From assembly GCF_024195295.1 (NCBI RefSeq), contig NZ_JAMFTH010000004.1, positions 62,001-126,000 on the forward strand: a stretch of DNA of 64,000 bases. The letters run 5' to 3'. Both the position numbers and the translations under genes were made by a program. Positions within the stretch are counted from its first letter, which is position 1; each line of letters opens with the position of its first letter. Of this stretch, positions 1 to 64,000 are shown one piece after another. The notes under the pieces are model-generated. The model saw only the letters and a list, made by a program, of their open reading frames with translations. It made no database searches and was not told where the DNA came from. Source of the stretch: Gilvimarinus xylanilyticus. GTDB lineage: Bacteria; Pseudomonadota; Gammaproteobacteria; Pseudomonadales; Cellvibrionaceae.

Positions 1-965
1 AAGGTCATAATCTCCAGCTGGTAGCCGGCGGGTAAGCTTTGCTGCAGCTGCTCGATTTTTGCTTTGACCTGATGGCCATAGTCGAGCACGCTGCGCCCAT
101 CCAGCATAGAAATCGCCAAGACTATCGCCCGCCTGCCATTAAAATAGGCGGTTTGGCTGACAGGCTCTTGGTAGCCGCGCTCGATATCGCCCAAATCTCC
201 CAGGCGTATGGAACCGCCGGTACCGGGCAGTTTAATCTCGGCGTTGGCCAAATCATCCAAACTGTCATAGGCCCCGCTTACCTGTACGGCAAAACGCTGG
301 GGGCCGGCCTCCATCTCTGCCGCGGGCGGCAAAATATTGCGCTGCTGTAACTGCGAGGTTAACTGTCCCGGCGACAGGCCCAGCTCTGCCAGACGCGCCT
401 CGGGTAAATTAATATAAATCCGCTCGGCCTGGACGCCTAACAGCTCGACCCGCTTACTGCCCTCCAAGGAATACAACTCAGCGCGAATATGCTCGGCCAT
501 TTCCAACTGCTCGGCGTGGCTGTAGACATCGGATGACAGCGCCGCTGTAACCACGGCCACATCGCCAAAGTCGTCGTTAAACACCGTTTTTTGCGTACCC
601 TCGGGCAGGGATGTATAGGCGGTGGAAATTTTTTGCCGCACCTCGTCCCAAATTTGGTCCAGATCAAAAAATTCGTCGCGAATTTCGATATGAATTAACG
701 AGCGTCCGCGCATGGAAGTGGAACGGATAGACTCCACCTGCCCCACTTCGCGAATGCTCGCCTCAAGGGGTTTGGTAATTTTCTCTTCGACCTGCTCTGC
801 CGAGAGGCCAGGAAAGGCGGTACTAGCCAAAGCCTCGCGAATGATAATTTTGGGGTCTTCGCGCGCCGGCAAGGTGAAGTAGTTGCTGAGGCCAAACAGC
901 ACGGAAAGCACCAGGCACAGCAACAGGACCGGGCGATAGCGATAGGCGAGCTGGGAAATATTCAT
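1..965 (-). CDS. RND-family efflux pump inner-membrane subunit (3' part outside window)
   Basis: Inner-membrane proton-driven efflux permease of the AcrB/HAE-1-like RND group. About 321 N-terminal residues are present: first membrane helix at about residues 10-30, then an AREDP motif just after it, as is usual in RND pumps of this branch, and the start of the periplasmic porter domain. The remaining two thirds lie beyond base 1. The ATG overlaps the stop of the upstream membrane-fusion gene by one base (TAATG), so the two are translationally coupled. Family is clear from the N-terminus; substrate cannot be told. Confidence 0.88.
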   Translation of the reverse strand, partial: MNISQLAYRYRPVLLLCLVLSVLFGLSNYFTLPAREDPKIIIREALASTAFPGLSAEQVEEKITKPLEASIREVGQVESIRSTSMRGRSLIHIEIRDEFFDLDQIWDEVRQKISTAYTSLPEGTQKTVFNDDFGDVAVVTAALSSDVYSHAEQLEMAEHIRAELYSLEGSKRVELLGVQAERIYINLPEARLAELGLSPGQLTSQLQQRNILPPAAEMEAGPQRFAVQVSGAYDSLDDLANAEIKLPGTGGSIRLGDLGDIERGYQEPVSQTAYFNGRRAIVLAISMLDGRSVLDYGHQVKAKIEQLQQSLPAGYQLEIMT

Positions 966-2086
966 TAATTAAAACGCTCCGGTCCCTGGCCCAGAATCGC
1001 CACTGTTTGCCCCGGCGCAACAAACTCGGCGCCGCGCGCCACAATCTTATCCCCGGGCATCAGAGAGCCGCGCACCTCGGCCAGTTTTACTCGCGGCTCA
1101 ATCAGCTCTATATCCACCCGCTCGAGAGTATTGTCGGGGTTTATGCGCAGCACATACACACTTTCGTTATCACCGTGTACCAATGCGGTTAAAGGAACCA
1201 GCAGCGTTCCCTGGTGAGCAGCAGCGCTGCGAGCGGGAGACAGCAGAACCTGAGCGGTCATGCCCGAGCGCAGCTCGTTACTGGCGCCCTCTACCGCCAA
1301 TACCAAGGGGTAATTGTTGGATGATTCGGGACGGGTGCCAATGTGCTCAATGATCGCGGTGCGACGCTCGTTATCCAGCGCGGGGATCACCACTTGCTGC
1401 TCGCTGCCGCGCTCCAGCTTGCTGACCATGGCCTCGGGCACGTGGGTGTAGACTTCAAAACCGCCGCGCTCGGAAATGGCCTCGAGCACAGGCTCGTTGG
1501 GGCTGATGCGCTGGGCCGGTTCGGCCAACCGATCGCTGATAGAGCCCGCAAAGGGGGCGCGTAGCTGAGTCAAAGCCACATCGCGCTCGGCAATGCTGAC
1601 CGATGCCTGGGCAGAACTGAGCCGCGATTGCGCGGTATCCAGAGCGGCGCGAGCGGCATCCAAATTCGCCTTGCTGACAAACCCTTTTCCCTGTAATTCT
1701 TGCAGCCGGTCAAAGTCCAGCTGCTTTTCCGTCAGCGCAGCTTGCGCTTCGGTGGCCGACGCCTGGGCCTGATTGAGCACCAGCTGATAGCGCTCGGCGT
1801 TCAAGCTGGCCAGTACCTGCCCCTGCTCGACCGCGTCGCCGACATCGACGTGGATGGCCGATATTTCACCGCCCACTTCAAAACTGAGCACGGTGCGCTC
1901 TACCGCGCGTAAACGGCCGCTAAGACTTACCTGACTGGCGCCATTGGCCGCTTTAACCTGGGCGGCATCTACCAGGCGAGGTTGCGGCGGCTCGGCTGAG
2001 GACGGTTTGTCATTACAACCCGATATAAGTGCTGCACCCAGGACGAGCACCCCTAGCCGGGACCACTGTTTAAATGACGGCTTCAC
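965..2086 (-). CDS. RND efflux periplasmic adaptor (membrane fusion) lipoprotein
   Basis: HlyD/AcrA-type adaptor joining the RND pump to an outer-membrane channel. A lipobox (LISGC) early in the protein predicts a lipid-anchored periplasmic protein; a coiled-coil hairpin (about residues 90-165) is flanked by lipoyl and beta-barrel segments. I place the start at the GTG at 2086 because a strong GGAGG lies 5 bases upstream and because the earlier in-frame ATG at 2125 falls inside the palindromic operator at 2117-2153, making it an unlikely translated codon. It is the first gene of a pump operon whose second gene is the truncated RND subunit. Confidence 0.87.
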   Translation of the reverse strand: MKPSFKQWSRLGVLVLGAALISGCNDKPSSAEPPQPRLVDAAQVKAANGASQVSLSGRLRAVERTVLSFEVGGEISAIHVDVGDAVEQGQVLASLNAERYQLVLNQAQASATEAQAALTEKQLDFDRLQELQGKGFVSKANLDAARAALDTAQSRLSSAQASVSIAERDVALTQLRAPFAGSISDRLAEPAQRISPNEPVLEAISERGGFEVYTHVPEAMVSKLERGSEQQVVIPALDNERRTAIIEHIGTRPESSNNYPLVLAVEGASNELRSGMTAQVLLSPARSAAAHQGTLLVPLTALVHGDNESVYVLRINPDNTLERVDIELIEPRVKLAEVRGSLMPGDKIVARGAEFVAPGQTVAILGQGPERFN

Positions 2087-2116
2087 TCCCACCTCCGGGA
2101 TTATTTGCGGATAGGA

Positions 2117-2153
2117 TTTAATCAAACGATTAACATATAATCATTTGATTAAA
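2117..2153 (-). promoter_or_regulatory. Tandem palindromic operator upstream of RND operon
   Basis: Two copies of AATC-N4-GATT with A/T flanks (TTAATCAAACGATTAA and ATAATCATTTGATTAA) have centres 19 bp apart, about two helical turns; the outer arms TTTAATCAAA (2117-2126) and TTTGATTAAA (2144-2153) are also perfect inverted repeats. The position, just upstream of the efflux adaptor start, is what is expected for a TetR/AcrR-type repressor controlling the pump. No such regulator gene lies in the window, so the regulator identity is inference. Confidence 0.6.
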
Positions 2154-2160
2154 TTTGCAA

Positions 2161-3975
2161 TCACTGGGAGTCCTCATCGCGGCGTTTTTGCGCGTCTTCC
2201 TGCAACACGCGGCGCAACTCGTCCAGATTTTTGCGAATCGCGCGGCCGTAGCTTTTGTCATCGCCCCACACCCGCGCCAGTTTACGCAGTGAATTTTCAT
2301 CGTGGGTTTCAAACAACTGCCCGGCCCGCTCGGCAGCCTCGGTGCTCAAACCCAGCTCTTTTAAGGCATCCACCCCGAGCTTTAGGGCCGAATGGAAGGT
2401 CTCGCGACGCAAACCAGTCACATTGGCCGCAATCAGCTTATAAGCGTGGCTGCGATCGATGGCACGTACTAAAATTTTTAAATGCGGAAAGCTGCGCTGG
2501 GCGGTATCCACAATACGCATAGCGCGCTCGGGCTCATCCACCGCGACGATAAGTAAAGTGGCCTGATCACCGCCCGCGGCGCGCAGTAAATCTTTGCGCG
2601 AGGCATCGCCGTAATAGACCTGCGACCCGAAACGACGCACCAGCTCCACTTGCCCCGGACTGTGATCGAGAATGGTCAGCTGGTAACCCTGAGCCGACAA
2701 CAACCGGCCGATAATCTGACCAAAGCGTCCGTAGCCCGCAATAATCACATGCTCACTGGGCGGAATACTCTCATCGGCAAAACTGGCCGTGCTTTTCTTG
2801 CGCCCAGTGCGCGAAAAGAGTGTTTCGTACGCAGCGAGTAGTAACGGCGTTAACAGCATAGACAGCGCCACCACCAGAATCACCAAATCGCCCACCTCAG
2901 GGCTAAACACCTGATTGGCGTTGGCCGCCGCGACAATCACAAAGGCAAACTCGCCCCCCTGCGCCAAAGCTAAGCTAAACAGTAACCCGCGCCACTTGCC
3001 CATTTTAAAAATCGCCGCCAACAGCATAAGCACCAGCAGCTTCGCCGCCACCAGGCCCACCACGGACAAACCCATAACCACCGGTTTATCCAGCAGCAAG
3101 TCGAAATCAATGCCCGCGCCCACGGTGATAAAAAATAGCCCCAACAACAAACCTTTAAAGGGCTCTATATCCGCTTCAATTTCATGGCGATATTCACAAT
3201 CGGCCAAAACCACCCCGGCAATAAAAGCCCCCAGGGCGGGCGACAGACCAATGGACTGCATGAGCACCGTAATGGCCACCACAATAAACAGTGCAAAAGC
3301 GGTAAATATTTCTCGCGTGTCGGTTTCGGCAATTTTGCGAAAGATAGGCGCCGCTAAGAAGCGCCCCGCCAGAATCACTGCGGCAATAGTGGTCAGGCTG
3401 ATAAACACTTGCACACTGGCAGGCAAGCTCTCGATTAGGCTGTGGCTTTCCATGGGCGAATCGCTGCTAGCGACATTCGACAGCAAAGGCAATAGCGCCA
3501 AGATGGGAATAATGGCGATATCCTGAAACAGCAATACCGAAAACGTATTGTTGCCCGCCGGCGTGTTCAACAAACCGCGCTCTTGCAGCGATTGCAGCAC
3601 AATGGCGGTGGAAGATAACGCCAAAGCCAGACCAATCGCCAGCGCGCTGCGCCAGTCAAGATCGCTTACCGCCATAACCAGCAAGGTGATTAGCCCGGCA
3701 CTCAGCACCACTTGCAAGCCGCCCAACCCGAGAATCGGGCGGCGCATATCCCACAGGCGGCTGGGCTGCAACTCCAGGCCAATCAGAAACAGCATCATCA
3801 CCACGCCAAACTCGGCGACATGCATGACATCCGTCTGATCTCCTACCAGCGACAGAGCGTAGGGACCGATTAAAACCCCGGCCAACAAATACCCCAGCAC
3901 CGCGCCCAGGCCCGCGCGCTTAGCCAAGGGCACCGCGATAATAGCGGCGCACAAATAAATTAGGGCATTAATCAT
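2161..3975 (-). CDS. CPA2 monovalent cation:proton antiporter, KefB/KefC-like
   Basis: Membrane antiporter of about 604 residues: a roughly 12-helix Na/H-exchanger domain (residues 1-380) followed by a cytoplasmic TrkA-N/RCK nucleotide-binding domain (GYGRFGQIIG Rossmann motif) and a charged tail, the architecture and length of KefB/KefC potassium efflux proteins. The start ATG at 3975 has GGAG 8 bases upstream; an ATG two codons earlier is too close to it. No KefF/KefG quinone-reductase partner is adjacent, so glutathione gating is uncertain. Confidence 0.87.
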   Translation of the reverse strand: MINALIYLCAAIIAVPLAKRAGLGAVLGYLLAGVLIGPYALSLVGDQTDVMHVAEFGVVMMLFLIGLELQPSRLWDMRRPILGLGGLQVVLSAGLITLLVMAVSDLDWRSALAIGLALALSSTAIVLQSLQERGLLNTPAGNNTFSVLLFQDIAIIPILALLPLLSNVASSDSPMESHSLIESLPASVQVFISLTTIAAVILAGRFLAAPIFRKIAETDTREIFTAFALFIVVAITVLMQSIGLSPALGAFIAGVVLADCEYRHEIEADIEPFKGLLLGLFFITVGAGIDFDLLLDKPVVMGLSVVGLVAAKLLVLMLLAAIFKMGKWRGLLFSLALAQGGEFAFVIVAAANANQVFSPEVGDLVILVVALSMLLTPLLLAAYETLFSRTGRKKSTASFADESIPPSEHVIIAGYGRFGQIIGRLLSAQGYQLTILDHSPGQVELVRRFGSQVYYGDASRKDLLRAAGGDQATLLIVAVDEPERAMRIVDTAQRSFPHLKILVRAIDRSHAYKLIAANVTGLRRETFHSALKLGVDALKELGLSTEAAERAGQLFETHDENSLRKLARVWGDDKSYGRAIRKNLDELRRVLQEDAQKRRDEDSQ

Positions 3976-3996
3976 TGCCATCACTCCGTTCTATAC

Positions 3997-4319
3997 TGTT
4001 AGGGCCTGTTAACACTAATTAAATGCGCCTGCTGGAAGCCAGTTTTGTTTCCAGCTAGGCGCCGTGAGCGAAGTTTGGTTATTCCAAATAAGCGATCGGC
4101 AACAACGCTGGGAACAAAACTGGCTCCAGCCCTTCGGGTTGCGGCTAAAAATCCGCCACCCTGCGTCGCCTGCATGGACGCAGGTGAGGCGCGAGAGCAG
4201 GATGCGGTAAGCTTTGCTCGTCGTTCATTTGGAATAACCAAACCACTCTCCTCGCGCCTTGATTGGCAAATTTTTAGTCGCAACAGGCTGCATTTAATTA
4301 GTGTTAACAGGCCCTAACA
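3997..4319. mobile_element. Palindromic MITE-like element, 323 bp
   Basis: The ends are 30-bp perfect inverted repeats (3997-4026 and 4290-4319; outer sequence TGTTAGGGCCTGTTAACACT). Inside are nested inverted pairs: TTTGGTTATTCCAAAT near 4075 against ATTTGGAATAACCAAA near 4228, and CCAGTTTTGTTTCC near 4041 against GGAACAAAACTGG near 4110. Neither strand has a credible gene; open frames on both strands run out into the repeat and both end in the same peptide. No clear target-site duplication was found. It fills the gap between the antiporter and dehydratase genes and looks like a non-autonomous transposable element. Confidence 0.72.
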
Positions 4320-4346
4320 CATTCCCAAAGGAGGTTTATTCTCCCT

Positions 4347-5906
4347 ATGATCACTATAACCGACATTCGCGTTACCGCCGTTGCCGCACCACCTACAGGC
4401 TTTGGTGGTGACCCCCGAAATATCGCCCAAGGCGGCCCGACTTATGCCAACGTCTATTTACAGGTGTTTACCTCCGACCCCGACCTAGTGGGCAGCAGCA
4501 TTATTTTCACCAACGGTCGCGGCTTAAAAGAGCAGTGCCAGTTAACCGAACAACTGGCGCGCCATTTTTTGCTTGACCCGACCTTAGATGTGAGCCAGCT
4601 GCACCAAGATTTTAACTTTGCCACCATCGTCCAAAAAATGCTGCAGGACCCCGACTACGCCTGGCTGGGCAGCGTGGGCATGTCGCGCATGGCGATTGGC
4701 GCGGTGATTAACGCGCTCTGGGACCTGTTCAGCCGTCAGCAGCAACTGCCAGCCTGGCACGCATTACTGAACCTGGGGCCCGAGCAACTGGTGGCGTTAA
4801 TCGACTTTGAGCCCATTGCCGATGTGCTCTCACCCGACGAAGCACTCGCCATGCTGCAAGAGGCACAAACCGGCTTAGCCGAGCGCTGCGACGACATCTA
4901 CGCCCAGGGCTTACTGGCCTACAATACCGCCGGCTGGAGCGGCATTGCCATTGATACCCTGTGCGAGCAAGTTCAATCTTTGTGCGAACGCGGCTGGCCT
5001 ATGGTTAAGGTCAAGGTCGGTGCCGGTTTCGCCCAAGCTCGCCTGCAAGCTGTGGATGAGCGCCAGTGGCTAACCCGCGCCCAGCTCGATGCTCTGGCCG
5101 AGCGCAGCGCCGCCGAGGACATTGAACGGCTTAACGCAGTCTTTAGCACTATTGAGCAAAACGATAGGCGCGCAAGCAAAATGACCGTGGCGGTAGACAG
5201 CAACCAAATATTCGATCCTCAAAGTGCTATCGTATTTATCCGCCATCTGGCCCGCGGGCTTTACGCCATTAATCCCACCTACCAGATACAGTGGTTTGAA
5301 GAGCCCACCAATCCCCATTCGGCGCTCGGCCACATTCAAATCGAGCAGGCCTTACAGCGGGACTTTGACGACCTAAACCCGCCCTTAAGAGCGCCGGTAT
5401 CCACGGGCGAACAGGCCAGCTGCCCCAGTGTGTTTAAAGATCTACTCTTTGCCTACACCGACCCTGCCCAGGGCAGCGCCTCATTACCCGTTCTGCAAAT
5501 GGACTACTGCCGGGTGGCGGGTATTGCCGACAACCTGGCGATTTTGCTGCTGGCGCAAAAGGCACGAAACAATGGCCACCGGGTTCGTATCTGTCCTCAC
5601 GCTGGCGGCATTGGCCTGTGCGAGGGCGTACGCCATGTGCAGGCAATCAAGCAGGCGCTGTTTGGCAAAGACAATGGCAACGGGCAACTAGACATTCTCG
5701 AGTTTGTCGAAGAACCCACCCGCAGCGTGCACGAAGGGATTTTTACCCAGCCGGCGCAGGTGGTTAACGGCCACTACCAAATGTGCACGGCCCCGGGGGT
5801 GGGCGTTGACTACACCGAAGCGGGCCTTGCGCAATACCAGCTTCCCGGCGGCAGCGCCTGGCAGAGCGAATCGCTGCAACCGCTGGCGCGGCAGATTAGC
5901 CCTTAA
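4347..5906 (+). CDS. Enolase-superfamily sugar-acid dehydratase, L-fuconate dehydratase/ENOSF1-like
   Basis: Probably removes water from a sugar acid such as L-fuconate by Mg-assisted proton abstraction. Active-site pieces are all visible: K221-x-K223, metal ligands D284 (VDSN), E318 (WFEEP) and E355 (STGEQ), and H418 (CPHAGG). The IDF...DVL...EAL segment near 152-167 and the C-terminal half closely follow the human ENOSF1/bacterial FucD layout. At 519 residues it is much longer than the ~430-440 usual; the surplus sits mainly between the KxK lysines and D284 (about 228-278) and around 340-382. It stands alone, with no other fucose-pathway genes nearby, so the substrate is unproven. Confidence 0.78.
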   Translation: MITITDIRVTAVAAPPTGFGGDPRNIAQGGPTYANVYLQVFTSDPDLVGSSIIFTNGRGLKEQCQLTEQLARHFLLDPTLDVSQLHQDFNFATIVQKMLQDPDYAWLGSVGMSRMAIGAVINALWDLFSRQQQLPAWHALLNLGPEQLVALIDFEPIADVLSPDEALAMLQEAQTGLAERCDDIYAQGLLAYNTAGWSGIAIDTLCEQVQSLCERGWPMVKVKVGAGFAQARLQAVDERQWLTRAQLDALAERSAAEDIERLNAVFSTIEQNDRRASKMTVAVDSNQIFDPQSAIVFIRHLARGLYAINPTYQIQWFEEPTNPHSALGHIQIEQALQRDFDDLNPPLRAPVSTGEQASCPSVFKDLLFAYTDPAQGSASLPVLQMDYCRVAGIADNLAILLLAQKARNNGHRVRICPHAGGIGLCEGVRHVQAIKQALFGKDNGNGQLDILEFVEEPTRSVHEGIFTQPAQVVNGHYQMCTAPGVGVDYTEAGLAQYQLPGGSAWQSESLQPLARQISP

Positions 5907-5912
5907 CCCGCC

Positions 5913-5939
5913 GCCTGATAGGGCTTAGCCCCATCAGGC
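5913..5939. terminator. Hairpin between convergent genes
   Basis: GCCTGAT-GGGC / GCCC-ATCAGGC form a strong stem with a tiny loop directly after the dehydratase stop and before the convergent mscS stop. No real T tract follows on either strand, so it may act as a weak bidirectional terminator or a transcript 3'-end stabiliser. Confidence 0.5.
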
Positions 5940-5951
5940 ATAACTGTCACC

Positions 5952-7409
5952 TTACTTTTGCTCGCTCGCCTCACCGTCGTTCGCGGCACTGGCCTGGGCG
6001 TCCGGCATCTCTTGCACCGCAATGCGGGCGGCCGGCGCCGAGCCGTCTTTGTCTTCGCCAAAGTAGAGCGTTTGATGGGGAAACGGTATTTCAATATTGC
6101 GCTCATCAAACGCGTATTTCATGCGGCGGTTAAACTCTCGCCCCACCTGCCACTGCTTTATCGGCTTAGTCATAATGCGCGCTTTAATCACAATTGCACT
6201 ATCGGCAAACTGATCAACCCCTAGAATTTCTATGGGCTCAATAATCAGATCTTTGTATTCATCCTCTTCCTGCATTTCAGCGCCAATCTCCTTGAGCACC
6301 TCAATCACTTCATCCGGACTTTCGCGGTAGGCCACGCCGACATTAAACATGTAATAGCTGAACTCTTTGGTGTAGTTCTCTACCACTTTAATTTCGCCGC
6401 AGGGCACGGTGTATACCCGCCCATCCAGATCGCGCAGCTGCACTTTGCGCAGGGTAATTTTTTCCACAATACCTGTCTTACCCCCGACGCCTGCAACATC
6501 GCCAACCTGTATCAGGTCTTCGAAAATCAGAATAAAGCCGTTTAGCACATCTTTAATCAACGCCTGAGCCCCGAAACCCACGGCAATACCCACCACCCCG
6601 GCACTGGCAAGCAGCGGCGTGACATCTACCCCCAGCTCGGAAATCAGGGTGATACCAAAGATCACCACCAAGGTGCCGTAAAGGATATTGCGAACAATCG
6701 GTAAAAGCGTATTAATGCGGGCACTGCCGCGGCTGGACAACCGATAAAAGTAGCGTTCAGCGGCGGTGACAACCACCTCAAACACCACCATGGTGACAAT
6801 CAGGCCAATGGTGAAACTCAGTAAGCGGGTAGACCAGCCGGTTATTCCCTCGACAATTTTTGTGTTGGAGCTATCGCCCCACCACACCACCACCAGGGCC
6901 AAACAGGCGAACAGCACTGTGAGCAGAATAAGGGAGAAGTTACTTAAGCGGTGATACAGCTTAATACGCTTGATATTGCCCGGCAGGCGGGTGCGCTGGC
7001 GCAGCTTGCCGTACAGCTTCCGATTACCCACGCGAATTAAAATAATAATGACAAAGGCGATAACGCCGACCACTGCCGAGGCGAGCGCATGAGCCGACCA
7101 ACTGCTGGTAAAGCCGAAGCTTGCGAGAAATTTTTCTACCACGCTCTGCCACGACTCGGTCACCGCCGAGACGTTTATCACTTCATTGACATCCACGCCG
7201 ACCGATTCCGACTGGCCACTGCTAGAGGCCTGCTCGCTGGCGCGGCTGGACGCACTACTGGCACTGCTTGAGGAAGACTCTTGGGTAAACTGCTCGGCAA
7301 TGGCCTGAATCTGAGCCTCAACACTTTGATTAGCCGCTAGCCCCAAAAGTAATACTAAAATCATGAGGAATCTTGGTAGGGGGTTGGCGCCACACCCGGG
7401 CAAGTCCAT
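5952..7409 (-). CDS. Mechanosensitive channel, MscS family
   Basis: About 485 residues: a signal-like hydrophobic N-terminus, a Ser-rich segment (residues 40-60), then four to five membrane helices and a classic MscS core with the pore helix (GVVGIAVGFGAQALIKDVLNG region), the beta domain and alpha/beta vestibule. Such channels open under membrane tension to release osmolytes. The start ATG at 7409 has AGAGG 9 bases upstream. The tail ends in an Ala/Glu-rich extension. A terminator just upstream suggests it is transcribed separately from the lipoprotein gene. Confidence 0.9.
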   Translation of the reverse strand: MDLPGCGANPLPRFLMILVLLLGLAANQSVEAQIQAIAEQFTQESSSSSASSASSRASEQASSSGQSESVGVDVNEVINVSAVTESWQSVVEKFLASFGFTSSWSAHALASAVVGVIAFVIIILIRVGNRKLYGKLRQRTRLPGNIKRIKLYHRLSNFSLILLTVLFACLALVVVWWGDSSNTKIVEGITGWSTRLLSFTIGLIVTMVVFEVVVTAAERYFYRLSSRGSARINTLLPIVRNILYGTLVVIFGITLISELGVDVTPLLASAGVVGIAVGFGAQALIKDVLNGFILIFEDLIQVGDVAGVGGKTGIVEKITLRKVQLRDLDGRVYTVPCGEIKVVENYTKEFSYYMFNVGVAYRESPDEVIEVLKEIGAEMQEEDEYKDLIIEPIEILGVDQFADSAIVIKARIMTKPIKQWQVGREFNRRMKYAFDERNIEIPFPHQTLYFGEDKDGSAPAARIAVQEMPDAQASAANDGEASEQK

Positions 7410-7441
7410 AATCGAATACCTCTTTGCTCCATACATACAAA

Positions 7442-7468
7442 AACAGCGGCCCGGTTTGGGCCGCTGTT
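7442..7468 (-). terminator. Rho-independent terminator of the small lipoprotein gene
   Basis: On the minus strand AACAGCGGCCC pairs with GGGCCGCTGTT and is followed by five T. It lies 55 bases after the small lipoprotein stop and 33 bases before mscS. Confidence 0.8.
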
Positions 7469-7523
7469 CGCGGTCAGTCTAGCAAAACCTTAGCAATCTT
7501 CGCCAGACACTGCTTCGCTGACA

Positions 7524-7697
7524 TTAATTGACGGCATCTTCGACTTCATCAGCCGCATCATCCATAGCATCGCCTGTTTCTTCTGCGGCGTTATCGAGGT
7601 TTTCACCCATTTCTTCTGCAGGGCCATCATTGGTGTCACAGGCGGCCAGTGGCAGGGCGAACATCATCATCAGCATCAAACGTTTGAACATTGTCAT
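7524..7697 (-). CDS. Small acidic entericidin-like lipoprotein
   Basis: A 57-residue product: a Met-rich signal peptide ending in lipobox LAAC, then a short mature part made of repeated Asp/Glu/Ala segments (DNAAEETGDAMDDAADEV). It resembles entericidin/small osmotic-stress lipoproteins by size and plan, not by specific sequence. The ATG at 7697 has GGAG 7 bases upstream; longer upstream frames lack such a site. A sigma-54 promoter match lies about 80 bp upstream, linking it to the regulon described in the findings. Confidence 0.75.
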   Translation of the reverse strand: MTMFKRLMLMMMFALPLAACDTNDGPAEEMGENLDNAAEETGDAMDDAADEVEDAVN

Positions 7698-7773
7698 TTT
7701 CAAGCTCCTTTTACTTTCGTAGGTATCGTTATTGCGAGAGGGTGAAAGCCCTCGAGCGTTACATCTGGATACA

Positions 7774-7789
7774 AGCTTAAAGCGTGCCA
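7774..7789 (-). promoter_or_regulatory. Sigma-54 (-24/-12) promoter match before small lipoprotein
   Basis: Minus strand TGGCACGCTTTAAGCT: complete -24 element, GG and GC separated by exactly 10 bases, -12 element AAGCT. The predicted start is near 7764, about 66 bases before the gene. Confidence 0.62.
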
Positions 7790-7919
7790 ACTTTTAAATA
7801 TCCTTAAAAACGGCGATAAAACAACGAATTCGCCGTATTCTTAAGGCTTTACACCTGCCGTAAGCCACGATGGGTAACGGCCTAGCTGCACGACACATGC
7901 AAGAATTACAAAAACAAGG

Positions 7920-9845
7920 CTAAATTGACTTTAAATCCTGCAGAGATACGGGTTTAAGGAAACTACCGTCGATACCCGAAGCCTCCGCCCTATCTTGAGC
8001 GACGGCTTCCCCGCTGAGAACAATCACTCGAGAATCTGGCGCCACATTCTTAATGCGGCCCGCCAACTCGTAACCGGTGGTGTCCGGCAGGTTCAGATCC
8101 ATTAAGACAACTTCGGGACGTAAGGACTGAAGCTGAGACATAGCCTCCTGACCATTTAAAGCCTGTGCGACACGCCAGCCCAACAACTCCAGCAAGCTGG
8201 ACGTCGCCTTTAGCGCATCGGGGTCATCCTCAATCAGCAAGACACTAGCGCCCATCGCCTGAGCGTCGTCATCGGCCTCGGCAGCGGGAAGATAATGCGC
8301 TAAAGTGGTGTACAGCTGATGCTGATCAACTGGCTTACTTAAATAAGCGGTAAAACCCGACTCCAGACAGCGATCCATATCACCTTTCATGTGCGCGGCG
8401 GTCAGGGCAATTAAGGGTTGTTCCAGCCCAGTCTGACGCAGCTTTTGCGCCGCCTCGTGGCCACCCATCACCGGCATATGAATATCCATCAGAATAATGT
8501 CGAACGGGGCATTCTTTTCCTTCTCGAGCGCCACCAGGCGCAAAGCTTCTTCGCCATTGCGGGCATAGGCTACGTCTAACCCCGCCTGCTGAACAAAGTG
8601 GCCGATTAGCAGGCGAATATCACGCAAGTCATCTACCACCAGCACCTTGCCCCGTAAAGGCGCGAGGTCGGTGGAGGGGGAGCGTTCCGCTTCAAACTCC
8701 AGAGAAAATACCCGTCGCTCCATCTGGGAAATATCGCCCACGTCCACTGTGAACTCGAACCGACTGCCTTTGCCTGGGGTGCTCTGAACCTGAATATCGC
8801 CTCCCAAGCGCTGCACCAGTTGCCTGCTAATCGCCAGCCCCAATCCGGTTCCGGCCTTGGTTTCTTTGTAGGTGCCATTATCTTGCACAAAGGGCTCGAA
8901 AATCGTTTTGAGCGCCTCTTCGCTGATCCCCACCCCTGAGTCAATCACCGCGAACGCCAGGCATTCTCGGCCATCGACATCTTGCGGCCGCACCTGCAGT
9001 GTGATTTCCCCAAAGTCGGTAAACTTGATGGCGTTGCCCAACAGGTTTAATAACACCTGACGCAAACGTGTAGGGTCAGTGTAGATCTGGTGGCTGAGAG
9101 GCTCGGGAACGTCCATCTTAAGCTGCAGGCTTTTGTCGATAGCCGCGCCGTGCATCAAAAAATAAACGTCGGTTAGAAACGACGATAAATAAACCGGCTG
9201 AATCTCCAGCTCGAGTTTTCCCGCTTCGATTTTGGACAAATCCAAAATATCGTTTAGCAGACCCAACAAATGTTTGCCATTGCGGTGTACAACGCGCAAG
9301 TGCCCCAACGAATCATCGTCTTTGTTGGTATTAATTAACAGTTCGGTAAAGCCCAAAATAGCGGACAGCGGCGTACGCAACTCGTGGCTCAAGTGGGCCA
9401 AAAATTCACTTTTAGAGCGGTTTTCGGCTTCGGCTTTTAAGCGCTCGACGCGCTCGTGTTCCATTTCCCGGCGGGCCAAGGCGTAGCGAATAGAGCGGGC
9501 CAGCTGCTCGGCGCCAAGATTGTCTTTAACCAGATAATCCACGGCGCCCGCCTGCAGCGCCTGCATATCCACCTCACCTTGGTGCATGCCGGTTAGCAGA
9601 ATGATCGGGCCGGTAAAACCAATTTGCTGGGCCTCGCGCAACAGCTCAATACCATCCTGCGCGCCCAGTTTATAATCCATCAGACACAAGTCGTGTCGAT
9701 TTTCAGCCAACATCGAACGGCCAGCGTCATAACTGCTGGCCCAATCAATCTGGTAAGGACCGCGGGAAATCTCTTCTAGCAAGTCCCGCGCAAGTAGATA
9801 ATCGTCCTCATCGTCATCGACAATGAGTAGGTTTACGCCATACAT
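7920..9845 (-). CDS. Hybrid histidine kinase, REC-HisKA-HATPase-REC-REC
   Basis: Soluble multi-step phosphorelay protein of 641 residues with no membrane segment. In order: receiver 1 (VDDDEDD, acceptor D in LMDYKL), HisKA with HLSHELRTPL, HATPase (NLLGNAIKFT, GTGLGLAISR), receiver 2 (LVVDDLRD, LMDIHMP) and receiver 3 (LIEDDPDA, LMDLNLP). The start at ATG 9845 is preferred because earlier frames run into the upstream receiver gene. It is the last gene of a five-gene signalling operon and probably takes input from the CHASE3 kinase via the N-terminal receiver. Confidence 0.9.
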   Translation of the reverse strand: MYGVNLLIVDDDEDDYLLARDLLEEISRGPYQIDWASSYDAGRSMLAENRHDLCLMDYKLGAQDGIELLREAQQIGFTGPIILLTGMHQGEVDMQALQAGAVDYLVKDNLGAEQLARSIRYALARREMEHERVERLKAEAENRSKSEFLAHLSHELRTPLSAILGFTELLINTNKDDDSLGHLRVVHRNGKHLLGLLNDILDLSKIEAGKLELEIQPVYLSSFLTDVYFLMHGAAIDKSLQLKMDVPEPLSHQIYTDPTRLRQVLLNLLGNAIKFTDFGEITLQVRPQDVDGRECLAFAVIDSGVGISEEALKTIFEPFVQDNGTYKETKAGTGLGLAISRQLVQRLGGDIQVQSTPGKGSRFEFTVDVGDISQMERRVFSLEFEAERSPSTDLAPLRGKVLVVDDLRDIRLLIGHFVQQAGLDVAYARNGEEALRLVALEKEKNAPFDIILMDIHMPVMGGHEAAQKLRQTGLEQPLIALTAAHMKGDMDRCLESGFTAYLSKPVDQHQLYTTLAHYLPAAEADDDAQAMGASVLLIEDDPDALKATSSLLELLGWRVAQALNGQEAMSQLQSLRPEVVLMDLNLPDTTGYELAGRIKNVAPDSRVIVLSGEAVAQDRAEASGIDGSFLKPVSLQDLKSI

Positions 9846-9856
9846 AATGTATCTTT

Positions 9857-10300
9857 CTAAGGTAGTTCGACGAATTCCACCCAATATTTGCCCAGGGTGC
9901 GCATTAGCTCTACCAGCACATCGAAGGTCACCGGCTTGGTAATGTATGAGGCGGCGCCTAAATCATAACCTTTAAGCATGTCCTCTTCGGCTTTTGACGT
10001 GGTCAAAATGACTACCGGAATGCGCTTTAACACCGGGTCCTTTTTCATTTCCGCCAGCGCCTCACGACCATCCATTTTGGGCATATTAAGATCCAGCAAG
10101 ATCAAGCCCGGTAAAGGGTATTTTTCGCGATCGGCGTAAACGCCTTCACCGCGTAAATATCCCATTAATTGAACGCCGTCTTCGGCAAAATGCAGCTCAT
10201 TCAGTACCCGGCTTTCTATCAACGCCTCGTGAGTTAACAGGCGATCATCCTCGTCATCATCCGCCATCAGGATGATCAAAGTTTTTTTGTCCGCATTCAT
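9857..10300 (-). CDS. Single-domain response regulator (Rcp1-like)
   Basis: A lone receiver of 147 residues: acidic pocket ADDDEDD, phosphoacceptor D in LLDLNMP, conserved T in ILTTSKAE and K in ITKPV. The Rcp1-type insert before the acceptor (GEGVYADREKYPLPG) is present. With no output domain it should act by shuttling phosphate or binding partners. It lies 3 bases after the CHASE3 kinase and 11 bases before the hybrid kinase, so it is the obvious link between them. Confidence 0.9.
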   Translation of the reverse strand: MNADKKTLIILMADDDEDDRLLTHEALIESRVLNELHFAEDGVQLMGYLRGEGVYADREKYPLPGLILLDLNMPKMDGREALAEMKKDPVLKRIPVVILTTSKAEEDMLKGYDLGAASYITKPVTFDVLVELMRTLGKYWVEFVELP

Positions 10301-10303
10301 GTT

Positions 10304-11803
10304 TTATTCCTCTATGGGATCGTACTTAGTTTGTTCTAATGGTAAGCGGATAATAAACTCAGAACCCTCTCCCGGGGTGCTCTGAGCTTCGATAACGCCG
10401 CCGTGACGCTCGATAATTTTTCGGCACAATGCCAAGCCAATACCGGTTCCCGCGTACTCGTCCCGGCCGTGCAAACGCTGAAACAGGTTAAACACCTTGT
10501 CAGCATAGTGTTCCTCAAAGCCAATGCCGTTATCAATAAACCGTAATCGGCACCAGTCGCCCGGCGTCTCATCCAACCCCAGCTCCACTGCGTATTCGGA
10601 CCCGGTATCGGCGCGCACCTGAATATGAATGGGAACATCCGGGCGCCGAAATTTAATGCTATTGCCAATCAGGTTCATAAAAACCTGACCTAACTGCGAG
10701 GCATCGGCGTCCATCGTGGGTAAGGGGTCAATATCAATTTTAGCCCCGGCATCCTCAATAGCGTACTCCAGGTCCTCTTGAACACCCAGCATAACTCGGT
10801 TCAGGTCCACCGTTTCAAAAGGTTGCTGACGAGTGGAAACCCGTGAAAAACTCAAAAGATCATCGATGAGTTGCGACATCCTCTCAGAGGCGGCGTGCAT
10901 CCGCTCGACGTAATCGGCGCCGCGCTCACCCAACTCGCTACTGTACTTCTGGCGCAAGCGGTCACCAAAAGCTCGGATTTTGCGCAGCGGCTCCTGCAAA
11001 TCGTGAGAGGCGACAAAGGCGAACTCTTCCAGCTCGCGATTACTGCGCTGTAGTTCTTCCGAGTATTGCTGCAGCGCCAGGGTGCGCTCTTCGACCTTAT
11101 CTTCCAGTTCGTTATTGGCCTGCTCAATACGTTCGTATAGGGCCGTTACGCGATGATTGTGTCGCAACACAGCCACAAAAACACCCAGCGCCAACAACAA
11201 CCCGATAACGTTCGTGGCAACCAGGACTTTAAGAATAAACTCCCGATCTTGTCTCTCCACCATGCGATTGCGGTGCAACAAGGCCCGCTCATCAGACTCC
11301 ATTTGCGAGATCAGCTGCTCGATTTGGCGGCTGAGGTTTACCCCCAAGTCCGTGCGCACCAAGCGATTGGCTTCGGCGCGGCGGTCCTCATGGACCAGCT
11401 GCACCACCTCTTGCATTTCATCCACTTTTTGTCGCACGAGCTTGTGCACTTGAGCAAAGCGCTCTTTTTGCACTTCCATCTCGGTGGTGGACTCGGCCAG
11501 TGACGCCAGCAGCAAGTCGAGCTTTGCCAGGGCGTCGTGGTAGGGCTCGAGGTATTGTCCTTCAGAGGTTAACAGGTAGCCTCGCTGCCCGCTCTCGGCA
11601 CTCAGTAGCTCGGTTTTCAGGTCTTTGATTAGCCCCATCACCTGCAGCGTGTTGGTCACGCTTTGGCTGTTTTCATGCATCAACCCGATAGACCGGTACG
11701 CCGAAGCCATGCTGATACTAAAAAAAACCACCACGGCGGCGAGCACAAGTAAACCGGGTTTGCTGGGTAAGGCGATAGACTTAAAACTATTCCTCGCACT
11801 CAC
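10304..11803 (-). CDS. Membrane sensor histidine kinase with CHASE3 domain
   Basis: 499 residues: TM helix 17-36, extracytoplasmic CHASE3 four-helix sensor (about 45-185, with the SGQRGYLLT motif), TM helix 190-212, coiled coil (215-255), phytochrome-type HisKA (SHDLQEPLRKIR) and HATPase (NLIGNSIKFR, GTGIGLALCR). GTG start at 11803 overlaps the stop of the preceding small gene (GTGA), showing translational coupling. CHASE3 kinases detect unknown envelope signals. Confidence 0.9.
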   Translation of the reverse strand: MSARNSFKSIALPSKPGLLVLAAVVVFFSISMASAYRSIGLMHENSQSVTNTLQVMGLIKDLKTELLSAESGQRGYLLTSEGQYLEPYHDALAKLDLLLASLAESTTEMEVQKERFAQVHKLVRQKVDEMQEVVQLVHEDRRAEANRLVRTDLGVNLSRQIEQLISQMESDERALLHRNRMVERQDREFILKVLVATNVIGLLLALGVFVAVLRHNHRVTALYERIEQANNELEDKVEERTLALQQYSEELQRSNRELEEFAFVASHDLQEPLRKIRAFGDRLRQKYSSELGERGADYVERMHAASERMSQLIDDLLSFSRVSTRQQPFETVDLNRVMLGVQEDLEYAIEDAGAKIDIDPLPTMDADASQLGQVFMNLIGNSIKFRRPDVPIHIQVRADTGSEYAVELGLDETPGDWCRLRFIDNGIGFEEHYADKVFNLFQRLHGRDEYAGTGIGLALCRKIIERHGGVIEAQSTPGEGSEFIIRLPLEQTKYDPIEE

Positions 11804-12021
11804 TTATCGGACTCCGAGCCCAGCGTATCCGCCAGTTCTTGCAGCGTTTGGCTACACCTTTGACACTCTTGCAGTATCACATCTAATGCGGCCACCGAAC
11901 GCTCAATATCCGAGTTACTTTGCAGCGCCAGCTTTCCCAGCTCGGCGTTCACCGAAATATTATTGAGCGGATTGCGGGCGTCGTGAATTAACTGCTTAAC
12001 GCGTTCGTTCATGTCACTCAC
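11800..12021 (-). CDS. Stand-alone HisKA-like (H-box) mini protein
   Basis: A 73-residue protein whose centre reads HDARNPLNNI, matching the H-box of histidine kinases (H13 as the phosphorylatable residue), followed by a second helix (AALDVILQECQRCSQTLQEL). There is no HATPase domain. It overlaps both neighbours by GTGA junctions: the sigma-54 activator upstream and the CHASE3 kinase downstream. It may be a phosphotransfer or dimerisation partner of the operon's receivers. It is too compact and too well embedded to be a chance frame, although a remnant of a kinase is possible. Confidence 0.7.
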   Translation of the reverse strand: MSDMNERVKQLIHDARNPLNNISVNAELGKLALQSNSDIERSVAALDVILQECQRCSQTLQELADTLGSESDK

Positions 12022-13346
12022 CGTTCCTCTTGCTCAGCGTAACTGTTGAGTCGGTTGTACAGGGTTTTCAGGCTAATTCCCAGCATATCGGCGGCTTTCT
12101 TTTTATCACCGTCCAGATGCTGCAAAGTGGTCTCGATCAGCTCGCGCTCGACATCTTCAACGGTTTTCCCCACGGTAATCCCGGACATACGATTCTCACC
12201 CGTTTTGGAGAAAGGCGATGATAAGTCGTCCGGCAGAACCAGGGTTTTGCTGTCACGGTCCGCCATAATATAGGCGCGATGAACGGCGTGACGCAGCTCG
12301 CGAACATTGCCCGGCCAATCGTAGGACTGTAAACGCTCAATCGCCGCCTGATCCACGCCAATGTCATCTTGATACTGGCGATTAAAATCGGCTAGAAAGT
12401 GCTCTACCAGCAGGGGGATGTCTTCCAGGCGCTGGCGCAATGGCGGAATGTAAATAGGAAACACCGCAAGGCGGAAGTACAAGTCTTCGCGCAGGCAGTT
12501 TTCTTCGGCCAGCTGAACCTCGGTGCGGTTGGTGGCCGAGACCACCCGGCAATCGACATCAATCGCACTGGTCCCGCCCAGCCTCGTCAGCTTTTGCGTC
12601 TCTAGTACCCGCAGCAGGTTGGGCTGCTGCTCGAGCGGCATTTCGGTAATTTCATCGAGAAACAAGGTACCCTTGTGGGCTAACTCGAACACCCCAGCCT
12701 TGCGGTGGCTGGCACCGGTAAAAGCGCCTTTTTCGTGGCCAAACAACTCACTGGAAATCAGGTCGCGTGCAAAGGCGCCGCAGTTAGCGGGAACTAACGC
12801 CCCCTCGGGCTGGCTGGCGTAGTGTATTGCCCCGGCCACCACCTCTTTACCGACCCCGCTTTCACCCATCAGCATCACGTTGGCCTTGGTTTCGGCTACC
12901 CGCTCGATCATTTCATAGAGCTTTTTCATGGAGGCCGATTCGCCCACCAAATGACCAAAATGCAGGCCAGAGCGCCCTTCGGCACGGGGCTTTTTCGCCA
13001 CTGGGCTGTCCAGCAGGCCTTGCAGCTGCTTTAAATCAATGGGTTTAATCAGATAGGAGATATTGGGACCGTAAAGGTCCTTAACCACCGATTTGACCGA
13101 CGGATGCCCGGTTACCAGTGTTACGTTGGTGGTATCACCGTTTTCCAGGTCATCGAGAATGTGTAAGCCACTGCCATCGGGCAGGATCAGATCAAGTATC
13201 ACATGATCAAAAACCCGGCCCGAGGCAACCTCTTGCGCCTCGGCTACCGAGCTGGCCACCACAACTGAATGCCCCAGCATACTGAGCAATTCGCTGGTGG
13301 CGTCAAGAAAAGCCTGGTCATCGTCTACCAGTAGTACTTTTGCCAC
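12018..13346 (-). CDS. NtrC-family sigma-54-dependent response regulator
   Basis: 442 residues: REC domain (VDDDQAF, acceptor D in ILDLILPDG), AAA+ domain with Walker A GESGVGKE, the sigma-54 contact loop GAFTGA and Walker B LFLDEI, then a Fis-type helix-turn-helix (KKKAADMLGISLKTLYNRL). GTG at 13346 has GAGGGG 5 bases upstream and starts at the canonical VAKVLLVDDD; an ATG 11 codons earlier has no such site. It heads the signalling operon and is divergent from a small gene with a sigma-54 promoter match. Confidence 0.92.
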   Translation of the reverse strand: MAKVLLVDDDQAFLDATSELLSMLGHSVVVASSVAEAQEVASGRVFDHVILDLILPDGSGLHILDDLENGDTTNVTLVTGHPSVKSVVKDLYGPNISYLIKPIDLKQLQGLLDSPVAKKPRAEGRSGLHFGHLVGESASMKKLYEMIERVAETKANVMLMGESGVGKEVVAGAIHYASQPEGALVPANCGAFARDLISSELFGHEKGAFTGASHRKAGVFELAHKGTLFLDEITEMPLEQQPNLLRVLETQKLTRLGGTSAIDVDCRVVSATNRTEVQLAEENCLREDLYFRLAVFPIYIPPLRQRLEDIPLLVEHFLADFNRQYQDDIGVDQAAIERLQSYDWPGNVRELRHAVHRAYIMADRDSKTLVLPDDLSSPFSKTGENRMSGITVGKTVEDVERELIETTLQHLDGDKKKAADMLGISLKTLYNRLNSYAEQEER

Positions 13347-13662
13347 GTTATCCCCTCTTGTTCGTGCTTGGCCGTACATTGCGGCCTTTCTTACAGGTTG
13401 GTTGTAAACACTGCGATTTATACCACCTTGCCACCTGGTTCGTATAACTATTTATGACAGTGCACAGTCTAATGTTGGTGCGTAATCCTTCGGGTCAAGA
13501 TGACTCGCTTGAAGCCAAAGCGATACTTCTTGCGCCGCCTTTAACCTGAGCGCTTTGCGCCGCTATAAACCAACCGCGTTAGCAACTAGGCTAATAGGTT
13601 AGCTGGCATAGCGATTGCTATGGAAAGTCTGTCGAGTCTAAACGAACCTCAGGAGCAGTACA
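13347..13662. other. Divergent regulatory gap between activator operon and small gene
   Basis: No gene is seen in this 316-base gap. The right part holds the sigma-54 promoter match at 13604-13619. Two copies of TTGCGCCGC near 13539 and 13575 are possible activator-binding half sites. No clear sigma-70 promoter for the leftward operon was found. Confidence 0.5.
13604..13619 (+). promoter_or_regulatory. Sigma-54 (-24/-12) promoter match before 60-residue gene
   Basis: TGGCATAGCGATTGCT: five of six -24 bases, GG-N10-GC spacing exact, TTGC -12 element perfect. The predicted start near 13630 leaves a leader of about 33 bases with an AGGAG site. Confidence 0.68.
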
Positions 13663-13845
13663 ATGAATCGTCCCTCCCCCAGCAGCAAAACCTTGACTTA
13701 TCTGGCAGGTATTGGCGGTGCCGATGCCACGGGTGCCGAATCCCTGTCACGCCATAATTCGGCTCAATCGAGCATGGCAGCCGGCCAAGGTCCCCAAGAC
13801 CTGATTCGACGCCTGTTTCGTCGGCTGAGCAAACCTCGTGGTTAA
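13663..13845 (+). CDS. Small basic protein of unknown function
   Basis: A 60-residue product with no family I recognise: a Ser/Gly/Ala-rich first 45 residues and a basic amphipathic end (DLIRRLFRRLSKPRG). It has a good ribosome site (AGGAG, 7 bases), an upstream sigma-54 promoter match and a strong terminator immediately after, which together support a real, separately expressed gene. It is divergent from the sigma-54 activator, so it is a likely direct target. Confidence 0.65.
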   Translation: MNRPSPSSKTLTYLAGIGGADATGAESLSRHNSAQSSMAAGQGPQDLIRRLFRRLSKPRG

Positions 13846-13870
13846 TCAGCGCTCTTTATATCAGACATCA

Positions 13871-13902
13871 AAAAGCCGGGCCCGTGTTGCGGGCCCGGCT
13901 TA
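13871..13902. terminator. Strong bidirectional terminator
   Basis: AAGCCGGGCCCG and CGGGCCCGGCTT pair across a 5-base loop, with A-rich sequence on the left and T-rich on the right. It separates the 60-residue gene from the convergent YqjK-like gene. Confidence 0.85.
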
Positions 13903-13912
13903 TTAAACTAAC

Positions 13913-14143
13913 TTAAAACGCTTGAAAAACGCTGGTCATTGCCATCCGCTTAGTCAATTTTGAAACCTTGCCGTTGGGGGACAACTTCTGCCAGACGAAG
14001 CCTGCACAAAAAGCCCCACAAGCCACTGACTTGAGCACTGCCCAAGCATCTATGTCGCCGTCTTGGCGCACAGTTTCGCGCAAATGAACGCCGCGGGCCT
14101 GCAAACGCTGATGCTTTAACTTAATCTGTTTTTGCAGTCGCAT
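13913..14143 (-). CDS. YqjK-like small basic protein
   Basis: 76 residues, rich in Lys/Arg/Gln at the N-terminus (MRLQKQIKLKHQRLQ), with a short hydrophobic stretch (VACGAFCAGFVW) and a basic tail. Position and plan fit the third gene of the yqjD-yqjE-yqjK set of enterobacteria. It overlaps yqjE by 23 bases. Function unknown; I rely on context more than sequence. Confidence 0.6.
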   Translation of the reverse strand: MRLQKQIKLKHQRLQARGVHLRETVRQDGDIDAWAVLKSVACGAFCAGFVWQKLSPNGKVSKLTKRMAMTSVFQAF

Positions 14144-14573
14144 TGGCCACCTCCTGACGGAATTTTTTCACACTCTCTACCGTGTACGGAAAACCTAGGC
14201 GCCGCTGATACTTTCGCAAGGCCAAATGAAGAATAATCAGCGATAGAAACTGCAGCAAAAACAGCGCAGCAAAACCAATAAGCGGTACGCCGCTCCACTC
14301 GTAAGCCCCCCAGGCGCACATGGCAGAAAAGCTCAGCCATACCAACAGCAGTGCTGGCAAAGTGAGCAGCCAAACCGCGATTGCCTTGGGAATGCTCTTT
14401 AGCGCTAAAACAAACTCCAGGCGAAACAAGTCGGCGCCGTCTTTTGCCAGCGCCAGGGTCTGCTCGCCCAAGTCGATCATGCGATCGAACTCATGCCCCA
14501 GCTGAGAATTAGAGCGCCCCTCGGGAGGCGCGGTGTCCTCGCGAGGGGGCGACTCTTGACGCTCGTTACTCAC
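14121..14573 (-). CDS. YqjE-like phage-holin-superfamily membrane protein
   Basis: 150 residues with a hydrophilic N-terminus, an amphipathic helix (about 25-60) and two strong membrane helices (62-85 and 92-118), the plan of the YqjE/DUF1469 holin-superfamily inner-membrane proteins. It lies three bases downstream of the YqjD-like gene and overlaps the YqjK-like gene. YqjD/ElaB relatives tether to the inner membrane in stationary phase; the role of YqjE is unknown. Confidence 0.75.
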   Translation of the reverse strand: MSNERQESPPREDTAPPEGRSNSQLGHEFDRMIDLGEQTLALAKDGADLFRLEFVLALKSIPKAIAVWLLTLPALLLVWLSFSAMCAWGAYEWSGVPLIGFAALFLLQFLSLIILHLALRKYQRRLGFPYTVESVKKFRQEVANATAKTD

Positions 14574-14575
14574 GC

Positions 14576-14869
14576 TTACTGGCCTTTGTTAGAGCCGCTC
14601 AGCAAGCGCGACACCAACCAGCCTGCGGCGAAGGCGACACCCACCGTAACCAGCGGACGTTCGCGCATGTAGCTCTCGGCCTGCTCACCGTACTCGCGCG
14701 CTTTGACTCGCCCTTCTTCGGCTTTAAGACGAGCCGACGCAGCACCTGCCGAGCCCACCGCACCCACGGCATCACGCACACTGGATGAGGCATCTTTGAT
14801 TTTATCAAAAGCCTCTGATACTGAAGCTTCTGCATTGGGGGTAGTCGCAGTCGTTGATTGCTTAGCCAT
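14576..14869 (-). CDS. YqjD/ElaB-family (DUF883) protein
   Basis: 97 residues: an Ala/Ser/Lys-rich helical region (20-70) followed by the family signature RERPLVTVGVAFAAGWLVSRLL, a single C-terminal membrane helix. In E. coli such proteins are tail-anchored in the inner membrane and bind ribosomes in stationary phase. It is preceded by the DUF1328 gene with a 53-base gap and no terminator, so the four genes probably form one unit under the sigma-54-like promoter at 15120-15135. Confidence 0.85.
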   Translation of the reverse strand: MAKQSTTATTPNAEASVSEAFDKIKDASSSVRDAVGAVGSAGAASARLKAEEGRVKAREYGEQAESYMRERPLVTVGVAFAAGWLVSRLLSGSNKGQ

Positions 14870-14922
14870 AGTAAAACTCCTGTTGGGTTATCAGTACTTT
14901 TTAAATAGTGTAGTCGTCAGCG

Positions 14923-15087
14923 CTAGCGACGGCCTCGACCAAAGATCAGAGACAGCACAAACAACACAAGGAAGATTACAAATAAGATCTGTGCAATTCC
15001 TGTTGCTGCACCGGCGATACCGCCAAAACCAAACACGGCGGCGATTAAAGCAATAACAAAGAACAAAATAGCGTAACCTAACATCAT
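14923..15087 (-). CDS. DUF1328 (YtjA-like) small membrane protein
   Basis: A 54-residue, very hydrophobic protein starting [16 protein letters not shown] and ending [16 protein letters not shown]; two membrane helices around a GFGGIAGAA turn, typical of DUF1328/YtjA. An AAGGAG site sits just before the start. These proteins are commonly induced with other envelope and osmotic stress genes. It is the first gene of the yqjD-like unit. Confidence 0.88.
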
Positions 15088-15119
15088 CTTTCTCCTTTTG
15101 AGGACTTCAAGGTTTTACT

Positions 15120-15135
15120 CTCAATTGTCGTGCCA
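15120..15135 (-). promoter_or_regulatory. Probable sigma-54 promoter before DUF1328 gene
   Basis: Minus strand TGGCACGACAATTGAG: a perfect -24 element and TTG of the -12 element, but the usual GC reads GA. The predicted start is near 15109, 22 bases before the gene. Confidence 0.5.
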
Positions 15136-15222
15136 ACTTAAAACGGCGGTTTTTCAAGGAATTCACAGGGTAACTGCACTCTTTTTTGCAAAGCCTGCAC
15201 GTTTTGCGCACTTTTTTACATT

Positions 15223-16311
15223 CTATTCAGACGCTTCGTGGGAGGGGGCAAAGCCACCATTCAAAACTTTCACCCAACTGCCCACTAGGTCGAGATGGGT
15301 AGCCAGAATACGAAAGCAAACCAGCAACGGAATGGCTATCAGCATACCCACGGCACCCCACAGCCACCCCCAGGCAAACATCCATAAAACCACTAATAAA
15401 GGATTCATATTAAACCTGTGCCCTAACAGGGTCGGAGTCACAAACTGACACTCGATAAAATTCAACACCAAAAACGCGCCGGGCACCGACAACACGTAAA
15501 AGATTTCGTAAAACTCGATAAAACCCACACCGGTCAAAATCACCACTAGCAGCATGGGGCCGACATAAGGAGCGAAATTTAGAATGGTCGCCAATGCGCC
15601 CCAAAGCATTGCGTCTTCCACCCCCAATGCGGCCATAGCGGCGGCAGTCGCCACCCCCAGCCCGACATTGATAAGAGAGATAACCAGCACATAACGAGAG
15701 ACATCGTTTTGAATAGCTTGAAACATCACCACCGTCATTTTTTTGCGTGCAAAAGAGCTTTGCGCACGTACCGTATTGCGCATCAGCTCGTCGCCAAACA
15801 CCAAAAAGAAATAGGTGATAACAATAATGGCACCCACCTGCACGGCAAACAGCATGGTAGTTTCGGCCAGCACCGAAAATACGCCCTGAAACGTGGAATT
15901 AACGGCCTGCTCAATGGACTCGCCCTCAGAGCTCGCGGCGCCGACGCTCCCGCGCAATGATTTAAGCGGTTCTGCTACCTCTGAAGAGAGTCGCTCGGTA
16001 ATTTGCGGCACCACTTGCAGCCAGCGGCTCGCCGGATCAGCCAACAAACCTAAGGAGTAGACCACCCCTACGAGCAGAGCACTAATGACTAACACGGCAC
16101 CCAGAGGACGAGGAATCTTAAAAATTAGCAAAAAACGCACAATTGGGCTGGAAAACAGCGCAATAAAACCCGCCACACAAACCGGCACCAAAAGTGTTTG
16201 CGCAAAGTAGAGGGTATACACCCCCGCAAGCAGCGCGAGAATCTTTAATGTCTTCGAGGCGTGCCCGGACTCTACGTCCGCTCCGTTATTGATCTCCATT
16301 TGAGTATTCAT
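15223..16311 (-). CDS. AI-2E-family (PerM-type) membrane transporter
   Basis: 362 residues with about eight membrane helices: one pair at 25-65, a helix near 75-90, a long soluble stretch (95-150) and then the C-terminal helix block with the PLLVVLWMFAWGWLWGAVGMLIAIPLLV signature region near 310-340. This is the PF01594 AI-2E/PerM fold, whose members export autoinducer-2 (TqsA) or act in salt stress. Substrate unknown. A sigma-54 match lies about 60 bases upstream, divergent from that of the BON gene. Confidence 0.87.
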   Translation of the reverse strand: MNTQMEINNGADVESGHASKTLKILALLAGVYTLYFAQTLLVPVCVAGFIALFSSPIVRFLLIFKIPRPLGAVLVISALLVGVVYSLGLLADPASRWLQVVPQITERLSSEVAEPLKSLRGSVGAASSEGESIEQAVNSTFQGVFSVLAETTMLFAVQVGAIIVITYFFLVFGDELMRNTVRAQSSFARKKMTVVMFQAIQNDVSRYVLVISLINVGLGVATAAAMAALGVEDAMLWGALATILNFAPYVGPMLLVVILTGVGFIEFYEIFYVLSVPGAFLVLNFIECQFVTPTLLGHRFNMNPLLVVLWMFAWGWLWGAVGMLIAIPLLVCFRILATHLDLVGSWVKVLNGGFAPSHEASE

Positions 16312-16370
16312 GCAGGGCCTATTTTGATGACTGAATCACAGTTAATAAATGAAATATAAGCCAACGAGAA

Positions 16371-16386
16371 TGCGAGTTTCGTACCA
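16371..16386 (-). promoter_or_regulatory. Sigma-54 promoter match before AI-2E-family gene
   Basis: Minus strand TGGTACGAAACTCGCA: five of six -24 bases, exact GG-N10-GC spacing and four of five -12 bases. Predicted start near 16360, about 50 bases before the gene. Confidence 0.55.
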
Positions 16387-16538
16387 CCCTGCTCCCCGTC
16401 TTTAGTTTTGATAACACAACGAGTACCACACAGGCTCAAAGACCGAATTACAAAAGTGCGTGTATCTTTTGCACCCGTTTTATTCCCCGCAGGGCACTTA
16501 ACAGGCTGTTAACCTGTATCAACGCGGCTTTACGCAGC

Positions 16539-16554
16539 TGGCACGATTTGCGCA
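16539..16554 (+). promoter_or_regulatory. Sigma-54 promoter match before BON gene
   Basis: TGGCACGATTTGCGCA: complete -24 element with exact GG-N10-GC spacing; the -12 element reads GCGCA. Predicted start near 16565, leaving a 53-base leader with an AGGAG site. Confidence 0.62.
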
Positions 16555-16617
16555 TTAGCCAGGGCAGACTAATCACTGACCCGCTTTTTTTGATATTGAA
16601 TTTTTAGGAGAACACTC

Positions 16618-17280
16618 ATGAAACGCAAATCGATTCAAAAATTTATCGCCCCGGTTACTTCGGTCGCGCTGGTGAGTGCATTTACGGTATCCACCGCAAT
16701 CGGCGCCAATGGCACAACAGCCTATGACGACAAGCGCAATGCCGATGAATATTGGGAGGAATTTAAACAGGACAGCGAACAGAGCTGGGACAACACCCAA
16801 GAGGCTTTTCGCGACGGTTGGATTGAAAGCAAGCTGGAAACCGCACTGGTGTTAAACGAACACCTCAACCCGTTCGATATTGACATCGCTGTGGACAATG
16901 ATACCGCCACCCTCAAGGGCGAAGTATCCAGCGAAATCGACAAAGAGCTGGCCGAAAACGTCGCGATGGGCATTGAAGGTATCGATGAAGTCGACAACCA
17001 ACTAACCGTCGATGATCAGTTGGCATCTAGTACCGACGAGGAAAAAGGGCGCGACTTTACTCAGTATATGGAAGACATTACCACCACCGCTGCTATTAAA
17101 ACCGAGCTTTTGTCTTCATCCAACATCAACGGCATGTCCATCGACGTGGACACCTATAACGACGAAGTCACACTTTCAGGCACCGTAAAAACGGATGCTC
17201 AGCGCAAACTCGCCGAGGCAATTGTCACCAAGCGCGAGGACGTTGTGAAGGTAGTCAACCAGCTGAAAATTGCCTCGTAA
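16618..17280 (+). CDS. Periplasmic protein with two BON domains (OsmY-like)
   Basis: 220 residues: signal peptide (1-29, cleavage after IGA), a charged linker, then two BON domains (about 60-130 and 148-220), each with the central 'G.V..EVD...A...A....GV..V.N.L' pattern. BON proteins bind membrane phospholipid; OsmY protects the periplasm under osmotic stress. The ferritin-like gene follows at 58 bases with a GC hairpin between, so the two may be co-transcribed. Confidence 0.88.
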   Translation: MKRKSIQKFIAPVTSVALVSAFTVSTAIGANGTTAYDDKRNADEYWEEFKQDSEQSWDNTQEAFRDGWIESKLETALVLNEHLNPFDIDIAVDNDTATLKGEVSSEIDKELAENVAMGIEGIDEVDNQLTVDDQLASSTDEEKGRDFTQYMEDITTTAAIKTELLSSSNINGMSIDVDTYNDEVTLSGTVKTDAQRKLAEAIVTKREDVVKVVNQLKIAS

Positions 17281-17301
17281 ACGCACTGCCACAATAACGA
17301 C

Positions 17302-17321
17302 GCCGGGCACCAGCGCCCGGC
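17302..17321 (+). other. GC hairpin between BON and ferritin-like genes
   Basis: GCCGGGC and GCCCGGC pair over a 6-base loop. No T tract follows, so it is more likely an mRNA processing or stabilising element than a terminator. Confidence 0.45.
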
Positions 17322-17338
17322 AGCAACCGGAGAAGATT

Positions 17339-17878
17339 ATGACCCAGACAGCCTTTATCCAAGATATGGAGTCGCGCCGCGAACAGGCGCGCAAGCACAT
17401 GATGAACGGTGCGGTCACCGAGGATTTTACTCAAGATCGCGAAACCATTATTAAGCTTTTAAACGAAGCTTTAGCGACCGAATTAATTTGCGTATTGCGC
17501 TATAAAACCCACTACTACACCGCCAATGGCAAGGGCACCAAGGTGGCAGCGGCGGAATTTTGGGAACACGCGCAAGAAGAGCAAGAGCATGCCGACCAGC
17601 TGGCCGAGCGCATTGCCCAACTGGGCGGCACGCCCAACATGAACCCGGAGACGCTCACGGACAATGCTCACAGTGATTACCATTGTGGCGGCGACACACT
17701 GGAAATGCTTAAAGAAGACTTGATTGCCGAGCGTATTGCGATCAGCAGTTACCGCGAGCTGATTGCCTATATTGGCGACAAAGACCCCACCACCCGGCGA
17801 ATTTTAGAAGATTTGTTGGCACAGGAAGAAGAGCACGCCGACGACTTGGTGGATATTATCGAGCATATCGCGGAATAA
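17339..17878 (+). CDS. Ferritin-like (bacterioferritin-type) protein
   Basis: 179 residues predicted as a four-helix bundle with di-iron motifs: E in LNEALATELICVLRY, EEQEHADQ, and the C-terminal pair E in DLIAERIAIS and EEEHADDL. The length is close to bacterioferritin, but the N-terminal 35 residues are extended. It could store iron or detoxify peroxide in stress. The start ATG 17339 has CGGAG 7-8 bases upstream. Confidence 0.85.
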   Translation: MTQTAFIQDMESRREQARKHMMNGAVTEDFTQDRETIIKLLNEALATELICVLRYKTHYYTANGKGTKVAAAEFWEHAQEEQEHADQLAERIAQLGGTPNMNPETLTDNAHSDYHCGGDTLEMLKEDLIAERIAISSYRELIAYIGDKDPTTRRILEDLLAQEEEHADDLVDIIEHIAE

Positions 17879-17895
17879 CCAAACCGGTTAAAAGG

Positions 17896-17934
17896 CAACG
17901 GGGAACGCTGTTAGGCTGTTCCCCGGTTGTTTTT
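17896..17934 (+). terminator. Rho-independent terminator after ferritin-like gene
   Basis: CAACGGGGAAC pairs with GTTCCCCGGTTG (one bulge), followed by a T-rich TTTTTA. Confidence 0.75.
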
Positions 17935-17941
17935 AGGACAC

Positions 17942-18745
17942 TCACGCGCGGGATTTTTTGATCAAATCGTAGGCCACCTGAATCTCTTTGGAGCGCTCGG
18001 TGGCCGCCTTAACCGCGTCTTCGGGCAAGCCCTGCCCGGCGAGCTTGTCCGGATGGTACTGGCTCATCAATTTGCGATAGGCCCTTTTCACTTCGGCATC
18101 ACTGGCCGACGACTCTACCCCCAGGGCACTGTAAGCTTCGGCCAAGGCGCTGGCGCTAGACTGACCAGCACCGCCTGCGGCGCCACCATGTTGATAGCCG
18201 CCCCCGGCAAAAGAGTGCTGCGCCTTAATCATTTTCAGCAGTTGCTCAAAGGCAAAACCACTGATTCCCAACCCCGCCGCCACTTCGCGCAACACCCGCT
18301 CCTCCGAGGCATCAAAAGTGCCGTCGGCCAAGGCCAGGTTAACCAAATAGGACAACAGCATCTGCACCAGGTTATGGCGACGCCCACACTGAGCGCGAAA
18401 CGCGGCAAGGGTCTCCTGTGGGTCAAAATCGCCCGCCGAGCCCGTTTTAAACAGCGCAATAGCCTCGCGGCGCTGCTCGGCGTTCAGGCCCATTTGCGTC
18501 ATTAACTGTTCGGTTTGTGCGATTTCCACCTCGCTGACGCGCCCGTCAGCTTTGGCGATGTAGCCCAGCAGGGTAAAGGTGGTGGTAAAGAAACTTTTAC
18601 CTATCGCTTCGCGGTCGGCCTGCGACGGCTGCCGGACATTGGCGGCATAGCCTTTATCAAACAAATGCCCCAGAATCACCCCCAGAATGGCTCCGGGAAT
18701 AAAACCGATCACAAAACCGATAATGCCGCCTACTAGCTTGCCCAT
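17942..18745 (-). CDS. djlA: DjlA-like membrane-anchored co-chaperone
   Basis: 267 residues: N-terminal membrane helix rich in Gly (GGIIGFVIGFIPGAILGVILG), a TerB-like helical domain (about 50-165), a Gly/Ala-rich linker and a C-terminal J domain (205-267) with the HPD motif in QYHPDKLAG. It stimulates DnaK ATPase at the inner membrane. The ATG at 18745 is chosen because the membrane helix follows at once, as in E. coli DjlA; the upstream extension is Arg/Pro-rich and unlike the family. Confidence 0.9.
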   Translation of the reverse strand: MGKLVGGIIGFVIGFIPGAILGVILGHLFDKGYAANVRQPSQADREAIGKSFFTTTFTLLGYIAKADGRVSEVEIAQTEQLMTQMGLNAEQRREAIALFKTGSAGDFDPQETLAAFRAQCGRRHNLVQMLLSYLVNLALADGTFDASEERVLREVAAGLGISGFAFEQLLKMIKAQHSFAGGGYQHGGAAGGAGQSSASALAEAYSALGVESSASDAEVKRAYRKLMSQYHPDKLAGQGLPEDAVKAATERSKEIQVAYDLIKKSRA

Positions 18746-18898
18746 CTGAATACCTGTCTCACACTGAATAAAGCCGCTAAGCTTATCACAGGGCACCCGT
18801 ATTCTGCGCCGCCCGCCGGGCAACAATTGGCAACAAATCTTTACCCGCTGGGCGCACTCCGGCGGGCGCGGCACCTCGCGAAGCGCCAGCCCATTCCG

Positions 18899-18904
18899 TA
18901 TAAT
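18899..18904 (+). promoter_or_regulatory. Perfect -10 element before the ebo cluster
   Basis: TATAAT about 30 bases before eboA gives a start near 18911. The -35 region at 17-bp spacing is poor, so activity may need an activator. Confidence 0.4.
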
Positions 18905-18933
18905 CGGCGCACAATTGATAAGAACAGCACACT

Positions 18934-19845
18934 ATGACGCAGACACCTGAAACATTACTGGAATCACTACTGAGGCCCCGTCTGGAGGACAAAGCGCTCG
19001 CTTTCTGGGATAAAGCCAAAGCCGAGCTGAACACAGGCTGCAACACAAGCCGTTTTGCCGCGCTGATTGCCCTGGCCAGCCGCCACAGCAAAAGACGAGG
19101 ACTGGCGCTTAGCGGCGCTGACCAAGCTGCCATCAGCGCAGAGATACCGGGACTGACATTGCGGGATTGGAACCTGCTCGAGCTTTTGCGTGTCGCACTC
19201 ATCTGCAGCCGCAATGACCTGAACGAAGACAGCTTTGCGGCGGATTTCGAGGCACAATTCACCCACGCCGATGAAGGCGAAACCTGTGCGCTCTATCGGG
19301 CTCTGGCGTTTTTACCGGCCGGGGAGCGCTTTGCCTGGCGCGCCGGCGAGGGTTGCCGGACCAACATGCTTAGCGTGTTCCGTGCCATCGCGCTGGATTC
19401 GCCCTACCCGGCGAAACACTTTGACGCCACCGCCTGGCACCAGTTGGTAATGAAAGCGCTGTTTTTAGAGCTGCCAGTGTGGCGACTAGTGGGCCTGGAT
19501 GACCGCCGTTCGGCCGAGCTTACACGCATGGCGCTAGACTATGCCGAAGAGCGCGGCAGTGCCGGGCGCGATTTACCCCTGGGGCTTTGGCTGTGCCTAG
19601 ACGATCACGACCCGGACCGAGTAGACCGCTTGGCCCACACGCACTGGCCCGGTGCGGATACGCGCAAACGCCAGGCGATGGTATTGGGCCTGGCCCGCGC
19701 GGGGCAGCTTGCCACTTTGCAAGCCTGGGCAGACGGACCAGTGGCCCCGGAAATTGTCGAGGTGATTAAACAGGCCCAAAACGGCCAAACCACACAAACC
19801 CATTTTGCCCGCCTAGTGGCGGAACAAAGCGAGATTGAGCCATGA
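18934..19845 (+). CDS. eboA: EboA-like protein
   Basis: 303 residues, mostly helical, no signal peptide or membrane helix. On its own I would not know it; the assignment rests on its being directly upstream of and overlapping a clear eboB, at the head of an otherwise complete ebo set. The ebo genes are known in cyanobacteria (export of scytonemin precursor to the periplasm) and in patchy lineages elsewhere; the function of EboA is unknown. No strong ribosome site is visible before the ATG. Confidence 0.75.
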   Translation: MTQTPETLLESLLRPRLEDKALAFWDKAKAELNTGCNTSRFAALIALASRHSKRRGLALSGADQAAISAEIPGLTLRDWNLLELLRVALICSRNDLNEDSFAADFEAQFTHADEGETCALYRALAFLPAGERFAWRAGEGCRTNMLSVFRAIALDSPYPAKHFDATAWHQLVMKALFLELPVWRLVGLDDRRSAELTRMALDYAEERGSAGRDLPLGLWLCLDDHDPDRVDRLAHTHWPGADTRKRQAMVLGLARAGQLATLQAWADGPVAPEIVEVIKQAQNGQTTQTHFARLVAEQSEIEP

Positions 19846-20738
19846 GATTTTTTGACCCACATATTCATATGTCCAGCCGTACCACCGACGACTATCAAAA
19901 CATGGCCGCCGCCGGTGTTCGCGCGGTGATCGAACCCGCCTTCTGGATGGGCCAGCCGCGCACCAACGTGGGCAGCTTTATCGATTATTTCGCCAGCCTG
20001 GTGGGCTGGGAGCGTTTTCGCGCGTCGCAGTTTGGTATTGCCCACTACTGCACCATTGGCGTTAACTCCAAAGAAGCCAACAACGAGGGCCTGGCCCGCG
20101 AAGCGCTGGAGTTACTCCCTCAGTTCGCGCTCAAAGAAGGCGTGGTGGCCATTGGCGAAATCGGCTACGACGAAATGACCCCCGCCGAAGAGTGGGTATA
20201 TCAGCATCAGCTGCAATTTGCCGTGGACCACGACATGGTGGTGATGGTGCACACCCCCCACCGCGACAAGAAAAACGGCGTGCTGCGCTCTATCGATGTG
20301 GCCCGCGAAATAGGCGTGCCCATGGAAAAGCTGGTGATTGATCACAACAACGAAGAAACCGTTCAGAGCGTGCTGGACGCCGGCGCCTGGGCGGCCTTTA
20401 CCATTTACCCCAACACCAAAATGGGCTCGGAGCGGATGGTAGAAGTGGTACGCCAGTACGGCCCCGAGCGTATTATCGTCGATAGCTCGGCGGACTGGGG
20501 CGTGAGCGATCCGCTCTCAGTCCCTAAAACCGCGCATTTAATGCAAGAGCGAGGCATCGACAAAGCGGCCATTGAACTTACCTGCTGGCAGAATGCCCTG
20601 GACGCTTACGCCCAATCCGGGCAAATTGACGTTGAAGAGCTGCTGCGACAACCGGTTATCGACCAATCGCAAAAGTTCAGCGACAACACCGTGCTGCGCG
20701 GTCAGCAACCTCGCATTGACGAGCCCGTCAAAAATTAA
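19842..20738 (+). CDS. eboB: EboB, TatD-like metal-dependent hydrolase
   Basis: 298 residues, TIM-barrel of the TatD/amidohydrolase type: FDPHIHM near the start gives the HxH metal pair, GEIGYDE the acidic ligand, VHTPH and IDHNNEET further ligands, DSSADWG near the end. This sequence pattern is characteristic of the ebo-cluster TatD protein rather than DNase TatD. ATG overlaps the eboA stop (ATGA). Substrate unknown. Confidence 0.85.
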   Translation: MRFFDPHIHMSSRTTDDYQNMAAAGVRAVIEPAFWMGQPRTNVGSFIDYFASLVGWERFRASQFGIAHYCTIGVNSKEANNEGLAREALELLPQFALKEGVVAIGEIGYDEMTPAEEWVYQHQLQFAVDHDMVVMVHTPHRDKKNGVLRSIDVAREIGVPMEKLVIDHNNEETVQSVLDAGAWAAFTIYPNTKMGSERMVEVVRQYGPERIIVDSSADWGVSDPLSVPKTAHLMQERGIDKAAIELTCWQNALDAYAQSGQIDVEELLRQPVIDQSQKFSDNTVLRGQQPRIDEPVKN

Positions 20739-20750
20739 AGGCAGTTGTAC

Positions 20751-21896
20751 GTGTATCAGATAGAACAAAGCTTCACCATGAAATACGCCTTCCCGGTCTG
20801 CTTTGACCGGGACACCCTGGCACCCGAGAGCACGGTTTTAACCGATATTTTATCCCGCGCCGGAGATGGCCCCCATCGGGTACTGCCGGTGATTGATCAA
20901 AATGTATTGATCGCGCACCCGGATATCGTCGACCGCTTGCAGTTGTACGCGGATGTCCACGGCGATGTACTGGAACTGATTGACCCGCCGTTGATTGTGC
21001 GCGGCGGCGAAATCAGTAAATCCGACCCTATCGAGGTAGATGAGTTTTACCTGCGCACCCAAACCCAAAATATTGATCGCCACAGCTTTGCCCTGGTGAT
21101 TGGCGGCGGCGCGGTGGTGGACGCTATTGGTTACGCGGCGGCCACCGCTCACCGGGGTATTCGCCTTATTCGTATGCCCACTACCGTGTTGGCCCAAAAC
21201 GATGCGGGTATTGGTGTGAAAAACGCCATCAACTACCGCGGTCGCAAAAATTATCTGGGTACTTTTGCCGCCCCTTTTGCGGTGATTAACGATTTTGATT
21301 TTCTCGCCACCTTGCCCCAGCGCGATAAAGTCAGCGGCATTGCCGAGGCCATTAAAGTCGCGCTGATTCGCGACGGTGAATTTTTTAACTGGCTGCACGA
21401 AAACCGCGGGCCACTCGCCGAGTTTGCGCCAGAGCCCACCGAGCGAATGATTACCCGCTGCGCCGAGCTGCACCTGGAGCATATTCGCTCCAGCGGCGAC
21501 CCCTTTGAGCAGGGCAGCGCCCGGCCGCTGGATTTTGGTCACTGGTGCGCCCACCGCCTAGAAGAGCTGTCCGCCAGCGAACTGCGCCACGGCGAGGCGG
21601 TGGCCATAGGCATTGCCCTGGACTCGCTTTACTCCTACCTCAAAGGCATGATTGGTATTGAAAGCGTAGAACGCATTCGCGCCACTTTAGAAGGGGTAGG
21701 CTTCACTCTGAATCACAAGGCACTGGAATCACTGGATATTCACAAGGCGCTGGAAGATTTTCGCGAACACTTAGGCGGCAAGCTCTGTATTACGTTGCTC
21801 ACCCGCGAAGGCGCCGCCATCGAAGTCAACGAGATTGATCACCACACCATGGAAGAGTGCCGCCAGCAATTGCTGGGGGGCGTATGGCCAAAGTAA
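20751..21896 (+). CDS. eboD: EboD, 3-dehydroquinate-synthase-like cyclase
   Basis: 381 residues with the dehydroquinate synthase fold: NAD-binding GGGAVVDAIGYAA, PTTVLAQNDAGIGVKN, and metal ligands E in IAEAIKVALIRD, H in DFGHWCAHRLE and H in RHGEAVAIG. EboD-type proteins form a separate branch of sugar-phosphate cyclases. GTG 20751 is preferred (AAAGG 10 bases upstream) over a TTG at 20745 and an ATG at 20778, since the EboD-like N-terminal segment QIEQSF precedes the latter. Confidence 0.88.
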   Translation: MYQIEQSFTMKYAFPVCFDRDTLAPESTVLTDILSRAGDGPHRVLPVIDQNVLIAHPDIVDRLQLYADVHGDVLELIDPPLIVRGGEISKSDPIEVDEFYLRTQTQNIDRHSFALVIGGGAVVDAIGYAAATAHRGIRLIRMPTTVLAQNDAGIGVKNAINYRGRKNYLGTFAAPFAVINDFDFLATLPQRDKVSGIAEAIKVALIRDGEFFNWLHENRGPLAEFAPEPTERMITRCAELHLEHIRSSGDPFEQGSARPLDFGHWCAHRLEELSASELRHGEAVAIGIALDSLYSYLKGMIGIESVERIRATLEGVGFTLNHKALESLDIHKALEDFREHLGGKLCITLLTREGAAIEVNEIDHHTMEECRQQLLGGVWPK

Positions 21897-22996
21897 ACCC
21901 CGCCGTTACCTATTGCAGCAACATCCACCCAGGCGAATCCTGGGCGGATGTTATGCACAACCTCAACAGCCACGCGCTTGAAGTAAAACAGCGTTTAAAG
22001 AGCAATGCCCCGTTTCCGCTGGGCCTGCGTATCGCTAAGCAAGCGGTTCTGGAAGCGGACGACCACGCCATTGCCGAGTTTCGCCAATGGTGCGAGCAAC
22101 ACAACGCTTACTTACTCACCATTAACGGCTTCCCCTACGGCACCTTTCACCAAACCCGGGTTAAAGAAAACGTCTATCTGCCCGACTGGCGCGAGCGCGC
22201 AAGGGTCGAGTACAGCAAACGCCTGGGGGATTTAGCCGTCGCTCTTGAGCCAGGCGCCGAACGCATTTCCATCTCCACCGTGCCCATTGCGTTTAAACCG
22301 GCTTTTAATGATGCGGATTGGCCTCAGGCCATCGCCCATGTGCGCGAAGTGGCCGAGCACTATCGCGATATCTTTGCGCACACCGGCACCAAACTGGTAC
22401 TGGCCATAGAGCCGGAACCGGCCTGCGTACTGGAAACCACCGCCGAGGCCATCGACTTTTTTGCGCGCTTAGATTTACCCGATGATTTGCGCGACTACGT
22501 GGGCCTGTGCTTTGACGCCTGCCACCAGGCGGTAGAGTTTGAAAGCGCCGCCCAGTGTTTGCAGCAGCTGAACGACGCGCAAATCCCCCTGGGCAAGGTG
22601 CAAGTATCCAGCGCGCTACAAGCCACGGACGAAGAAATACAAGCGCTACTGGATTTTGACGAGCCGGTTTACTTACATCAGAGCGTTGCACGTCACAGTA
22701 AAACCGGCGAGCTACACCGCTTTACCGATTTGCCCGAATTTGCCGCCGCCTGCGAGCGCGGAGATGTATTCGATGAATGCCGGGTGCACTTTCACGTGCC
22801 CATTTTTTTGCAGCACCTAGGCCGGGTGGGCACCACCCAACACTTTCTGCGCGAACTGCTACCCTTAGTGGATAAGTCAGTACCGCTGGAAGTCGAAACC
22901 TACAGCTTTGCCGCGATACCGGAAAACCTGCGCCACGGCAGCGTAGGCGAAAATATCGCCCGCGAGCTTGAATGGGTACATAAGCTTTTATTTTAA
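21884..22996 (+). CDS. eboE: EboE, xylose-isomerase-like TIM-barrel protein
   Basis: 370 residues. The TYCSNIHPGESW start, the NGFPYGTFH motif and later EPEP, CFDACHQAVEFE and YSFAAIPE motifs fit the 'metabolite traffic protein EboE' family. It probably acts on a sugar- or cyclitol-like substrate made via EboD. ATG 21884 (GGGGGG just upstream) overlaps eboD by 13 bases; an earlier in-frame start would overlap further without a site. Confidence 0.87.
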   Translation: MAKVNPAVTYCSNIHPGESWADVMHNLNSHALEVKQRLKSNAPFPLGLRIAKQAVLEADDHAIAEFRQWCEQHNAYLLTINGFPYGTFHQTRVKENVYLPDWRERARVEYSKRLGDLAVALEPGAERISISTVPIAFKPAFNDADWPQAIAHVREVAEHYRDIFAHTGTKLVLAIEPEPACVLETTAEAIDFFARLDLPDDLRDYVGLCFDACHQAVEFESAAQCLQQLNDAQIPLGKVQVSSALQATDEEIQALLDFDEPVYLHQSVARHSKTGELHRFTDLPEFAAACERGDVFDECRVHFHVPIFLQHLGRVGTTQHFLRELLPLVDKSVPLEVETYSFAAIPENLRHGSVGENIARELEWVHKLLF

Positions 22997-23392
22997 CGAC
23001 TCGCGGCAATAAGCCATTTTTACATCAAAGAGGTTGAAAACGTCTTTGGCAAAATTCCGTTGCGGCTTCAATAAAACAGAAATTTTGTAGAATCGAGTGG
23101 GTTTTCGCCCATTTACTACTGAGCCGAGCGGAGGCGTATTTTAGTGGGTAAGCAAACAGGACGTTTGCGCAAGTATCGCCAGGCCACGGACGGCCTGTCG
23201 ATACGGCCCGCTAAAATACGCTGGAGTGAGGGGACCCCGAAGGGGCCAGTGGTTGGGCGAGGTTTTTGGTTACTTTTTGCCGAAAAAAGTAACTCGCCAC
23301 GCCCGGCGACACGGGCTTATAAAAAGGAAATGATAATTTCAGCATAACTTACATTAACAATGTGGTACCCCACATAAGACAACGAGATTGAT
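22997..23392. other. Intergenic gap eboE-eboF
   Basis: 396 bases without a credible gene. Most of it is the multi-hairpin element at 23134-23293. A GC-poor stretch follows before eboF and could carry a second promoter, but no good match stands out. Confidence 0.6.
23134..23293. repeat. Multi-hairpin intergenic repeat-like element
   Basis: Outer arms 23134-23148 (GCGTATTTTAGTGGG) and 23207-23221 pair with one mismatch and enclose two smaller hairpins (CAAAC/GTTTG and AGGCC/GGCCT). Next come GACCCCGAAGGGGCC and a long A/T stem, GTTACTTTTT against AAAAAAGTAAC (23269-23293). A 67-codon open frame here has no coding character. This resembles repeat families scattered between genes in gammaproteobacteria; copy number cannot be judged from one window. 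Confidence 0.6.
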
Positions 23393-24823
23393 ATGCAAAG
23401 AACTGCCGTTCTAAATGTAGTTGGCCTAACCCGCGCGTTATTGGGGGAACACACCCCCAACATCAACCGCCTGGCTGGGCGCAGCACCACCATCAAGCCG
23501 GTTACTCCGGCGGTTACCTGCGCCGCACAGGCCACCTACTTAACCGGCAAGCAACCCAGCGAGCACGGTATTGTCGCCAACGGCTGGTATTTTCGCGATC
23601 AAAACGAAGTCTGGCTGTGGCGCCAGAGCAATAAGTTAATACAAGCCCCCAAAATCTGGGACATTGCCCGGGCGCGGGATGCTAGCTTTACTTGCTCTAA
23701 CACTTTTTGGTGGTACGCCATGGCCACCGACGCAGACTACACCCTAACGCCACGGCCACTGTATTTGGCAGACGGCCGCAAACTACCCGACTGCTACACC
23801 TACCCGTTAGAGTTGCGTGAAACCCTTACCGAAAAATTTGGCACTTTTCCGCTGTTTCACTTTTGGGGCCCGGCCACCAGCATAAAATCCAGCCGCTGGA
23901 TTGCCGATGCTGCCATGCATGTGGAAACCGAGCACTCGCCTACCTTGCAGTTGGTTTATTTGCCGCACCTGGATTACTGCCTGCAAAAATTCGGGCCCGA
24001 TGGCGACATAGGTAAAGACCTGCAAGAGATTGATGAGCTGGTGGGCGAGCTGATCGACTTTTTTACCGAGCGCGATTGCCAGGTTATTTTATTATCCGAA
24101 TACGGCATTGGCCCGGTCAATCGCCCGGTGCACCCCAACCGAATTTTACGCGAAGCGGGTAAGTTATCGCTGAAAGTGGATTTAGGCCGCGAGTATCTGG
24201 ACTTTCACACCTGCCGCGCCTTTGCCATGAGCGATCATCAAATTGCGCATATTTATATTCAAGCGCCGGAAGACATCGACGAGATTAAAGCCTTGTTCAG
24301 CAATACCCCGGGCGTTGCCAAAGTGCTCGCAGGCGCCGAGCGCGCCGAATACGGTTTGGACCACGAGCGCGCCGGCGAGCTGATTTTGCTGGCCGAGCCG
24401 GACAGCTGGTTTACCTATTACTACTGGCAGGATGATGCTCGCGCACCAGATTACGCCAACCAGGTCGAGATTCACAAAAAGCCGGGCTTTGATCCCTGCG
24501 AAATGTTTTTAAACCCCAAACTCAAGCTGCCCAAGCTGCGCATTGTGCGTAAATTGCTGCAAAAGAAACTGGGATTTCGCTATGTGCTGGATGTCATATC
24601 CACCGACCCGTCGCAATTAAAAGGCTCCCACGGGGTATGGGACGGCAGCGACTACACCACCCCGGTATTGATGAGCAGCAACCCGGATTTACTGCCGGGG
24701 CATCAGGTTCACGCCACCGATGTCTGCGATCTTATTTTGCAACATATTTTCACCGAGCCCGACACCGTTAACGCACCGTCATTAGACACCCCTGATTCCG
24801 AACAAGAGACCACCGATGCTTAA
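23393..24823 (+). CDS. eboF: EboF, alkaline-phosphatase-superfamily (nucleotide pyrophosphatase-like) protein
   Basis: 476 residues of the AP/phosphodiesterase superfamily: VTPAVTCAAQATYLTG carries the catalytic Thr/Ser site, YLPHLDYCLQ, SEYGIGPVN and KGSHGVWDG the remaining metal-binding His/Asp ligands. No signal peptide, so it is probably cytoplasmic, unlike classical alkaline phosphatase. It may hydrolyse a phosphate or phosphodiester in the ebo pathway. Its 3' end overlaps eboC by 8 bases. Confidence 0.87.
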   Translation: MQRTAVLNVVGLTRALLGEHTPNINRLAGRSTTIKPVTPAVTCAAQATYLTGKQPSEHGIVANGWYFRDQNEVWLWRQSNKLIQAPKIWDIARARDASFTCSNTFWWYAMATDADYTLTPRPLYLADGRKLPDCYTYPLELRETLTEKFGTFPLFHFWGPATSIKSSRWIADAAMHVETEHSPTLQLVYLPHLDYCLQKFGPDGDIGKDLQEIDELVGELIDFFTERDCQVILLSEYGIGPVNRPVHPNRILREAGKLSLKVDLGREYLDFHTCRAFAMSDHQIAHIYIQAPEDIDEIKALFSNTPGVAKVLAGAERAEYGLDHERAGELILLAEPDSWFTYYYWQDDARAPDYANQVEIHKKPGFDPCEMFLNPKLKLPKLRIVRKLLQKKLGFRYVLDVISTDPSQLKGSHGVWDGSDYTTPVLMSSNPDLLPGHQVHATDVCDLILQHIFTEPDTVNAPSLDTPDSEQETTDA

Positions 24824-25529
24824 AACCGCACTGGCCCTGGGCCGCGTCAGCAACCTGCCCACGGTCTGGATGAACGTACTGAGCGCCTCTGCCTTAAGCG
24901 CCGCCGCGTTTGGCTTTAGCCTACCCGTAGCCGCCGTGATTGTCGTGGCATTAGCCATGAGTTTTTTCTACGCCGCCGGCATGTGCTTAAACGATTACTG
25001 CGACCGTCACTGGGACGCCGAGCGCCAACCGTTTCGCCCCATTCCCGCCGGGAAAGTAAGCGCAAAAACCGTTCTGGGGTATGCGCTGCGATTATTCTGT
25101 GCAGGCTTTGCCGTGCTCTTGTTCGCTCCCAGTCCGCGCGGGGTGTTAGCTGCCTGCGCCCTCGTCGCGCTGATTGTCGCCTACGATTACTGGCACAAAA
25201 AACACTGGGCAACGGTAATCTTAATGGCGCTAACTCGCCTGGGCGTATACCTGGTTGCCGCCTTTGCCCTGACGGGAAGCGCCACCACGGCAGTGGTGGT
25301 AATGGGCCTGGTGCAATGCGCTTACACCTTGCTGGTTACCGTGGTGGCTCGACTAGAGAACCGCAAGCCGGGCGGCTATGGCTTTCCCGTTATTCCCTGG
25401 ATAATCGCCGGTATGGGACTAATCGACGGCATAGCACTGGCCGTAATGCTCTCACCGCTGTGGCTTATCGCCGGGGTGGTAACCGTGGTGCTTACGCGCT
25501 GGGGACAAAAGTATGTCCGCGGCGACTGA
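24816..25529 (+). CDS. eboC: EboC, UbiA-family prenyltransferase
   Basis: 237 residues, about seven to eight membrane helices, with the first Asp motif NDYCDRHWDAE (NDxxDxxxD) and a second region around AYDYWHKKHWA, though the latter has fewer acidic residues than typical UbiA. It would transfer a prenyl group to a small acceptor in the membrane. Overlap with eboF and its last place make it the end of the ebo operon. Confidence 0.88.
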   Translation: MLKTALALGRVSNLPTVWMNVLSASALSAAAFGFSLPVAAVIVVALAMSFFYAAGMCLNDYCDRHWDAERQPFRPIPAGKVSAKTVLGYALRLFCAGFAVLLFAPSPRGVLAACALVALIVAYDYWHKKHWATVILMALTRLGVYLVAAFALTGSATTAVVVMGLVQCAYTLLVTVVARLENRKPGGYGFPVIPWIIAGMGLIDGIALAVMLSPLWLIAGVVTVVLTRWGQKYVRGD

Positions 25530-25558
25530 CAGATTGTCAGAAAACCGCCCCGGTTTTC
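25526..25558 (+). terminator. Possible terminator after eboC
   Basis: Two adjacent hairpins: CTGACA/TGTCAG, then GAAAACCG/CGGTTTTC with a 3-base loop. There is no T tract, so activity is doubtful. Confidence 0.35.
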
Positions 25559-25601
25559 CGCAGCCTGCCAATCCAGAAATCTAAGGGAATTTATTCAAAC
25601 A

Positions 25602-26018
25602 ATGGATATCGAGTATAGAATCAACCACCCAATCACCACCGATCAGTTTATCAACTTGTTAAAGGAGTCAACGCTGGCAGAGCGACGCCCAATTGATAAT
25701 AAGAGGTGCATGGAGGGTATGCTTGCAAATAGCAACTTGTGCATTAGCGCTTGGCACAAGCATCGCTTAATCGGTATTGCCCGAAGTCTCACTGATTTTC
25801 ACTACGCCTGCTACCTATCAGATTTGGCAGTGGGCCTTGAATATCAAGCGCAGGGAATTGGCAAAAAGCTGCAAGCTCTCACGCAAAAGCAACTGGGGCC
25901 TGAATGTAAGCTTATACTGATTGCCGCGCCCACTGCTCACTCGTATTATCAGCACTTGGGTTTTACCCACAACTCGCGTTGCTGGGTGTTGGAGCGCGAC
26001 GCCGCTATAGCAACCTAA
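25602..26018 (+). CDS. GNAT-family N-acetyltransferase
   Basis: 138 residues. Motif A of the GNAT fold is clear (LAVGLEYQAQGIGKKL, acetyl-CoA pyrophosphate loop), followed by the beta5/alpha4 region (LILIAAPTAHSYYQHLGF). Composition is slightly more AT-rich than the ebo genes. Substrate unknown; it is a single gene between the ebo operon and a hairpin array. Confidence 0.8.
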   Translation: MDIEYRINHPITTDQFINLLKESTLAERRPIDNKRCMEGMLANSNLCISAWHKHRLIGIARSLTDFHYACYLSDLAVGLEYQAQGIGKKLQALTQKQLGPECKLILIAAPTAHSYYQHLGFTHNSRCWVLERDAAIAT

Positions 26019-26034
26019 GCGGCGGCGCTTCAGA

Positions 26035-26194
26035 CTATTAACCCGATGGCAGTATATGCAGGGTTAATAGGCGGTGCAGGGACGCACCGCCATGAGCCGA
26101 AGGTTCATGCGAGCCCTAAAAATCCAGGGTTTTCGCACAAAGCCGCCTGATTTCTAGGGCGAAGGATAAATAAATCAGGACGATTTATTTATCC
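26035..26194. repeat. Array of four to five consecutive hairpins
   Basis: In order: CTATTAACCC/GGGTTAATAG (10 bp), GGCGGTGC/GCACCGCC (8 bp, loop AGGGAC), CATGA/TCATG, a weaker AACCCTGG-type stem, and GGATAAATAAATC/GATTTATTTATCC (13 bp, loop AGGAC). All arms are perfect where quoted. The related loops AGGGAC and AGGAC suggest a mosaic repeat. It lies between convergent genes and may also end both transcripts. Confidence 0.6.
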
Positions 26195-26203
26195 ACCAAG
26201 TTA

Positions 26204-26626
26204 TTAGAAGAACTTATTTAACAGTGAGGCCGCTCCGTCGCCGGTCATCCCTGCTAAGAGGTCCCCACCCGAACTGCTTTTATCAATCAACTGCGGAATC
26301 ATATCCGACAGGCCGCTGGCGGCTGTGTCGGTATCCACCCCTACCTGATCAGCAAACTGGGACACCTTGTCTTGTCCCAACAGCCCTAAAAGATCAGAGG
26401 CGGAAAAACTCTGATTGCCGCCATCGCCCAACCAGCTGGAGGCCATAGCCGCCAGGCCACCACCGCTACCGGTGAACTTGGCCACCAGAGCGGCAATATC
26501 AATATCGCCGCCCTCGGTTGGCAGCAGCTGTTGTAAACCTTTCATCACCGCGTCAAGGTTGAGCCCTTCAGCCTGCCCTCCCAGCTGCGACATGAAAATC
26601 TCGCCCGCCATTTTAAGTAAACTCAT
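26204..26626 (-). CDS. DUF937 (YidB-like) protein
   Basis: 140 residues, Gly/Ser/Asp-rich with short helices. The repeated segments 'DLLGLLGQDKVSQFADQVGVDTDTAASGLSDMIPQLID' are typical of DUF937/YidB proteins, as is the C-terminal FF. Role unknown. AGGAG precedes the start; it lies 8 bases after the 81-residue gene, so the two form an operon. Confidence 0.78.
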   Translation of the reverse strand: MSLLKMAGEIFMSQLGGQAEGLNLDAVMKGLQQLLPTEGGDIDIAALVAKFTGSGGGLAAMASSWLGDGGNQSFSASDLLGLLGQDKVSQFADQVGVDTDTAASGLSDMIPQLIDKSSSGGDLLAGMTGDGAASLLNKFF

Positions 26627-26634
26627 AGCAACTC

Positions 26635-26880
26635 CTACAGCGCTGCGAACTTGGAATCAAACAACTGAGCGGCCGCATCGGTAAAAGGAAAGTTGGCACG
26701 AATATACTCTAAAGTCTTACGCTCGGTATCCGTTACCCCGGGACCGTCCTGAGCCGACTTGAACAAGTCCTCCACTTCATCTTTGGCCAGGTTGGATTCA
26801 CCCCGACCCGTTGTGTGGTGCTTAGCCAGTTCCAATAATTCCTTCTCGTACTGTTCGCCATCTATGCTTACATACGCCAT
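26635..26880 (-). CDS. Small acidic protein of unknown function
   Basis: 81 residues, mainly helical, no membrane segment. It contains GVTDTERKTLEYIRANFPFTDAAAQLF, which loosely recalls EF-hand or TerB-like helical repeats, but I do not assign a family. Good AAGGAG site. First gene of a pair with DUF937; a possible sigma-54 promoter lies about 60 bases upstream. Confidence 0.65.
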   Translation of the reverse strand: MAYVSIDGEQYEKELLELAKHHTTGRGESNLAKDEVEDLFKSAQDGPGVTDTERKTLEYIRANFPFTDAAAQLFDSKFAAL

Positions 26881-26935
26881 TGTCTATCTCCTTGATAAAT
26901 GCCCGAAGGGGCGACAAGGTTGATAATAGACCGCG

Positions 26936-26951
26936 AACTATGACCGTGCCA
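26936..26951 (-). promoter_or_regulatory. Weak sigma-54-like promoter before the 81-residue gene
   Basis: Minus strand TGGCACGGTCATAGTT: perfect -24 element but the -12 element reads TAGTT with GT in place of GC. Reported because of the other matches in the window. Confidence 0.35.
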
Positions 26952-26981
26952 TGTCAAAAAATGCATAAACAATAAGCCATT

Positions 26982-27011
26982 AAAAAACCCGGGGCTATAA
27001 GCCCCGGGTTT
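26982..27011 (-). terminator. Strong terminator after ompA-like gene
   Basis: AAACCCGGGGC pairs with GCCCCGGGTTT around a 6-base loop, followed on the minus strand by T6. Confidence 0.88.
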
Positions 27012-27049
27012 CATTTTCCAACTTTAGCATTACCAATACGCGAATAAAG

Positions 27050-27964
27050 TTAGCGGCGCTCTTGCACGGCTTCGCCGGCTTTGCCAATAACAATTTCTAC
27101 CCGGCGGTTCTGCAAACGCCCCGCCGACGTATCATTGCTAGCGACTGGATGCGACTCACCATAACCGCGAGTTTTGATTCGCGCGCTGGTTACACCGTTG
27201 TTCACCAAGGTGTCTTTAACCGACCGGGCGCGGCGCTGAGACAGATCCTGGTTGTAATCCTCACTGCCGGTGCTGTCGGTGAAGCCCTCGATCATGACAT
27301 CGCGATCGGGATACTCGTTAAGGAATCCCGCAACACGCTCCAAGGTGCGCTGAGAACCTTGCTTAATCGTGGATTTGTCTACCTCAAACAGAATATTACC
27401 CAAGGTTAAGACCAATCCTCGATCAGTCTCTTGAGTCGATATATTCTCCAAATCACGCTCAAGTTTTTTCGCCCGCTCGCTCATTTCGTCGGCTCGGGCC
27501 TGAGCGGCCAATGCCTCTTGCTGCGCCGCCTTGGCTTGCTCCTGAGCCGATTTGGCTTCTTCTTGCGCCATACGCGCTCTTGCTTCGGCCTGCTCAGCGC
27601 GCTGGGTGCGGGCATCCAGTAATAGCTTATTGCGACGCTCACCGGCATTTTCCACCATTTCATCGGCTTCGTTCATTCGCGCCGTCTGGGTGGCCACCTG
27701 GAGCTTGCGCTCTACCAGATACACTTGGTGCTGCACTTGCTGCGGCTTCGCGTCGGCGTTCAGCATGGCCTCCAGCTTGTCGATAGCCTCTTCGGCTTCC
27801 TCAAGTTGCACCGGGGCGTACTCGCTGGCCTCTTCCGTGGTGGATACCATGGCGTACTGGTCGCGTAAGCGCTCTAAACGGTCATCTGGTTCTTGGGTGG
27901 TGGCACAACCACTGGCGATTACCAGAGCAAGTATACTGCTGCTGGCTAAAGTTCGTTTTAACAT
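27050..27964 (-). CDS. OmpA-family lipoprotein with DUF4398-like helical region
   Basis: 304 residues: lipoprotein signal (lipobox ASGC), a DUF4398-like helical region (30-110), a long Ala/Glu/Gln coiled coil (110-180) and a C-terminal OmpA domain (190-300) with peptidoglycan-binding residues in TDSTGSEDYNQDLSQRRARSV. It probably anchors an outer-membrane lipid to peptidoglycan. The ATG 27964 is chosen for its GGAGGAAGG site; a start 8 codons earlier has none. It follows the DUF4398 lipoprotein gene by 43 bases in one operon. Confidence 0.88.
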   Translation of the reverse strand: MLKRTLASSSILALVIASGCATTQEPDDRLERLRDQYAMVSTTEEASEYAPVQLEEAEEAIDKLEAMLNADAKPQQVQHQVYLVERKLQVATQTARMNEADEMVENAGERRNKLLLDARTQRAEQAEARARMAQEEAKSAQEQAKAAQQEALAAQARADEMSERAKKLERDLENISTQETDRGLVLTLGNILFEVDKSTIKQGSQRTLERVAGFLNEYPDRDVMIEGFTDSTGSEDYNQDLSQRRARSVKDTLVNNGVTSARIKTRGYGESHPVASNDTSAGRLQNRRVEIVIGKAGEAVQERR

Positions 27965-28007
27965 AAGCCTTCCTCCATTCGAATTCATTATTAAGCGGCG
28001 CAGTCAG

Positions 28008-28361
28008 TTACTGCACTTCCGCTTCGAGCGCGCGCAGATTTTCTTCCAACTCATTGGCCGCCTGCTGCGACTTTTTGGCATGGCTGGTTGCTACGGCCAG
28101 CTCGGCATCAGCCATAGCTTTCTCCAGTAGCTGACGCGCCTGATCATAATTTTCTTCACTCATGGCGCGTTCGGCGCTCTGGTAGTGTTTTTCCGCATCG
28201 CGCAGCGCCACTGGGGCGTAGCGATCAGCATTAAGGCTTTTCGCTTGATCAATACGCGCTTCGGTTTGCGCCACCATGGACTCCGATACAGGGTTTTGCG
28301 TTGCACACCCTACTGCAAGCAGGGTGCAAAGCAGCGGTATCATTAGCCAAACAGATTTCAT
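28008..28361 (-). CDS. DUF4398 lipoprotein
   Basis: 117 residues: signal peptide with lipobox AVGC, then a helical hairpin (RYAPVALRDAEKHYQSAERAMSEENYDQARQLLEKAMADAELA) typical of DUF4398. It shares its helical plan with the N-terminal half of the next gene, suggesting paired function at the envelope. It has a good AAGGAG site and the best sigma-54 promoter in the window about 100 bases upstream. Confidence 0.85.
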   Translation of the reverse strand: MKSVWLMIPLLCTLLAVGCATQNPVSESMVAQTEARIDQAKSLNADRYAPVALRDAEKHYQSAERAMSEENYDQARQLLEKAMADAELAVATSHAKKSQQAANELEENLRALEAEVQ

Positions 28362-28462
28362 AAGCTTCTCCTTTGTAATTCATACATCTGCGCAGCGATC
28401 CTTGTAAAACTTGGGTCATCAAACACATAAGTTTCGCTATTGCAGGACGACACAGGCTATTC

Positions 28463-28478
28463 AGCAATACAGGTGCCA
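28463..28478 (-). promoter_or_regulatory. Near-consensus sigma-54 promoter before DUF4398-OmpA operon
   Basis: Minus strand TGGCACCTGTATTGCT matches TGGCAC-N5-TTGCW completely, with exact GG-N10-GC spacing. Predicted start near 28453. Confidence 0.75.
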
Positions 28479-28633
28479 AAATGACACCCATGTCACCATA
28501 GAGAAGAAAAATGAGAACTGCGGCAAAGGCTTAAGGTAGAAGCTAATCCGATAAGCGACCGCAAAACGCTCGCGAGACCAAGCGGGTTAGCAAATCTATC
28601 AATTCGCCAAATAGCGCTCCCATCTTTAGCCTC

Positions 28634-28690
28634 AAGCGCCGGTTATAGGCAAGAAATGTAAATGAGTGATGCATAACAAATCCGGCGCTT
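28634..28690. repeat. Inverted repeat with 9-bp arms upstream of nucleoside hydrolase
   Basis: AAGCGCCGG (28634-28642) and CCGGCGCTT (28682-28690) are perfect complements 39 bases apart, 38 bases before the ATG; T3 follows the right arm. It could be an attenuator or a pair of protein half-sites. Confidence 0.4.
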
Positions 28691-28728
28691 TTACAATTAC
28701 CCTCGATTCATAAAAATAAAGGTTAAAC

Positions 28729-29733
28729 ATGAAACAGTGGGTCATTACATTTATCTTCGCCTTGACCAGTACTACTGCATTGGCAACCCCTCGCATCATT
28801 TTCGATACCGATTTCGGAGGCGACGCCGACGACCTGGGCGCCCTGGCCATGCTTAATCATATGCACAACCGTGGAGAGTGCGAGTTCGTAGCCGTGGCGA
28901 ACTGGAACAACGAGCGCTATTCGCTACCGGCGATCGCCGCGATTAATCAATACTACGGTAATGGCGAAATCCCGCTTGGCACACGTAAAGAGGGTTTGTG
29001 GCACGGCGCTTGGCAATACAACAAACCCTTGGTTGACGCCCTGGGTAGTCCTATCACCGCTCAGCAAACACCAAGCACCACCGAGATGTATCGCAGGCTC
29101 CTGTCCAAAGCAGACGATAACAGCATAACTATCGTGACCGTCGGCCCACTTCTTAATATATTAAGCCTGCTAGACTCTTCGGCGGATCAGTACTCCACTC
29201 TCGACGGCAAAAGGCTGGTCGAGAAAAAAGTTAAAGAGTTTGTGGTAATGGGTGGACAATTTCCCAAGGGCGAATGGGAATGGAATTTTAACGGTAATAT
29301 GCCTGGGGTAACCCGTAAAGTGATGGAGAAGCTTGACGTACCCGTTATATTCTCCGGTTACGAAGTGGGCCAAGCCGTAAAAACCGGTGAATCATTAAAT
29401 CAACTGGAAAAAGACCACCCACTCTACATCGGCTACCGCCACTTCAGTGAACACGCCGAGTGGATGCAAGAGCAGTTTGATGGCGACATTTCTGCCAACG
29501 CCTCCTACGACCAAACTGCTGTGCTTTACGCCGTACGCGGCCTGCAACCCTACTGGAGGCTGTCCCCCAAAGGCATAGCCACCGTGAACGATGAGGGCGG
29601 CAATACTTGGGAAGAAACGGCTGAGGGTGAGCACAGGTATTTGATACTAACAGATGCTAAGGCTGCGACCCACGCTGTGCTTTCGGCCATGCTGGGAGAG
29701 GACACTAGCCTAAACCAAACCAACGGCGAGTGA
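28729..29733 (+). CDS. Exported nucleoside hydrolase-like protein
   Basis: 334 residues: signal peptide (1-19, cleavage after ALA) and an inosine-uridine-preferring nucleoside hydrolase fold beginning IFDTDFGGDADDLGAL, the calcium-binding Asp cluster of the family. NMPG in the NFNGNMPGV segment and the closing D in NASYDQTAV fit the remaining active-site positions. Secretion is unusual for the common ribonucleoside hydrolases and suggests periplasmic scavenging. Its 3' end overlaps the convergent PepSY gene by 29 bases. Confidence 0.82.
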   Translation: MKQWVITFIFALTSTTALATPRIIFDTDFGGDADDLGALAMLNHMHNRGECEFVAVANWNNERYSLPAIAAINQYYGNGEIPLGTRKEGLWHGAWQYNKPLVDALGSPITAQQTPSTTEMYRRLLSKADDNSITIVTVGPLLNILSLLDSSADQYSTLDGKRLVEKKVKEFVVMGGQFPKGEWEWNFNGNMPGVTRKVMEKLDVPVIFSGYEVGQAVKTGESLNQLEKDHPLYIGYRHFSEHAEWMQEQFDGDISANASYDQTAVLYAVRGLQPYWRLSPKGIATVNDEGGNTWEETAEGEHRYLILTDAKAATHAVLSAMLGEDTSLNQTNGE

Positions 29734-31027
29734 CCTGCCAGCGACTTAGCAAAGTAAATTCGAGCACCCAAAACGCAAGCAATGACAACCCCACAACCGG
29801 CAACAAGATACCGAGCAAAAGTATGCAGACGGTAAGCACCCGCCCTACCCTGGTAGAGGGCACGGCAGCCGGGGCGCCCAGCGTTCCCGACGGCCGGCGG
29901 CGCCACCACATAATTGCCCCACTGACACCCAGCAGCACCAACCCGGCCGTGGTAACCACACCCAGCACTAGGTTAAACCAGCCGAATAAATAGCCCTCGT
30001 GGGCGGCGACGCCAATACCGACGATACGATCCACCAGCGGCTTATCGGCGAAGTTTTTCGACCGGGTGATATCGCCTTGCGGGTCGAACCATACATCAAC
30101 ACGCTGGGGACGATTTTGGGTTTGCGAGCTGACTTTAAAGTCATCACCCGCCGCCGAAATTTCAACCGGGTGAGGCAAAGCCAAAGCGTGTGCACGGGTG
30201 ACAACAGCGGCGGGCAAATCGATGGTATCCACCACTGAGGGGCGCCAGGAGGCTCGCTCTTGTGCGCGGGTTTGCGTCCAATCCTGCACCACCGGGGCCG
30301 CATTCCACTGGCGCACCTCTTTAAAAGCGGCGCCCCAGACTAAGGCCCACGGCAACCCAGAAATAAGCAGAAACAAGGTAAAGGCACTCAGCCACATCCC
30401 GGTAACGGCGTGAATATCGCGCCAAAACAACCGCTTGCCTTTACCCAGGCGCGGGTAAAGTACACCGGCTACACCTTTGGCGCTGCGCGGCCACCACAAA
30501 TACAGCCCGGTCACGATTAACACCACGGCCCAACAAGCGGCCAATTCAACCAACACCGAGCCAAACCGCCCTGCCATTAACTCGCCGTGAAACTCGCGCA
30601 CCTGGCGCATAAACATATCGTCATAGGCGATGCTTTTCAGTACCTGGTTGCGATAGGGATCGACATACACCTGTATGCGCTCGCCCTTGTCGCTCACACT
30701 CACCACGACCGAATGCCGCTCGCTTTCCGGCAAGCGATAGGCCATAAATTGCGAACCGGGATAAGCGGCCTGCGCGGTTTTAATAAGCTGGTTGGGGGTA
30801 AAACGCTGTTCGCTCACCGCCAATTGATTAACTGGCTTATCCACCCAGTGTTCAAACTGCGGCTTGAATAAATAGATGGCTCCGGTAATGGCCAAGGTAA
30901 TAACAAATGGAATACAAAACACACCCGCGTAAAAATGCCAGCGCCACAAAGTGCGATAAAGTGTGCGGTTTACCTTGCTCTCGGGTTTAGTGCTCGCCTT
31001 GGTTTGCGGCTCTGTCAAGTTGCTCAT
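29705..31027 (-). CDS. PepSY-associated TM protein (siderophore reductase-like)
   Basis: 440 residues: a hydrophilic N-terminus, four main membrane helices (about 30-50, 150-175, 200-225, 345-370) with a fifth pair at the end, and periplasmic PepSY segments (RFTPNQLIKTAQAAYPGSQF). Proteins of this family beside TonB receptors are thought to reduce ferric siderophore or haem in the periplasm. It lies 15 bases after the receptor gene, in one operon. Confidence 0.85.
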   Translation of the reverse strand: MSNLTEPQTKASTKPESKVNRTLYRTLWRWHFYAGVFCIPFVITLAITGAIYLFKPQFEHWVDKPVNQLAVSEQRFTPNQLIKTAQAAYPGSQFMAYRLPESERHSVVVSVSDKGERIQVYVDPYRNQVLKSIAYDDMFMRQVREFHGELMAGRFGSVLVELAACWAVVLIVTGLYLWWPRSAKGVAGVLYPRLGKGKRLFWRDIHAVTGMWLSAFTLFLLISGLPWALVWGAAFKEVRQWNAAPVVQDWTQTRAQERASWRPSVVDTIDLPAAVVTRAHALALPHPVEISAAGDDFKVSSQTQNRPQRVDVWFDPQGDITRSKNFADKPLVDRIVGIGVAAHEGYLFGWFNLVLGVVTTAGLVLLGVSGAIMWWRRRPSGTLGAPAAVPSTRVGRVLTVCILLLGILLPVVGLSLLAFWVLEFTLLSRWQVTRRWFGLG

Positions 31028-31042
31028 TGCCAGGTCTGCCTC

Positions 31043-33319
31043 TTACAAATCATAAGAAAAGTTGAGGTAAACCGTACGCCCAGGCCACGGGTGGGCAACA
31101 TAAGCGACTTCATTGGTCAGGTTATCCACCCCCACGCCAGCGCTAAAAGCTTTACTAAAGCGATAGCTGGATTTGATTCCCACGCGGGTGTAAGCATCCT
31201 GCGCGCCATAAACGTTTTCTGCGGTATCGGTGTTGTCCAGGCGTCCGTAACTGTTGCTGGCGTACTGCACACTGCCCCCAATGTCCCACCGATCGCTTAA
31301 ATGATAGGTCGCCAACAAATTCGCGCGCCACTCGGGCATTCGCGGAAAGGTATTGCCGACAATACTGGGATCGGCCTGATTTTCTAAAATTTCGGCGTCT
31401 GTATACGCCAGATTCAGTCGCACATCCAAAGGCATCGACCAGATCTCATTGACGTTGGCGATAAACTCCACCCCACGGGTGCGCACCCGGTCGATGGGAA
31501 TAAAGGTACGAATCGACGATCCGCCGGGCAAAATAGTGGACTGAGAGTCGATGGCGTTATCGACATCGTCTTGGTACAGATTTACCCGCCAGTAACCATT
31601 CGCTAAGTCGCGCTGCAGCATCAGGTTTTGATGCAGTCCGTCTTCGGGGCCAAGCTCGGGGTTAGCCAGGCTGATGGCGTTATAGGCGCTGTACTGGCTA
31701 AACAATTCCTCGACAATCGGGAAACGATAGGCCTTGGCCAGCGAGTAACGCAACTGCCAGAGGTCGGCAAAACGGTAACCGGCCGAAAACTTGGGCGAGA
31801 ATTTATCAATGTCGTTACCCGGCACAGGCTCCAAATCAAAGCCTGGGGTCGATGGGTCATCATCCGAGTAATAACCACCTTGGCTCTGCCACTGCTCGTA
31901 ACGCCCACCAAACGCGAGATCAATAGCGTCGCTCAACTGCCAGTTAAGCTGCGCAAAGGCCGCCGCCACATCGGTCTCGCCGCCACTGCGACTGCGATAA
32001 TTGTTTTTCTCGGAAGCGGCATAGTTATCGGAGTTGTACACATTGTAATTTAACTTATAAGACTCGTAGCGAAGCCCAGTCACCACATCCAAATCATCCA
32101 GTAAAAAATCGTCGCTGCTGAGCTTAATCTCGGCGGTCTGCCAACCGGTGTCGTCATAATCGCTTACCTGACCACTCAGATCATAAGTGGCAAAAGCCGG
32201 GTTGCTGGCCGAGCTGCGATTAATATCTTCAAGAATATCAAACTGGCTTAGATTGGCCTCGATACGGGTGCGCTCACTGAGATCGGCACGCAGCCGAAGG
32301 CCTACCGACAAACTTTCGCGATCGGCCGAGCTGACGTTTAGCCGGTGCACCGGGATATCATAGCCATTACCCTCAATGACCACGCGACCGCCGTAGACAG
32401 CTTGGCCGCTATCGTCAAACACATAGCTATTAGGTTGATCGGTGTCGGAGTGACGATCCTCATAGGCAACATTCAAAAGCGCGGAAAACTGATCGACTTC
32501 GTACCCGAGCTTAAACTTGAGGTTGTCGGTGGTGGTATTCACAACGCCCGAGTCGCCGAAATAAAGACGCTGGTTATTTTGCGAGTCCGGCCCCTCAATG
32601 CCGCCACTGGCGCTTACTGAACCTTCCGCCGCAGCGGGCGCCGCGTAGTAAAAAGATTGCGGCTGTGAATCGTTATCCAGGTGATTGTAAGATACGTAAA
32701 CGCTGGTATTGCCAATTTTATCGCCAAACGAGACAAAGCCCTTGTAGCCACTGACACTGTCATCGAAACCGTAATCGTCAAAACTTTGAGAAAACCAAGA
32801 GCCATCCACATGAAACTCGCGTTTTTGCGGAATAGCCGTTTCGATCTCTACCACCCCGCCCATGGCGTTGCCACTGTACTCGGCCGAGTAAGGGCCGTAG
32901 ATGACGTCCACCCGGGCAATTTCGCTGGCCGACACCATGGTCCAGCGCGGCGCGCCACTCCAACGCGATTGCAACAGATAATGCAGCGGAACACCGTCAG
33001 CGAACACCATGGAACGCGAGGTTTGAAACATATTGGCACTGCGAATACCCAGGGTGCCATTGGAATCGCCGATAAAACGCCGGCGAATGACCAGACTGGG
33101 TTCGTACTTCACCACATCCTCGGTGGTGGCCATATTAATGCTGGCAAAGTCGCCGGGTTCGAGAATACTGGTGGGCCCGACCCGCTCAGCGGTGCTACTT
33201 TCGGCGCTCTGTCCCCAGACTTTGATTTCTTCTATTTGACTTGTCGACTCGGCCGCAGCGGGCGCACCTAAAAATACAACGATCCCTAGGCCAAAAGGCA
33301 CACTGATAGTTCTTTTCAT
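31043..33319 (-). CDS. TonB-dependent outer-membrane receptor
   Basis: 758 residues: signal peptide (1-23), TonB-box-like region (IEEIKVWG), plug domain (50-170; GIRSANMFQTSRSMVFADGVP, VIYGPYSAEYSGNAMGGVV) and a 22-strand barrel ending in Phe-x-Tyr-x-Leu type terminus (LNFSYDL). Takes up a ferric chelate or similar ligand. GGGGGAG precedes the ATG. No clear Fur box was found upstream, so iron control is unproven. Confidence 0.9.
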   Translation of the reverse strand: MKRTISVPFGLGIVVFLGAPAAAESTSQIEEIKVWGQSAESSTAERVGPTSILEPGDFASINMATTEDVVKYEPSLVIRRRFIGDSNGTLGIRSANMFQTSRSMVFADGVPLHYLLQSRWSGAPRWTMVSASEIARVDVIYGPYSAEYSGNAMGGVVEIETAIPQKREFHVDGSWFSQSFDDYGFDDSVSGYKGFVSFGDKIGNTSVYVSYNHLDNDSQPQSFYYAAPAAAEGSVSASGGIEGPDSQNNQRLYFGDSGVVNTTTDNLKFKLGYEVDQFSALLNVAYEDRHSDTDQPNSYVFDDSGQAVYGGRVVIEGNGYDIPVHRLNVSSADRESLSVGLRLRADLSERTRIEANLSQFDILEDINRSSASNPAFATYDLSGQVSDYDDTGWQTAEIKLSSDDFLLDDLDVVTGLRYESYKLNYNVYNSDNYAASEKNNYRSRSGGETDVAAAFAQLNWQLSDAIDLAFGGRYEQWQSQGGYYSDDDPSTPGFDLEPVPGNDIDKFSPKFSAGYRFADLWQLRYSLAKAYRFPIVEELFSQYSAYNAISLANPELGPEDGLHQNLMLQRDLANGYWRVNLYQDDVDNAIDSQSTILPGGSSIRTFIPIDRVRTRGVEFIANVNEIWSMPLDVRLNLAYTDAEILENQADPSIVGNTFPRMPEWRANLLATYHLSDRWDIGGSVQYASNSYGRLDNTDTAENVYGAQDAYTRVGIKSSYRFSKAFSAGVGVDNLTNEVAYVAHPWPGRTVYLNFSYDL

Positions 33320-33460
33320 AATTCTCCCCCAAAGTGGGTAGAGAACTTAGGGCAAAGCGGCCCCGGCGCCCAGTGACAAATTGTCGCACCCGGCAAATAC
33401 CTATACGCAATGCGAAACAGTTGGCAATAACCACACCCACCGGGTTAAAAGCCAGTGGGC

Positions 33461-36400
33461 TTAGCGGCGGCGCAAACCTATAGTGCCAGCGCCCAGCATC
33501 ATCAACACCAGAAAAAGAAGTGCCAGGGGCGAGTTAACCGGCAAATTAGCCGGTCCACCGGGCACAGGCGGCGGTGCAACGTTATTCACAAAAACGCAGC
33601 GAACCGTATCACCCGCCTCGAGCGTTACGCTCACTGCACTGTCGCCATCGTAAACAGACGGCCCGCCGACGCAGGTGGCCCCCAGCAGATTCCAACCGTC
33701 GGGCACAGACTCACTGAGCTGATAATCACCGGGCGCCAAATCGGTAAAGGTGGTGGACACGCGACCACCGGTCGTGGTCAGCACAAAGCTACCCAGATCG
33801 CCACTGAACGGGAAACTATCGTCGCCGCCCACCGCGACATTCGTCACAATTAAGGTAGAGGTGGGAGCTACAGTGCGCTCATTAAGAAATACGCATGCCT
33901 CCCCATTGCCATCGGTTGGCATGGTAATAGTAGCCGAGCGGTTTGCCAGATCAATCGAGTGGCTACCCGAGCAGCGAATAGCGCGCAGCGACCAACCGTC
34001 GGACGGCATTTCGGTTACGGTGTAATCGCCCCCCGGTACACCAAAGCCCCGCGCGGCTCTGCCGTCACTGGTGGTTAAAGTTAACGAATTAATCGGTAAG
34101 GTGACGCTAAAGTTAAAACTGTCATCGCCGCCAATCGATACTTTACCCAGCGCCAAAACGCCCCCGCGAATGCGGCGGCGGACGTTGGTAAAGGTGCAGG
34201 TAACCTCTTCGCCTGCGGCCACAGTAATCTCAGCGCGGCCGTTCAACAAATCTGTGCTGGAGCCATTATCACAACTCAGCGCGTTTAATCGCCAAGTGGG
34301 GATCAATATCTCACTGACCTGGTAAACCCCGGGCAACAGATAATCAAACCGACGCTGCGCCGTACCGTTTTCGGTCTCGAGGGAAAAATCCCCCAGATCA
34401 CCGTTAAAGCCAAATGCGCCATCCTGTGAACCCGACTCTTTAACAATAGTAATGGCGCCGGGCTCGGGCGGCAGCGGCCGATTGATAAACGCGCAGGCCA
34501 CGCCCGGCCCGGAGCCGTCCAAAGTCACGGTGACAGAACCCGCCGCAAGGTCGATCGCCTGGGTGCCAGTACAGCGAATATTATTGAGCGACCAACCGGC
34601 GGGAATCGATTCGGCAATGGTGTAATTACCGGGCGCCAGGTTGGTAAACAACTGTTCCGCATGATGGTTGTTGGTGCTTAAGGTAAACGCACCCAGATCA
34701 CCATTAAAGTTGAAACTGTCGTCGCCTTCTAACGAGATCTTGGCAATGGCAATGCTGCCAGTGGGCGGTGGATCCAGCGAGTTTACATAGGTACAGGTGA
34801 CATTCTCCCCCGCCTGCAGGTTAACGGTTGCCGAGGCGCCGTTCACACTGCTGTCACCATCGCAGCTCAATGAGTCCAGACTCCAACCGGCGACTTGGGT
34901 CTCGCTAATGGTGTAGCTACCCGCCGCCAGAAAATCAAACACCTGGGTGGCACTGCCGCCGCTAGTCGTTAGATTAAAACTGCCCAAATCCCCACTAAAG
35001 GCAAAGGTGCCATTGTTGGCGCCACTGTCTTTTACTACGGTTATCGAAGCGGGCGCCGGTGGTAGTAAGCGATTGACGAAAGTACAAACGGCGCCGGCGC
35101 CGGTAGGCACTGATACCGTCACTGCGCCGGTTTGGGTATTACTGGTGTGAGCGCTGCTGCAGCGAATTCGGGTTAGGGCCCAGCCCTCGGGCACCAGCTC
35201 ATTGAGGGTGTATTCGCCCGCGTCTAAACCAGTGAACACCTGACGCGCGCGGCCATTACTGGTGGCCAAATCGAATGCCCCCAAATCACCGCCGAAGCTA
35301 AACGTAGCATCGCCGCCGAGCGCCAGTTTGGTAACCACCAATGCACCTACCGGCGGCGGGTTGAGTTGGTTGGTGTAGGTACAGGTGACATTTTCACCCG
35401 CTGCCAGGTCGACACTGGCGGTACCGGTATTTACATCCACGCTAGAGCCGTCGTCGCACGATAACCCCGTTAAAGTCCAATCTGGCTCCACCGCCTCGGT
35501 AATCTCGTAGGTGCCGGGGGTTAAGTAATCAAACCGCGTTGAGGCACTGCCGCCCTGGGTGGTCAGGGTAAAGTCATCCATATCGCCGCTAAACGCGAAC
35601 ACGCCATTGTGTTCGCCACTTTGTTTTACCACAGTGATTGAGCCGCGCTCCTGGCGATTGATAAATACGCAGGCCGCCCCGGCCGTGGTGCCGTCAAGGC
35701 TGATCGTGACCTCGGCATTGGCCACATTAATAGCCTGAGCGCCGGTGCAGCGAATATCTTCTAATGCCCAGCCTTCGGAGGCCAACTCACTGACCGAATA
35801 ATCGCCGGCCGGCAGCCCGGTAAAAGCACGGGCGACATGACCATTGGTGGTGACCATATCGAACACCCCAGCGCCCAAGTCACCGTTAAAAGTAAAGGTG
35901 TCGTCGCCGCCCAAGGCGATTTTGGCGATAATAATGGTATCGGTAGGCGGCGGGTCCATGCTGTTGCTAAAGGTACAGGTGACGTCTTCGCCTTCGCCCA
36001 CAACGATACTGGCCGTGGCCGTTTCCAGATTGGTGGCACTGGCATTCGAACAACTGATGTTATCCAGAGTCCAACCGGCGGTAACCACTTCGCTGACACT
36101 GTAAGTGGCCGGGGGCAAATCGCTAAAGGTAATTGATTCGCTGGCCCCGTCCGTCGTCAGGGTAAAGTCACCCAAATCGCCCGCAAAACTAAACAGGCCA
36201 TTGTCTGCGCCACTGTCTTTAACAATAGTAACCGAACCTGGCTCGGGCGGAATTTCTGAGTTTACAAATACACAGGCCACTCCACCCCCGGCGGGCAACT
36301 CAATACTGACTTCGTTTGAATTCAGGTCGACATTCTGACCGCCGCTGCAGCGAATAGAATCCAGCATCCAGCCGGCGGGCACCGCTTCACTAACATCGTA

Positions 36401-37891
36401 GGTTCCGGCGCTCAGGCCACTAAACACCTGGCGGGCATTGCCATCGCTGGTGACCAAATCAAAATTCCCCAGATCACCGGTAAAGCCAAAGGTGCCATCG
36501 GCGCCCGTTGAATGTTTAGCGATAACAATGGTGCCCGGCGGTGGCTCTTGTAGTTGGTTGGTAAAGGTACAGGTCACATGTTCGCCATCGGCTAGGTCGA
36601 TAGCCGCACTGCCGCTTGCCACGTCTACCGTAGAGCCGTCGCTGCAGCTGATATCCGTCAACACCCAATCTGGCAGCTCTGGTTCACTAACGGTATAGGT
36701 GCCGGGGTCCAGGTCATCAAAGGTCATGCTGGCAGAACCGCCGATGGTGGTCAGGGTAAAGTCGCCCAAATCACCGGCAAAACCAAAGGCGCCATCGGTG
36801 GTGCCACTGTCTTTAACAATCACAATGGAAGATTTGGCACCCACCGGATCGACAGTGCAGCCCAGCGTTGGGTCATTGGGGTCGGGCTGTTCTAGCGTCA
36901 CCCGCTCAAGGTTACTGTCTAGTCCCGTGTCGATATCAAAATAATCGGGCGGGTTACTCTGGGTGGCGTCGTACACGTTGAGCGGATCACCGACACCCCC
37001 CACCGCGCTTCCCTGATTCACCGAGTAGCCCTCAATTCGCAGATTACCGGAACCATAAACCTCACCATTTAAGGTGAGGCTGTCGGAACTCATCATTCCA
37101 TCGGGACCAATGCTAATGACACCGCCGCCATCCACAAGTGCTTCAGTCTGGACCAAAAATAAACCCGTGTTTTCCACACTGGAGCTAATAATGGCATTGG
37201 CATTTACAAAAAACTGACAACTGTTGTAAATATCACCATTGCTGTTTAGCTGCATCTGCCCATCGATTTGCAGATGGTCGGTATTGACCAGAGAACCACC
37301 AATATTCGCCGCACCTGCAACTCGCATATCCGCCGAGTTAAGAATAGTCCCCGAATTAAGATTTAACCCGCTCGGAAATTGCAGACTGCCTGCATTATCG
37401 ATGGTAATAAAGCTTAGGTTAGTAGCCCCAGCAATGGCTAAGGTGGCATCCGCATGATTGGTCATGGTGATTTCACCATTGATGTTCATACCGGAGTTGA
37501 ACGCTGTATAGCCCTCGTTGTTCAGGGCAAAACCAGTGTTGACCACCACATTGGGAATATTCGCTTCCCCACGCACATATAATGCGCCCGCCGAGTTGTT
37601 CATAGTGCTGGGCATAAACACCGCGCCACTCTCAACACAAATACTCGAGCCGGCAGCAAAGTTATTAATTGAGCCTGTGAACATCCCTGACCCCGGATTG
37701 CCATCAGTACGTACCAAAAGCACATCACCGGGATTTAAGTTGTAATTAGCCCCTCCCCCCTCATCAATCAACGTCGGGCTAGCGCACGCATCAGAAAAAG
37801 TTTGCGCATTAGTAATAGGCGAAAGCAAACCCAGCAGTAATAGAGACAGGGACCAGAACAAAACAACAGCGGGGGAGATCAAGCGGGACAT
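33461..37891 (-). CDS. Large exported repeat protein with C-terminal sorting-type tail
   Basis: 1476 residues. Signal peptide (1-29), then a region of short repeated strands (30-340; many 'N.G.I.' turns) that looks like a beta-helix. From about 350 to 1440 there are eleven repeats of about 98 residues of prealbumin/SpaA-like type, each opening 'I.I.K.SG...G.F.F.GDLG.F.L' and each with two conserved Cys. Odd repeats (KDSG, SCsDGSS, VTCTFTN) and even repeats (KiaLGGDDTF, IRCsG.Q, ACVFINR) form two alternating subtypes. The end (LPVNSPLALLFLVLMMLGAG, then IGLRRR) is a motif-helix-Arg tail resembling IPTL-CTERM. Probably a surface or biofilm protein. Confidence 0.8.
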   Translation of the reverse strand: MSRLISPAVVLFWSLSLLLLGLLSPITNAQTFSDACASPTLIDEGGGANYNLNPGDVLLVRTDGNPGSGMFTGSINNFAAGSSICVESGAVFMPSTMNNSAGALYVRGEANIPNVVVNTGFALNNEGYTAFNSGMNINGEITMTNHADATLAIAGATNLSFITIDNAGSLQFPSGLNLNSGTILNSADMRVAGAANIGGSLVNTDHLQIDGQMQLNSNGDIYNSCQFFVNANAIISSSVENTGLFLVQTEALVDGGGVISIGPDGMMSSDSLTLNGEVYGSGNLRIEGYSVNQGSAVGGVGDPLNVYDATQSNPPDYFDIDTGLDSNLERVTLEQPDPNDPTLGCTVDPVGAKSSIVIVKDSGTTDGAFGFAGDLGDFTLTTIGGSASMTFDDLDPGTYTVSEPELPDWVLTDISCSDGSTVDVASGSAAIDLADGEHVTCTFTNQLQEPPPGTIVIAKHSTGADGTFGFTGDLGNFDLVTSDGNARQVFSGLSAGTYDVSEAVPAGWMLDSIRCSGGQNVDLNSNEVSIELPAGGGVACVFVNSEIPPEPGSVTIVKDSGADNGLFSFAGDLGDFTLTTDGASESITFSDLPPATYSVSEVVTAGWTLDNISCSNASATNLETATASIVVGEGEDVTCTFSNSMDPPPTDTIIIAKIALGGDDTFTFNGDLGAGVFDMVTTNGHVARAFTGLPAGDYSVSELASEGWALEDIRCTGAQAINVANAEVTISLDGTTAGAACVFINRQERGSITVVKQSGEHNGVFAFSGDMDDFTLTTQGGSASTRFDYLTPGTYEITEAVEPDWTLTGLSCDDGSSVDVNTGTASVDLAAGENVTCTYTNQLNPPPVGALVVTKLALGGDATFSFGGDLGAFDLATSNGRARQVFTGLDAGEYTLNELVPEGWALTRIRCSSAHTSNTQTGAVTVSVPTGAGAVCTFVNRLLPPAPASITVVKDSGANNGTFAFSGDLGSFNLTTSGGSATQVFDFLAAGSYTISETQVAGWSLDSLSCDGDSSVNGASATVNLQAGENVTCTYVNSLDPPPTGSIAIAKISLEGDDSFNFNGDLGAFTLSTNNHHAEQLFTNLAPGNYTIAESIPAGWSLNNIRCTGTQAIDLAAGSVTVTLDGSGPGVACAFINRPLPPEPGAITIVKESGSQDGAFGFNGDLGDFSLETENGTAQRRFDYLLPGVYQVSEILIPTWRLNALSCDNGSSTDLLNGRAEITVAAGEEVTCTFTNVRRRIRGGVLALGKVSIGGDDSFNFSVTLPINSLTLTTSDGRAARGFGVPGGDYTVTEMPSDGWSLRAIRCSGSHSIDLANRSATITMPTDGNGEACVFLNERTVAPTSTLIVTNVAVGGDDSFPFSGDLGSFVLTTTGGRVSTTFTDLAPGDYQLSESVPDGWNLLGATCVGGPSVYDGDSAVSVTLEAGDTVRCVFVNNVAPPPVPGGPANLPVNSPLALLFLVLMMLGAGTIGLRRR

Positions 37892-38028
37892 CGAGCTTAA
37901 ATTCCTATTTTGGCACGAAAGTTAGGTAAGCGGTACTTGGCAAAGTCAATGACAAAACTCCGCGCAAGCCAAGCCACCTTCTCCTTAAGGCAATTACTAT
38001 AGCACGGGGGGTTGAGGTACTGCGACGA

Positions 38029-38793
38029 TCAGCCCAGCCAAGCGAGCAGCGACTCACTGAGAAGTTTTACGCCAGCAACGGCTAAGAGTACGTAACAAAC
38101 ACCATAAAACCAGCGGTCGGAAACCCGGTGGTGGAGCCAAACTCCAAGCCGCACACCTATCGGCGCCAAGGGTAGCAGCACCAAAGAGGTCACAAACGCG
38201 CGGGTATCCAATTGCCCCGTCCAGACATAGGGCACCAGTTTGATGTAATTAACCACGCTGAAAAACAACACCGTCGTGCCCACAAACAAAGTTTTGGGTA
38301 GATGCTGAGGCAATAAATAAATTGAAATAGGAGGGCCGCCAGCGTGAGCAATATAGCTGACAAAGCCCGCAATGGTGCTCCAGAAGCCGCCGCGCCCCAC
38401 ACTGGCCGGTTTAACCGCCACCCGCTGCAAAATATGTTTGCCCCACACATAGTGGCCGACAAAATACAGCGCCATCACCCCCACCATAAAACGGATCATA
38501 TTGGCATCCATATAGGTGGACATGGCCGCGCCCAGTATTAAACCCAGCATGGCAAAGGGGAACATAATGGCGAGGTTTTTCTTATCCCAGCGGCCGCGAA
38601 AACTCCACAAGCTGACCAAATCCATGCTGCATAAAATAGGCAGCAATACCGCTGCCGCCAGGCGCGGATCGATGGCCAGTGAAAGCACCGGCACCGCCAG
38701 TGACCCCAGGCCGCCACCAAAGCCGCCCTTGGATAGGCCCACCAGCAGTACCACTGGTATCGCCAAACAATAAAACAACCACTGATCGATCAT
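38029..38793 (-). CDS. TSUP (TauE/SafE)-family sulfite/organic anion permease
   Basis: 254 residues, about eight membrane helices in two repeats, with the family's Gly-rich first helix (LLVGLSKGGFGGGLGSLAVPVLSL) and the second-repeat GRGGFWSTIAGFVSYIAHAGGPP. Members export sulfite, sulfoacetate or similar anions. It lies 42 bases after the glutaminase gene on the same strand, possibly co-transcribed. Confidence 0.85.
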   Translation of the reverse strand: MIDQWLFYCLAIPVVLLVGLSKGGFGGGLGSLAVPVLSLAIDPRLAAAVLLPILCSMDLVSLWSFRGRWDKKNLAIMFPFAMLGLILGAAMSTYMDANMIRFMVGVMALYFVGHYVWGKHILQRVAVKPASVGRGGFWSTIAGFVSYIAHAGGPPISIYLLPQHLPKTLFVGTTVLFFSVVNYIKLVPYVWTGQLDTRAFVTSLVLLPLAPIGVRLGVWLHHRVSDRWFYGVCYVLLAVAGVKLLSESLLAWLG

Positions 38794-38835
38794 TGCGCCC
38801 CCACATCTGAAGGCGCAATTTTACACAAGGCAGCG

Positions 38836-39852
38836 TTAGTGGGAAACGTCGTAGGGGTTGCCGCCCAAAGCGTTGGAGATATCGGCAATCGCTTTTTGCG
38901 CCCGCACACTGTTGCCGGCGGCATCCAGCGGTGGGGAAATAACCGCGATGCCGAACTTGCCGGGCGATACCGCGATAATGCCGCCCCCTACCCCGCTTTT
39001 GGCGGGCAGGCCGGTTTTGTAGAGCCACTTACCGGCATCGTCGTACAAGCCGGCGGTGGCCATGACCGCGAGAATTTCAGGCACGTTTTTAGCTGAGGTT
39101 ACCTGTTGATCGGTCACCGGGTTCTTACCCGCATTGGCGAGAGTGGCGGCCATAATGCCTAAGTCCCGCGCATTAACGCCCACCGAGCACTGGCGAGTGT
39201 AAATATCCGTAGCCCGGAGGAAGTTGTCATCAATATGGCCATAGGCGTGCATTAAAGACGCAATAGCGCGATTGCGCTGGTTGGTGGCCGCCTCGGACTT
39301 ATAAACATCTTCCAACACGGTTAACTCGCGTCCGGCAAATTCGTCGTATTCGCGCGCAATTTTCCCCCAGATTTCCTCGTAATCTTTTCCGTCCACCAGG
39401 CTCGTGGTGGTAATTGCCCCGGCATTCACCAGCGGATTCATTTCCGCGCCCTGGTATTGCTCGATAGCGACAATGGAATTAAACACCTGGCCCGTGGCAT
39501 CCACCCCCATGTTTTCCACCAACTCCTGGGTGCCGTCCTGATCCATCACCAACGCCATGGTAAAAACTTTGGAGATCGACTGTATCGATACTTCGGATTT
39601 TATATCGCCTTGGGTGTAAACCTTACCGTCGGTGGTGACCAGGACTATGCCGTAAATATCCGAATCTACTTTAGCGAGGGCGGGAATATAATCGGCGTTT
39701 TTTCCTTCATCCAAGGTACGGTATTTTTGATAGGCCTCACTCAGCGCCTGTTTGATGACGGCCTCGGTCAGTTCAGCCGCTTGAACAAAGCTTGCGGCCA
39801 TAACCGCACCGCTGAATACCAACGCCTTCAAGATCACTCGTCGCTTGTTCAT
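38836..39852 (-). CDS. glsA: Glutaminase A with signal peptide
   Basis: 338 residues. Deamidates glutamine to glutamate and ammonia. The serine-dependent beta-lactamase-like fold shows the SxxK motif in VSIQSISKVFTMAL, the EMNPLVNAGAI segment and GVGGGIIAVSPGKFGI, all conserved in GlsA. Unusually, the N-terminus is a Sec-type signal peptide (RRVILKALVFSGAVMAASFVQA) so the enzyme should be periplasmic. AAGGAAC precedes the ATG. It lies 27 bases after the DcaP-like porin gene, which could admit the substrate. Confidence 0.9.
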   Translation of the reverse strand: MNKRRVILKALVFSGAVMAASFVQAAELTEAVIKQALSEAYQKYRTLDEGKNADYIPALAKVDSDIYGIVLVTTDGKVYTQGDIKSEVSIQSISKVFTMALVMDQDGTQELVENMGVDATGQVFNSIVAIEQYQGAEMNPLVNAGAITTTSLVDGKDYEEIWGKIAREYDEFAGRELTVLEDVYKSEAATNQRNRAIASLMHAYGHIDDNFLRATDIYTRQCSVGVNARDLGIMAATLANAGKNPVTDQQVTSAKNVPEILAVMATAGLYDDAGKWLYKTGLPAKSGVGGGIIAVSPGKFGIAVISPPLDAAGNSVRAQKAIADISNALGGNPYDVSH

Positions 39853-39879
39853 AGTCTGTTCCTTTTTCTATGTTGTTCC

Positions 39880-41154
39880 TTAGAAGAAATCGTTACTGCT
39901 AAAGGTATATTTCACCGAAAACTGCACCCGGTTGTCGGTGCCGAAGGCGCCACCAAAATCAGTGCGCTTACCCCACAGATACTCCCCGCCTAACATGATC
40001 TGCGGCCAAGGGCTGTAAAGCAAATTCACCGAGGCGTATTCACCTTTTTGAAAAGCGCTGTTTAACTGCCGGCTCTGGTTATCTACTTCGGTAAAACTGT
40101 AACCAAAGGCGCTGCTCATCCGATCATTCCAGGCGTGCTCGTAATAAGCCACCACACCCAGCAGGGGGACAGCCTGTAGATCTTCCGGATCCAGATTATC
40201 CGGCGCGATATCCATACCGCCGTCATTCATATAACTGGCAATTCCCTCACCGTACACCAACCCCAGGCGCAAGTGATCATCACCCAAATTGAGCACGCTA
40301 CTGAGGTTAACCCCATACCCCAAATCATTGCCACTGGGCTCGTGATCGGCGGTGCCCGACTCTTCATAACTTAAATCGCGCACAATACCCGCGAGCTGCA
40401 TATGCCCCCAGTCGTCTTGCATACGGTACTGGGCGGTTAAATCCGGCAGCGCGTTACGGCCATTTAAATCAAAACCGGCCGCACCGAGCAAACCGTCGTC
40501 GACATCCACACCCGGGTTCTCGATGGCCAGGGCAAAGGTGTTGGCCCCCTCAATGGGTGTCCAGCGAATCTGCGGGTTGCGCAAATACACCATGCCCGCC
40601 GGCCCCCAGTAGTCGATCACATTGGGGAATAAATCGCCGTCCATAAACAGCGTATTAGTCTGCCCGGCCAACAGGCTGCGCCATTGACCATAGGCGTGAC
40701 GCAACCGGATTGTGGTTTGCCCTTCATCGCTGCCCACCCCGAACATATCGAATTCAAACACGGTGTAAATGCTGTCATCGCCGACAGGCAAGTCGGCTTT
40801 TACCCCCAGGCGGCTTTGCCGGGCACTCAGTATTGCCTGACCGTCGCTACCGTATTGTCCATCCGCTGTGGGAATACGCGAGGGCCGCAAAGTAGAATCC
40901 CACTCGGGCTGTACTCGCTCAAAGTCCTGCACATAATCGAGCTGAGCAAAGCCGTATATTTCAAACTTTTGCCGCCAACCGGCGTTGTTTACCGCGACGG
41001 CTTCGTCCATACCCAAGCGCGCCTGCAACATTTCCAACTGGGCGCGGGTCATCACCACCTCATCGCGCAGCTGGTCCAGCTCATCGGCGACAGTCAGCGG
41101 GGCAGCGGGGAGCAAAACAAAAGCGGGAACAAAAAATCGCAGGGGCCAACGCAT
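39880..41154 (-). CDS. DcaP-like trimeric porin
   Basis: 424 residues: signal peptide (1-23), a short coiled coil (ELDQLRDEVVMTRAQLEMLQARL), then a beta-barrel beginning KFEIYGFAQLDYVQDF and ending in FSVKYTFSSNDFF with a C-terminal Phe. The coiled coil plus barrel is the DcaP/putative porin plan used for uptake of dicarboxylates and other anions. First gene of a likely porin-glutaminase-TSUP unit. Confidence 0.85.
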   Translation of the reverse strand: MRWPLRFFVPAFVLLPAAPLTVADELDQLRDEVVMTRAQLEMLQARLGMDEAVAVNNAGWRQKFEIYGFAQLDYVQDFERVQPEWDSTLRPSRIPTADGQYGSDGQAILSARQSRLGVKADLPVGDDSIYTVFEFDMFGVGSDEGQTTIRLRHAYGQWRSLLAGQTNTLFMDGDLFPNVIDYWGPAGMVYLRNPQIRWTPIEGANTFALAIENPGVDVDDGLLGAAGFDLNGRNALPDLTAQYRMQDDWGHMQLAGIVRDLSYEESGTADHEPSGNDLGYGVNLSSVLNLGDDHLRLGLVYGEGIASYMNDGGMDIAPDNLDPEDLQAVPLLGVVAYYEHAWNDRMSSAFGYSFTEVDNQSRQLNSAFQKGEYASVNLLYSPWPQIMLGGEYLWGKRTDFGGAFGTDNRVQFSVKYTFSSNDFF

Positions 41155-41230
41155 ATCACTTCCTCTTATTGAATGCGTAGAAAAGCTTAATATAGCCTTC
41201 GATTATGACACTGGCAAACCGGGCTAAAAA

Positions 41231-42454
41231 TTACAAAGCGCGAAATACAAGCGAGGTGTTTATGCCGCCGAAGGCGAAGTTATTACTGACCACCTGCTTA
41301 AGCGGCCGTGACTGTAGCGCCCCGCGCACATAGTTCAAGGGGGCGCAGCGCGAATCGGGTTGCTGCAAATTTAGCGTGGGCGCCAGTAAACCCCGACGCA
41401 TTAAATGCACGCAAGCCCAGGCCTCTATCGCACCACTGGCCCCCAGGCTATGCCCCAGGTGGCCTTTTAGACTGCTCACCGGCACATCCGAACCATAAAC
41501 CTGATAGCAGGCCTTACTCTCGGCAATATCGCCCCACTCGGTGGCGGTGCCATGCATATTGATATAGTCGATATCCCGCGCGGCGATACCGGCATCCTCC
41601 AGTGCCCAGCGCATGGACTTGCGCATGCTGTCGGTGTCGGGCTGAGTCACATGGCCGCCATCGGAGTTGGTGGCAAAGCCCACCACTTCGGCCAGCATTT
41701 CGGCGCCCCGGGCGCGAGCGTGTTCATACGCTTCCAGCACCAAGCTACCGGCGCCTTCGCCAATCACTAGGCCATCGCGGTCGACATCGAAGGGACTTGG
41801 GGTCTGGGTGGGCGTGGCGTTTTTAATACTGGTGGCGCGAAAAGTATCAAACACCGCCGCCTCGGACGGGCATAGCTCTTCGGCGCCACCGGCTAATATG
41901 ACATCTTGTTTGCCACTGGCTATGGCCTCGTAGGCGTAACCAATCGCCTGGCTGCCCGAGGTACAGGCCGAGGCGGTAGGATAAACACGACCCTGAATGC
42001 CAAAGCACACACTCAGGTTAATAGCCGTGGTGTGGCTCATCATTTTCAGATAATTGGTGGCGGTAACCTGGCGTAAATCCCGCCCGCTTAACTGCGCGGC
42101 GAACTCGCAAATAGCGTCGGTGCTGCCGGTAGATGAGCCGTAGGCAATACCCATACGACCGCTTTGGCAAAGTTCACTATCGAGCAAGCCGGCTTCCATT
42201 AACGCCGTCTCGCTCGCCACCGCCGCCAGCTGCGACACCCGTCCCATGGTGCGAAGCTTTTTGCGCGGGTAATGAGCCGGTAGGGTAAATGAATCCACGG
42301 GCCCCGCCAGACGAGTGCGAAGCCCCTGGTAAACATCCCATTCGGGCATCTGGCGAATACCACTGCGGCCCTGGGCCAGGGCGTTTTCAAAGTCACCCCA
42401 GCGTTGACCCAGAGCCGTCACCGCCCCCAGGCCCGTAATGACTACCCGCCTCAC
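41231..42454 (-). CDS. Beta-ketoacyl-ACP synthase, FabF-like (second ApeR-like copy)
   Basis: 407 residues, full KS-II fold: nucleophile C164 in SACTSGSQ, His in NMHGTAT and His in KGHLGHSLGASG, so catalytically complete. It is the last gene of the aryl-polyene-type cluster and is a paralogue of the gene before it, with nearly the same start (RRVVITG.G.V.ALG) and PRKKLR.MGRVS segment. The ATG overlaps the preceding stop by 4 bases. One copy could prime and the other elongate. Confidence 0.88.
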   Translation of the reverse strand: MRRVVITGLGAVTALGQRWGDFENALAQGRSGIRQMPEWDVYQGLRTRLAGPVDSFTLPAHYPRKKLRTMGRVSQLAAVASETALMEAGLLDSELCQSGRMGIAYGSSTGSTDAICEFAAQLSGRDLRQVTATNYLKMMSHTTAINLSVCFGIQGRVYPTASACTSGSQAIGYAYEAIASGKQDVILAGGAEELCPSEAAVFDTFRATSIKNATPTQTPSPFDVDRDGLVIGEGAGSLVLEAYEHARARGAEMLAEVVGFATNSDGGHVTQPDTDSMRKSMRWALEDAGIAARDIDYINMHGTATEWGDIAESKACYQVYGSDVPVSSLKGHLGHSLGASGAIEAWACVHLMRRGLLAPTLNLQQPDSRCAPLNYVRGALQSRPLKQVVSNNFAFGGINTSLVFRAL

Positions 42455-43674
42455 GAATCCAGCCGTTTTAAAATCAACGAGGTATTCACGCCGCCAAAGG
42501 CAAAATTATTGCTCATAACAAACTCGCACTCAATCTCGCGGCCACTGCCTGTCAGATAATCCAGGGGGGCGCATTCGGGGTCGGGGGTCTGCAAATTAAT
42601 GGTGGGGGCAAACCAGCCGCTGCGCATCATCTGCAGGCTAATCCAGGCCTCCAGCGAACCGCAGGCGCCCAGGGTGTGGCCGATATAACTTTTTAGCGAG
42701 CTGATGGGCGTGCCCTCGCCCAGCACCGCACAGGTGGCCTGAGATTCGGCAATATCGCCCTTGGCGGTGGCGGTGCCGTGAGCGTTGACATAACCAATGG
42801 CCCCCGCATCCAATCCCGCATCGTTTAAGGCAAGCTCCATGGCGCGCCCCATGGTCTCGGCCTTGGGCTCAGTCACATGGGCGCCGTCCGAGTTGGTGCC
42901 ATAGCCGACAACCTCGCCCAAAATGGTGGCCCCGCGGGCGCGGGCGTGTTCATAGTCTTCCAAAATTAACGAGCAAGCGCCCTCGCCAATCACCAAGCCG
43001 TCGCGATCTTTATCGAAAGGGCGCGGGGTTAACTCGGGCTGATCATTGCGGGTGCTGGTGGCAAACAACGTATCGAATACCGCCACCGGGGTCACATGAA
43101 ACTCTTCGGCGCCGCCGGCGACCATTACATCCTGCATCCCGTATTTGATGGCCTCGTAGGCGTAGCCAATGCCCTGACTGCCAGATGTACACGCCGACGC
43201 GGTGGGAATAATGCGCCCGGTCATGCCGAAAAACATGCCGATATTCACCGTGGCGGTGTGGGTCATGGTGCGCAAATAGGTCGAGGCGGTGAGTTCGTCG
43301 GTGGTGTTCTGAGTAATAATTTTGCTCAGCGCCGGAACATCGCCGGGCGTTCCTATGCACGAGCCATAAGAGACTCCGGTAGCGCCATTGGACAGCACCG
43401 GGTCGTCGGTCAGCCCCGCCATATTCAAGGCCTGCTCAGTGGCGTAAACCGCCATAACCGACACCCGCCCCATGCTGCGCAGTTTTTTGCGCGGGTATTT
43501 AGGCGCAACAAAATCCACCGGCGCACCCAGACGGGTGTTTAGCCCCTCAATGGCGTCCCACTCGCTAAGCGCGCGCACTTTGTTTTGACCCGCGCGCAAG
43601 CTGGATTCCATATCCGCCCACTCGTTGCCCAGGGCACTGACCGAACCGGCGCCCGTGATCACCACTCTGCGCAT
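42451..43674 (-). CDS. apeR: Beta-ketoacyl-ACP synthase, ApeR-like
   Basis: 407 residues, KS-II fold: C162 in SACTSGSQ, His in NAHGTAT and in SYIGHTLGACG. Condenses malonyl-ACP with a growing chain. Its place after the dehydratase and ketoreductase (O-P-Q-R order) matches apeR of known aryl polyene clusters. TAATG overlap with the ketoreductase gene. Confidence 0.88.
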   Translation of the reverse strand: MRRVVITGAGSVSALGNEWADMESSLRAGQNKVRALSEWDAIEGLNTRLGAPVDFVAPKYPRKKLRSMGRVSVMAVYATEQALNMAGLTDDPVLSNGATGVSYGSCIGTPGDVPALSKIITQNTTDELTASTYLRTMTHTATVNIGMFFGMTGRIIPTASACTSGSQGIGYAYEAIKYGMQDVMVAGGAEEFHVTPVAVFDTLFATSTRNDQPELTPRPFDKDRDGLVIGEGACSLILEDYEHARARGATILGEVVGYGTNSDGAHVTEPKAETMGRAMELALNDAGLDAGAIGYVNAHGTATAKGDIAESQATCAVLGEGTPISSLKSYIGHTLGACGSLEAWISLQMMRSGWFAPTINLQTPDPECAPLDYLTGSGREIECEFVMSNNFAFGGVNTSLILKRLDS

Positions 43675-44399
43675 TACAACATCCCACCGTTAACGGAAAT
43701 CACCTGACGGGTGATATAGCTCGCCTGGTCACTCATTAAATAACCCACCAAGCTCGCCACTTCCTGGGCCTGGCCAAAGCGGCGCAAGGGGATCATTCTT
43801 TTCGCCTCGTCGGCGAACACCTCGTCGATCATATCGGTTTCAATAATGCCCGGCGCGACGCAGTTAACGGTGATTTTGCGTTTACCCAGCTCCAGCGCCA
43901 GCGCTTTCGTGGCACCAATAAGCCCCGCCTTGGTAGCGCTGTAATTAACCTGACCACGATTGCCCGCGAGCCCCGCCACCGACGATAAGGTAACAATCCG
44001 CCCGCCCTTGCGCGCCTGCACCATAGGCATTACCAGTGGCTGAACAATATTGTAAAAGCCATCTAAATTGGTATGAATCACACTGTCCCAGTCGTCCTCA
44101 CTCATGGCGGGAAAGGCGTTGTCGCGGGTGATGCCGGCATTGCACACCACCCCGTAAAACGCGCCTTTCTCGGCGACACTCTGCTCCAGAGCCTCGCGCG
44201 CGGCAGACCGGTCGGCCACATCAAAACATAAGCGTTCAGCCTCGACGCCCAAATCGCGAATGCGCGCGCACACTTCATCAGCCTTTTCCACACTGCCCCG
44301 GCAGTGCACACTGATGGCAAAGCCCGCTTCGGCCAGCTGCAACGCAATCGCTTTGCCGATACCCCGGCTTGAACCTGTAACCAATACCCGGCGCTGCAT
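43674..44399 (-). CDS. apeQ: 3-oxoacyl-ACP reductase (FabG-like), ApeQ-like
   Basis: 241-residue short-chain dehydrogenase: NADPH motif TGSSRGIGKA, NAG in VCNAGIT, catalytic Ser in SSVAGLAGN and YSATK. Reduces the beta-keto group during polyene extension. ATG 44399 has AGGAG 5 bases before it and begins right at the Rossmann strand (QRRVLVTG); a frame extending 12 codons upstream lacks a site. Confidence 0.9.
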   Translation of the reverse strand: MQRRVLVTGSSRGIGKAIALQLAEAGFAISVHCRGSVEKADEVCARIRDLGVEAERLCFDVADRSAAREALEQSVAEKGAFYGVVCNAGITRDNAFPAMSEDDWDSVIHTNLDGFYNIVQPLVMPMVQARKGGRIVTLSSVAGLAGNRGQVNYSATKAGLIGATKALALELGKRKITVNCVAPGIIETDMIDEVFADEAKRMIPLRRFGQAQEVASLVGYLMSDQASYITRQVISVNGGML

Positions 44400-44444
44400 C
44401 TTCTCTCCTGTGTTCACTCTATTTTTCTCTCTCATCCATCCCGG

Positions 44445-44918
44445 CTATGACGACTCTAGACCCGGCGGCTCGCTCGCGGCCAGATACGCGTCCGGGTCAT
44501 CCGGGCGAAAGGCCGAAAACTCGGCATCGGCCAACACCCATTGCGGATCACCGGCGTCGACTATCCGACCGCTAAAAGACACGATTTGCGCTTCAAACAA
44601 CCCGACCTTAACCTCAACCCGCAACACTTGTCCCAGAGCAAACACCGGTTGGTGCGCATGATACTGCCGCGCGCTGATTAAAAACGCGGGCTCGATGGAG
44701 CGCCCGGCGCGCTCGTCTGCCAAGCCCAACCACACAGCGGCGGTTTGCGCCATAAACTCAATCCCGGTCCAGGCGGGTACGCCCTGTTGCACGGCGGCGT
44801 AAAACGCATTATCCGTGCTAATGGTGGCTTCGGTGACCACTTTATCTGGCTCGCTTAGCACCAGCCGATCAATCAATCGCATGGGCAGCCGGTGCGGAAT
44901 ATAGCGCTCAATATCCAT
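44445..44918 (-). CDS. apeP: Hot-dog 3-hydroxyacyl-ACP dehydratase, ApeP-like
   Basis: 157 residues of hot-dog fold: IERYIPHRLPMRLIDRL at the start and WTGIEFMAQTAAVWLG around the central helix, as in FabZ-related dehydratases. Dehydrates the 3-hydroxyacyl-ACP to give a conjugated double bond; no enoyl reductase exists in the cluster, in keeping with a polyene product. ATG 44918 overlaps the upstream KS by 11 bases. Confidence 0.87.
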   Translation of the reverse strand: MDIERYIPHRLPMRLIDRLVLSEPDKVVTEATISTDNAFYAAVQQGVPAWTGIEFMAQTAAVWLGLADERAGRSIEPAFLISARQYHAHQPVFALGQVLRVEVKVGLFEAQIVSFSGRIVDAGDPQWVLADAEFSAFRPDDPDAYLAASEPPGLESS

Positions 44919-46095
44919 CGCGTCTTCCCACAATAATCGCGGCGTTATTACCGCCAAAGGCAAACGAATTACTCAAGTAAACCCGCGCCCCCGAGGTGTC
45001 CAGGCGCTGCCCAACCTCAACCAAGTTAAGCGCCGCAATCTCGGGGTCATACTCCCCATCGTAGCAATGGGGCGGCAGTTTACCATCGCCCTCGTTCAAC
45101 GCCAGCCACATCAGCGCCGCCTCGTTGGCACCAGCGGCGCCCAATGTATGGCCCAATTGGCCCTTGCTGCTACTGCACAGCGGGCGATGGGGAAACAAAC
45201 GGTCAATCACCCCGGCCTCCATGGCGTCGTTAAGCGGAGTGCCGGTGCCGTGCAGATTAACGTAATTAACGCTCGATGGATTCAATTGGGCCTGCTGCAA
45301 GGCCCGCTTAATCGCAAGCTCGGCCCCGGTGCCCGCCGGGTCCGGGGCCGATATATGGTGCGCGTCAGAGGATGCCCCCGCTCCCATCAACTCAATGTCG
45401 TGCACCAGTGGTTCGCGGGTTACCACAAAAAATGCTGCCGCCTCGCCAATATTAATACCGCACCGGTTGCGGCTAAAAGGCACGCAAGGGGCATCGCTAA
45501 CCGAATCCAGCGCCGCAAAACCGTTTACCGTCAGGCGGCACAAACTATCGGCGCCCCCCGCGATCACTGCATCGGCCATATCGCTGTCCAGCAAGCGCTG
45601 GGCCGATGCCAGCGCATGGGCGCTGGATGAACAGGCCGTAGACAGGGTATAGGCCACCCCTCGGGCGCCCGTCAGTTGCGCCACCAGAGGCCCTAAATTG
45701 CCAATTTCCTGCGCGGCGTATTGATAATCTGCAGGCACTGCCCCCTGCTCAACCTGTGCCGCTACCGCTCTTTCGCCCTCGGCAATCCCCGAGGTACTGG
45801 TTCCAGCCACCACCGCAATGCGCCCAGGCTGATAGCGCTGACGCACCACATTCAAGGTATCGTGCAGTTGCAAAAGCGCCGCCTGGGCGAGCTGGGCGTT
45901 GCGACTTTGGTAGCGCGCAAGCGCCGGTGGCAAACTGGGCAGAGCCGAGAGTACCGGTGCGGTATAGGTCGTCGCTCCGGGTATCCAGTCGCACTTGGCG
46001 AGCCCTTTGGCGCCGCTAAACAGCGCCGGGGCAATCGTTTGTTTACTATCACCCAGGGCGTTCACCAGCCCCAGGTCGGTTAAATACACAGTCAT
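44908..46095 (-). CDS. apeO: Beta-ketoacyl-ACP synthase, ApeO-like
   Basis: 395 residues: C155 in STACSSSAH, His in NLHGTGTPL and in KGQLGHTLGAAG; catalytically complete. In characterised aryl-polyene systems ApeO pairs with the nucleophile-less ApeC to elongate the chain; an ApeC-like protein is encoded at 58005-58745. The start overlaps the DUF3261 stop by 4 bases. Confidence 0.85.
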   Translation of the reverse strand: MTVYLTDLGLVNALGDSKQTIAPALFSGAKGLAKCDWIPGATTYTAPVLSALPSLPPALARYQSRNAQLAQAALLQLHDTLNVVRQRYQPGRIAVVAGTSTSGIAEGERAVAAQVEQGAVPADYQYAAQEIGNLGPLVAQLTGARGVAYTLSTACSSSAHALASAQRLLDSDMADAVIAGGADSLCRLTVNGFAALDSVSDAPCVPFSRNRCGINIGEAAAFFVVTREPLVHDIELMGAGASSDAHHISAPDPAGTGAELAIKRALQQAQLNPSSVNYVNLHGTGTPLNDAMEAGVIDRLFPHRPLCSSSKGQLGHTLGAAGANEAALMWLALNEGDGKLPPHCYDGEYDPEIAALNLVEVGQRLDTSGARVYLSNSFAFGGNNAAIIVGRRDGY

Positions 46096-46571
46096 AAAGG
46101 TTTAACGTCGACCCGGTAGTCACCATAAAAAAATTGATTGGGATTGCGCGTGCGCCACTGCCACCAGCGCCGGGGACCGCGCAGCAGGCGTACTTCGCCA
46201 TCGGCTTTATTCAGCGTTAAGCCCGCCGCGCTCACACACTGGGGGGTTAAATGTTCGCGCCTCTGCCACCAGCTAAAAGCGGACAGTAGCGACTCGGCGT
46301 CGGGGCCGCGGTATAGCTTACTCACCTCAAGCTGCCACTGACCCTCCCCCGGCTGGGCGCGAAACAGCGGCGCCCCCACGGTATCCAAAGCGACATATAC
46401 CTGACCTGCCTCACTGCGCATCAGCAAACGCTGCTGCACCGTCCCTTGCTCGAAAATTGTGAGCAGCGCCGTGCTATTTTCTACCTTGGCGCAGGCGTTA
46501 GCGTCGGGCATCGAGGGCGCGCGCGCGCAGCCACACAAAACCAATCCTACGACCGCCAACCAGCGCCACAT
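46092..46571 (-). CDS. DUF3261 lipoprotein
   Basis: 159 residues with lipobox LCGC, a small beta-rich domain, and WRTRNPNQFFYGDYRVDVKPL at the end as in DUF3261 proteins that regularly accompany aryl-polyene genes. Probably helps move the lipid to the outer membrane together with LolA and the MMPL exporter. ATG 46571 shares a base with the upstream stop. Confidence 0.82.
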   Translation of the reverse strand: MWRWLAVVGLVLCGCARAPSMPDANACAKVENSTALLTIFEQGTVQQRLLMRSEAGQVYVALDTVGAPLFRAQPGEGQWQLEVSKLYRGPDAESLLSAFSWWQRREHLTPQCVSAAGLTLNKADGEVRLLRGPRRWWQWRTRNPNQFFYGDYRVDVKPL

Positions 46572-47818
46572 CAGTCGCTCTCCGACGCACAAAACTGTCC
46601 CAGAGCATTTAACCGCCTTTGCGACTGGGCGACAAAAGGATTGTCCTTATCCCAGGCGTAGCCGGCGAGAATCGAGGAAATCATCTCTCGCACACTGGGG
46701 GCCTGGTTGGGAAAGAAAATCACATCCTGAAACAAACCGCTGTACCAGGCATCCACAAACACGCGAAAGGTATCTACGCCCTCGCGCAGTGGCGCTTCGT
46801 ACTCGCGCCGCCAGTCTATGGTTTCCCCCGCAAGCTGACGCGCAACCAGCTTTGCCGCCATGCTGGACGAGCGCATGGCGATGGTAATACCCGAAGAAAA
46901 AATAGGGTCCAAAAACTCGCCAGCATTCCCCAAGAGCGCATAGCGGTCGGTGGCCAAATGCTTCACATTGCGCGAGTAGCCGGATAACTGATTGGCCGGA
47001 TAACACCACTCGGCCCGCTGCAATAATTTTTGTAACTGCGGCACCTCGGCGTGCATGGTTTGCACCAATTCCAGCGGCGATGAAGCGCCGCGCGCGGCCA
47101 ACTGTTCGGGGCTGGCCGCCACCCCCGTGGAGCATTTCCCGCCGGCTAACGGAATCACCCAGTACCAGATATCGCGATGTTCGGGATGCACCACGATTAA
47201 CACCTTATTGCGGTCGAATTCCGGGTCGGTAATATGATCATTGACATGGGTAAAGGCGGCGTTACGCGGGGGCAAATCCGAGGGAATTTCCAAATCCAGC
47301 AGGCGCGGCAAGACCCGGCCAAAACCGCTGGCATCCAGCACATAACGGCAGACAACCTGCCCGGTTTTCCCGGCGGCGCTCTGGTAGTCGAGAACGGCGC
47401 CCTCGTCCATTTCGCGATAGGCGGTGACACTGTGCTCAAAGGCAATTTGCACACCCTGGGCCTGGGCCTGGTCGGCCAGTAATTTGTCAAAGCGCGCGCG
47501 CTCCACCTGAAAGGTCGTGCCGTGGCCGGGGGTAAACTTTTCTTCAAAGTTATAGTAGGTTCCACACTCGCCCTTGGCGAAGGCCGCGCCGTTTTTAAAT
47601 TGGAAACCGGCGTCGCGCACCGCCGGTAAAAAGCCGGCCTCTTCAATGTATTGCATACACTGGGGCAGCAAACTTTCGCCGATGGAGAAGCGGGGAAATT
47701 GTTCGCGCTCGAGCACTAACACTTTTATTCCCGCGCGATTGAGTAGCGCCGCGGCAATCGCGCCGGACGGCCCCGCGCCTATAACCACAACATCAACCTG
47801 TTCGGGCAACTCGGCCAT
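46571..47818 (-). CDS. FAD-dependent oxidoreductase (tryptophan-halogenase-like fold)
   Basis: 415 residues: FAD motif VVIGAGPSGAIAAALLNRAG, then FPRFSIGESLLPQ as in halogenase/geranylgeranyl-reductase-like flavoenzymes, and DIWYWVIPL in place of the full halogenase WxWxIP. It may hydroxylate, halogenate or otherwise modify the aryl head; Xanthomonas pigment clusters have a related gene. Chemistry is not decidable from sequence. Confidence 0.82.
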   Translation of the reverse strand: MAELPEQVDVVVIGAGPSGAIAAALLNRAGIKVLVLEREQFPRFSIGESLLPQCMQYIEEAGFLPAVRDAGFQFKNGAAFAKGECGTYYNFEEKFTPGHGTTFQVERARFDKLLADQAQAQGVQIAFEHSVTAYREMDEGAVLDYQSAAGKTGQVVCRYVLDASGFGRVLPRLLDLEIPSDLPPRNAAFTHVNDHITDPEFDRNKVLIVVHPEHRDIWYWVIPLAGGKCSTGVAASPEQLAARGASSPLELVQTMHAEVPQLQKLLQRAEWCYPANQLSGYSRNVKHLATDRYALLGNAGEFLDPIFSSGITIAMRSSSMAAKLVARQLAGETIDWRREYEAPLREGVDTFRVFVDAWYSGLFQDVIFFPNQAPSVREMISSILAGYAWDKDNPFVAQSQRRLNALGQFCASESD

Positions 47819-47821
47819 GGG

Positions 47822-50143
47822 TTACTCCCTTATTTTCTGCGCCCAGGGCGCCAACGCAAAAGCCAATACAATTCCCACCAACACCACCAAACCAAAATTG
47901 TGTATGGCCGCCGTAGCGCTTAAGGATAAAAGGCCAAAAGATAGCACGGTGGTGGCCGTGGATAAACCGACCGCCAGAAAGGTAGCCTGCGATCGGGCGG
48001 CGCTCTCGCGCCAGAACAAGGCGTAATCCATACCAATGCCCAGCACCAACAGCAGCGCCATAATATGAAACACGCTAATCGCCTGCCCCAAGAACAACAC
48101 CGCCGTCAGGGCAATGCCGCTCGCCAGCGCCGCCGGTAGCACGACCCGGACCGCGCCCCGCACTCCGTAGCGCGACCACAATAAAACCAAAATTACCGCA
48201 TAGGCGCCCAGCAATAAAACACTGGCGCGCTCGCGATACTCGCGCAGCAACTGATTGGTACGCGTCACCGGGTCCACCCAGCGCACACCAGGCACGGTTG
48301 CAGCAAAAGCGGACAGCGCGGCCCCATCTTGCAACCCGTAGAGGGATATCACGCCATAGTGTTTACCCCGATTGACAAAGTAGCCGGGGGCTGAGGGCAG
48401 CTGGGCATAGCGGGACAGTTCGGCATCGACATCGATAAACACCGGCGATGATAACGATGCAATAAAACCTGATTGGGCGGCGGATTTGACCCCCAGGGTT
48501 TCATACATGGATGCCAAAAGGCCGCTGTCGATCACCCTATCCTGCCAAATCTCGGCATTGCGTCGCTGGCGCTCCCCAGACGGTAGCAGCTTGGCCAGCG
48601 AACGATAGCTGTGCATGTACCCCGCCTGCACCCCGGCATCCAGCTGGGGCTGAAGGGCCTCAAGGCGCTGCAATAATGTTTCCGCACTGGACGCCTGCAC
48701 CAGCAAATAAGGCAGTGCCGGCTGTACGGCAAGCGCGCCGCGAACCCGCTGATCCATCGCCTGAAGTTGAGGATCGGCGCGCTGCATCTGCCGAATATCA
48801 TCGTTTACTTGCCACACCGACGCCCCCACCCCCAGCAGTAAAACAACCACAATGGTCAGTGCCGGGGCAGTCAGCTTGGACAGCAACCCAAGCTGCAGCC
48901 GGCTAATCTGCGCAATCCACTTGCTCAGCACCGGCCCTAAACTAAAACCCGCAGGCCGGGACAAAAGCTTGGGGTAAAAACCAATTACCACGGCGTAGGC
49001 AACGACTAACCCGCTCCCTGAAAGCACCGCAATTTGCACAAATCCGGGAAACCCCGAGGCGGTAAAGCTTAAATAACCCGCGCCGCTAGACAGCACCCCC
49101 AGGGTTAGTGGCGCGATCAGCTGACGCAGCCCCTCATCCGATCGCCAGCGTTTTCCGGCGGCAAAACGTTTACTAAAAAAATGCAGGCTGTAGTCAATAG
49201 CCACCCCCACCAACGCCGCCCCAAACACCAACGCCATGATATGCACCTGGCCAAACACCCATTGGGTCATCGCCAGGCCAGCCACTACACCTGCGGCTAT
49301 GGGCGCAAATGCCAGCGGCAATACGCTGAGTTGGCGGAACACCAACAGCAGCAACACCACAATTCCCACCGCCGAACCCAGCCCCACGGTGGAGACTTCG
49401 GCGCGCGCCTGTGCTGTGCCCGAAAGGGTATAAAAAATCGCCCCGGTATCCAGGCGTTGATAACCGGACAAATCGCGCAAAGGCGCAAAGGCCTTTGCTA
49501 ACACCTGGGCAAACTGAGTTTGGGTGGCCACCGAATAAGGCGAGGCCGCCAACTCAATGCGCAGCACGTAAAACTTTTGTTGCTCTAAGTTGATGTACGG
49601 AAAACCGGCGCCGTCAATTTGCAGCGCTTCGGGAGCGGCTAATGCCCGCCTCTTAAAAGCGGCCAGGGTTTGCAATGGGTCATTGGCTAGCGCATCGCGA
49701 TTAATGCCCCCGGGGCGAGTCAACACATCCCGCAGGGTGCTACGGCGCAACGATTCCAGCGACTGGTTTTGCAGTTTTTGTCGCCAGGCATCGGTTAAAA
49801 AAATGGGTGCGTTATCGGAATACAGGTCGCTAAAATGATCTCCCTCCGCCCCCAGGCCCAATTGCGGGGTCTTAATACACGGGCAATCTTGCAGGCGGGT
49901 AATAACCTGTGGCAACCGCTCTACGACTGCTCGATTATCATCGGCGCCCACTAACAACAGAGCCTGGTTCGCAAAGCTTTGCGATAATTGGCGCTCGGCC
50001 TGTTGTTCTGCTGCAGAATGGTTTTGCTGGGGAAACAGCGCCAGCAAGTCGGTGTTGATCTCCAAGCGAGGCAGCATCCACAATCCGGCCAGCAACATAA
50101 AGGTCGCCAGCAGTCGGCAACACCACACCCACGGGGTCAGCAT
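47822..50143 (-). CDS. MMPL/RND-superfamily exporter
   Basis: 773 residues with twelve membrane helices in two halves, each with a large periplasmic loop (30-240 and 430-620), the plan of MMPL-type lipid exporters; GVAIDYSLHFF and GIGMDYALFW carry the intramembrane Asp-Tyr residues expected for proton coupling. Probably moves the aryl-polyene lipid across the inner membrane. LolA gene directly precedes it with one-base overlap. Confidence 0.9.
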   Translation of the reverse strand: MLTPWVWCCRLLATFMLLAGLWMLPRLEINTDLLALFPQQNHSAAEQQAERQLSQSFANQALLLVGADDNRAVVERLPQVITRLQDCPCIKTPQLGLGAEGDHFSDLYSDNAPIFLTDAWRQKLQNQSLESLRRSTLRDVLTRPGGINRDALANDPLQTLAAFKRRALAAPEALQIDGAGFPYINLEQQKFYVLRIELAASPYSVATQTQFAQVLAKAFAPLRDLSGYQRLDTGAIFYTLSGTAQARAEVSTVGLGSAVGIVVLLLLVFRQLSVLPLAFAPIAAGVVAGLAMTQWVFGQVHIMALVFGAALVGVAIDYSLHFFSKRFAAGKRWRSDEGLRQLIAPLTLGVLSSGAGYLSFTASGFPGFVQIAVLSGSGLVVAYAVVIGFYPKLLSRPAGFSLGPVLSKWIAQISRLQLGLLSKLTAPALTIVVVLLLGVGASVWQVNDDIRQMQRADPQLQAMDQRVRGALAVQPALPYLLVQASSAETLLQRLEALQPQLDAGVQAGYMHSYRSLAKLLPSGERQRRNAEIWQDRVIDSGLLASMYETLGVKSAAQSGFIASLSSPVFIDVDAELSRYAQLPSAPGYFVNRGKHYGVISLYGLQDGAALSAFAATVPGVRWVDPVTRTNQLLREYRERASVLLLGAYAVILVLLWSRYGVRGAVRVVLPAALASGIALTAVLFLGQAISVFHIMALLLVLGIGMDYALFWRESAARSQATFLAVGLSTATTVLSFGLLSLSATAAIHNFGLVVLVGIVLAFALAPWAQKIRE

Positions 50144-50757
50144 TAGCGAGTCTCGCGATCCGGGTAACTGAACTCGAGCAAGGTGTAGTCGTCATCGGAT
50201 TCGGCAATGGTCACCTGAGTAATCAGCCCGCCGCTGCCGGTCACCAACAAACGATCCACCACATCAGCCAAAGGCGCCTTTTGTGGGACCAGCGCCATAT
50301 GCCATTCATTATTTGCGGCGGGCGCCAAATAGAGCGTAAACACGCTATAAAGTTGTTCGGGCTTTAGCGCAAAAAGCTGTTCAAACATACGAAAAAAACC
50401 GTACACCGAAGGCTCGGCCGAGGGTGTGATCACTTCTTGCTCGCCATCTACCAAACGGACAATCTTTTCGCCATTAACTTTATAGCGAACCGCGAAGGGT
50501 TCGTGCAGTTGCCAATCAATCGTGCCCTCAGCGGACAGAGCAAAAGATCCCTTGCCAATAATCGGCTCTGCCAGTACCGAGAGATGCTTTTCCTGGCGGA
50601 CATCTCCCCCGAGAGGAAGCGAATCCCGTACCGCTTGCGCGATAGATTCCAACCTATCGCGTTGGGCGTCACTGTTTACCGGATAATCCAACACTCCCTG
50701 GGCTGCGCAGCCCAGAGAGAAAAATAAACCGCCCAGAAACACCCCAAAACGTATCAT
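50143..50757 (-). CDS. LolA-like outer-membrane lipoprotein carrier
   Basis: 204 residues: signal peptide (1-20) and an open beta-barrel LolA-type domain (VRQEKHLSVLAEPIIGKGSFALSAEGTIDW, VRYKVNGEKIVRLVDGE). Likely carries the hydrophobic product or its lipid across the periplasm. Overlaps the thioesterase gene by 4 bases. Confidence 0.87.
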   Translation of the reverse strand: MIRFGVFLGGLFFSLGCAAQGVLDYPVNSDAQRDRLESIAQAVRDSLPLGGDVRQEKHLSVLAEPIIGKGSFALSAEGTIDWQLHEPFAVRYKVNGEKIVRLVDGEQEVITPSAEPSVYGFFRMFEQLFALKPEQLYSVFTLYLAPAANNEWHMALVPQKAPLADVVDRLLVTGSGGLITQVTIAESDDDYTLLEFSYPDRETR

Positions 50758-51191
50758 GCATTCCTCCGTTGGGTTTGATAAGCGGCTACTTTCTCACCCA
50801 AAATAGGCGGCGTGGCGAAACACATTTCGCCGTTCTGTAAATCTACCGCTACCTGAGTGCTATAGCCTTTGGTCAGGCGTTCACCCGTCTCAACATCAAT
50901 AATCGTGTAGCTGATTTTTAACCGCACATCCCACTCCTCCAGTTTCGCTTCGATGCGAATGGTGCGATTAAAGCGGGCGGGTTTAATGTACTTTAAGCGT
51001 ATATCCACCACCGGAAACCCATAGCCAGAATCGCGCATAGTGAGGTAGTTGTAATCGATCGCATCCAGCAGCTCGCAGCGTGCCTGCTCAAAGTATTTGA
51101 CATAGTTTCCATGCCAGACGATGTCCATACTGTCGACATCGAAAAAAGGCACCTTTACCTCTTGCGAAACCACAATAGGCGCATCAGTCAT
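50754..51191 (-). CDS. 4HBT/YbgC-type acyl thioesterase
   Basis: 145 residues, hot-dog thioesterase with the active-site signature VDSMDIVWHGNYVKYFEQARCELLD. Probably hydrolyses stalled or finished acyl thioesters (ApeK role). ATG 51191 overlaps the ammonia-lyase stop by 8 bases; a longer frame would start well inside the previous gene. Confidence 0.88.
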   Translation of the reverse strand: MTDAPIVVSQEVKVPFFDVDSMDIVWHGNYVKYFEQARCELLDAIDYNYLTMRDSGYGFPVVDIRLKYIKPARFNRTIRIEAKLEEWDVRLKISYTIIDVETGERLTKGYSTQVAVDLQNGEMCFATPPILGEKVAAYQTQRRNA

Positions 51192-52740
51192 TGGGATACA
51201 ACTCCCAGTGTTGGGCCCGGATACGCGACACACTGTCGCGCAGGGCCGATTCCAGCGGACGGTCTTCTTCTACCGTGGCAAAGTACTGCTGAACCTGGTC
51301 ACACATATCCTGCAGGGGCAAAGTAATGGCGTCAGCGTTAAAATCAGCGTCGCGCCGGCGTAATGTCAGCGCCTGGGTAGCGGCCAGAAGCCCGGCCGCG
51401 GCCACTTGCTCGGTCAACTCCAGCACTCGCTCGCAGTCGCGCGCAGCAATGGTACCCATACTCACCTTGTCTTGATTATGGCACTCGGTGGAGCGGGAAA
51501 ACACACTGGCGGGCATGGTGTGTTTAAGTGCTTCGGCAGTCCAGGCCGAGGCGCCAATTTGCACCGCCTTAAAACCGTGGTTGATCATCGCCCGGTCCGC
51601 GGTGGCACCGGATAAGTTCGCAGGCAGACCATTGTTAAACTTCACATCCATTAGCAGCGCCATTTGCCGATCAATCAAGTCGGCGATATTCGCCACCGCG
51701 GTTTTTAGCGCATCCATAGCAAAAGCGATATGACCACCGTAAAAGTGTCCGCCGTGCAGCACATGTTCGCCTTCACCATCGATAATGGGATTGTCATTGG
51801 CGCTGTTTAATTCGGTTTCGATAAACTGGCGCAACCAGGGTAAAGAATCTTGCAACACGCCGATAATGTGCGGCGCACAACGCACCGAGTAACGGTCTTG
51901 CAGGCGGTCGGAGTTGCGCGCGACTTCACCGGCGTCCAGGTCGTTGTGAATCCAACGGGCGATCTGCCCCTGCCCCGGGTGCGGCTTAACCGAAAACAGC
52001 TTGCCATCAAAGTGATTGCTGTTGCCCTTTAACGCGACGCTCACCATCGCGGTAATACGGGTTGCCAACTTAGCCAGGTATTGGGCCCGGTCAAACGCCA
52101 AGCAAGCCACAGCGGTCATCACCGCCGTGCCATTCATAATCGCCAATCCCTCTTTGGGGGCCAGCTTTAAAGGCGCCAATTTTTCCGCCGCTAGGACCTC
52201 GGCCACCGTTTTGCGCTCGCGGTTATAATAAACATCGCGCTCGCCGACCAAGCTTGCCGCCACATAGGACAGGGGGGTCAAATCGCCACTGGCCCCTACC
52301 GAACCCTCTTCGGGTATCACCGGTACTATGTCGCGCTGAATATAATCAGCCAATCGCTCCAGCAGCTCGACCCGAACCCCGGAATAACCCCGCGACAGGG
52401 ATGCCAGGCGCGCGGCCAAAATCGCGCGGCCGTGTTCACGGTCGAATTCGCGCCCCAAACCACAGCCGTGAAAACGGGTTAAGTGCAGAGGTAACTCCTC
52501 GACCAAATGCGGGGGAATACTCACCGTACAGGAATCGCCGTAACCGGTGGTGACGCCGTAAATAACCCCCTCTTCGCGCCACAGGTCACTGACAAAGCGG
52601 GCACTGGCGTTGATCCGCGCCAGGGCGTCGGCATCATCGGTCAGTCGGGCACCGGCGCCGCGCGCAATCGCGACCACGTCTTCAATGGTGATAGGCGCGG
52701 CACCAAATGCAATATCGGTGGGCGCAGTTTTGCTTGTCAT
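51184..52740 (-). CDS. Aromatic amino acid ammonia-lyase (HAL/TAL/PAL family)
   Basis: 518 residues. MIO prosthetic group from A150-S151-G152 (GASGDLTPLS), catalytic Tyr61 in YGVTTGYGD, and the NDNPI and QDKVS motifs of the family. The pair governing substrate choice reads F90-H91 (LTRFHGCG), unlike the HL of tyrosine, FL of phenylalanine and SH of histidine lyases as I know them. In this cluster it most likely makes a cinnamate-type starter for the aryl head. Confidence 0.87.
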   Translation of the reverse strand: MTSKTAPTDIAFGAAPITIEDVVAIARGAGARLTDDADALARINASARFVSDLWREEGVIYGVTTGYGDSCTVSIPPHLVEELPLHLTRFHGCGLGREFDREHGRAILAARLASLSRGYSGVRVELLERLADYIQRDIVPVIPEEGSVGASGDLTPLSYVAASLVGERDVYYNRERKTVAEVLAAEKLAPLKLAPKEGLAIMNGTAVMTAVACLAFDRAQYLAKLATRITAMVSVALKGNSNHFDGKLFSVKPHPGQGQIARWIHNDLDAGEVARNSDRLQDRYSVRCAPHIIGVLQDSLPWLRQFIETELNSANDNPIIDGEGEHVLHGGHFYGGHIAFAMDALKTAVANIADLIDRQMALLMDVKFNNGLPANLSGATADRAMINHGFKAVQIGASAWTAEALKHTMPASVFSRSTECHNQDKVSMGTIAARDCERVLELTEQVAAAGLLAATQALTLRRRDADFNADAITLPLQDMCDQVQQYFATVEEDRPLESALRDSVSRIRAQHWELYPND

Positions 52741-52746
52741 AATCGG

Positions 52747-53673
52747 TTAACGCTCCTGACGATTTTTTCGCTGGGGCTTATCAATGCCCCAGTAGTCGTA
52801 AAAATTAAACCACTGTAGGGGTTCGGCGCGGCAAAGGCGCTCCAACTGGGTGATATAGTTGCCCAGCAAGCGACGGCAGGTTTGCTCGCGCTCGCGCCTC
52901 GGCACTTTTTGGCCGTCGTAAAGAGGCGTCATTTCGGCGCGATAGCCCGCGCGGCTGCGATACCCGGCGAGAAAATAAACCGGCGCCTCTAACATTAAAG
53001 CCAACCAAAAAGGGCCCACCGGAAATTGTGCCTTGCCGCCCAGAAAGTTTTCACTAAAAAAGCGTTTCTGATTCTCCGGCGGCAAACGATCGGCCAATAA
53101 AATCAAAAACTCACCGTCGTTCAGTTTTTGCTGCAATAACATCGCCGTTGCCGGGGTAATATCGCCCACCTGAATCAGCCGCATTTGTACTTGATCGCTG
53201 GCACTGTCGAGCAGACGATTGAATTTTTCGGTATTGGCCGTGTGCAAAATAACATTGAGTTTGAGTATCCCTTCATTTTCTACCACCGCTCGGCACATTT
53301 CCAAGTTGCCGAAATGAGCGCCCAGTAATACCGCGCCTTTGTTTTGCTCTTGCAGCTGCAATAATTGTTTATGCCCGGTAAACGCGACATCGGAGCGCTG
53401 AATGCGCCCCATCCAAGCCCCTAAGCGATCGAGCAAAGCGGCAGCAAAGCTTAGATGATGCCGCCACACCTGCCAGGTATTACTTGTAGCCCCTGCGCGC
53501 TGTAGGTAATCGCGACTGTAACGTCGGGTTGCGGCGCGGGTGAGAAAAAAATACAACACCACCAGGTAGACTACCGGCTGAACCAAATAGCGCCCGCCGT
53601 GACGATACACCCAAAACAACAGGCGCATACCCAGGGCACTGCCCCGCTCGCGCTCTTGGTGCCAGTTACTCAC
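52747..53673 (-). CDS. LpxL-like acyltransferase (LPLAT superfamily)
   Basis: 308 residues: N-terminal membrane helix (35-55), then the HxxxxE-type motif in LLGAHFGNLEMCR and LADRLPPENQKRFF of Lpx late acyltransferases. In several APE clusters a glycosyltransferase is fused with this domain; here the two are separate adjacent genes overlapping by 8 bases. Probably attaches the acyl chain to a lipid carrier. Confidence 0.85.
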   Translation of the reverse strand: MSNWHQERERGSALGMRLLFWVYRHGGRYLVQPVVYLVVLYFFLTRAATRRYSRDYLQRAGATSNTWQVWRHHLSFAAALLDRLGAWMGRIQRSDVAFTGHKQLLQLQEQNKGAVLLGAHFGNLEMCRAVVENEGILKLNVILHTANTEKFNRLLDSASDQVQMRLIQVGDITPATAMLLQQKLNDGEFLILLADRLPPENQKRFFSENFLGGKAQFPVGPFWLALMLEAPVYFLAGYRSRAGYRAEMTPLYDGQKVPRREREQTCRRLLGNYITQLERLCRAEPLQWFNFYDYWGIDKPQRKNRQER

Positions 53674-54409
53674 CGCGAGACCTCAGACGGCGCCAAATTA
53701 ATACCGGGGCACGCCACAACATACCCAATACCAGCCGGGTATGCATCCAGCTAATCGCCACATTATCGCCCCACAAGCGAAAGTTAGACACCCCATGTTC
53801 CGGGTAAACAACTTTGGTAGGCAGGCTAAGCACGGTATGCCCGCGCCAGAACAGCCGCACCATCACCTCGGTATCAAAATCCATCCGTCCGCCCAAGCGA
53901 ACATCGTGGGCCAGATCCAACGTAGGCTTTAATGGGTAAACCCGAAAGCCACACATGGAATCTTTAATCTGCAGTGACAGGGTTTCAATCCACACCCACA
54001 CGTGGGTTAAGTAGCGACTGTAAAAGCGATGTTTAGGCACCGACTCATCGTACTGGGGCACGCCGGTGATCAACGCTGCGGGGTTTTGCCGGGCAAGCGC
54101 TAACAGCTGCGGCACATCCGCACTGTCGTGTTGACCATCGGCGTCTATTTGCAGCGCGTGGGTAAACCCCAACCCCAGAGCATGCTGCATACCCGCCAGC
54201 ACTGCTCGCCCTTTACCGCCATTGGGGTATTGTTCGACCAATTCACAACCTGTGTCACGCTGTAATCGCCGCAGATTTTCGCGCGCGCACTGATCGCCGC
54301 CATCGTTGACTAACACGCAGCAAAGACCCTGAGCCATTAGCGCATGGACCACGGGTGTCACTAGATGGGCGTGGTTATAAACCGGAATGACCGCACAGGC
54401 TTTAAACAC
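53666..54409 (-). CDS. Family 2 glycosyltransferase
   Basis: 247 residues, GT-A fold: start VIPVYNHAH, nucleotide loop VNDGGD, DxD in IDADGQHD, and a basic end. It could build the glycosyl part of the lipid carrier. GTG 54409 is preferred (GGAGAGGG shortly upstream, product begins right at the first beta strand); an ATG 18 codons earlier would overlap the dehydratase gene by 62 bases. Confidence 0.83.
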   Translation of the reverse strand: MFKACAVIPVYNHAHLVTPVVHALMAQGLCCVLVNDGGDQCARENLRRLQRDTGCELVEQYPNGGKGRAVLAGMQHALGLGFTHALQIDADGQHDSADVPQLLALARQNPAALITGVPQYDESVPKHRFYSRYLTHVWVWIETLSLQIKDSMCGFRVYPLKPTLDLAHDVRLGGRMDFDTEVMVRLFWRGHTVLSLPTKVVYPEHGVSNFRLWGDNVAISWMHTRLVLGMLWRAPVLIWRRLRSRGE

Positions 54410-54764
54410 CTTGGCCCTCTCCAGCAAATAGCAAAGCGCCTTTGGCGGTGACTCCGCGGGCATTGTGGTAGGTAAACTTGACCAGGCCCTTTGCCGGTTG
54501 GTAATCGAGCGTTAACTCCATGGTGACAGGCGGGCGAACCAGCTGTTGGAATTTATTAGAGCGCAAACTTTTAAAAGGCGTTTTAATATCAAAATAATCC
54601 ACCGCCAGCTCGTGCACCCAGGCTACTTGAACCACACCGGCCAACACGGGCAGGCCGTCAAAATGGCCCTGAAAACACGGGTTTTCGGGGGTTAAGTCGA
54701 AGCGCCAGCGCACTAAGTGTTCGCGCGCTTCCACCAGGCGAAGAGAGTCGGGCAAAGCAATCAC
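54402..54764 (-). CDS. apeI: Hot-dog thioester dehydratase, ApeI-like
   Basis: 120 residues, FabA/FabZ-type hot-dog: CFQGHFDGLPVLAGVVQVAWVHE carries the catalytic His (GHF). Second dehydratase of the cluster beside ApeP. Overlaps the ligase gene by 4 bases and the glycosyltransferase by 8. Confidence 0.87.
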   Translation of the reverse strand: MIALPDSLRLVEAREHLVRWRFDLTPENPCFQGHFDGLPVLAGVVQVAWVHELAVDYFDIKTPFKSLRSNKFQQLVRPPVTMELTLDYQPAKGLVKFTYHNARGVTAKGALLFAGEGQGV

Positions 54765-56146
54765 GCGGTCACCTCAAACAGCTTCACAATATCCCCCTGG
54801 GGCAGTTTGCCCTGGCTGTTGCGCGGCAACTGTTCGACAAACCGCCAGCGCCGCGGCAACAGCGGCCCCTCGTAATAGCGCGCGAGGTGCTCACGCAAGC
54901 CCTGGTTCAGGATACGCTTTCCCGAGTGCTTAATAACCTCGAAGGCGTCGTGGGTGATACTCGCCACTATAACCACCTCGTCCCGGCGCCCGCGCTTTAC
55001 CGCCGCGCGGGCCTCCTTGACCCACACATGTTCGACCAGCCGCTGCTCCAACTCGGTTAACGACAAGCGCTTGCCCTCGACCTTGGCAATTAAATCCGCG
55101 CGCCCGCGCAACTCAAAGCGGCCATCGGCCTGCATTTCGGCTTTGTCGCCCATGGTAAACCATGGCAAGTTGCTTAGATGGGCACTTGAGACCTGTAATA
55201 ACCCAGCGTCTGTGGTGCTGACCTCAACCCCCGGCAAGCTCTGCCAAACATTCGACTGACTTTGCCGCCGCCAGGCCACACCACCGGTTTCGGTACTGCC
55301 CAGAATTTCATAGAGGGGCGCAGGGCATCGGCTTTCCATGGCCTGCGCAGCGTCGGCTGTTAACAGTCCGCCGGAGGAAAAAGTAACCGAAATATTATCG
55401 CTCGCTTGCACAAACGGCTCGCTGCAAGGCAGGCGGGCTAAATGGGTGGGGCTGGACACCAATACCGCCCCGGGATGGGCCTGCGCCAGCGCGGCGAGAG
55501 GTTCGGGAAAATGACAGACTGAATCGACAAACGCAGCCCCGCGCGCCAACGGCCACAAAATGACATGCAAGAGGCCGTAAATATGCTGATGGGACACCGT
55601 GGACACGACGGGGCGCTGATCCAGCTCGGCACCCCACACCCCATGAAGCGCGGCCAACTCGGCTTCCAGATCGTTAAGATTTTTTATAATCGGGGCGGGC
55701 TCGCCCGTACTGCCCGAAGTAAAAAGCACCAGTTGTACATTCCGCGAAAAACACACCTCGGGGGGATTTTCTGTACTTTCTTTCCCCGCTAACGCCAGGG
55801 CACGGATTTGCCACTGGGGGCAGGTGAGATTATCCAGCGGGCTATCGCTGATCAGCGCATCGATGTGTGGCTGCAGCTCGGCGGCGGACTGGGGCTGCAG
55901 ATTCTGCGGCATAACAATTTTTTTGCCCGCCAGCGCCAGGGCCAGTAATACCGTTAAAAAGTCGTAGCCCGACGCCAACCAAACGCCCACGCGCTCTTCG
56001 GAAGATCGCCGTAGACTGTGATACAGGGCAAGCACATCAGCGCGCAGACGGGTGCGATTGAGTGGTTCACCGTCCCGGTAGGCGATCACCCTTTCATCCC
56101 CCCCAAATGCGAGGCGACGTAAATTGTTACTGAATTTAAAGTCCAT
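54761..56146 (-). CDS. apeH: AMP-dependent acyl/aryl-ACP ligase, ApeH-like
   Basis: 461 residues of the ANL superfamily: P-loop LVLFTSGSTGEPAP, A5 region LYEILGSTETGG, A8 FELRGRADLIAKVEGKRLSLTELE and a C-terminal lysine in RNSQGKLPQGD. Probably loads the aryl starter acid onto an ACP. ATG 56146 overlaps the upstream membrane-protein gene by 11 bases; the first 15 codons of the longer frame lie wholly in that gene. Confidence 0.87.
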   Translation of the reverse strand: MDFKFSNNLRRLAFGGDERVIAYRDGEPLNRTRLRADVLALYHSLRRSSEERVGVWLASGYDFLTVLLALALAGKKIVMPQNLQPQSAAELQPHIDALISDSPLDNLTCPQWQIRALALAGKESTENPPEVCFSRNVQLVLFTSGSTGEPAPIIKNLNDLEAELAALHGVWGAELDQRPVVSTVSHQHIYGLLHVILWPLARGAAFVDSVCHFPEPLAALAQAHPGAVLVSSPTHLARLPCSEPFVQASDNISVTFSSGGLLTADAAQAMESRCPAPLYEILGSTETGGVAWRRQSQSNVWQSLPGVEVSTTDAGLLQVSSAHLSNLPWFTMGDKAEMQADGRFELRGRADLIAKVEGKRLSLTELEQRLVEHVWVKEARAAVKRGRRDEVVIVASITHDAFEVIKHSGKRILNQGLREHLARYYEGPLLPRRWRFVEQLPRNSQGKLPQGDIVKLFEVTA

Positions 56147-56696
56147 GTTTTTTCTTAAAATATAATTGGCGGTAGGCAAACTCACCGGCAAACAGTGCCC
56201 CCATTAACCCGTAGGCGATACCGCCATTGTATAACGCCCACACTTCGCGACTGCTGAACAGCGCCGTATACGCGGCGACAGCTCCGTTGCACAGCAAAAA
56301 CACCACCCACAGACGCGTAACCCAGGCCGTGTAAACCTCAACGATGGGCGGCAGCCCCTGAGGAAATTCCAGCCGGGCCATTCGCGCAGGCAGAGTCGGA
56401 GGGTAATACAAGGTGTAGGTAAAGTAGACCGCGACAACGGCATTAATCAGCGCGGGCCAAAGCTTTAGCAATCGCTCGTCGTTAATCCACCAAAGCGCGC
56501 CGGCCAGGGCCATAAACCCGGCGACAATGACAAGGCGCTGGCCTGTATTCGCGGCTTTCACGCCCAGCCTTGCCCCGTAAATCCCAGCCAAAGCCAGGCC
56601 TATATAGCGCGGCTCTAGCCACTTGGTGCCCAGGTAAACCAGCGGCGGATACAAAATAAGTATCGCCACCGCGACTATCCCCAGGCTGCGGGTCAC
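56136..56696 (-). CDS. COG4648-type membrane protein
   Basis: 186 residues with four to five membrane helices (8-26, 30-45, 57-75, 78-95, 130-150). Homologues occupy the same place in APE clusters (ApeG position) and have no known activity. Overlaps the ACP gene by 4 bases. Confidence 0.75.
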   Translation of the reverse strand: MTRSLGIVAVAILILYPPLVYLGTKWLEPRYIGLALAGIYGARLGVKAANTGQRLVIVAGFMALAGALWWINDERLLKLWPALINAVVAVYFTYTLYYPPTLPARMARLEFPQGLPPIVEVYTAWVTRLWVVFLLCNGAVAAYTALFSSREVWALYNGGIAYGLMGALFAGEFAYRQLYFKKKHGL

Positions 56697-56944
56697 TTGG
56701 CCCTCAGCAGCTCATCAATCACGTTAACGGCGTCGCCAATCGTGCGCACGCCCTTAAACTGCTCGGGCTTCATTTGCTGACCGGTAACATTGTGAATTTT
56801 GGCCGCCAGGTCAATGGCATCAATGCTGTCAAAATCCAGATCGGCGTACAGGTCTGCCTCGGGCGAAATGTCATCGGCGTCAATCATAAACGATTGCACC
56901 AAGACATTTTTTAACTCGGTGTAAATTTCTTCTTTGGTCATCAT
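56693..56944 (-). CDS. apeF: Acyl carrier protein, ApeF-like
   Basis: 83 residues, acidic four-helix ACP with the phosphopantetheine Ser in LDFDSIDAIDL. One of two ACPs in tandem, suggesting separate starter and extender roles. Closely packed with the neighbours. Confidence 0.88.
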   Translation of the reverse strand: MMTKEEIYTELKNVLVQSFMIDADDISPEADLYADLDFDSIDAIDLAAKIHNVTGQQMKPEQFKGVRTIGDAVNVIDELLRAK

Positions 56945-56976
56945 CTTATCTGCGGTTCGGTTTACGGCGATGCGCG

Positions 56977-57240
56977 TTACTGCGAGGCACTTTGTGCCAA
57001 AACAAAATTGCGCAGGCTCGCGACACTGTAAAAATGTTCTTTGTTTTGCTCGGAGTTAGCATCGATTTTGACATTAAAGTTTTTTTGCAACGCCAGTCCC
57101 AACTCCAGAGCATCAATCGAATCCAGGCCCAGGCCATCGCCAAACAGGGGCGCCTCGGTGTCGATATCTTCTATAGCAATATCTTCCAGCTCTAACTCGG
57201 TAATAATCATTTGTTTTATATCGGTATCGATATCAGCCAT
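56977..57240 (-). CDS. apeE: Acyl carrier protein, ApeE-like
   Basis: 87 residues, ACP with modified Ser in GLGLDSIDALEL. Its helix II surface (ELGLALQKNF) differs from that of the next ACP. Overlaps the acyltransferase gene by 8 bases. Confidence 0.88.
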   Translation of the reverse strand: MADIDTDIKQMIITELELEDIAIEDIDTEAPLFGDGLGLDSIDALELGLALQKNFNVKIDANSEQNKEHFYSVASLRNFVLAQSASQ

Positions 57241-58021
57241 AACGCTTTAAACCTTCTGCATAATAGTTCTCTAAGTAGCGCGTCAATAAGCGCGCCGCTC
57301 GGGGTTTATCATCGTACTGTTCAAGCAGCGCGCGCGGCTCGAGACACTCGTAAAAAAAGACATCGATGTGGGCTTTCCGGGGCGGTATCCGATACCAGGG
57401 CTCGCCTTTCACCAAAGTCAGAGGCCGACAGGTAATAAACACCGTCAGCAAGGGTGCGTCCGTGCGCACCGCAACATTGGCGGCGCCACGCTTGAACTGT
57501 AACGCCTGGCCGGGCACGCTGCGCGAGCCCTCGGGAAATATCAACACCGCCTGGCCGTCATCCAGCGCCTGGCGGCAGCCCGTTAGCAATTCATCTCCGC
57601 TGGCATTGCTGATAAAGCCCCCAGCCAGCATCACCCCGCGAATATACAAATTGCGCCACAGCGCGCCTTTTACCACACAATTGGCGCGCGGCAGAAGGGA
57701 AAATAAAATCACCACATCAATCAGCGTCGGGTGATTGGCAATCACCAAGTGCCCCCCGGCGCGCTCCAGCAGCTGGCGGTTGTGCAAATGCACCCGAATC
57801 AACCCCAGCCATTCCATCAGTGCCACGAAGCGGGCAAAGCTAAATTGCTGCAGCGCCCGCACCCGGGCGGCTTTAGCGCCGCGCTCGCCCGGCAGGGCGT
57901 AAATCACCGGAAACACCAATACGCTTTGCGCCAGCGCCAAAAACGAGAAGCAGGCAAAACAAAACCCCGTTGCCGAGGTTCGCCAGAGCCGGTCGCCCCA
58001 GTAACTAATCCTGTGCAGCAC
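57233..58021 (-). CDS. PlsC-like 1-acylglycerol-phosphate acyltransferase family protein
   Basis: 262 residues: two N-terminal membrane helices (15-45), HX4D motif in VIANHPTLIDVV and FPEGSRS. Probably transfers the polyene acyl group from ACP to a lipid. Second gene of the cluster, overlapping the KS-like gene by 17 bases. Confidence 0.87.
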   Translation of the reverse strand: MLHRISYWGDRLWRTSATGFCFACFSFLALAQSVLVFPVIYALPGERGAKAARVRALQQFSFARFVALMEWLGLIRVHLHNRQLLERAGGHLVIANHPTLIDVVILFSLLPRANCVVKGALWRNLYIRGVMLAGGFISNASGDELLTGCRQALDDGQAVLIFPEGSRSVPGQALQFKRGAANVAVRTDAPLLTVFITCRPLTLVKGEPWYRIPPRKAHIDVFFYECLEPRALLEQYDDKPRAARLLTRYLENYYAEGLKRYG

Positions 58022-58745
58022 CGCGCCTCCAACACCACCGATGGTTTCCCGTATCGGCGGTTAACATTTGCTGTGAACCGTGCCACCAGGCCAAAAACTC
58101 GATGAGCAGCGAATTGTGCCCCGCACTTTCCCCGGCATCTTCCATGGTCAGACATACCGACGGCGCCGCAGGCTCGGGCTGGGCGCTTAACACCAGCGCC
58201 AGGGCTGCGGGCATTTCCCGTTCATCGGCATAATCGCGATAAAACTCTGCTAACGGCTCCTCGCTGTGGACCAGTAACACTTGCCGGGCCCCCTGTTGCA
58301 GCCAAGTCTCGGCCTCTCGCCAGGCGGCGGCCAGGGTATCGCGTCCCGCCGCCAGCGCCACCGAGGGCGCCTGGATTTTCTTGATGATACTGAATATGCC
58401 CAGCGCCGAGTTGTGGACCGATAAGCTAAAACCATTGGGTGACAGGGGGGCGTCGGTCGCCAGCGCCTGTAACAGTTTAAACGTCCGCTCAGTATCGCCG
58501 TGGCGCGAGGAGAAAATCACCGGCGCATCGGCCGCCAGGCTCTCGCAGGCGGGTTCGGCCACCTCCAGCGCCTGGCGTCCCCAGCGCGTGAGGCGCCGGC
58601 GAGTCATCGCTGGCACCCCAGCCGCAGCGGGCTTGGCGTCCGTCTCGGGAAGGCAATCGGGGCGAAAATCCGCCCACTGCTCGGCGCTCTCCAGCCCCGG
58701 GGCCCAGGCGCTACAATGAGTTACCCACACTTGCATAAACTGCAT
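58005..58745 (-). CDS. apeC: KS-like chain-length-factor protein, ApeC-like
   Basis: 246 residues, only the N-terminal half of a ketosynthase (PF13723-type). Where active KS enzymes have the Cys nucleophile it reads ALAAGRDTLAAA, so it cannot condense. In known APE systems such a protein pairs with ApeO and sets chain length. First gene of the leftward cluster; two in-frame ATGs three codons apart are possible starts. Confidence 0.82.
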   Translation of the reverse strand: MQFMQVWVTHCSAWAPGLESAEQWADFRPDCLPETDAKPAAAGVPAMTRRRLTRWGRQALEVAEPACESLAADAPVIFSSRHGDTERTFKLLQALATDAPLSPNGFSLSVHNSALGIFSIIKKIQAPSVALAAGRDTLAAAWREAETWLQQGARQVLLVHSEEPLAEFYRDYADEREMPAALALVLSAQPEPAAPSVCLTMEDAGESAGHNSLLIEFLAWWHGSQQMLTADTGNHRWCWRRGAAQD

Positions 58746-58941
58746 CCAACTCGCTAATTCCGTATGCTTCTCTTTTGGTGGGCCATTTTACACGACCTGT
58801 GGCGCCGCCGCAGTGACAAATAATGACCACTCGCAAAGGCGCTGCCACGAAGCGGCGCACTTAAATAAGCCCCATTGGGTGTAGGTCTCGGAATATAGTG
58901 CCAAAACCAGTATAGTTGCGACTTTTCCTGCGAAGAGCCCC

Positions 58942-59844
58942 ATGTTAAGCCTAGATCGACTCAGTTTTGGCTATCGCCCCCACGAGCAGCAGATTGCCGA
59001 TTTAAGCCTTGATCTCGAGGCGGGAGAGGTACTCGGCCTGCTGGGCCCCAATGGGGCGGGCAAGACCACTCTGGTGGGGCTGATTACGGGCCAGTTGCGC
59101 CCGCGAGCGGGGCACGTGCACTTTGATCGCGCTCCGGTGCGCCTGGGCCGGCCGGGCATTGCTCTGGTCCCGCAGGAGTATGCGTTTTATCCGCGTTTAA
59201 AGGTGCGGGAAAATCTCGCTTATTTTGCCGGTTTACTGGCCCTATCGGCCGCCGAACGGCGCCACCGAATTGCCGCAGCCCTGGACCAGGCGGGACTGAC
59301 CGAGCTGGTCGGGCGCCGGGCGGGGGATTTATCCGGCGGCTATAAGCGCCGCTTAAACTTTGCTATCGCCCTGCTGCAAAAGCCGCAACTGCTACTTTTG
59401 GACGAACCCACCGCTAATGTCGACCCCCATTCGCGCCAGGATATCTTAACCGCTGTACGCGAACTGAGTGCAGCCGGTACCGCCATTATTTACACCTCAC
59501 ACCTGCTCGATGAGGTGGAGGCCATAGCCACACAAATCGCGGTGATGCACGCCGGCCAAATTGTACTGCGCGGGAGCACCGCCAAGTTGTTAAGCGACGC
59601 CTCTTCACAGGTAAGATTTAGCACCGAGCAACCACTGCCCCCGCCCCTGTGCCAACAATTGCAACTCGAGTCGCTAGACTCGCAAACTTATTTGTGTGAC
59701 CTGCAAAAAGCCTCGCTTAGCCTGGCGGAGCTAACTCGCGCGCTGGAGCAAGCCGGACATTCCCCCAGCCGCCTCAGTTACGGACAACGCCGTTTAGAAG
59801 AGGTTTACCTGCAGTGCCTGGCACACACAGAGGCAACCGCATGA
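58942..59844 (+). CDS. ABC transporter ATP-binding protein
   Basis: 300 residues: Walker A GPNGAGKTTL, Q-loop LVPQEYAF, signature LSGGYKRRLN, Walker B LLLLDEPTANVD and switch His in YTSHLLDE. It is the DrrA/NodI-type ATPase used with ABC-2 exporters. First gene of a rightward module divergent from the APE cluster across 196 bases; the next gene overlaps it. Confidence 0.9.
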   Translation: MLSLDRLSFGYRPHEQQIADLSLDLEAGEVLGLLGPNGAGKTTLVGLITGQLRPRAGHVHFDRAPVRLGRPGIALVPQEYAFYPRLKVRENLAYFAGLLALSAAERRHRIAAALDQAGLTELVGRRAGDLSGGYKRRLNFAIALLQKPQLLLLDEPTANVDPHSRQDILTAVRELSAAGTAIIYTSHLLDEVEAIATQIAVMHAGQIVLRGSTAKLLSDASSQVRFSTEQPLPPPLCQQLQLESLDSQTYLCDLQKASLSLAELTRALEQAGHSPSRLSYGQRRLEEVYLQCLAHTEATA

Positions 59845-61010
59845 TTGCGCTACTCGCCTCTTTAAAAAAAGAAAGCCTACTGCTGATGCGCGACTGGCAT
59901 GCCCTGGCGCTGCTGTTTCTAATGCCAGCGCTATTTATCATTATCATGTCACTGGCGCTGCAAGATCGCTTTGGCGCCGAGCAAGGGATGGAGCTTGCCG
60001 GTCAATTCAACGATCAGGCATCCACCCGCGACGCTCGCCTATTTCGTCAACAGCTGGAATTGTCACCTTACCTAAGCTTGCAAGACAGCACCCGGCCGCT
60101 GAGTACGAGCGGCGAGCTCTACGCGATAACCCTCACCGCCGACTTTAGCCAGGCACTGGAAGCGCGCACCGACAAGCCAGGGGTGATGCTGCGCTTTGCC
60201 CCCGAACTGGGCGGACGCGAGAGAGCCTTGATCAGAGCCGCGGTGCAAGAAACGGCGGGGCAGCTGCGCGCCACGGCCATCGCCGAAGAGCTCGGCTATG
60301 ATAAGCAATACGCCGAGCAAGAGTTTTTACTGACGCACTTAATCGTTGACGCGACCGATACCCATAGCGACCAGCCGGCCCTGCCTAGCGCGGTCCAGCA
60401 AAATGTGCCCGCCTGGCTGATTTTTGCCATGTTTTTTATCGCTATCCCCCTTTCCACGGCCATCATCGACGAGCGCCAGCAGCGCACGTTTATTCGGTTG
60501 CGCACCTTAGGCACTTCCGTGGGGCTGATCTACAGCGCTAAAATTCTGCCCTACTTTGTTATTAACCTACTGCAACTGGTGCTGATGCTGATGCTGGGTA
60601 TTTTTCTAATGCCCCTGCTTGGAGGCGAGGCTTTGCACTTGCCCGCGCCGCAAATTCCCGCCCTGTTAATAATGGCCGTGTGCACTAGCCTGACCGCCCT
60701 GGCCGCCGCCAGCTTAATTGCCAGCGCGGCGCGCACCACCGAACAAGCCGCTATCGCCAGTGCCGCTGGAAACTTGTTGCTGGCGGCGCTGGGCGGGGTT
60801 ATGGTGCCGGTGTTTATGATGCCGGCGTCTTTGCAGAGCGTGGCCGAACTGTCGCCCATGCACTGGGCCCTGAGCGGTTTTATTGAGTTACTGGTACGCC
60901 AGGGAAGCTGGAGCGATATAGCCGCTCCGGCGTTTAAATTGCTGGGCCTTGCTGCGCTACTGTTTACAGCGGCCTGGGCATTAATACAACGGAGCACGCG
61001 ACATGCCTGA
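59841..61010 (+). CDS. ABC-2-type permease
   Basis: 389 residues: one N-terminal helix (20-40), a large extracytoplasmic domain (45-195) and a block of five to six helices (200-385) with NLLQLVLMLMLG and AAIASAAGNLLLAALGGVMVP, as in ABC-2 exporters. ATG 59841 overlaps the ATPase stop (ATGA) and has GAGG 7 bases upstream. Probably exports the product of the KS/ACP genes that follow. Confidence 0.88.
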   Translation: MIALLASLKKESLLLMRDWHALALLFLMPALFIIIMSLALQDRFGAEQGMELAGQFNDQASTRDARLFRQQLELSPYLSLQDSTRPLSTSGELYAITLTADFSQALEARTDKPGVMLRFAPELGGRERALIRAAVQETAGQLRATAIAEELGYDKQYAEQEFLLTHLIVDATDTHSDQPALPSAVQQNVPAWLIFAMFFIAIPLSTAIIDERQQRTFIRLRTLGTSVGLIYSAKILPYFVINLLQLVLMLMLGIFLMPLLGGEALHLPAPQIPALLIMAVCTSLTALAAASLIASAARTTEQAAIASAAGNLLLAALGGVMVPVFMMPASLQSVAELSPMHWALSGFIELLVRQGSWSDIAAPAFKLLGLAALLFTAAWALIQRSTRHA

Positions 61011-61275
61011 TGCGGTTACCCCCGAACTTAAACACGCTCTCAAGCAAATGATTATCGACGAGTGCGACAAAGACGAACTGAGCCCCACGGATATACAAGA
61101 CGACCAGGCACTACTGGGCGGTGATCTGGATTTGGATTCGCTGGATGTGTTGCAAATCTGCATGGCGGTAAAAACTCAGTACGGGGTGCGAATTGAAGGA
61201 AATACCGCCGCCCAACGAGCGCTCAAAAGTATCGACACCCTGGCCGATACGATTGTCAGGCAAAGTACTCCGTGA
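61003..61275 (+). CDS. Acyl carrier protein of the ABC-KS module
   Basis: 90 residues. Phosphopantetheine site in GGDLDLDSLDVLQI; helices otherwise unlike the two APE ACPs. Overlaps the permease by 8 bases and the KS by 4, so production is coupled. Confidence 0.87.
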   Translation: MPDAVTPELKHALKQMIIDECDKDELSPTDIQDDQALLGGDLDLDSLDVLQICMAVKTQYGVRIEGNTAAQRALKSIDTLADTIVRQSTP

Positions 61276-62423
61276 AGATCAGTATTCGCGCTTTCGAAGC
61301 GCGCTGCAGCCTGGGGGCCTCTGTGGAGCCGGCGGTTACCAACCTGCTTAGTGGCGCCTCATCCCCGCGACAACACACCTTTGACAACCTGCAAGAACCG
61401 GTCACCCTGCCTTACTTTAGCGCCCCGCCCGCGGGTGACTTTTATCGCGCCCAAGCCTCGTGTTTGAACTCGCTACTCGAGCGCGCCCAGCTCAGTCGCA
61501 CTGAACGCCGGCGCACCGCGCTTTTGATGGGTTCTTCATCTTTTGATGTGCATATTTCCGAGAGCCAGTACCGGCGCGAGTTGAACACCCTCGGGCCAGA
61601 GCAAGCGCTGCCTATGCCTATTGTCGGCTACGGCAAAATAGCGCAGCACCTGGCCGACCAGCTGGCACTGGGGCCGCACCGCTACGCCTACTCCACCGCC
61701 TGCACCTCCAGCGCTAACGCCCTACTTTATGCCGCGCGCCTGTTGCAGCAGGATCAGGCAGACCACGCGCTGGTGCTGGGCTGCGAACACCTTAACGCCA
61801 CCAGTGCACTGGGTTTTTACGGCCTGGGATTAATATCCCCGAGGGGTGAAATGGCCCCCTTTGACGCCCGTCGCGACGGTTTGATTTTGGGAGAAGGCAC
61901 AGGTGCGCTACTGTTAAGCAAACCCTCGCAAACGCCGGCAAGCGAGCGGCGCTGGCAGCTGGCCGGAGGCGCGATAGGCACCGACAACTACAGCCTCACC
62001 GCCGCCCATGTCAGCGGCAAAGAAATCGCCAAAGTCATTCGTGCCGCTCTTGCCGACGCCGATATTACCGCTGCCGATATCGCGGCGATTAAACTGCACG
62101 GCACCGCGTCGCTGCTAAACGACGAGGCGGAGGCCGCCGCTTTACATCAGGTGTTTGCCACTCTCCCCCAGGGGTTTGCCCTTAAGCCTTATGTAGGCCA
62201 TACCCTGGGGGCGTGCGGCGCCCTGGAAACCGCGTTGACCCTGGGCAGCCTGGCCAGAGGAACACTACCGGACAACCCCCGAGCGCTTGGCGATGGCGAG
62301 CTGGCCGTGCCTTTACTCAAAGAAAAACGTCCCGCTCAACCTGGTTACTACCTTTTGAATTGCTTTGCCTTTGGCGGTAATAACAATGCTCTGATAATCC
62401 GCGATCAGGGAGCTAACGAATGA
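61272..62423 (+). CDS. Beta-ketoacyl synthase of the ABC-KS module
   Basis: 383 residues with a complete KS triad: C144 (STACTSSAN), H276 (KLHGTAS) and H310 (YVGHTLGACG). GTG start overlaps the ACP stop (GTGA). It is clearly diverged from the three APE ketosynthases: its N-terminal segment is shorter and the loop 90-120 differs. The module has no ketoreductase, dehydratase or ligase of its own, so it either borrows those of the APE cluster or makes a simple beta-keto product. Confidence 0.85.
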   Translation: MKISIRAFEARCSLGASVEPAVTNLLSGASSPRQHTFDNLQEPVTLPYFSAPPAGDFYRAQASCLNSLLERAQLSRTERRRTALLMGSSSFDVHISESQYRRELNTLGPEQALPMPIVGYGKIAQHLADQLALGPHRYAYSTACTSSANALLYAARLLQQDQADHALVLGCEHLNATSALGFYGLGLISPRGEMAPFDARRDGLILGEGTGALLLSKPSQTPASERRWQLAGGAIGTDNYSLTAAHVSGKEIAKVIRAALADADITAADIAAIKLHGTASLLNDEAEAAALHQVFATLPQGFALKPYVGHTLGACGALETALTLGSLARGTLPDNPRALGDGELAVPLLKEKRPAQPGYYLLNCFAFGGNNNALIIRDQGANE

Positions 62424-63262
62424 TCTACCTTATCGACAGCTACTCTCTGCTCAACACCATCGCCCCAAACGCCGACGGACTGCCGGATTTAAAAGCCATT
62501 ATTCAGCGGTGGCACGGCGAGCGCATTCGGCGTATCGACCGCTACATTCAGCTGTGTGTCGCGGGTGGCTTAAGTTGCGTGGCGGGGCGGTCGCTGCCGG
62601 AAAATACCGGAGTCTATTTAGCCAGCCGCAACGGCGCGGTCGCGACCTCGGCGAGAGCCATGAGCAGCATTGAAGCCGACGGCCAGTTGCCCAAGCCTTT
62701 ACACTTTGTAAACACACTGGGCAATTCCGCGGGCTTTTACTTAACTCAATTGCTCGGTCTCACCGGCACAGCAGTGGTCTGTTCGGCGGAGCAGTTATCG
62801 TTTGAAGCGGCTTTGACCCACGCGTGCCTGGATCTGCAAGCGCGGCAGTGCGACACCGCGCTGGTGGGAAGCTTTGACGAAACGCCTCTCCCTGTGCAGC
62901 ACCAACGCCGGCGGTTAAATATCACAGACAGCCAGGCGCCTCTGCTTGAGGGCAGCCACTGGCTTTTGTTATCGCGTCACGCCCAAAACGCTCGGGCAAA
63001 ACTCAGGGCGCCCGAATACACCGAGAGTTTGAGCCAAGCACTACGGCGAGAGGATACGGGTGTGCAACTGGCGTTCTCTCCGAACAAGGCTGAAGCCTCA
63101 AAGCTGCCAGGCAGCCACACTGTTTACAACCCAGTTGAGGGCGCCATCCCTCACGGCAGTTTTTCGGGTGCAGCGCTGGTGGAACAATTGAAACTGCCTT
63201 GCGGCACTCATGTCGCTCGCGAAGGCAAGACCTACTGCACGGTGCGCTGGACATCGGCGTAA
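62420..63262 (+). CDS. KS-like protein lacking the nucleophile
   Basis: 280 residues, N-terminal-half ketosynthase-like. The GNSAGFYLTQLLGLTG segment and CSAEQLSFEAAL keep the KS pattern but E124-Q125 stand where the Cys-Thr pair belongs, as in chain-length factors. Likely heterodimer partner of the KS upstream, with which it overlaps (ATGA). Family placement is inferred from these patterns and gene order. Confidence 0.72.
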   Translation: MIYLIDSYSLLNTIAPNADGLPDLKAIIQRWHGERIRRIDRYIQLCVAGGLSCVAGRSLPENTGVYLASRNGAVATSARAMSSIEADGQLPKPLHFVNTLGNSAGFYLTQLLGLTGTAVVCSAEQLSFEAALTHACLDLQARQCDTALVGSFDETPLPVQHQRRRLNITDSQAPLLEGSHWLLLSRHAQNARAKLRAPEYTESLSQALRREDTGVQLAFSPNKAEASKLPGSHTVYNPVEGAIPHGSFSGAALVEQLKLPCGTHVAREGKTYCTVRWTSA

Positions 63263-63273
63263 AGGTTGCACCT

Positions 63274-64000
63274 ATGGACTCTATTGTCACCGCTTTTCAT
63301 TGGACGCCCGCCGTCGCTCTGGCGCTAGCGGTTTGTCTAGGTGTGGGCGGGCTGATTCACTGGACAACCAAACAAAGTCGATTTCCCGGGAAAGCCAGCT
63401 TTGTTGGCACTCACTTGGCAAGCCTTTGGTGGATGCTCGCAGCAGCGGCCGAACTGGCAGCCCTGCCGCCATCAGTAAAAATGTTTTTCGCCGCGATGGC
63501 TTGGCCCGGAATTGTGTTAATGCCGAGTCTCTGGGCCCTGTTTTTATACCAGTACACGCGCAGCGATTATCGCCCCCTGCATCGAGGTGTTTTGTGGCGA
63601 TTAAGTCTAGCCCCTGTCTGCTTTTGGCTGCTGGCGCTAACAAACCCCTGGCATCACGGCTTTTATACTCATGCCAGTGCTCCTATCAACGCCGACTGGG
63701 GCGCCGCTATTAACTACCATCACGGTCCCCTGTTTTATCTTGCCGCCGTCTACGTATACTGCGTTATGCTCGCCAGTATCGCTATGTTAATTAAAGCGAT
63801 TAAACAAACACGCAGTCTGTACCGAAATCATTTTTTGGCCATGTCCGTGGTCACACTTATTCCCTGGGTGGCGAATATTGGCTACGTATTTTTTGACCTT
63901 ACCTTGTTTGGTTTTGATCCTACGCCTTTTACCTTTGCCTTTTCTTTGTCGGCCTTTATCTGGCTGATTCAACAAGCCCGCTTGTTCGATGCCGTACCCT
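63274..64000 (+). CDS. Sensor kinase N-terminal 7TM region (3' part outside window)
   Basis: 242 residues up to the window edge, seven hydrophobic helices with WHHGFY, PWVANIGYVFF and TPFTFAFSLSAFIWLIQQARLF, which fit the 7TM sensor region (HisKA_7TM type) of some histidine kinases and diguanylate cyclases. The transmitter part is not in the window, so the output is unknown. It starts 11 bases after the KS-like gene with an AAAGG site, so probably in the same transcript. Confidence 0.78.
   Translation, partial: MDSIVTAFHWTPAVALALAVCLGVGGLIHWTTKQSRFPGKASFVGTHLASLWWMLAAAAELAALPPSVKMFFAAMAWPGIVLMPSLWALFLYQYTRSDYRPLHRGVLWRLSLAPVCFWLLALTNPWHHGFYTHASAPINADWGAAINYHHGPLFYLAAVYVYCVMLASIAMLIKAIKQTRSLYRNHFLAMSVVTLIPWVANIGYVFFDLTLFGFDPTPFTFAFSLSAFIWLIQQARLFDAVP

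Follow-up and report, generated by a model that had tools for sequence, protein, structure and literature searches.

The five genes at the end of the window (the whole 64,000-nucleotide stretch of Gilvimarinus xylanilyticus DNA analysed here) are almost certainly darF-darI-darC-darJ-darK, the dialkylresorcinol (DAR) accessory part of an aryl-polyene (APE)-DAR hybrid pigment cluster of the flexirubin/arcuflavin kind; in flexirubin-type pigments, which are yellow-orange, a polyene is linked to a dialkylresorcinol. They are a known but little-studied part of such clusters and no stand-alone circuit. ORF calling and Pfam confirmed their layout, all on the forward strand: an ABC ATPase, an ABC-2 permease, an acyl carrier protein (ACP), an intact ketosynthase (KS) and a half-size KS-like partner (Table 1). 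A preliminary description of the window had seen six same-strand genes joined by start/stop overlaps or an 11-base gap, the first five forming an exporter, an ACP, an intact KS and a partner lacking the nucleophile; ORF coordinates bear out the former, Pfam and the residue alignment the latter. Successive overlaps among the five ORFs are 4, 8, 4 and 4 bases, and the sixth gene starts at an ATG after the 11-base gap, its ORF running past the window end. A promoter and terminator scan gave sites no more numerous than in shuffled sequence.

Table 1. Features of the window, with the evidence for each
Feature	Position	Strand	Evidence and remarks
Divergent aryl-polyene (APE) cluster	39880..58745	-	ORFs, profile scans; order conserved in relatives
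ApeC-like chain length factor, first gene of the divergent APE operon	58005..58745	-	Pfam Ketoacyl-synt_2, 191 bits
DarF-like ABC transporter ATPase	58942..59844	+	Pfam ABC_tran, 119 bits; first of the five conserved genes
DarI-like ABC-2 permease	59841..61010 (from inner ATG)	+	Pfam ABC2_membrane_3, 92 bits
DarC-like acyl carrier protein	61003..61275	+	PP-binding, 22.7 bits (cut-off 20.8); phosphopantetheine Ser46
DarJ-like ketosynthase	61272..62423	+	Pfam ketoacyl-synt N and C; Cys144/His276/Lys305/His310 intact
DarK-like half-size chain-length-factor-like partner, without nucleophile	62420..63262	+	ApeC and KS profile matches, AlphaFold model
7TM-PAS-GGDEF diguanylate cyclase, start	63274..64000, on to contig position 126902	+	Pfam HisKA_7TM; judged a chance neighbour

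The DAR context was hidden from the preliminary description because the remaining dar genes begin just beyond base 64000. There, after the cyclase, lie convergent genes for DarH (NF053550, 473 bits, cut-off 300; BtrH-related), DarG (family NF053536, 168 bits, cut-off 70) and DarB (StlD/DarB family NF005293, 582 bits, cut-off 450), followed by a gene in the DarA position. The narrower models gave scores below their cut-offs, namely 128.5 bits for the flexirubin DarG model NF053545 (cut-off 170) and 472 bits for the DarB model NF053539 (cut-off 550). The gene in the DarA position is conserved across loci and shows weak flavodoxin similarity; it matched no family above cut-off in Pfam or NCBIfam and no DarA model, and it is named for where it lies. 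An ApeP-like dehydratase and a PPTase follow 5.3-6.4 kb past the window end.

The five genes stand together in 25 of 29 named loci, an order that is beyond chance, and the other four (L057, L060, L061 and L070) lie on short contigs or at contig ends where the set is incomplete. The set adjoins DAR genes in 27 of the 29; on the contig stretch covered, L059 and L065 are without a Dar gene. Two loci (L081 and L084) carry DarA-B-G-H-F-I-C-J-K in line on a single strand, which is the Azoarcus locus-number order, although their J gene is closer to the ApeO model than to the DarJ model, and its position and place in the tree were the grounds for counting it as J. The claim that no described system has this content does not hold, as the same order was tabulated in 2014 for the arcuflavin dar cluster of Azoarcus sp. 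BH72 (darA,B,D,E,F,I,C,J,K; PMC3949708, Table 1). The likeness, judged by order and annotation, extends to the same five genes as F-I-C-J-K (ABC ATPase, permease, ACP, KS and, for DarK, a hypothetical protein), whose locus numbers continue those of DarA, DarB and a BtrH-like protein; polyene genes are likewise found in that genome. Azoarcus differs in having two toxin-antitoxin-like genes between F and I, which are lacking here, whereas in Gilvimarinus the set immediately adjoins the APE operon, and DarH-G-B-A run towards it (strands are absent from the Azoarcus table). We infer orthology with the published genes from their order and annotation.

The divergent APE cluster was found by profile scans to encode an aromatic amino acid ammonia-lyase, ACPs, KSs and an acyltransferase, and by eye a ligase, a ketoreductase, a dehydratase and LolA- and MMPL-like genes. 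The observation that ketoreductase, dehydratase, ligase and thioesterase are lacking is therefore correct for the five genes and does not extend to their surroundings, as the divergent cluster holds such genes. This cluster would supply the polyene half of the pigment, which, to judge from the ammonia-lyase gene, looks tyrosine-derived, whereas that of Azoarcus is 3-hydroxybenzoate-derived. The flexirubin clusters of Chitinophaga pinensis and Flavobacterium johnsoniae, as described in PMC3992019, share tyrosine ammonia-lyase, ligase, APE-type FAS genes, LolA, an exporter and DarA/DarB, and there the product is a polyene-DAR ester; the host here differs in being proteobacterial.

The catalytic residues Cys144, His276, Lys305 and His310 are present in all 27 aligned KS orthologues (our own and those of 26 named loci; the L070 copy, in which the KS is cut off, is not counted), and the phosphopantetheine Ser46 is kept in 27/27 ACPs. 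DarC scored 46.5 bits against NF006617, under the cut-off of 70. The best PDB sequence match of DarJ is ApeO (6qsp_A), and DarJ reached 198 bits in the ApeO-clade test (NF006618), where the cut-off is 407. In the tree, a 100/99 branch splits 38 DarJ rows from 8 ApeO rows and places DarJ outside the ApeO clade, with the caveats that three DarJ rows are long-branched, that the tool warns of long branches meeting and that L055 and L058 are near-copies. As DarJ scored 149 bits against the AmcF model (cut-off 325), it is not an AmcF member. The partner lacks the nucleophile Cys at the matching position in 30/30 DarK-type proteins (Gln125 here), a pairing taken from a profile alignment to KS with a probability of only 58%. 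Pfam gave DarK a weak ketoacyl-synt match alone (26.8 bits, cut-off 20.8), profile matches were to ApeC and KS, and its AlphaFold model (pLDDT 91) matches KS/CLF chains including ApeC (6qsp_B). From sequence and model, DarK looks like an ApeC/CLF-like, half-size chain length factor, an assignment that is new here. ApeO-ApeC (PMC8358021; PDB 6qsp) likewise pairs a full-size KS with a half-size CLF keeping one thiolase fold, and has a conserved Arg-Arg pair close to helix 1, described as facing the ACP, to which R37/R38 would correspond here; the difference is that DarJ forms a separate clade and that the genome keeps its own ApeO-ApeC pair. Our literature search, which included work since 2015 and had most subscription papers outside its scope, found no published function for DarJ or DarK among the papers listed, which is no proof of absence; the name DarJ came up there in PMC3949708 and in one unrelated paper.

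To place the set among genomes, we counted DarK in two samples, which share G000 and G067. DarK was present in exactly 14 of 77 relatives, those with a close DarB (a match in G039 at 2e-4 and weaker second matches being left out). Across a class-wide sample of 369 genomes it was found in 17, every one of which belongs to the 21 that have a close DarB, and in 0/348 of the others, 11 genomes with short matches (9e-9 to 7e-6) being left out of this count. Fisher's test gave p values of 1e-15 and 7e-26 for the 77 and 369 genomes, uncorrected for relatedness. Among the close-DarB genomes of the class, DarK occurred in 17/18 with DarH and 0/3 without it; in the exceptions DarH was looked for across the whole genome, and two of the three genomes without DarH (G307 and G191) are 82% and 85% complete. 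Weak DarB-like loci had DarA, DarH or the full set in 0/18 cases. Locus and genome samples overlap, as L045-L048, L050, L052, L053, L067, L068 and L072 also appear among the G genomes, and L059 and L124 (G265) are one contig. The set is not tied to APE alone: an APE-type KS was found in 35 of the 77 relatives, and 21 of these 35 lack the five genes. Two MAGs (L064 and L066) have the set and Dar genes and no APE genes detected, which speaks against the hybrid reading.

Such clusters were seen in Gilvimarinus, Marinimicrobium, Marinobacter, Porticoccaceae and a Hyphomonadaceae MAG; a Variovorax paradoxus match (L136) is not a dar cluster. In two genomes of the genus that have no Dar genes, the entire ~10 kb block is missing and the APE cluster is kept; ApeC and the ApeP-like/PPTase pair are 452-465 bp apart there, and the ~10 kb block is therefore one presence/absence unit. 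A plasmid origin was rejected: the plasmid search gave only short ABC-ATPase matches in 11 records. Among the matches listed by tblastn of DarA, DarJ and DarB against plasmids there were only distant relatives, none above 43% identity.

We consider the explanation as a whole very probable, the pathway being well supported and the exact reaction proposed: DarJ-DarK and DarC would form a reduction-free type II condensing unit serving the DAR half or the union of DAR and APE, with DarF-DarI as the exporter. DarJ and DarK would pair as a KS/half-CLF heterodimer that carries out one or a few condensations of malonyl with acyl units on DarC, leaving an unreduced beta-ketoacyl-DarC. The substrate of DarB is thought to be of the beta-ketoacyl type, undergoing Michael addition/Claisen condensation with an enoyl thioester to a cyclohexanedione that DarA then aromatises, and the condensing unit would therefore need no ketoreductase or dehydratase. 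DarH, as a BtrH-related acyltransferase, would join DAR to the aryl polyene. DarF-DarI might carry either DAR or the hybrid over the inner membrane, a choice of cargo to which we give an even chance of being right, and LolA/MMPL-type transport would then lead to the outer membrane.

Whether the three proteins perform this beta-ketoacyl supply step is evenly balanced. PMC10698177 offers a precedent in cispentacin synthesis, where AmcF-AmcG, a KS and KS-like heterodimer, carries out a single C2 elongation on the ACP AmcB and no ketoreductase is named among the seven genes; the five-gene set differs in having no AmcH-like ligase. According to PMC3992019, C. pinensis darB and darA in another host yielded a DAR, and DAR formation therefore does not strictly depend on a beta-ketoacyl supply of its own. 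A Pseudomonas chlororaphis darC mutant, according to PMC6403133, still made its resorcinol, only less of it, and that darC is possibly another gene.

DarC-DarJ-DarK could instead belong to the polyene side or act at the junction, taking or finishing the aryl-polyene chain and handing it, bound to DarC, over to DarH for esterification, with DarF-DarI exporting the hybrid; we regard this as possible if rather doubtful. It would agree with DarK following DarH and not DarA/DarB alone, with ApeO being the closest solved relative of DarJ, and with DarH being related to BtrH, which accepts acyl groups from an ACP. Three genomes have the set away from DarABGH: in G159 it lies next to APE genes, and in G244 and G354 it closes the APE operon colinearly, a placement that fits a polyene-side or joining-step role as well as one on the DAR side. 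However, the APE cluster here is already equipped with an ApeO-ApeC pair, two ApeR-type KSs and two ACPs, the 21 APE-bearing relatives mentioned above manage without the set, and it sits with DAR genes in Azoarcus and nearly all named loci. The interpretation in the preliminary description is partly supported: its alternative, tying the genes to the divergent aryl-polyene cluster, comes near the mark, but they make up the DAR accessory portion of the hybrid.

The idea that the five genes produce and export a small acyl signal for a co-transcribed sensor to detect is very unlikely. Read past base 64000, the sixth gene, proposed as a 7TM sensor, proves to encode a diguanylate cyclase of 7TM-PAS-GGDEF architecture and no histidine kinase. 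Its strand and 11-base spacing, its intact GGEEF motif and the fact that both copies in the genus adjoin the set would suit such a circuit, and dialkylresorcinols are discussed as bacterial signals in PMC6403133 and PMC9606717, citing Brameyer 2015. The sensor is not conserved, however: it occupies the K-DarH junction in 2/28 loci (our own and the 27 named loci having that junction), and only 2/8 genomes of the genus have an orthologue. Lack of conservation beside the set is the very outcome that the preliminary description had named as refuting its circuit. Unrelated ORFs fill the junction in L048, L052 and L060, and K and DarH lie at most 124 bp apart in 20/27 named loci. The cyclase looks like a chance neighbour outside the set. 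Least probable of all is an exporter/condensing module for an unrelated product, here by chance, since no genome in either sample has the set without a close DarB and the Fisher p values given above (relatedness uncorrected) speak against it, even if set and DarB are on different contigs in G244, G354 and G265 and ~14 kb apart in G159.

With the set read as the DAR accessory part of the hybrid cluster, what had seemed a puzzling new circuit is now placed in a known pigment pathway, some of whose least understood genes gain testable roles, such as DarK as a half-size chain length factor. As the set goes with DarH rather than with DarA/DarB alone, it may mark genomes making the joined pigment. 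We tentatively suggest, at somewhat less than even confidence, that F-I-C-J-K is a genomic switch separating ester-type (flexirubin-like) APE-DAR producers from free-DAR producers, in which a reduction-free KS/half-CLF/ACP unit, distinct from ApeO-ApeC, would make a beta-ketoacyl or junction acyl unit that is required solely where DarH joins DAR to the polyene, with export by the coupled ABC transporter.

The five genes darF, darI, darC, darJ and darK (F-I-C-J-K) form a real and conserved set that belongs to a known kind of gene cluster. The preliminary description had proposed overlapping genes for an ABC-2 exporter, an ACP, a ketosynthase (KS) and a KS-like partner, and this content was borne out. 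It had also called the KS intact and its partner devoid of the nucleophile; Cys144, His276, Lys305 and His310 of DarJ are indeed kept in 27/27 sequences, and Cys is absent at the corresponding position of DarK in 30/30. It had, however, known of no described system with this content, whereas the same gene order is found in Azoarcus BH72, where darK is listed as a hypothetical protein (PMC3949708, Table 1). The genome comprises 3.9 Mb in 13 contigs, and the nearest named matches of DarK are from Gilvimarinus species.

Coordinates of the features discussed (L004, own locus read past the window; C8, own contig; L048, L052 and L060, named loci)
Feature	Sequence	Coordinates	Strand	Remark
ABC ATPase, ABC-2 permease, ACP, full ketosynthase, 280-residue KS-like protein	window	58942-63262	+	five overlapping genes
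Two ApeR-type ketosynthases	window	41231-43674		in tandem, 55% identical; aryl polyene (APE) cluster
ApeP-like dehydratase and PPTase	L004 (C8)	13286-14388 (131285-132387)	+	
LysR/GST/dioxygenase-like ORFs	L048	10851-14089		K-DarH gap; kind by eye
GH43-like ORF(s)	L052	10869-12452		K-DarH gap; kind by eye
Cytochrome-like ORF(s)	L060	3358-5718		K-DarH gap; kind by eye

Past base 64000, and convergent to the set, four genes encode a BtrH-related acyltransferase of the DarH type, a DarG-family protein, a KSIII of the DarB type and a fourth product, called DarA by the position of its gene and with weak flavodoxin similarity only. The DarB and DarG fall below the cut-offs of the narrower models NF053539 (DarB) and NF053545 (flexirubin DarG). 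Beyond them, on the + strand, follow a DUF2141 protein, the ApeP-like dehydratase (23.7 bits, under the Pfam cut-off of 27) and the PPTase, and upstream of the set a divergent APE cluster contains an aromatic amino acid ammonia-lyase. Flexirubin- and arcuflavin-type hybrids are polyene acids esterified with a dialkylresorcinol (DAR) (PMC3992019; PMC3949708), and the set, the Dar genes and the APE cluster with its ammonia-lyase have the gene content of such a hybrid. Within the genus, the genomes G002 and G003 have the APE operon but none of DarB, DarK and DarH. Because ApeC there adjoins the ApeP-like/PPTase pair (452-465 bp), as against about 10.5 kb here, the set, the cyclase described below, the Dar genes and DUF2141 are a single presence/absence block, and the dehydratase and PPTase, which stay beside ApeC, belong to the APE side.

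In ten contexts of 31-40 kb from relatives, the five genes always adjoin DarH, DarB and DarA, with APE genes in 9/10; three shorter loci have C-J-K, two of them also DarH, the third sitting on a contig end. Among 29 loci from named organisms, the set is complete in 25 (the other four are short contigs or contig ends), and DarH and DarB come after K in 27. The remaining two, L059 and L065, have no Dar gene on the available stretch, and the genome of L059 has Dar on another contig. APE genes are on the stretch in 18/29. For the other 11, whole genomes were searched in eight (all but L057, L061 and L070), and an APE-type KS (E 3e-145 or better) was found in six; in L064 and L066, both MAGs with set and Dar and possibly incomplete, neither this KS nor two other APE genes was found genome-wide. 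The whole-genome search also took in L049, L060 and L065, which already show APE genes on their stretches. A Hyphomonadaceae MAG (Alphaproteobacteria, L056) also bears the five genes and Dar genes, and the J-K distance is about 1.05 kb in L055 and L058, unlike other measured loci.

The product of the sixth gene is a diguanylate cyclase of 542 residues with 7TM-PAS-GGDEF architecture, its GGEEF motif intact. The gene had been suggested to encode a co-transcribed sensor that might close a synthesis-export-sensing circuit, but it occupies the K-DarH gap in only 2/28 loci (here and in G. algae, L045), and its orthologue occurs in 2/8 genomes of the genus, both times adjoining the set. K and DarH are 124 bp or less apart in 20/27 named loci. 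Seven have a wider gap; ORFs were read in all but L062, L066 and L067, and besides the cyclase of L045 they are unrelated in three (Table). Insertions seem to be tolerated between K and DarH, and the circuit is unsupported.

The best solved relative of DarJ by sequence is ApeO (6qsp_A), yet a 100/99 branch splits all 38 DarJ rows from the KSs of ApeO, ApeR and Fab type, in a tree where three DarJ rows are long-branched and long branches may meet. A profile comparison aligns DarK with ApeC along 138 columns (probability 82%, E 1e-5). With its AlphaFold model (pLDDT 91), Foldseek ranked the ishigamide KS/CLF chain B first, ApeC (6qsp_B) third and an AntDE chain fourth, at TM-scores of only 0.5-0.7 and with many ordinary KSs also matching. 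Arg30/Arg31 of ApeC have been proposed as an ACP contact (PMC8358021); R37/R38 of DarK are invariant in a 13-row alignment and nearly so in a 30-row one.

Close DarB (E 2.6e-134 or better) was found in 14/77 relatives and DarK (1.5e-9 or better) in exactly those 14, all among the 35 with an APE-type KS (1e-100 or better); 14 weaker DarB-like genes (2.6e-88 to 3.4e-69) were in other relatives, all without DarK. Class-wide, close DarB (4.1e-114 or better) was in 21/369 genomes, and 17 of these 21, but no others, have DarK (2.4e-22 or better); both samples include G000 and G067, and the species are related, so p values overstate independence. In the neighbourhoods of the other 19 (G000 and G067 having been examined already), DarG and DarH were present in 16 and the whole set lay on the same stretch as DarB in 10. 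Five more had it elsewhere: about 14 kb away in G159, and on a different contig in three (G244, G354, G265). In the fifth, G433, a contig end breaks K on both contigs, and the set may adjoin DarB there. In G244 and G354 (L122, L123), whose DarABGH genes are on a separate contig, F-I-C-J-K is colinear at the APE operon end, immediately following the ApeR-type KS. All 20 close-DarB genomes other than G000 have an APE acyltransferase gene. DarK was missing from G307, G284, G191 and G218; DarH was absent genome-wide from the first three and present in G218, on a 12 kb contig. Counting G000 and G067, with genome-wide DarH searches in the exceptions, DarK is thus in 17/18 close-DarB genomes with DarH versus 0/3 without, two of the three being incomplete (G307, 82%; G191, 85%). 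At the 18 weak DarB-like loci, neither DarA nor the set was on the available stretch (some being short contigs), and DarH was found in none of their genomes.

Fuchs (2013) reportedly attributed two substrates to DarB, one a beta-ketoacyl thioester. The set may supply this substrate, which would account for a condensing unit without reductive genes. In cispentacin synthesis, a KS and KS-like heterodimer performs one elongation on an ACP (PMC10698177). Against such a supply, C. pinensis DAR was made in a heterologous host with darA and darB alone (PMC3992019), and a P. chlororaphis mutant in a gene likewise named darC retains some resorcinol (PMC6403133). Since, in addition, the set tracks DarH, not DarA/DarB, it could act instead at the step joining DAR and polyene. 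LolA-type carriers of flexirubin loci are thought to act in synthesis or transport (PMC11885536), and DarF-DarI would be an inner-membrane exporter.
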